From: Rhodospirillales bacterium
Lineage (GTDB): Bacteria; Pseudomonadota; Alphaproteobacteria; Rhodospirillales; Casp-alpha2
Assembly (NCBI GenBank): GCA_018664265.1
Contig: JABJOR010000556.1
Coordinates: 1 to 19,678, forward strand
Direction: 5' to 3'
DNA length: 19,678 bases
Below the pieces are notes generated by a model, which was not told the origin of the DNA, did no database searches, and saw only the letters and a list, made by a program, of their open reading frames with translations. Within the stretch, counting starts at the first letter, position 1. Every line of letters starts with the position of its first letter. A program made the translations under genes and the position numbers. This document shows positions 1-19,678 of this stretch, in pieces.

Positions 1-1
1 C

Positions 2-952
2 AGCTGGACAGGAGCCCGCCCTGTGAGTGGTGGCTCCTTAATGGTTTTAAGCGGATTATGGCTATTAGGGCGTGTAGTAAACTGGTTTTCTGCCTTACTT
101 CCTGGTGTGCTTGTTGCTTCTGTAGATGTCATTTTTTTCCCTGTACTGGTCGCATTGGTGATCAGGGCACTGGTTGCAGGATGGTCTGTCCGCAATTTTA
201 TTTTCCTGCCTGTTATGGCGGGGTTATGCGTTGCAAACGTCTTAATACATTTGGAATGGTTGGGAGTAACAGAATCGACAGCTCAAATCGGCCAACGTTT
301 GGCAATTGATCTGGTGATTTTGCTGATAACCATTCTGGGAGGGCGTGTGATACCTGCTTTTACTACAAATGCCTTGCGTAAGAAGGGTGATGAAAAGCTT
401 CCATTGCAGTCTGTAGCGTTGACGAAACTTGCGTTGCTAAGCGTCGTGGCAATGACTGTGGCAGATCTTGTAGCTCCACAGAGTCAATTAGCGGGAATGT
501 TGGCCGCAACTGCGGCTCTGGTGAATTTCATCCGTATGTCTTCCTGGAGGTTACACAGAATACTAGATCAGCCGATCGTGTGGGTTTTGTTTATGGGGTT
601 TGGGTTCATCATTCTTGGGCTTGCCGTTCAATCTATTTCTATTCTTGGGGGCGCTATAGAGCGAAATGTAGCTGACCACTTGTTAATGATTGGCGGAGCA
701 GGGGGCATGACAGTTGCCGTGATGTCCCGTGCCGCTCTTGGGCATACAGGGCGCGTATTACATGCACCATGGCCAATTATTGGAACATATGTGTTAATTG
801 GCATTTCGGCGCTGATACGAGCTTCAGCACCAGTGTTTTTTATGGATCACTATATAATGTTGATTTCGGTAGCCGGAAGTTTATGGGCACTAGCCTTCGT
901 TTTGTTTTCCTGGGTGTTTTGGCCTATTTTGACAACCCCAAGACCTAGATAA
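2..952 (+). CDS. nnrS: NnrS family heme/copper membrane protein, 5' end outside window
   Basis: This is a polytopic inner-membrane protein of the NnrS family, which is linked to tolerance of nitric oxide and is usually found beside NO or denitrification genes. The frame is open to the left edge, and the codons before the first possible start (GTG at 23) read SWTGARPVSGG, which fits the family's internal 'NWTG-P-P-G' region. The protein therefore begins upstream and GTG23 is not its start. About 316 residues are visible of roughly 400 expected, forming some eight or nine hydrophobic segments, with 'DVIFFPVLVALVIRAL' typical of the family. The stop lies 24 bases from the stop of the convergent Crp/Fnr gene at 977. 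Placement beside a NO-reductase-like operon supports the assignment. The exact biochemical role of NnrS is not settled. Confidence 0.9.
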   Translation, partial: SWTGARPVSGGSLMVLSGLWLLGRVVNWFSALLPGVLVASVDVIFFPVLVALVIRALVAGWSVRNFIFLPVMAGLCVANVLIHLEWLGVTESTAQIGQRLAIDLVILLITILGGRVIPAFTTNALRKKGDEKLPLQSVALTKLALLSVVAMTVADLVAPQSQLAGMLAATAALVNFIRMSSWRLHRILDQPIVWVLFMGFGFIILGLAVQSISILGGAIERNVADHLLMIGGAGGMTVAVMSRAALGHTGRVLHAPWPIIGTYVLIGISALIRASAPVFFMDHYIMLISVAGSLWALAFVLFSWVFWPILTTPRPR

Positions 953-976
953 CAGTGCCCAGATAGAACGCTCCAG

Positions 977-1684
977 TTACCCAATTTTCGCAAAATCTTT
1001 GAGATCGGCCTCTCCAGAGCAATATCGCTCCAGCAAGGCGACATCAGAGATAATCACACGCTCGCGTTCAGTCTTAATGCCATACTTCCGAAGCCTTGAG
1101 AGTATCCTTGAAAGGCTTTCAGGCTGTATACCCAGGCGCCCTGAAATAACCGTTTTATCATAGGGCAGGGCAATAACGGCTGCGCCTTCTCTGACAGTGC
1201 ATCGTCTTAACAAAAACTGGCAAACACGTTGGCTTGCAGTTTGAGTTTTCAGACTTTCAATTTCGCCGACAAGAAGGTGCATTCGCCGTGACAGGGATGA
1301 AAGCATGGAGAGGCTAACTTCCGGGCGTTCTTTTAAATAATTAATGAAAGGAGCTGTTCTGATAGGCAATATTCTTGCGTTTTCAATAACTTCTGCGTTG
1401 GCAGGATAGTCACCGCCAATAAAGGCCATTGCTTCAACGATTGTATCACCGCGTGAAAAAACGCCAATTATGGCTTCATTTCCTTCCAGGGTTTCGCGGG
1501 AAATTTTCACCCAACCATCGAATATGAAATAAAAGTATTCAACAGGGTCATCCTGCATGAATAAGCTATACCCCTTAGGCATGTCTCTAGGAGAGGCATC
1601 CCGCAGGAGCTTTTCAGCATCTTTATCTGACAGTCCACTAAACAGGGCATGCTCTTTAATTAGGCGGTATTCGTCTTGGTCCAT
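977..1684 (-). CDS. Crp/Fnr family regulator, Dnr/NnrR-like
   Basis: A 235-residue transcription factor with an N-terminal cyclic-nucleotide-binding-fold sensor (about residues 14-130), a dimer helix (about 130-150) and a C-terminal Crp-type winged helix (about 155-225). The recognition helix has Glu189, Ser192 and Arg193, the E-x-x-S-R pattern that in FNR and Dnr reads TTGAT half-sites. The N-terminal cysteine cluster of FNR is absent, so an oxygen-labile 4Fe-4S cluster is unlikely. A heme-type NO sensor such as Dnr or NnrR fits better, although this is inferred from context. It lies 80 bases downstream of the hemerythrin gene in the same direction, so it may be read through from the NO-reductase operon or have its own promoter. 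I found no perfect TTGAT-N4-ATCAA site near it. Confidence 0.88.
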   Translation of the reverse strand: MDQDEYRLIKEHALFSGLSDKDAEKLLRDASPRDMPKGYSLFMQDDPVEYFYFIFDGWVKISRETLEGNEAIIGVFSRGDTIVEAMAFIGGDYPANAEVIENARILPIRTAPFINYLKERPEVSLSMLSSLSRRMHLLVGEIESLKTQTASQRVCQFLLRRCTVREGAAVIALPYDKTVISGRLGIQPESLSRILSRLRKYGIKTERERVIISDVALLERYCSGEADLKDFAKIG

Positions 1685-1717
1685 TATTATACCGTTTAAT
1701 ATTTATTACTGAAGAAA

Positions 1718-1739
1718 GGTTACCGATTTTTGGGTAAAC
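1718..1739. repeat. Imperfect inverted repeat upstream of the Crp/Fnr gene
   Basis: GGTTACC (1718-1724) and GGTAAAC (1733-1739) form 7-base arms with one mismatch around an 8-base spacer, in the 80-base gap before the regulator. An ATCAA half-site follows at 1745-1749. It could be an operator or a weak hairpin. It has no run of T after the arm, so a terminator is unlikely. Confidence 0.3.
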
Positions 1740-1764
1740 ATTCGATCAAAAAATAATTTTAATT

Positions 1765-2172
1765 CTATTTGTGCGTCATTCTATGAAGCTTGGCATCTTT
1801 TGTGCTGAAATGTCCAAGAAACCAGTTGTTTAGTTTAACGATATAAACATCAGGAGAATCACTGAATTCTCCAGCTTCATAATCGTCCATAATATCCCTT
1901 ATATCATCCAATAAGTTCTCATGGTCTTCTTTATGGTCATGATAATCTTCATACTTCATTTTCCGCATAATGGTTTCTTCAAGAGCAAAGTGTGCAGAAA
2001 CATGCGCGAATACCTCACCCAAAGATTCTGTAATTTGATCTGAACTGGCTTTCTCATTCATCATTTCGCAAGCCCCATTAACCAGTTTAATTAATTCCTG
2101 GTGCTCAAAATCAACTGAAGGAATGCCAGTTGCGAAAGCATCTTGCCATTCAATGTGTGCCGAAGTGTTCAT
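1765..2172 (-). CDS. Bacteriohemerythrin (non-heme di-iron O2/NO binding protein)
   Basis: A 135-residue single-domain hemerythrin. All di-iron ligands of the family can be placed: His24, His61 and Glu65 (H-x3-E), His80 and His84 (H-x3-H), His121 and Asp126 (H-x4-D). Proteins of this type bind O2 reversibly and also NO, and they serve as carriers, buffers or sensors. There is no signal peptide, so it is cytoplasmic. A good ribosome binding site (AAAGGATC) precedes the ATG. It starts 27 bases after the exported unknown protein and belongs to the same minus-strand run as the NO-reductase-like genes, which suggests delivery or scavenging of NO or O2 as its role here. Confidence 0.92.
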   Translation of the reverse strand: MNTSAHIEWQDAFATGIPSVDFEHQELIKLVNGACEMMNEKASSDQITESLGEVFAHVSAHFALEETIMRKMKYEDYHDHKEDHENLLDDIRDIMDDYEAGEFSDSPDVYIVKLNNWFLGHFSTKDAKLHRMTHK

Positions 2173-2199
2173 GCTGATCCTTTTGTTTTCTGCATGTTA

Positions 2200-2703
2200 T
2201 TATTCAAAGATAAAACCGTCACCGGATCTCGTAAAGTCTATTGCTAGACTTTGGCCAGGAAGAAAATTAATCTGTTTTTCAGATATGTAGTCAAAACCTT
2301 CTTCGCGAACTGTATCTTTTAAGTAGGCGGTAATTGTGTGATTTCCTGAAGGAATTACAATTCGTTGGTATGTTTTTGACGGGCCGTCACTATGCAGTCC
2401 TGTGGGTTGGAGATCGTCTTCGTAAAGAACCTTGCCGTCCATGGACAGTTTAACAGATACAGGCAAGCGCTCCCGAGAGCAAACTTCCGGTTTGCGCATA
2501 TTTGGCGCAAGTTCCATTAATTCATCTTGTGACAGCTTACGACAACCGCCTTTAGATTTTGCACTGTGAGCAAAACTGAACTTGATCAAAGATTGACCTT
2601 CTGGAATGCGAGCATAATCAGGGCCTGCTGCAAAACTAGCCAAAAACCATGCAAAACCTACATAAACGACGCCTTGGGCAATATATTGCATTATTTGCTT
2701 CAT
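2200..2703 (-). CDS. Exported or membrane-anchored protein of unknown function in the NOR operon
   Basis: A 167-residue protein that I cannot assign to a named family. Residues about 8-27 are hydrophobic (signal anchor or signal peptide). The rest is polar and beta-rich, with two cysteines (Cys54, Cys75) that could form a disulfide in the periplasm. A stretch near residues 124-134 ('IPSGNHTITAY') resembles the edge strand of PEGA or Ig-like sandwiches. Its ATG overlaps the stop of the cytochrome b-ferredoxin fusion by four bases (ATGA), so the two are very probably translated together. An extra periplasmic subunit or an assembly factor for the fusion or the reductase is plausible, but this is inference from position. 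The NorSY clusters of ammonia oxidisers are reported to carry an extra unknown ORF, and whether this is its homologue is untested. Confidence 0.75.
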   Translation of the reverse strand: MKQIMQYIAQGVVYVGFAWFLASFAAGPDYARIPEGQSLIKFSFAHSAKSKGGCRKLSQDELMELAPNMRKPEVCSRERLPVSVKLSMDGKVLYEDDLQPTGLHSDGPSKTYQRIVIPSGNHTITAYLKDTVREEGFDYISEKQINFLPGQSLAIDFTRSGDGFIFE

Positions 2704-4262
2704 TGTCCTGCCTCATCTTTTTCCGTTGGGTTTTCATTGCCGTAAGGCCCAAGCAGTTCAATATCACCCTTGAATTTTGTTATGTTTTTTTCAAAGGAAC
2801 GACCATCAGTCGCAGATGCCCAGCTTCGTAAAATTCGATCTCGTGGCACACGTTTTCTCAATCGCGGATCACGATTTCCGTCCAATCTTTCTTCGAGCCA
2901 TATTTGCCCTAATCGATAATGGCATTCTCCACGACGGCAACCTGTAACAACCACACCGTCAGTCATTTTTTTACTGAGAACATAATCGATAAAGGATGGA
3001 GGCAGCATGCCAGCACACGGCATGCTAATCGTTGCTATGTCTTTACCACGGAATTTATCTACTTTGAGGGCCTTGTCACATCCAAAGACCATTAATCGTG
3101 CGGGGCCTTCAAGTTTGGCAGTAGCAGTATCAACCTTTTCACGCATGGTAGCCAGAGACAGGTCTGGAAGATCAATGCCCGGGACCAAGTCGCCTGCCCG
3201 ACGAAACGGTGTTGCTGTTGGGCAAGACCCGACACAAATGCCGCAGGCCACACAAACATCTGGATCAACAACAGCTTCATGTTCAAAGGCTGCACCATCA
3301 GAACGTTTAACCATTGCTATGGCATTAAATGGGCAATCTACAGCACATCTTGTACAGCCGTTGCAATTGCCAAGATCAACAATTGCTGGTGTAACTTTCT
3401 TTGCAGGTGGCAACCATGGGGTAATTAGCAACAAGAAGCTGCCAATAAACAACCCACCCCAGACCATTCCTGGGCCAAATATGTCTGCCAGTGGAAATAC
3501 CCATAAATAGAACCAATCCAGTGCGACAGGGGAAGGCGCTACGGAGAGATCTGCAACGCCTTGACTGGTGGCCGGCACAACGAGACTGAGCACCATCAAC
3601 ATAATGAATGTGCCTATAGCAAGGCCGCGTGGTGGATTGATTCTGGAATGAGCTACTCTTTGCAGATGTATCCACATAACAAAAAGTAAAAATAGTGGCA
3701 CAAAAATATGGGTGAAGGTCATCAGAGTGAAGAAACGACCATCAATATGGCTGGGTGCCAGGAAGTTTCGGGCAATAGGTTCGCCGAAAATCGGAATCCA
3801 ATCTAATAATTCTGTTGTGCTTTCACCGACATATTGGGCAAGTACATCCCATACAAGCCAGTAACCGGTCATGCCTGCTATGATAATAAGCCAGATCATT
3901 GGGATGCCAGTTATCCAGGAAAACCATCTGCCTCCTCGATATCGGTCAAATGCAAATTCACGAATGATATGCAGCACCATCATGGCAACCATGGCGTCAG
4001 ATGCATAGCGATGTAGAGAGCGCATAATGCCACCAAGCCACCACTGTTCGTTGGTCAGGTATTCAACAGACAGAAAGGCTGCGGGGATTCCGGTGTCGAA
4101 GAATATATAGACGTAGATGCCACTGATTGAGACGATCCAGAAGTAGTAATACCCAAGAGCCCCCAAACAATACGTTGGATTCCACTTTTGTCCGAAAATA
4201 TGATCGAACCATCCTTCTATCCACATTAACCCATAGCGGAGCGGTGATCTTAAGCTTTCCAC
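2700..4262 (-). CDS. Cytochrome b / two-[4Fe-4S] ferredoxin / MvhD-like domain fusion
   Basis: A 520-residue membrane redox protein with three modules. Residues 1-285 resemble the cytochrome b of bc1/b6f complexes: His84/His98 and His185/His199, each pair 14 apart, would hold two b hemes, and 'DWFYLW' near 249-254 sits where the quinol-site P-[ED]-W-Y motif is expected. Residues 300-347 hold two 4Fe-4S motifs (Cys300, 303, 306, 310; Cys337, 340, 343, 347). Residues about 388-485 resemble the MvhD/FlpD delta subunit, with Cys395, Cys416 and the 'GCRRGECHYR' motif (Cys442, Cys447). MvhD-type domains pass electrons to HdrA-like flavoproteins in other organisms. The start is GTG at 4262, with Met13 as an alternative. 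It is followed with a four-base overlap by the unknown exported protein and preceded by SCO. It may exchange electrons between quinone and a soluble partner. No Rieske or cytochrome c1 gene is present. Confidence 0.88.
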   Translation of the reverse strand: MESLRSPLRYGLMWIEGWFDHIFGQKWNPTYCLGALGYYYFWIVSISGIYVYIFFDTGIPAAFLSVEYLTNEQWWLGGIMRSLHRYASDAMVAMMVLHIIREFAFDRYRGGRWFSWITGIPMIWLIIIAGMTGYWLVWDVLAQYVGESTTELLDWIPIFGEPIARNFLAPSHIDGRFFTLMTFTHIFVPLFLLFVMWIHLQRVAHSRINPPRGLAIGTFIMLMVLSLVVPATSQGVADLSVAPSPVALDWFYLWVFPLADIFGPGMVWGGLFIGSFLLLITPWLPPAKKVTPAIVDLGNCNGCTRCAVDCPFNAIAMVKRSDGAAFEHEAVVDPDVCVACGICVGSCPTATPFRRAGDLVPGIDLPDLSLATMREKVDTATAKLEGPARLMVFGCDKALKVDKFRGKDIATISMPCAGMLPPSFIDYVLSKKMTDGVVVTGCRRGECHYRLGQIWLEERLDGNRDPRLRKRVPRDRILRSWASATDGRSFEKNITKFKGDIELLGPYGNENPTEKDEAGQ

Positions 4263-4316
4263 AATTATTCTTTCATTCTTTAAGGTAGTTTAGTTCAAAT
4301 GGTGCTGATGATAGAT

Positions 4317-5177
4317 TTAAGATTGGCCTTTAGATTTTCTAGATTGTCGCCGATAAGCTATGAGCATTCGAACCAAAAGAAAACCTGTAAGGCCCATTGA
4401 CATCAAACCAGCAGATCCTGCAATGAAAATTGACATATCAAAGCGGTAACGTCCAGAGTTTGGATCATAGATTGTGCAAAATAAACGAATTTGATTAACA
4501 ATACCGTCAATACTTGTCGCGTTACCCTTTCGCCCAAAAAGAAGATCTTTGAGTGGCTCCATTAATAATGGCGGGTCAAATGTTTCACCATAGACATGTC
4601 GGTATATCAGCCCTGCAGAATCAACAAGGGTCGTTCTGGTCATATGATCAAACCCTTTTGGTGAATTATAAAATAGAAAGCCTGAATTTTCTGCAAATCG
4701 GTCTATCGTGGCATGATCGGCCGATAAAAAAGTCCAATTCTCATTGGTCAGTCCATGACTGGATTTGTAGTCGTTCATTCGTGTTGGGGTATCATTACGA
4801 TCATCAAAACCGATGGTGATGACATTATAGGAATCCTCGCCAAAAACGTCATTGGCTGAATCAACAGCGTCGGAAATTGAGTCGGAAACCATTGGGCAGA
4901 CATCTTTGCAGCTCGTATAAATCAAGCTGATGATGAGAGGCTTACCCAGAAAAGAATCTAATTGAATAACTTTATTATTTGAATCAACAAATGAGTATCG
5001 CCCGATTTCGCGTCCAACGGATGCTTCGCTTAGGGCAAGGGACTTGCGTTCATCAAAATCCAAGGGCTTTTCGCCATGGGAATAGGAATAAGATGGTATA
5101 CCGAGAATCAAAACAAAGGCGCTCATAAATATGATGCGCCTTGCTAAGTAGATTGAATTTTTTGTCAATTTGACCAT
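4317..5177 (-). CDS. senC: SCO1/SenC family copper chaperone
   Basis: A 286-residue thioredoxin-fold protein that delivers copper to the CuA centre of heme-copper enzymes. The copper ligands are present: Cys90 and Cys94 (C-K-D-V-C-P) and His178 (in 'FDHMTRTTLVD'). An N-terminal hydrophobic segment (about 13-32) acts as anchor or signal. A second hydrophobic segment near the C terminus (about 249-275), followed by a basic tail, is an addition to the usual single-anchor SCO layout. It lies just downstream of the CuA subunit II and heme-copper subunit I genes, from which a strong inverted repeat separates it. The combination SCO plus subunits I and II matches the norSY-senC order reported in nitrosomonads. 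Confidence 0.9.
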   Translation of the reverse strand: MVKLTKNSIYLARRIIFMSAFVLILGIPSYSYSHGEKPLDFDERKSLALSEASVGREIGRYSFVDSNNKVIQLDSFLGKPLIISLIYTSCKDVCPMVSDSISDAVDSANDVFGEDSYNVITIGFDDRNDTPTRMNDYKSSHGLTNENWTFLSADHATIDRFAENSGFLFYNSPKGFDHMTRTTLVDSAGLIYRHVYGETFDPPLLMEPLKDLLFGRKGNATSIDGIVNQIRLFCTIYDPNSGRYRFDMSIFIAGSAGLMSMGLTGFLLVRMLIAYRRQSRKSKGQS

Positions 5178-5202
5178 TTTTATCTCTGTCTTGAAAAGAA
5201 AG

Positions 5203-5251
5203 TGGAGGACACCCTTTTTTTAGTATTGGGAGGGAAATCAGGTGTCCTCCA
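5203..5251 (-). repeat. Perfect 11-bp inverted repeat between subunit I and SCO genes
   Basis: TGGAGGACACC (5203-5213) and GGTGTCCTCCA (5241-5251) are perfect complements separated by 27 bases, filling the gap between two minus-strand genes. In the transcript a stem of 11 pairs would form, followed by a moderately U-rich stretch (CUUUCUUUU). It could be a partial terminator or attenuator that lowers SCO and downstream expression, or an RNA-processing or stabilising hairpin after the structural genes. The long loop makes it a poor classical terminator. Confidence 0.5.
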
Positions 5252-5270
5252 GGTCAAGTTCTTTTCAGTG

Positions 5271-6962
5271 TTAGCTCAGTGGCCAGATCTCTGAGAGATA
5301 CTTCCAGTTAATGAAGTAGTAGAGAACGAAGGCACCGAAGAAGAGTGATACCAAGACAATCGTACCAGGAATGTGCAGAGATTCGGCACTGCCATGAGCA
5401 GCAACGGTTCCACCACCTTGATGTACGATTGGATTGTTTTTGACTTCCTCTTCGCCACGTTTTTTGCCAAAGAATACTGAGGCAACGATAACGATGACGA
5501 ACATACCACCACCAATTGTTGCGATAATGCCTGAAATACCATTCAGGGCCATAATCATAAATACAGCAGGTGGATAATCAAAGGTCATTGTAGCATCACT
5601 AAATGCCATGTCCCAGTGACGACGTGATACACCTAGTGTGCCAGCGGCCATCATGAAGACGGACAGACCAGTGATACCCAAACCAAACATGTAAGGCTGC
5701 CACTGTGCCATCTTCTTGAACATGATTTCCTTGCGGAAGATCAAAGGAACAACGAGGTAGGATACTGCCATGAAGGCAAGTGTCGTACCTGCAGCAACTG
5801 TGCCATGGAAGTGGCCAGGTACATACAATGTGTTGTGAATGATCAAGTTGATTTGCTCAGTACCCATAATAACACCAGTGATACCACCAAGAACACCGAA
5901 CAAGACAACACTGAGGAACATGCCTGAGAAGGCCGGGTTACCCCAAGGAGCATTGCGCAGCCATCCAAACGTGCCTTGCGTGAAGCCGTTTTTGCGTTGA
6001 GCAACTTCAATAGCACCTGGAACACTCATGCCGTGGATTAAAGAACCAAGAACAGCAAGGAACAGAGCGTAAGAAGTGTTTACAACTTTCCATTCAGAAC
6101 TGAGACCAGGATCAACCAGTAAGTGGTGAGCTGAAGCTAGAAGCAGGAAGCAAATGTAGAGGAAGAAAGCTGCACGGCTTACTTTTTCTGACATCGGCTT
6201 GGCGCCAAGGACAATCGCAGCAATTGCGTACCAACAGGAAACCTGTGCAGCAACATTAATCTGCTGTGAAGAGTGACCGAAGCCCCACCAAACAACACGG
6301 TAGGTTAGTGTATCTATTTCACCAATCAGTCCGATTGACCACAACCATGTTGGAACCAGAATAACTGCACCGGATGCAATGGTGTAAACAGCGATAATAG
6401 CAGCCGTTACAGCACCAAAGGTAACCAATGGAACCGAACCTTCATAGGTACGTTCTTTTTTGGCGATAACCAGCGTGCCAAAGAAAACCATCACAGCAAC
6501 CAGAGCACCAACAGCAAACAGGATCAAACCAAGGTAGAATTTATGGTCTGCCTTCATTGGTACGTAGGATGTGAACATAACGCTTGAATCGCCCTGAAGA
6601 ACAGCAACGTTCGCCATCAAAGCGCCGACCAGCATCAAAATGAATGCTAACCATGCAACTTTTGGCATTGCTAATCGACAATTCAAAAGAATTGCTGAGG
6701 CAAAATAAAGAATGGCAATTTCAAAAAAGATAATCCAGAAAATCAGGATATCTGCGCCGTGAGCCGTAAGGGCCAGGTAGAACAGGTCGGCTGGCAGTAA
6801 GTGAACTGCTTGCCATCTTGTGAGGGCAACCAGGAGACCAAAAAGGCCACCAAGCGCCAAAAATACCACAGCCACAACGGCATTGGCTTTAATTAGTGAT
6901 TCTGCCGGACCATGGACCTTCAGGCCGGTATCCGGGCAGGTGCGGAATAAAGACATACTCAT
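5271..6962 (-). CDS. norY: Heme-copper subunit I, probable NO reductase (NorY-like, sNOR type)
   Basis: A 563-residue integral membrane protein of the heme-copper oxidoreductase superfamily with about 12-14 helices. All six metal-binding histidines can be placed: His68 (low-spin heme), His230, His279 and His280 (CuB or equivalent metal), His384 and His386 (hemes, in 'GHFHG'). In O2-reducing A- and B-family oxidases His230 begins H-P-x-V-Y, with Tyr cross-linked to His. Here it reads H-S-S-Q-Q, so Gln234 replaces that Tyr. Loss of this Tyr is the hallmark of the NO reductase branches. With a CuA subunit II upstream, SenC downstream and NnrS, hemerythrin and a Dnr-like regulator nearby, I call it a NorSY-type NO reductase. 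An automatic annotation would probably read 'cytochrome c oxidase subunit I'. AGGAG precedes the ATG by seven bases. Confidence 0.85.
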   Translation of the reverse strand: MSMSLFRTCPDTGLKVHGPAESLIKANAVVAVVFLALGGLFGLLVALTRWQAVHLLPADLFYLALTAHGADILIFWIIFFEIAILYFASAILLNCRLAMPKVAWLAFILMLVGALMANVAVLQGDSSVMFTSYVPMKADHKFYLGLILFAVGALVAVMVFFGTLVIAKKERTYEGSVPLVTFGAVTAAIIAVYTIASGAVILVPTWLWSIGLIGEIDTLTYRVVWWGFGHSSQQINVAAQVSCWYAIAAIVLGAKPMSEKVSRAAFFLYICFLLLASAHHLLVDPGLSSEWKVVNTSYALFLAVLGSLIHGMSVPGAIEVAQRKNGFTQGTFGWLRNAPWGNPAFSGMFLSVVLFGVLGGITGVIMGTEQINLIIHNTLYVPGHFHGTVAAGTTLAFMAVSYLVVPLIFRKEIMFKKMAQWQPYMFGLGITGLSVFMMAAGTLGVSRRHWDMAFSDATMTFDYPPAVFMIMALNGISGIIATIGGGMFVIVIVASVFFGKKRGEEEVKNNPIVHQGGGTVAAHGSAESLHIPGTIVLVSLFFGAFVLYYFINWKYLSEIWPLS

Positions 6963-6977
6963 TTTTATTTCTCCTGC

Positions 6978-7517
6978 CTATTCTACGATGATCATTTTGC
7001 CGAGCATCGTATGATGCCCGATACCGCAAAATTCATTACAAATGATACCAAAATCACCTGTTTGTTCAGGCTTGATTGTGAGAACCATTTCGTAGTTCGG
7101 GTGAATTTGCAGATTGATGTTTGTTGGCTGCAATGAGAAACCATGCAACCAATCGAGAGAGGACAGGTGAAGCCTGTATTCTTTACCTTTTTCAAGTTCA
7201 AGAATTGGCCACCATTCCCACAAACGTGCGAGCATATAAACGTCGCTACCTGCGGGTGGATGAACCACCGGAATGCCGCTCTGTTCATCTTCACGAACGG
7301 TATATTGCGCTGCTGCGGCTTCTACCTTTTCTGCATAGGTATCCGGATTGACCCGGTATGCTTCATTGGAAAGGTTCTGCTCGCCTGTCATGTGCCAATA
7401 TACCATCATGCCAGTCATAAATAGGCCCCATAAGAAGCCTACTGTAATCCATATAGTCTCGATGCCGTGTAGAGGTTCTTTCCACCACAACCGATTTTCA
7501 GGAGGTGTAATAGCCAT
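6978..7517 (-). CDS. norS: Subunit II with CuA site, partner of the NOR-like subunit I
   Basis: A 179-residue COX2-like protein with one N-terminal transmembrane helix (about residues 21-42) and a periplasmic cupredoxin domain. It is shorter than a typical A-family subunit II, which has two helices, and more like the B-family (ba3-type) form. The binuclear CuA ligands are all visible: a His in 'DWLHGF', then C-N-E-F-C-G-I-G-H-H-T-M giving Cys, Glu, Cys, His and Met at canonical spacing. Electrons should therefore come from a periplasmic cytochrome c or cupredoxin. None is encoded in this window. The ribosome binding site AAGGAG lies eight bases before the ATG. Only 15 bases separate its stop from the subunit I start, so they are one operon. 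Confidence 0.88.
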   Translation of the reverse strand: MAITPPENRLWWKEPLHGIETIWITVGFLWGLFMTGMMVYWHMTGEQNLSNEAYRVNPDTYAEKVEAAAAQYTVREDEQSGIPVVHPPAGSDVYMLARLWEWWPILELEKGKEYRLHLSSLDWLHGFSLQPTNINLQIHPNYEMVLTIKPEQTGDFGIICNEFCGIGHHTMLGKMIIVE

Positions 7518-7536
7518 TAGATTTTCTCCTTAAATC

Positions 7537-7701
7537 TCAGTGTGCCAGAGGAATGTTAGCAACTTCCATGACGCCCCATATCGTGTAAATCACGGATGGT
7601 ACAGCGACGCCGATGAAAAGAAGCAGGAATGTATTATCAAGCAGACTCTGCATACCAGGAATCGGCTCTTTATCTTTATCAGTGTTATCAGTATCGGACA
7701 T
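7537..7701 (-). CDS. 54-residue single-helix protein, possible small subunit (IIa-like)
   Basis: A short gene at the head of the NOR-like operon. The ATG at 7701 is preceded by a strong GGGAGGGA site, whereas an upstream in-frame ATG at 7752 has none, so the shorter product is preferred. Residues 1-18 are acidic and polar, about 22-46 form one hydrophobic helix, and the tail is short. Its stop is 19 bases before subunit II. Small one-helix proteins beside subunit II are known in B-family oxidases (subunit IIa of the ba3 enzyme), which makes an assembly or structural subunit likely. No sequence identity to that subunit can be claimed from reading alone. Confidence 0.72.
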   Translation of the reverse strand: MSDTDNTDKDKEPIPGMQSLLDNTFLLLFIGVAVPSVIYTIWGVMEVANIPLAH

Positions 7702-7974
7702 ATAAATATCCCTCCCATATATTTGCACATAACCGAAACGGCCAAAGTGCACGTTAGCTAGGTTGCACGCACACTTCCCGCACGTACATATACCTCAGTA
7801 TATAGCTCGACTACTCCACGCCTTGACTTTGGTTAGGTCTTGGTGGAATCGAAACTATCGTTAAGTTGTTGACTTCCCTATATTGATACCTGAGCATCCC
7901 CTAGGTCTGTTACTTTGGAAAAACTATCCAGGGCACACACAGACACAACCGCATGACAGCATATTAGCAGGCTT
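7702..7974. promoter_or_regulatory. Divergent intergenic region between the NOR operon and the DMT operon
   Basis: This 273-base gap must hold the promoter of the minus-strand NOR-like operon and that of the plus-strand transporter row. Visible elements are two TTGACTT copies (7823-7829 and 7869-7875) and an isolated TTGAT (7883-7887), a half-site for an FNR/Dnr-type protein. None has a convincing -10 partner or a full TTGAT-N4-ATCAA palindrome, so no specific promoter is claimed. Confidence 0.4.
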
Positions 7975-9003
7975 ATGGCAATGCATGAAATAGAAGAAAA
8001 TAATACAGGACAAGGCGTTAACGCTGATTCTGACAGCATTATCACTGCTGATTCAAATATATATTCCGAGGCTGTGGGTGTGGTATCAGCAAGTTTTTTT
8101 AAACGATTTCGCTCATGGATTGTTTTGTTATCATTAGGACTTGTTTGGGGGATGACGTTTTCACTTGCCAAAATAGCTGCGGAAGGGGGCGGACATCCAA
8201 TTGGTATTGCCTATTGGCAATCGTTGTTAGGGGCCATTGTACTTGTGTCATTTAGTATACTTAAACGGCGTCCAATTCCTATAAATCGCAAGTACCTGCT
8301 TTTTTATACTCTATGTGGAATTTTGGGCTCTGCTATCCCCAATACTCTGTTTTTCTATGCAGCATCCAAAATTTCAGCGGGTGTCTTGTCGATTACTGTT
8401 GCCACAGTGCCTTTGATGACTTTTGCCGCTGCTGCCATGTTGCGTGTCGAGAAATTGGCATGGGGTCGTGCATTGGGTGTGATATTTGGAATGACTTCAA
8501 TTGTCTTGCTGGTTGGTCCAGAGGCAAGTTTGCCTGACCCGGATTCAGGCATTTGGGTCATGGCTGGCGTTCTGGCTGCCGTTTGCTACACGATTGAGAA
8601 TATGTTGATTGCCATAAGAATGCCTGAAGGAGTGGACGCTTTTGCTATTGCTGGTGGAATGTTCACTGCGGCAACGCTCATCATGACACCATTTATGTTT
8701 GTTGATGGGGTTTTTGTACCGCTTTTATGGCCTTGGGGACCGATAGAGTTTTCCATATTAGGCATGGCTTTTTTCAGTACCTTCGCTTATGGAATATTCG
8801 TATATTTGATTATAGAGGCTGGCCCCGTCTTCGCCAGTCAGACTGCATACGTTGTTACATTGTCAGGCGTTTTTTGGGGCATGATCATCTTTGGAGAACA
8901 ACATTCATTCTGGATATGGATATCTCTTGCTATCATGATGATTGCTCTTGCGTTAGTTACACCGAGAAAATCAAAAAAATCTATTAAACTTGGAGCAGAG
9001 TAA
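7975..9003 (+). CDS. EamA/DMT superfamily permease
   Basis: A 342-residue transporter of the drug/metabolite (EamA) superfamily. After a polar N-terminal tail of about 45 residues there are ten hydrophobic segments arranged as two EamA repeats (about 48-181 and 192-330), with 'LGLVWGMTFSLAKIA' typical of the first helix. Such proteins export or import small amphipathic metabolites, and the substrate cannot be read from sequence. The tail is longer than usual for the family, so a later start is possible although none has a better ribosome site. The stop at 9003 lies one base before the ATG of the serine hydrolase, which indicates translational coupling and a shared pathway. Confidence 0.85.
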   Translation: MAMHEIEENNTGQGVNADSDSIITADSNIYSEAVGVVSASFFKRFRSWIVLLSLGLVWGMTFSLAKIAAEGGGHPIGIAYWQSLLGAIVLVSFSILKRRPIPINRKYLLFYTLCGILGSAIPNTLFFYAASKISAGVLSITVATVPLMTFAAAAMLRVEKLAWGRALGVIFGMTSIVLLVGPEASLPDPDSGIWVMAGVLAAVCYTIENMLIAIRMPEGVDAFAIAGGMFTAATLIMTPFMFVDGVFVPLLWPWGPIEFSILGMAFFSTFAYGIFVYLIIEAGPVFASQTAYVVTLSGVFWGMIIFGEQHSFWIWISLAIMMIALALVTPRKSKKSIKLGAE

Positions 9004-9004
9004 T

Positions 9005-10201
9005 ATGCCAGTAAAGAAACTTATGACCGGGTTCCCGCCTTCTCCGGAAAATCAGGTAACTCTGGATAACTGGCGACAGCCACCATTTAACAAGTGGGGC
9101 TTTCAGCATGTCAGTGAAATTACCCAAACTGCCCCTATATATAATGATACGAATAATATTCGTATCCTTAAAAAGGGCTCCTCTGATTTAGTTGATCTAC
9201 CCTTTAATCATGGAGACCAGAAAATTACTGTTTCCCAAATGATTGAAAAGACAGATGCAGATGGCATGATTGTTCTTCACAAGGGACGAATCGTGCTGGA
9301 AGAATATCGCAATAATATGACAGACCGGAGCAGGCATATCCTGTTTTCTGTAACCAAGTCAGTAACAGCCCTCGTGGCAGGTGTTCTTGTCGGGCGCGGG
9401 AAACTTGACCCGGATACGCAAATTATAAAATATATCCCGGAAATCGCAGATACGGCCTTTGGTGATGCATGTGTTCGAAATGTTTTGGATATGGCTGTTG
9501 GACTTGCTTTTGATGAAGATTATACAGCAACGGAAGGTCCTATTGTTCAATATCGCGAATCTGCTGGTTGGAATTCACGCACATCAACACCGCCTGATAT
9601 GCATTTGCGGGATTTTTTGCAAACTATGACAGAACGCAATGGTGCTCATGGGGTGCGCTTTAGTTATATGTCACCAATTACAGATTTATTGGGCTGGATC
9701 CTTGAACGGGCAAGTGGCCAACGTTATTGCGACCTTGTAAGCGAGACCCTGTGGCAGCCTATGGGAGCCGGGTATGATGCCTATATGAGTATTGATAATG
9801 TCGGTGCACCTAGAACTGCAGGTGGATTTTGCGCAACTTTGCGCGATTTGGCCCTTGTCGGGCAACTCATATGTGATGATGGGAAACGTGGAGATAAGCA
9901 GATTGTTCCAGCTGAATGGATAGCGGACATCAGGAATAATGGAAGCCGTGAGCAATGGCTGGCTGGAGATTTTGCGGAAGACTACACGGATTGGTCCATG
10001 CGATACCGGAGTAAATGGTATGTAACAGGAGAGGGAAATGTGCCTTGTTTCGGTGTTGGCATCCATGGCCAGTTTGTTCATGCAAATCCGGCAAATGGCG
10101 TGGTTGTTGCACAGTTTTCATCACAGCCTGATGCTGTAGATGGAGATAAGGAATTGATGGTTTTACGTGCCTGTGATGCAATTGGAAAAGCTTTAAATTA
10201 G
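9005..10201 (+). CDS. Beta-lactamase-fold serine hydrolase, 6-aminohexanoate-dimer hydrolase (NylB)-like
   Basis: A 398-residue serine hydrolase of the class C beta-lactamase / penicillin-binding fold. The nucleophile motif S-V-T-K (Ser115, Lys118) and the Tyr221-x-Ser223 motif (in 'FSYMSPITDLLGW') match NylB and esterase EstB-like members, and 'GIHGQ' near the C terminus takes the place of the K-T-G box as in NylB. No signal peptide is seen, so it is probably cytoplasmic. Members cleave amides or esters, and the native substrate is unknown. The start chosen is ATG9005 with GGAG nine bases upstream, inside the end of the DMT permease gene; an in-frame TTG at 8990 is less likely. It sits between the permease and the YtoQ gene, nine bases from the next start. 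Confidence 0.87.
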   Translation: MPVKKLMTGFPPSPENQVTLDNWRQPPFNKWGFQHVSEITQTAPIYNDTNNIRILKKGSSDLVDLPFNHGDQKITVSQMIEKTDADGMIVLHKGRIVLEEYRNNMTDRSRHILFSVTKSVTALVAGVLVGRGKLDPDTQIIKYIPEIADTAFGDACVRNVLDMAVGLAFDEDYTATEGPIVQYRESAGWNSRTSTPPDMHLRDFLQTMTERNGAHGVRFSYMSPITDLLGWILERASGQRYCDLVSETLWQPMGAGYDAYMSIDNVGAPRTAGGFCATLRDLALVGQLICDDGKRGDKQIVPAEWIADIRNNGSREQWLAGDFAEDYTDWSMRYRSKWYVTGEGNVPCFGVGIHGQFVHANPANGVVVAQFSSQPDAVDGDKELMVLRACDAIGKALN

Positions 10202-10210
10202 GAGATTGAG

Positions 10211-10675
10211 GTGGGTTCAAAAATTTGGAAGGTTTATTTGTCAGGAGAAATTCATTCTGACTGGCGTGAGCAAATAATGGATGGCGTTAAGGCAGCGTCT
10301 TTGCCCGTGGAATTGAGCAGCCCGATTACTGTTCATGAGGATTCGGATGATTGTGGTGTTGCGATTTTTGGTGCTGAGTCGGATAAATTTTGGCATGACA
10401 GAAAAGGAGCGCAGCTAAATTCCATACGAACTGGAACCTTGTTGCAAGAGGCCGATGTTGTCGTGGTTCGGTTTGGTGAAAAATTCAAGCAATGGAACGC
10501 TGCTTTTGATGCGGGATTTGCCTGTGCTCTTGGAAAACCGATCATTGTGCTTCACCCACCGGAACATGATCACCCTCTTAAAGAAGTTGACGCTGCAGCT
10601 TGTGCTGTTGCTCGTGAACCTGGACAGGTTGTCCAAGCATTGGGCTATATTATCAATGGAACAATGCCCGGATAA
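10211..10675 (+). CDS. ytoQ: YtoQ family protein (deoxyribosyltransferase-like fold)
   Basis: A 154-residue protein that closely follows the YtoQ family known from Bacillus: the N-terminal 'YLSGEIHSDWREQI', the central 'ADVVVVRFGEKFKQWNAAFD' and the later 'GKPIIVLH' and 'HPLKEVDAAA' stretches. The fold is related to nucleoside 2-deoxyribosyltransferases, but the reaction catalysed by YtoQ is not established. It uses a GTG start with GGAG six bases upstream, immediately after the serine hydrolase. It is cytoplasmic with no membrane segment. Co-location with an amide hydrolase and a gamma-glutamylcyclotransferase suggests a role with a small nitrogenous metabolite, which is inference only. Confidence 0.88.
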   Translation: MGSKIWKVYLSGEIHSDWREQIMDGVKAASLPVELSSPITVHEDSDDCGVAIFGAESDKFWHDRKGAQLNSIRTGTLLQEADVVVVRFGEKFKQWNAAFDAGFACALGKPIIVLHPPEHDHPLKEVDAAACAVAREPGQVVQALGYIINGTMPG

Positions 10676-10695
10676 TCGGGCTGGATTAGTATTTC

Positions 10696-11376
10696 ATGCG
10701 TCTGACACCGGAGTTACTGGAGTTCATTCATCAGGATGTTATTGATCCTGGGCCCATTCCTGATGTGGAGCACTTTAGCGATGAAGAATATGCCCATGTT
10801 GTTGACGAGCTAGAGAAGCAATTACCTTCCAGTGAACCTGTTCGGGTCTTTGCTTATGGATCATTGATCTGGAACCCGGAATATGAAGTCAAACGATCCA
10901 GAGAGGGGAAGGTGTTTGGCTGGCACAGGGCGTTTTGCATGCATATCGAACGATTTCGCGGTTCCCGTGATGTTCCGGGATTGATGATGGGATTGGAACG
11001 TGGAGGTTCATGTCGAGGCGTGATTCATGAAATTTCCATGTCAAAGCGACGTCAATCATTGGACTCAATTGTGCGTCGAGAAATGATAACCCAACCTTGT
11101 ACGTACGAGCCTCGTTGGTTGCCTGTTCACAGTGGTGATCAGGTGATTATGGCGTTGGCTATGATATTTGATCGTAAAGGTGTTTTTTATAGGGGTGGAC
11201 TTGATTTGGATGTTGTTGCCGAACGTATATCCAAGGCTGTTGGGCATCTTGGTAGTAATGCTGAATACTTGATGAATACAAATCGCCACCTTGAAGAAAT
11301 AGGCGTCACTGATCGGAACTTGTGCAAACTCGAACACAAGGTTGCAACCTTGATTCATGTTCGACAACGCCAATAA
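10696..11376 (+). CDS. ChaC-like gamma-glutamylcyclotransferase
   Basis: A 226-residue protein of the gamma-glutamylcyclotransferase ChaC family, which releases 5-oxoproline from glutathione or other gamma-glutamyl compounds. The substrate loop 'VFAYGSLIWNP' lies at residues 51-61, 'GWHRAFC' at 75-81, and the likely catalytic Glu129 is in 'VRREM'. About 45 residues precede the core domain. It follows YtoQ by 20 bases in the same direction and is the last gene of the row. Its stop is 18 bases from the convergent LuxR-type gene, with no terminator visible between them. The substrate could be glutathione or a gamma-glutamyl amine handled by this cluster. Confidence 0.9.
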   Translation: MRLTPELLEFIHQDVIDPGPIPDVEHFSDEEYAHVVDELEKQLPSSEPVRVFAYGSLIWNPEYEVKRSREGKVFGWHRAFCMHIERFRGSRDVPGLMMGLERGGSCRGVIHEISMSKRRQSLDSIVRREMITQPCTYEPRWLPVHSGDQVIMALAMIFDRKGVFYRGGLDLDVVAERISKAVGHLGSNAEYLMNTNRHLEEIGVTDRNLCKLEHKVATLIHVRQRQ

Positions 11377-11394
11377 AAATGTTCAGCTTAATAG

Positions 11395-12282
11395 TCAGTG
11401 ATTTATTTGACTTATATCGTCGGGTTGAAAAGCTATCGTTGGAGATTTACTCGATAGATGAGAAATAAACAGTGAGAACAGCTCAGATTGTGATGAGATG
11501 TCGAGTTTTGCGTAAATGTTCTTGCGGTGTATTTTAACGGTGCCTGTTGAAATCCCGAAGTGACGGCCTATGGATTCTGATGAATGCCCACGTAAGACCA
11601 TACCAACAACCTCTCTCTCTCGCGGTGTCAGCATCGCCCTACCAAAATTTTCAAAAGCTGTGGCAATATGCAAATCGAAAGATGCAAGTTGATTATCAGT
11701 TTCGATGACTTCATCACGATCTTGCCCCAGGTTACACCAGTGCAGTGCTGTATTTGCATAAACGATAGACTCAATACGGCGTAACTTATTTATATCACGT
11801 TCGCTGAAGCAAGGACTGCCACCTCCACGCATAAGTGATATTGACAGTCCTATGTTATCTGGCAGTGCGATGATAAAAGAAATTTCTTCGGATAGCCCAG
11901 TCCGCCGATAGTAGGAACGATAGTATTCAGAATGATAAAATCGATCTGGTGCTATATCACGTAAACGATAAAGGCCTGATTGTGCACGTTCATGACAGGC
12001 CAAATAAAACGGATCGAGCAGATAAGGCCCTTCTTGATAATCGCTCACCATGACAATGCGCTGGCGGGGTGTGAAAGTATCGTAAAGACAAATCGGTCGT
12101 TCCTGGCCATGAAAAGCAAAAAATACCGAATAATCAAAGGGTACTACACACTTAAGTGTCTCAACCAATACCTCTGGAAACTTAGGTGTGCCCTGGGCAA
12201 TTATCAGTGTGGCAATTTGGTCATGCCAAGCTTTGGTGTCCAGTTTTAAAGACTCTCGATTATCTTTTGACATTTGTCTCAT
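11395..12282 (-). CDS. LuxR-type HTH regulator divergent from the polyamine-type transporter
   Basis: A 295-residue regulator with a GAF-like N-terminal sensor (about residues 20-180; 'GPYLLDPFYLACHE' and 'FYHSEYYRSYYRRTGL' are recurrent in this group) and a C-terminal LuxR helix-turn-helix (about 218-275, 'LTPREREVVGMVLRGHSS' then 'GTVKIHRKNIYAKL'). It does not look like a classical acyl-homoserine-lactone receptor, and members of this group often sit beside amine transport and catabolism genes. The start at 12282 follows AAGGGA; Met4 (12273) is an alternative. Head-to-head placement with the ABC transporter makes it the likely local regulator. The ligand is unknown. Confidence 0.85.
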   Translation of the reverse strand: MRQMSKDNRESLKLDTKAWHDQIATLIIAQGTPKFPEVLVETLKCVVPFDYSVFFAFHGQERPICLYDTFTPRQRIVMVSDYQEGPYLLDPFYLACHERAQSGLYRLRDIAPDRFYHSEYYRSYYRRTGLSEEISFIIALPDNIGLSISLMRGGGSPCFSERDINKLRRIESIVYANTALHWCNLGQDRDEVIETDNQLASFDLHIATAFENFGRAMLTPREREVVGMVLRGHSSESIGRHFGISTGTVKIHRKNIYAKLDISSQSELFSLFISHLSSKSPTIAFQPDDISQINH

Positions 12283-12311
12283 GTATCCCTTCGCAAGGTG
12301 CTTTTTTCATT

Positions 12312-12331
12312 TATATCCCACGGGGGATATA
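12312..12331. promoter_or_regulatory. 20-bp dyad, candidate operator for the LuxR-type regulator
   Basis: TATATCCC (12312-12319) and GGGATATA (12324-12331) are perfect 8-base arms around ACGG, in the 145-base gap between the divergent regulator and the transporter ATPase gene. Total length and symmetry fit the roughly 20-bp boxes bound by LuxR-type dimers. The centre is about 40 bases upstream of the regulator start and about 107 upstream of the ATPase start, so it could control both. Binding is inferred only from position and symmetry. Confidence 0.45.
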
Positions 12332-12427
12332 TACGCCACCCGCTTTTAAGCGCATTCTCCATGTTAGATCGAGGCTGGAACTTTGTTTTCAGTATGACAT
12401 TAATTCTAAACGTGGTGAGCAATCTAA

Positions 12428-13576
12428 ATGGAGCATAATCCCTCTCAATTAGCGCAGGCCAGTAAGGTCGATGTTCCTGATATTCAATTTGTCGGTGTGA
12501 CAAAACGATTTGGTAACGTTGCTGCCGTAGATAACGTTGATCTGAGTGTAGAGAGTGGTGCGTTCTTTAGTTTTCTTGGTCCATCAGGTTGCGGAAAAAC
12601 AACGTCATTACGCATGATTGCCGGATTTGAACAACCTACCGAGGGTAACGTTTATATTAATGGTCAATCCGTTGTTGGCATTCCTCCGCACAAACGCCAT
12701 GTTAATATGGTATTTCAACAATATGCTTTGTTTCCGCATATGGATGTGGCTGATAATATTGGTTATGGCCTTCGACAACGTGCCCCCCGCCCATCCAAAT
12801 CAGAAATTGCAAAGCGTGTGGATGAAACTCTGGAGCTGGTGCGTCTTGAAGGCTATGGCAATCGTCGGGTTTGGGAAATGTCAGGCGGACAGCAGCAGCG
12901 TGTAGCGCTTGCACGTGCACTTATCAATCATCCAACTGTATTATTGCTTGATGAGCCACTGGCAGCGCTTGATCGCAAGTTGCGCCGTGAGATGCAAATT
13001 GAACTTCAAACCTTGCAACGTGATGTCGGTATTACATTTGTTCTGGTCACCCATGATCAGGAAGAAGCACTCTCCATGAGTGACCAGATATGCATTATGA
13101 ATGAAGGCCGGATTGTCCAAACGGGCAGCCCGCGAGACTTATACGATGATCCGGTAAGTCGCTATGTGGCGGACTTTGTTGGTAAATCTAATTTCTTTGA
13201 AGGTGATGTCGTCGATGTAAATGCAGGCTCATATTCCATAAAATCTGCTACTGGCCAAGTATTCTCCGGCTTTGGTTCGAAAGGTGCTCCTGCACTTGTC
13301 AAAGGTGGGAAAGCCAGCATCGCAGTGCGCCCAGAATTATTATCAATTGGTTCGGCTGACGGTGGCAATATTGATGCTGATGTCAAAATTCTAGGTCAAA
13401 TAAAAAACCGAATTTTCTTGGGTGAGCACACAGAATATCTTGTTGAGTGTGAGGGCCTGGGTGAAGTTTTGGTGCTTTCGCCCAAACATATTGAAAATAT
13501 TCGTGGGACCTTTGAGCCTGGTGCCAGTGTTACACTTGGTTGGATGAATGATATTGCCCTGGCGCTAGGGGACTAA
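12428..13576 (+). CDS. potA: ABC transporter ATPase, spermidine/putrescine (PotA) type
   Basis: A 382-residue ABC ATPase energising uptake of polyamines or related amines. Walker A G-P-S-G-C-G-K-T is at 51-58, the Q-loop near Gln97, the signature S-G-G-Q-Q from 152, Walker B with Asp175-Glu176 ('LLLDEPLAALD') and the switch His209. The C-terminal third (about 290-380) is the TOBE_2 regulatory domain of the PotA/MalK group. GGTGAG lies eight bases before the ATG. It is the first gene of an A-D-B-C transporter operon and faces the LuxR-type regulator. The substrate assignment rests on the whole cassette rather than on this protein. Confidence 0.93.
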   Translation: MEHNPSQLAQASKVDVPDIQFVGVTKRFGNVAAVDNVDLSVESGAFFSFLGPSGCGKTTSLRMIAGFEQPTEGNVYINGQSVVGIPPHKRHVNMVFQQYALFPHMDVADNIGYGLRQRAPRPSKSEIAKRVDETLELVRLEGYGNRRVWEMSGGQQQRVALARALINHPTVLLLDEPLAALDRKLRREMQIELQTLQRDVGITFVLVTHDQEEALSMSDQICIMNEGRIVQTGSPRDLYDDPVSRYVADFVGKSNFFEGDVVDVNAGSYSIKSATGQVFSGFGSKGAPALVKGGKASIAVRPELLSIGSADGGNIDADVKILGQIKNRIFLGEHTEYLVECEGLGEVLVLSPKHIENIRGTFEPGASVTLGWMNDIALALGD

Positions 13577-13672
13577 TTCGGAAGAGAAACTGGTCTTAGT
13601 CGTAAATCCGTCGGCTACAGCCCAAATTAACAAAGCAATTACGGATAACAACAACATGGAGGCTAGAGAGAA

Positions 13673-14836
13673 ATGAGTAAAAGTTATAAAGACAATATGC
13701 CAATTACGGCAAAGAAGTTTATGGAGGAATTCCGCCGCTACGAAAAAGGTTCCGTATCGCGTCGTCATTTCATGGGTGTGACCGGTTTAGGAACAGCCGC
13801 GGCGGTTCTAGGTTCTGCGATGCCGTCAATGATGCCGAAGAGTGCAAAAGCGGGTAGTTTAGGTGATCGATTGATCTTTTCCACGTGGCCGAATTATCAC
13901 AACCCGGTCAATGTTGAAAATTTCACGAATGATACGGGCGTAAACATTCAGATCAATGCATTTGGTTCTAATGAAGAAATGTTGGCGAAATTGCAAGCTG
14001 GTGCTACTGGTTGGGATGTGTTTGTGCCAACCAATTATACCATTTCCAACTATGTTGATCTCGATTTGATTCAAGAGCTCGATTTATCCCGTATTCCAAA
14101 TCATGATCCTAGTAGTCAGAATCCTATGTTTGCCGATCCAGCAACGGTGAATGGTAAAGTTTATGCTGTTCTTAAAAACTGGGGTACCACTGGCATTGTT
14201 TACAATTCCAAGAACCTCAAAAATGGCCCTACATCCTGGAAAGACTTCTTTGATCTTACCATGGGCGAAGGTTCAGGTCATACAATCGTGCATGATTATC
14301 AGCTGACAACCATCGGTGCTGCATTGTGCGCCAATGGACATTCATTCAATTCTGTTGATGCGGGTGAATTGGAAATGGCAGAAAAACTGCTAATTGAATC
14401 TAAACCACACCTGTTTGCTATTACCTCTGATTATCAGCCAGGTATGCGCAGTGGTGATGCCTGGATGTCTATTTGCTGGAATGGTGATGGCCTGCAGCTC
14501 AATAAAGATCTGCCAGAGATGAAATACACCCTCGCGTCAGATGGTGGCGAAATTTGGTCTGATTTCTATTGCATTCCAAAAGATGCTCCACACGTTGATG
14601 CGGCATATGCCTTCATTAACTATCTGTTGGACCCAAAAGTTCAGGTTCTTGAATTCGAGTCACACGGTTATGCAACTGGTGATACTCGGGTTGAAGCTTT
14701 GCTGCCAGCCGAAACAGCTGACAATGAAATCCTGTTCCCGGCAGCTAAGCTGATGAATGGACTGGAATTCGGTGCAGCTAACACATTGACTGATCCGATC
14801 CGGGCTGAAGTGATTGCTCGCTTCAAATCTGCTTAA
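13673..14836 (+). CDS. potD: Polyamine-type ABC substrate-binding protein with Tat signal
   Basis: A 387-residue periplasmic binding protein of the PotD/PotF family. An extended N-terminal region is followed by a twin-arginine motif S-R-R-H-F-M (residues 29-34), a hydrophobic stretch (about 36-52) and 'AKA' at 58-60, a probable signal peptidase site. It is therefore expected to be exported folded by Tat, unlike the Sec-exported enterobacterial PotD. The mature part has the family's 'TWPNYHNPVNVENF', 'SNEEMLAKLQAG', 'WDVFVPTNYT' and 'NWGTTGIVYN' stretches. The ligand may be putrescine, spermidine or another cationic compound. GGAGG lies upstream in a 96-base gap after the ATPase gene. Confidence 0.9.
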   Translation: MSKSYKDNMPITAKKFMEEFRRYEKGSVSRRHFMGVTGLGTAAAVLGSAMPSMMPKSAKAGSLGDRLIFSTWPNYHNPVNVENFTNDTGVNIQINAFGSNEEMLAKLQAGATGWDVFVPTNYTISNYVDLDLIQELDLSRIPNHDPSSQNPMFADPATVNGKVYAVLKNWGTTGIVYNSKNLKNGPTSWKDFFDLTMGEGSGHTIVHDYQLTTIGAALCANGHSFNSVDAGELEMAEKLLIESKPHLFAITSDYQPGMRSGDAWMSICWNGDGLQLNKDLPEMKYTLASDGGEIWSDFYCIPKDAPHVDAAYAFINYLLDPKVQVLEFESHGYATGDTRVEALLPAETADNEILFPAAKLMNGLEFGAANTLTDPIRAEVIARFKSA

Positions 14837-14857
14837 CCGTTTCTCCCTGGAAAGAAA

Positions 14858-15730
14858 GTGGCGACGACAATGACAGATAACAAAAAAGGATCATGGCTGA
14901 CGGTGGCACTGTTAACGCCGACGTCTATGTGGTTCTTGTTCATGCTTGTTATGCCTATGATCGTCGTCGTCATTTTCAGTTTTGGAGAACGTTCTGCCGT
15001 TGGTGGGTATGTAGCGTCTTTTACATTTGATCAATACGCTAATTTACCTGCCCGGTTGAAGGCTTTTACTAATACTCTGACATTCGCACCCATTGGCACA
15101 TTTCTCAGTCTGATCATTGCTTATCCATTGGCATATTATCTCGCTGTCAAAGTTGATCGACGATGGCGTCTATTGTTGCTGGTTTTAGTAATCGTTCCTT
15201 TCTGGACCAGTTTGCTGATCAGGACTTATGCCTGGATATTTATTCTTGGTGGGCGTGGAATTCCGACTTTATTAGAATTCATAGGCCTTGAAGGCATTCG
15301 GATGATAAATACTCCGTTCGCTGTCTACGTGGGCATTGTATATGGCTACCTGCCTTTGATGGTGTTTCCAATTTATGTCTCACTTGAAAAGCTGGATAAG
15401 AACCTGCTTGAAGCGTCCAATGATTTGGGTGGAACGCCATGGCGAACTTTCATGCAGGTGACCCTGCCACTATCCATGCCCGGTGTCGCAACTGGGTGTA
15501 TGCTGGTATTTATACTTCTGATGGGTGAATTCCTAATTCCTGCATTTCTTGGAGGCGGCAAGATATTCTTCCTCGGTAATGCTCTCGTAGATTTATTTGT
15601 GCAATCGCGAAACTGGCCCTTTGGCTCAGCTCTGGCAGTGACTCTAGTGATTATCATGGTGGTAACAGTCAGTCTGTACATGCGATTGACATTAGGCGGC
15701 AAAAATGGCCGCGATCAATCTTTAATGTAG
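14858..15730 (+). CDS. potB: ABC transporter permease, PotB type
   Basis: A 290-residue inner-membrane permease with six predicted helices and the EAA loop that docks the ATPase ('LLEASNDLGGTPWRTFMQV', residues about 184-202). Similarity to the PotB/PotH group is clear from 'VPFWTSLLIRTYAWIFIL'. Two starts are possible: GTG14858, three bases after GGAAAG, or ATG14870 four codons later; the choice does not affect the mature fold. It lies 21 bases after the binding-protein gene and directly before the second permease, with which it should form the membrane heterodimer. Confidence 0.92.
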   Translation: MATTMTDNKKGSWLTVALLTPTSMWFLFMLVMPMIVVVIFSFGERSAVGGYVASFTFDQYANLPARLKAFTNTLTFAPIGTFLSLIIAYPLAYYLAVKVDRRWRLLLLVLVIVPFWTSLLIRTYAWIFILGGRGIPTLLEFIGLEGIRMINTPFAVYVGIVYGYLPLMVFPIYVSLEKLDKNLLEASNDLGGTPWRTFMQVTLPLSMPGVATGCMLVFILLMGEFLIPAFLGGGKIFFLGNALVDLFVQSRNWPFGSALAVTLVIIMVVTVSLYMRLTLGGKNGRDQSLM

Positions 15731-15748
15731 TTGGAGAAGCAAGACGTT

Positions 15749-16564
15749 ATGCGCCTGTATTCTATTGCCGTTTACCTTTTTCTCTACATACCTATTGGTA
15801 TTATCGTCCTGTTCAGTTTTAATTCTGGACGGCACGCATCGGATTTTCAGGGTCTTTCCACCATGTGGTATGGCAAGGCTCTTTCAAATCCGTTTGTTAT
15901 GGAATCCTTGGTTACCAGCCTGATTATTGCCTTTGCTGCTGCAACATTGTCCAGCTTGACTGGCACTGCCGCGGCCCTTGCTTTACAACGTATGCGTGGC
16001 CCTATGCGAGTACTGTTTGATGGCTTGATCTATATTTCCATCACTATTCCGGGAATCGTGATTGGCATTACTACGCTGGTCGCCCTGGTCACGGCATTTG
16101 ATATTGTTAATCCTATCCTGGCTGACATGTGGCCTGAAGGTGTGAAGCCACCCAAGTTGTCACTCGGTTATGCGTCTGTTATTGCGGCTCATACGCTGTT
16201 TACAATGTCTTTGGTTATTGTGCTCGTTCGTGCTCGAATTGCTGGTATGGACCGTGCTTTGATTGAAGCTTCCACAGATCTTTACGCAACGCCATGGCGC
16301 ACTTTTTATCAAATCACATTGCCACAAATTTTTCCGGCTATTATGGCAGGCTTTCTGCTGAGCTTCACTTTCAGTTTTGATGATTTCATTATTTCATTCT
16401 TTGTGGCCGGTCCAAATACGACATTGCCGATTTATGTTTTCTCATCTATCCGGCGGGGCATAACGCCTGAGGTAAACGCAATTGGCACTATCGTTCTTGC
16501 ATTTTCTCTGATTTTGCTTGTTACGGCCCAGTTTCTTTTGCGTGCACGTAACGAACGAAAATAA
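15749..16564 (+). CDS. potC: ABC transporter permease, PotC type
   Basis: A 271-residue permease, the second membrane subunit of the transporter. It has six helices, the opening 'LYIPIGIIVLFSFNSG' typical of PotC/PotI, and an EAA loop 'LIEASTDLYATPWRTFYQI'. ATG15749 is preferred because GGAGAAG lies ten bases upstream; an in-frame TTG at 15731 has no ribosome site of its own. The stop is nine bases before the SMP-30-like gene, so that enzyme is probably part of the same transcript. Confidence 0.92.
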   Translation: MRLYSIAVYLFLYIPIGIIVLFSFNSGRHASDFQGLSTMWYGKALSNPFVMESLVTSLIIAFAAATLSSLTGTAAALALQRMRGPMRVLFDGLIYISITIPGIVIGITTLVALVTAFDIVNPILADMWPEGVKPPKLSLGYASVIAAHTLFTMSLVIVLVRARIAGMDRALIEASTDLYATPWRTFYQITLPQIFPAIMAGFLLSFTFSFDDFIISFFVAGPNTTLPIYVFSSIRRGITPEVNAIGTIVLAFSLILLVTAQFLLRARNERK

Positions 16565-16573
16565 GCCTGAAAA

Positions 16574-17470
16574 ATGAATATGATTAACAAACAGCCGTCT
16601 ATAGAATGCGTGTGGCCTGCTGAAGCCATTCTTGGTGAATCTCCTTATTGGTGTTCTGAAGAACAAATGCTTTATTGGGTTGATATTGATGGCAAAACGG
16701 TGATGTCTTTTGATCCTGCTACAGGGGCACGCAAAACGTATCCGCAAATATATGAGGTTGGAAATATTGTAAAACGGACGGATGGTGGATTTATTGCTGC
16801 TATGGAGTCTGGATTGACTTTGCTTGATGATAATTTAAGCAATATTGAAATTTTTGATAAACCCGAAGAAAAGCTGCCGAACAATCGTTTCAATGATGGA
16901 AAATGTGATCGTCGAGGCCGTTTTTGGGCTGGCAGTCTGGATCGGGGTGAGGTGCTTCCTGCGGGGTCTCTGTATTGTGTAGGATCTGACAACAATGTTT
17001 CCAAGGTTTTATCGGAACTTGTCATACCGAATGGTATGGGGTGGAGTCTTGATAATAAAACAATGTATTTTACAGATAGTGGCAAATGCACGATTTATGC
17101 ATTTGATTTTGATTTACAGACTGCCAAAATAGAAAATCGACGAGAATTTATTGTGGTTGATCCTGAGCACGGTGTACCTGATGGTCTGTGTGTAGATGCT
17201 AAGGGTTTTGTTTGGAGCGCACATTGGGGCGGAAGTTGTGTTACTCGATATGATCCCGATGGAAAAGTCGAGCGTGTTGTCGCGATGCCCGTGCCCCTTG
17301 TTACCAGTCTGGCATTTGGCGGAGCGAAGCTTGATCAGCTTTTCATCACCTCTGCAAGATATGGAATGTCTGATACAGAATTGGCCGAAGCGCCTTTGTC
17401 AGGCGGCCTGTTCGTATTTGAACCGGGTGTTCTGGGTTTGCCAGATGTTCCCTATAACCAAGGCGCTTAA
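16574..17470 (+). CDS. SMP-30/gluconolactonase-like beta-propeller enzyme
   Basis: A 298-residue protein of the SMP-30/gluconolaconase/LRE family, six-bladed beta-propellers that bind one divalent metal and usually hydrolyse sugar lactones. Metal ligand positions match the family: Glu22 (in 'GESPYW'), Asn153 ('IPNG') and Asp203 ('VPDG'), with Asn107 ('RFNDG') in the substrate region. There is no signal peptide. The start is ATG16574, with Met3 as an alternative, and the ribosome site is weak. Directly following a polyamine-type transporter it may act on a lactone derived from the imported compound, or the imported compound may not be a simple polyamine. The substrate cannot be read from sequence. 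Confidence 0.9.
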   Translation: MNMINKQPSIECVWPAEAILGESPYWCSEEQMLYWVDIDGKTVMSFDPATGARKTYPQIYEVGNIVKRTDGGFIAAMESGLTLLDDNLSNIEIFDKPEEKLPNNRFNDGKCDRRGRFWAGSLDRGEVLPAGSLYCVGSDNNVSKVLSELVIPNGMGWSLDNKTMYFTDSGKCTIYAFDFDLQTAKIENRREFIVVDPEHGVPDGLCVDAKGFVWSAHWGGSCVTRYDPDGKVERVVAMPVPLVTSLAFGGAKLDQLFITSARYGMSDTELAEAPLSGGLFVFEPGVLGLPDVPYNQGA

Positions 17471-17500
17471 AGCTCACCTGACAAATTTATCAAAGATACT

Positions 17501-18406
17501 TTAGGTGATTGTACCCATCGATTGGCCAAGCAAGGCTTCGTAATGTGCTTTTTGACGTTGAGTTGCAGTGATCGCATTCCGCATTAAAATGGATACAGTT
17601 ACTGGCCCGACACCACCTGGAACAGGTGTGATCCATCCCGCAATTTTTGAACATGAATCATAGTCAGCATCCCCAACTACAGATGTCGTCCCGTCAGCAT
17701 TTTCAATTTGGTTGATGCCTATATCAATGAGTACAGATCCTGGTTTGATCATATCACCGATTATCAACCCCGGTTTTCCAACAGCGACGAATACAGCATC
17801 GGCAGAGCGTGCATGAACAGAAATGCTGCGGGTCATATGGTGGCAGACTGTTACTGTTGCGCCCTCTGCCATCAGCAAGAAGGCTATCGGTTTTCCAACA
17901 ATTTCGGAATGGCCAATAACAGTGACTTCAAGGCCTTCAATTTTCTGCCCGGTGGATTTCAACAGTTCAATAGCGGCGATGGCGGTGCAAGGCCCAAGCT
18001 CTGTTTCGTTGTAGACGATACGGCCAATTGATGTTGGGTGCATACCCTCAACATCTTTCAGAGGATGGACAGCTTCCTGCAGAGCTTTAATAGAGAGATG
18101 CTCAGGGATCGGACGCTGCAAGATTATCCCGGTTACTCTTGGGTCCACATTCATGGATTGAATAGCTGCGAGAATTTCAGGTTGGGAAACATTAGCATCA
18201 AACAGGCGTTCTTCAAATAAAATATCACACCGTTCAGCTTGTCTGCGCTGGTTGCGAACATATAGGTGAACTTCCTGAATATCGCCAATCATAATGGAAA
18301 TTAATCGGGGTGCCCATCCCATTTCAGAAAGGCCAACAGTGTTTTCACGGACTTCTTCAAGAATAGTTGATGCAATTTCACGGCCATTGATATCTTTATG
18401 GTCCAT
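17501..18406 (-). CDS. Divergent FolD-family protein (methylenetetrahydrofolate dehydrogenase/cyclohydrolase) with altered active site
   Basis: A 301-residue protein with clear FolD architecture: 'VIGHSEIVGKP' and 'GDADYD...ITPVPGGVGPVT' mark the NAD(P)-binding and closing segments, and 'ILQRPIP' carries the conserved Gln97. The catalytic centre is changed. The Y-x-x-x-K motif reads Y-V-R-N-Q (Tyr49 kept, Lys replaced by Gln53), the Ser three residues before that Tyr is Val46, and D-V-D-G is D-V-E-G (Glu120). In canonical FolD the Lys is needed for cyclohydrolase activity and the Asp for folate binding. It may be a dehydrogenase-only or repurposed paralogue. The start at 18406 follows AGGGGA and gives normal family length; an upstream in-frame ATG at 18466 lacks a ribosome site. 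Confidence 0.88.
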   Translation of the reverse strand: MDHKDINGREIASTILEEVRENTVGLSEMGWAPRLISIMIGDIQEVHLYVRNQRRQAERCDILFEERLFDANVSQPEILAAIQSMNVDPRVTGIILQRPIPEHLSIKALQEAVHPLKDVEGMHPTSIGRIVYNETELGPCTAIAAIELLKSTGQKIEGLEVTVIGHSEIVGKPIAFLLMAEGATVTVCHHMTRSISVHARSADAVFVAVGKPGLIIGDMIKPGSVLIDIGINQIENADGTTSVVGDADYDSCSKIAGWITPVPGGVGPVTVSILMRNAITATQRQKAHYEALLGQSMGTIT

Positions 18407-18546
18407 AATTTGGAGGTCCCCTAGGGTTACAAGGTTAATATCTTGTTCAATCGCCATTTCTGGCATAGCGGCGGGGAGATATAGAACATTTTTGTATGAT
18501 ATGGAAACAGTTTGATGGAATTATTTTTATAACGGGAGACACTTTG

Positions 18547-18999
18547 CTATTGAAGGGTCCTGGGGCCATCAAATTCATCAATTTCATTCAGGATATCATT
18601 GTCGCAGTTTAGCGGAACAATGCTCGCTTGATGATGAACCATTTTCCAAGCGTTATCTTCATTGATGAAAATGTTTGTTGCAATCAACATTCCAGGCTCA
18701 AGATGCTCACAACATACAACATAACCAACGTTTCCGTGGATGTGGACAGTTGCTTTGCTGAAAGCAACCATAGGCGGAGTTGCGCTTAGTATACATTGCC
18801 AGCTACTTATAACATCGTCTTGCCCTCTTAAAGGAGGCCAACCTGGGTGTATACAAGTGATGTTTTCATCACGTGACCACAGGGTTTGCATGCTTTTTGC
18901 GCATCCAGCGGCAAAGGCAGTATAAAAATCACTATTGGCATTCAATATGGCCAGTGTCTCTGATTGTATCTTGCCCAACTGTGAACGTCTCCATTTCAC
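18547..18999 (-). CDS. NTF2/SnoaL-like small protein
   Basis: A 150-residue protein resembling the SnoaL/DUF4440 group of the NTF2-like fold, a cone-shaped alpha+beta barrel used by many unrelated enzymes and binding proteins. Visible signs are 'FYTAFAAGCAKSMQTLWSRDENITCIHPGW', the 'LRGQDDVISSW' helix and the closing 'WKMVHHQAS' strand. There is no signal peptide or membrane segment. The start is GTG at 18999; a GGAG lies too far upstream to be ideal, so the start is uncertain. It lies 140 bases upstream of the FolD-like gene in the same direction and may be co-transcribed. The function is unknown. Confidence 0.78.
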   Translation of the reverse strand: MKWRRSQLGKIQSETLAILNANSDFYTAFAAGCAKSMQTLWSRDENITCIHPGWPPLRGQDDVISSWQCILSATPPMVAFSKATVHIHGNVGYVVCCEHLEPGMLIATNIFINEDNAWKMVHHQASIVPLNCDNDILNEIDEFDGPRTLQ

Positions 19000-19234
19000 G
19001 GCATTATTACTATCTCCACTACGTATGTAGGGATTAATTTTGATTTGTCTCTATTTTAATGAACATGCTGCGATAAAAATTCTCAAGTATTAAGTAAATG
19101 CATCTGGATGAGCTTATTTAGCAAAATCGATGAATTAATGTGGGGTGCATCCTGAATGGCGATATACTTTATCTATGAAATTGGATGAATGCGTACAATT
19201 TGTGCGCTTTTAATGACTGACAGAGGGCAAGATT

Positions 19235-19678
19235 ATGGCCGACGAAACACCGAACACCCCGATTGTTACAGATGATAACGATGATGATCAACAAACGCTT
19301 GATGATCTGACCGTTCTGGTCGATGGGGACGAACCGGAGAGCCTCGGAGATGGCGAGGATGCTGTTGGCGGTGCTGACCCTGCAGAGCCCGAAGATCAGA
19401 TGCTAGGTACCCTTCACACGGGAAGTCAGCAAACGACAAAAGAGATTGTTGACAACCTTGCACCGCAAGACCCCCCAGTTGTTGAGGTTCCTGGTGTTGA
19501 AGAATCAGATCGTCAAAACCGTGGTGTCACGATTGATGGTATTACGACACAAACAACAGATACTGATGTTGAGACTGATGCTGATCCTGAACCGGAGCAT
19601 TCTGGTAAAGGAAAAGGTGGTGATAAGGACAAAGGGCCTGGCAAAAAAGATGATGGGCCAGGCAAAGATTCAGATAAA
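19235..19678 (+). CDS. Acidic low-complexity protein, 3' end outside window
   Basis: A frame open for 148 codons from ATG19235 to the right edge, preceded by AGAGGG seven bases upstream. The first 120 residues are strongly acidic and polar (many Asp, Glu, Thr, Gln and Pro) with no signal peptide and no hydrophobic segment. From about residue 124 the composition shifts to Lys, Gly, Asp and Pro with repeated G-P-G-K units ('GPGKKDDGPGKDSDK'). Such N termini occur on large secreted repeat proteins (RTX or adhesin type, type I secretion) and on intrinsically disordered proteins, but the informative part lies beyond the window. The 235-base gap before it holds no gene, and no promoter could be assigned there. 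Confidence 0.65.
   Translation, partial: MADETPNTPIVTDDNDDDQQTLDDLTVLVDGDEPESLGDGEDAVGGADPAEPEDQMLGTLHTGSQQTTKEIVDNLAPQDPPVVEVPGVEESDRQNRGVTIDGITTQTTDTDVETDADPEPEHSGKGKGGDKDKGPGKKDDGPGKDSDK

Follow-up and report, generated by a model that had tools for sequence, protein, structure and literature searches.

A conserved cytochrome b-ferredoxin-MvhD fusion protein encoded alongside eNOR-type nitric oxide reductases in Pseudomonadota

The stretch of DNA analysed here (the window; 19,678 nucleotides from a Rhodospirillales bacterium, GCA_018664265.1, contig JABJOR010000556.1) carries a run of minus-strand genes in the order 54-aa protein, reductase subunit II, reductase subunit I, SCO, a fusion protein (FUS), a protein termed hyp167, hemerythrin and CRP/FNR, with NnrS on the opposite strand. 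The genes and the parts of FUS are as follows.

23..952, plus strand: NnrS-family membrane protein (Pfam match from profile position 77; the window ends near its start)
977..1684, minus strand: CRP/FNR-family regulator (profile match)
1765..2172, minus strand: bacteriohemerythrin (profile match)
2200..2703, minus strand: hyp167, one transmembrane anchor and a beta-sandwich, predicted periplasmic; directly after FUS, with a 4-base overlap
2700..4262, minus strand: FUS, fusion of cytochrome b, predicted 2x[4Fe-4S] ferredoxin and MvhD/FlpD; 520 aa, GTG start
2748..3098, minus strand: MvhD/FlpD domain of FUS (residues 389-505; invariant Cys 395, 416, 442 and 447)
3207..3377, minus strand: predicted two-cluster ferredoxin of FUS (residues 296-352; 8 invariant Cys)
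3414..3629, minus strand: helices E and F of FUS (residues 212-283), with the p-side ef loop LDWFYLW (248-254)
3663..4178, minus strand: cytochrome b/b6 domain of FUS (residues 29-200; Pfam and alignment to cytochrome b6)
4317..5177, minus strand: SCO1/SenC copper chaperone (Pfam)
5271..6962, minus strand: eNOR subunit I, heme-copper B family, Gln234 replacing the catalytic Tyr (Pfam and alignment)
6978..7517, minus strand: eNOR subunit II, CuA cupredoxin (invariant H125, C160, C164, H168 and M171)
7537..7701, minus strand: 54-aa single-helix transmembrane protein, directly upstream of subunit II and too short to have entered the list of ORFs

An earlier note on this DNA had described FUS as lacking Rieske and c1 partners, and a Pfam scan of eight window genes indeed found neither, nor a hydrogenase gene beside FUS. 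The operon genes in the window include no obvious cytoplasmic electron donor or other partner for the MvhD site. No FNR-type palindrome (TTG-N8-CAA) was found upstream of the operon, in positions 7401-7990. Elsewhere in the window, plus-strand genes at 12428-16564 were read as an ABC transporter of the spermidine/putrescine type (ATPase, binding protein and two permeases) and are apparently unrelated.

The three modules that the earlier note had placed in one 520-residue chain were all recovered by Pfam above curated cut-offs: Cytochrome_B (residues 27-201, E 3.9e-20), Fer4_7 (299-350, E 5.1e-9) and FlpD/MvhD (PF02662; 408-505, E 4.2e-14, 53.1 bits against a cut-off of 22.3). Sequence and prediction together give the cytochrome part six transmembrane helices (A-F) and two bis-His heme sites, H84/H98 and H185/H199, each pair spaced H-x13-H in the window protein. 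Its cd loop carries the motif GYWLVWD (133-139), and its ef loop has LDWFY in the place of PEWY, only D249 and W250 being invariant in the alignment; we call this loop PEWY-like after the Qo motif PEWY. The His pairs, the ferredoxin motifs (C300-x2-C-x2-C-x3-C310 and C337-x2-C-x2-C-x3-C347) and the GCRRGECHYR motif are present as previously claimed. All four heme His and 12 Cys (C300, 303, 306, 310, 337, 340, 343, 347, 395, 416, 442, 447) are identical in the 29 aligned sequences, the window's own included, and the last four Cys, the set of the MvhD domain, form a candidate [2Fe-2S] site. We therefore describe FUS as a putative Rieske-less cytochrome b with two bis-His sites, followed by predicted cytoplasmic domains for two [4Fe-4S] clusters and one MvhD four-Cys site.

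Of the 29 aligned sequences, 27 have the helix D pair spaced H-x13-H, whereas the two copies of one tandem locus (L053) have H-x14-H, and the longer spacing recurs in five further loci (L098, L100, L102, L110 and L115); of the 17 further sequences considered for this spacing, nine were not resolved by the search pattern and one (L109) was a mis-hit. This difference presumably resembles that between bc1 and b6f. Conservation on the p side gives no clean signal, because only 2 of 24 ab-loop positions are invariant and the mean identity of the n-side bc loop (0.77) equals that of the cd loop (0.77). Structure matches of the FUS model extend to residue 288 and mainly cover residues 13-288, so that the fold list says little on the ferredoxin-MvhD half. 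The E-F stretch alone had no sequence match in the PDB, and the ExtQ profile of NCBIfam matches residues 218-292.

The architecture is not a product of chance, since 4944 database proteins among 7998 scored candidates are related to FUS at E<=1e-3, and the best 120 of these cover at least 91% of the chain, with cytochrome b, Fer4 and FlpD domains as read from their match entries. The sources call them "cytochrome b N-terminal domain-containing protein" or "hydrogenase iron-sulfur subunit", or use a name that covers both halves, such as "quinol-cytochrome oxidoreductase complex cytochrome b subunit/coenzyme F420-reducing hydrogenase..."; automatic annotation had thus already seen the composition. 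FUS matched 51 NCBIfam families, and among the 25 listed none reaches its cut-off. Neither FUS nor hyp167 had a PADLOC match, on which ground a defence-system reading was rejected. Passages from the literature on eNOR and related systems, which do not include the principal eNOR characterisation, contain no description of FUS. The protein is strongly conserved and apparently uncharacterised.

Each part of FUS has known counterparts. Its cytochrome part shares the two predicted bis-His heme sites and the fold with cytochrome b of the bc1 and b6f complexes (PF00033, PF13631), whereas the FUS operon lacks Rieske, c1 and subunit IV, and ferredoxin and MvhD domains follow helix F. The best NCBIfam match to this part is ExtP, which with ExtQ belongs to selenite/tellurite reduction (E 2.8e-30; 105.7 bits against a cut-off of 290, the model spanning the cytochrome part only). 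The C-terminal half has the same module order as the ferredoxin-MvhD tail of HdrA2 (NF040770; FUS 292-509 to 571-776, E 1.2e-22), a match found in all 29 FUS members, but no HdrA flavin domain is listed for FUS, its tail is joined to a membrane cytochrome b, and its HdrA2 score is 79.8 against a cut-off of 1100. Compared with MvhD/VhuD proteins (PF02662), the domain in FUS is fused, and the window shows no hydrogenase gene next to it; it matches the PDB MvhD chains 5odc_D and 9sw2_D (E 1.1e-12 and 1.9e-11) and is 31% identical over 100 residues to the free MvhD of the same genome. At the place of C16, C17 and C20 of that free protein, FUS has a single Cys (395).

The nearest whole relative that we found is a two-gene version in Melainabacteria (L054), in which a cytochrome b-ferredoxin protein of about 370-400 aa (35% identical to FUS in the best segment) and a separate MvhD present the same parts in the same order. 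These two genes lie near a Rieske gene, a second cytochrome b and an oxidase read as cbb3-type, and not near eNOR. The gene group (1990-9487) also includes cytochromes c, and proteins read as AprAB-like are encoded nearby. As a whole, FUS is best regarded as a variant among the cytochrome-b quinone enzymes, one that is widespread and eNOR-linked.

The reductase beside FUS is, on the evidence of its sequence, of the eNOR type. Subunit I bears the signature H230-S-S-Q-Q234, with Gln234 in 17 of 17 aligned sequences; H68, H230, H279, H280 and H384 are present in all 17 and H386 in 16. We assign heme and CuB roles to these His by the ba3 numbering. In a Thermus plasmid eNOR-like subunit I (L058, 6001-7686), the one exception at the place of H386, a Lys may reflect a change of heme ligand. 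The CuA ligands of subunit II are invariant in all 16 sequences. According to the consulted part of PMC8756737 (Table A4), O2 reductases have an active-site Tyr at the diagnostic position, Gln marks eNOR and Asn marks sNOR. The earlier note had placed FUS in an NO-reductase operon of the sNOR type: reductase genes do accompany FUS, but the sNOR label was rejected and the operon relabelled eNOR, because the diagnostic residue is Gln and not Asn in 17/17.

In the excerpts available, alphaproteobacterial "ba3-a1" enzymes without the catalytic Tyr were renamed eNOR (PMC6431628, PMC8879329), and these operons resemble the present one in combining a Tyr-less B-family reductase with SCO. The same texts, as far as excerpted, name SCO and not FUS, although Fig. 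5 of PMC6431628 may draw the gene. Ammonia oxidisers have a gene run norSY-senC-orf1 (PMC4940428), with orf1 a conceivable relative. With a copper nitrite reductase and cytochrome-d1-type proteins among its further gene products, the own genome (that of the window) plausibly provides for making NO.

Among 61 near relatives (own genome included), 29 encode a full-length or near full-length FUS; one copy (G013) is divided between two contigs, and the other 32 genomes were not searched for the reductase. The 28 relative loci around FUS contain subunit I in 26 cases, subunit II in 25, SCO in 27, hyp167 in 28 and hemerythrin in 24 (17 on the FUS strand, 7 on the opposite strand), the two loci without subunit I (L036 and L045) being short contigs that end inside FUS or SCO. 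The distance correlation between FUS and subunit I (0.883) is the highest of 21 gene pairs. A single-sequence survey of genome contigs for FUS gave 3 loci.

Wider sampling bore out the co-occurrence of the fusion with an NO reductase that the earlier note had envisaged. In a class sample of 385 genomes (own included), FUS occurs in 24, the reductase in 23 and both in 23 (Fisher p 4e-36, which overstates independence because the species are related). The two genes lie on one contig within 4 kb, start to start, in 22 of these 23 genomes and on two contigs in the other (G246); in the only FUS-only genome (G335), SCO next to FUS runs off the contig end (L114). A phylum sample of 299 genomes (own included) gave FUS in 33, the reductase in 29 and both in 28, with one reductase-only genome (G499) and five FUS-only genomes. 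SCO or FUS itself leaves the contig in three of the latter (G545, G644 and G694), the layout of G566 is different, and the locus of G559 was not fetched. Thus, co-occurrence of FUS with eNOR is near-obligate in the Pseudomonadota samples searched, and by genome content the fusion does not lie mostly away from NO-reductase genes, which the earlier note would have counted against itself. Yet 14 of the 27 non-own phylum genomes with both genes lack close linkage (2 at 15-21 kb and 12 on different contigs, against 13 within 8 kb), so linkage across the phylum is by genome and not always by operon.

Gene neighbourhoods vary around this core. Among 16 further FUS stretches, 13 list hyp167 next door, and the other three have no gene call for it or stop at a contig end; the two genes stay together even where FUS is apart from the reductase genes. 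Some FUS loci carry CyoE in the same gene run, and a Defluviimonas plasmid record has a run of subunit II, subunit I, CyoE, SCO, FUS, a hyp167-like protein and hemerythrin. In one of the phylum genomes without close linkage (G496; L100, L101), the reductase has siroheme decarboxylase genes and the heme d1 gene NirJ as neighbours, and NapC-like, molybdopterin and cytochrome/beta-propeller (read as cd1-type) proteins adjoin FUS. Two tandem FUS copies occur at five loci (L053, L105, L106, L107 and L108), and both copies of L053 (8001-11800) retain all 16 cofactor ligands. Beside the tandem pair of L107, a 459-aa protein (11490-12869) aligns with eNOR subunit I over 454 residues at 22% identity and has no NCBIfam match at E<=1e-5.

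In the model of hyp167 (pLDDT 95.7) one helix is joined to a beta-sandwich, for which a PDB fold search gave no match at E<=1e-3 and a sequence search nothing better than E 0.24. The alignment has no conserved metal-ligand set, and two Cys present in 35 of 37 sequences are missing together from the same two; a role as Rieske substitute was rejected on these grounds. Of the 26 loci with subunit II, 25 have a one-helix counterpart of the 54-aa protein immediately upstream of that gene, the exception (L027) being ended by a contig edge, and the position of this protein recalls the small subunit of ba3 oxidases. It is also recognisable on Thermus and Thermomicrobium plasmids.

The earlier note had further raised an HdrA-like partner encoded elsewhere. 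The own genome does have HdrA, on contig C300 (L051, 3837-12097), but in a cluster read from sequence as a 1542-aa HdrA-like protein, its own free MvhD (151 aa), MetV-like, MetF-like and fused HdrBC-like proteins. The set appears to combine methylene-tetrahydrofolate reductase with Hdr and resembles a complex described from Moorella, MetFV-HdrABC-MvhD (PMC9012536). With 15 candidates scored per genome, HdrA was detected at E<=1e-40 in only 12 of 52 FUS-bearing genomes (own included), several of them matching just part of the profile, and the remaining 40, among them 29 of the 37 near-complete genomes, had no match. An HdrA-type partner as a rule was therefore rejected, and in those 40 genomes the MvhD site must meet another protein.

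We favour, as somewhat better than an even prospect, the reading that in Pseudomonadota FUS serves eNOR as a dedicated redox partner in the membrane. Its cofactors would form one wire, from a p-side quinone-type pocket through heme bL, heme bH, the two 4Fe4S clusters and the MvhD cluster, and this wire may connect the quinone/eNOR side by electron transfer with a redox protein in the cytoplasm, with hyp167 as a possible periplasmic structural subunit. The earlier note had suggested that FUS could couple quinol to a low-potential or flavin partner, or feed the reductase by a new route; the sequence itself points to no particular direction or partner. The potential of ferredoxin-type sites is usually below that of ubiquinone, and for this reason we lean, tentatively and at somewhat less than even confidence, to flow from cytoplasm to membrane: a cytoplasmic donor would reduce the MvhD site, and electrons would pass outward to quinone or to the CuA of eNOR, feeding NO reduction alongside the bc1 complex.

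Several observations weigh against a dedicated partner. Besides G499, the loose linkage across the phylum, the ambiguous p-side conservation and the lack of an obvious donor gene in the window operon, there are plasmids with the reductase: in a search confined to plasmids, eNOR-like subunit I (46.7-47.3% identity) occurs on 10 Thermus records and 1 Thermomicrobium record, and the 15 plasmid records that match FUS include none of these 11; three of the 11 were examined and had no FUS nearby. Moreover, bc1 and cytochrome c alone could feed eNOR, because the enzyme is reported to use reduced cytochrome c as donor (PMC8879329) and the own genome has one Rieske match, on the same contig (C88) as a second cytochrome-b match.

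CcoG is a membrane ferredoxin cupric reductase, and FUS with hyp167 might by analogy act as an assembly factor that passes electrons across the membrane: while CuA/CuB are inserted, it would hold periplasmic copper, or the thiols of SCO/eNOR, in the reduced state. SCO (27/28) and the anchored beta-sandwich hyp167 (28/28) beside FUS in relative loci, the persistence of the FUS-hyp167 pair apart from reductase genes and CyoE in some runs would fit this. We nevertheless consider it rather unlikely: two bis-His hemes and a Qo-like arrangement seem more than such a task would need, hyp167 lacks a conserved metal-ligand set and a listed FixG_C match, and Pfam gave no FixG/CcoG-type domain for either protein at E<=0.01.

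The opposite electron direction, in which quinol is oxidised on the p side and electrons run inward to an acceptor such as hemerythrin for cytoplasmic removal of NO or O2, would conserve energy in the way that NarI does. Quinol oxidation would agree with the topology and with the PEWY-like ef loop, and hemerythrin is frequent nearby. We think this direction unlikely, however, because hemerythrin is missing from 4 of the 28 relative stretches, lies on the opposite strand in 7 and has no match in the Thioalkalivibrio locus, and because the potentials of ferredoxin-type clusters are as a rule too low for it.

Bifurcation of quinol of the Qo type, in which CuA or hyp167 would stand in for Rieske and hand one electron to eNOR while the other ran through the hemes to the Fe-S clusters and a low-potential acceptor, appears very unlikely. 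A Rieske-less cytochrome b with Qo-like motifs is tied here to a strongly oxidising terminal enzyme, but hyp167 has no conserved redox metal site and its Cys pair can be lost, HdrA went undetected in 40/52, and from general values with CuA near +0.25 V we calculate a second electron near -0.13 V, and therefore too weak for ferredoxin. MvhD proteins elsewhere do feed HdrA bifurcation, as the excerpted PMC6019823 describes. Flavin bifurcation of the HdrA type, using HdrABC encoded elsewhere in the genome, is highly improbable: the own HdrA-like and HdrBC-like proteins and the HdrA2-like tail of FUS speak for it, but a separate MvhD adjoins the HdrA of the own genome, and most FUS genomes have no match or, in several positives, a partial one.

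If FUS is a near-obligate partner of eNOR in Pseudomonadota, then the picture of an enzyme fed by cytochrome c alone is incomplete. From its proposed proton channel (PMC8756737, PMC10734462, both in part), eNOR may conserve energy while making N2O, and with FUS as partner the number of charges moved per NO could change. A bolder form, which we judge quite unlikely, is a Rieske-less, NO-driven FUS-eNOR supercomplex coupling quinol or a cytoplasmic donor to NO reduction through the five-site wire, with CuA acting as Rieske and MvhD meeting a non-Hdr partner; if true, this would add to the nitrogen cycle a cytochrome-b complex of a new kind. Since the MvhD domain is retained in genomes without detected HdrA, its role outside electron bifurcation is directly testable, and FUS raises the question of the path that electrons take across the membrane during NO respiration.
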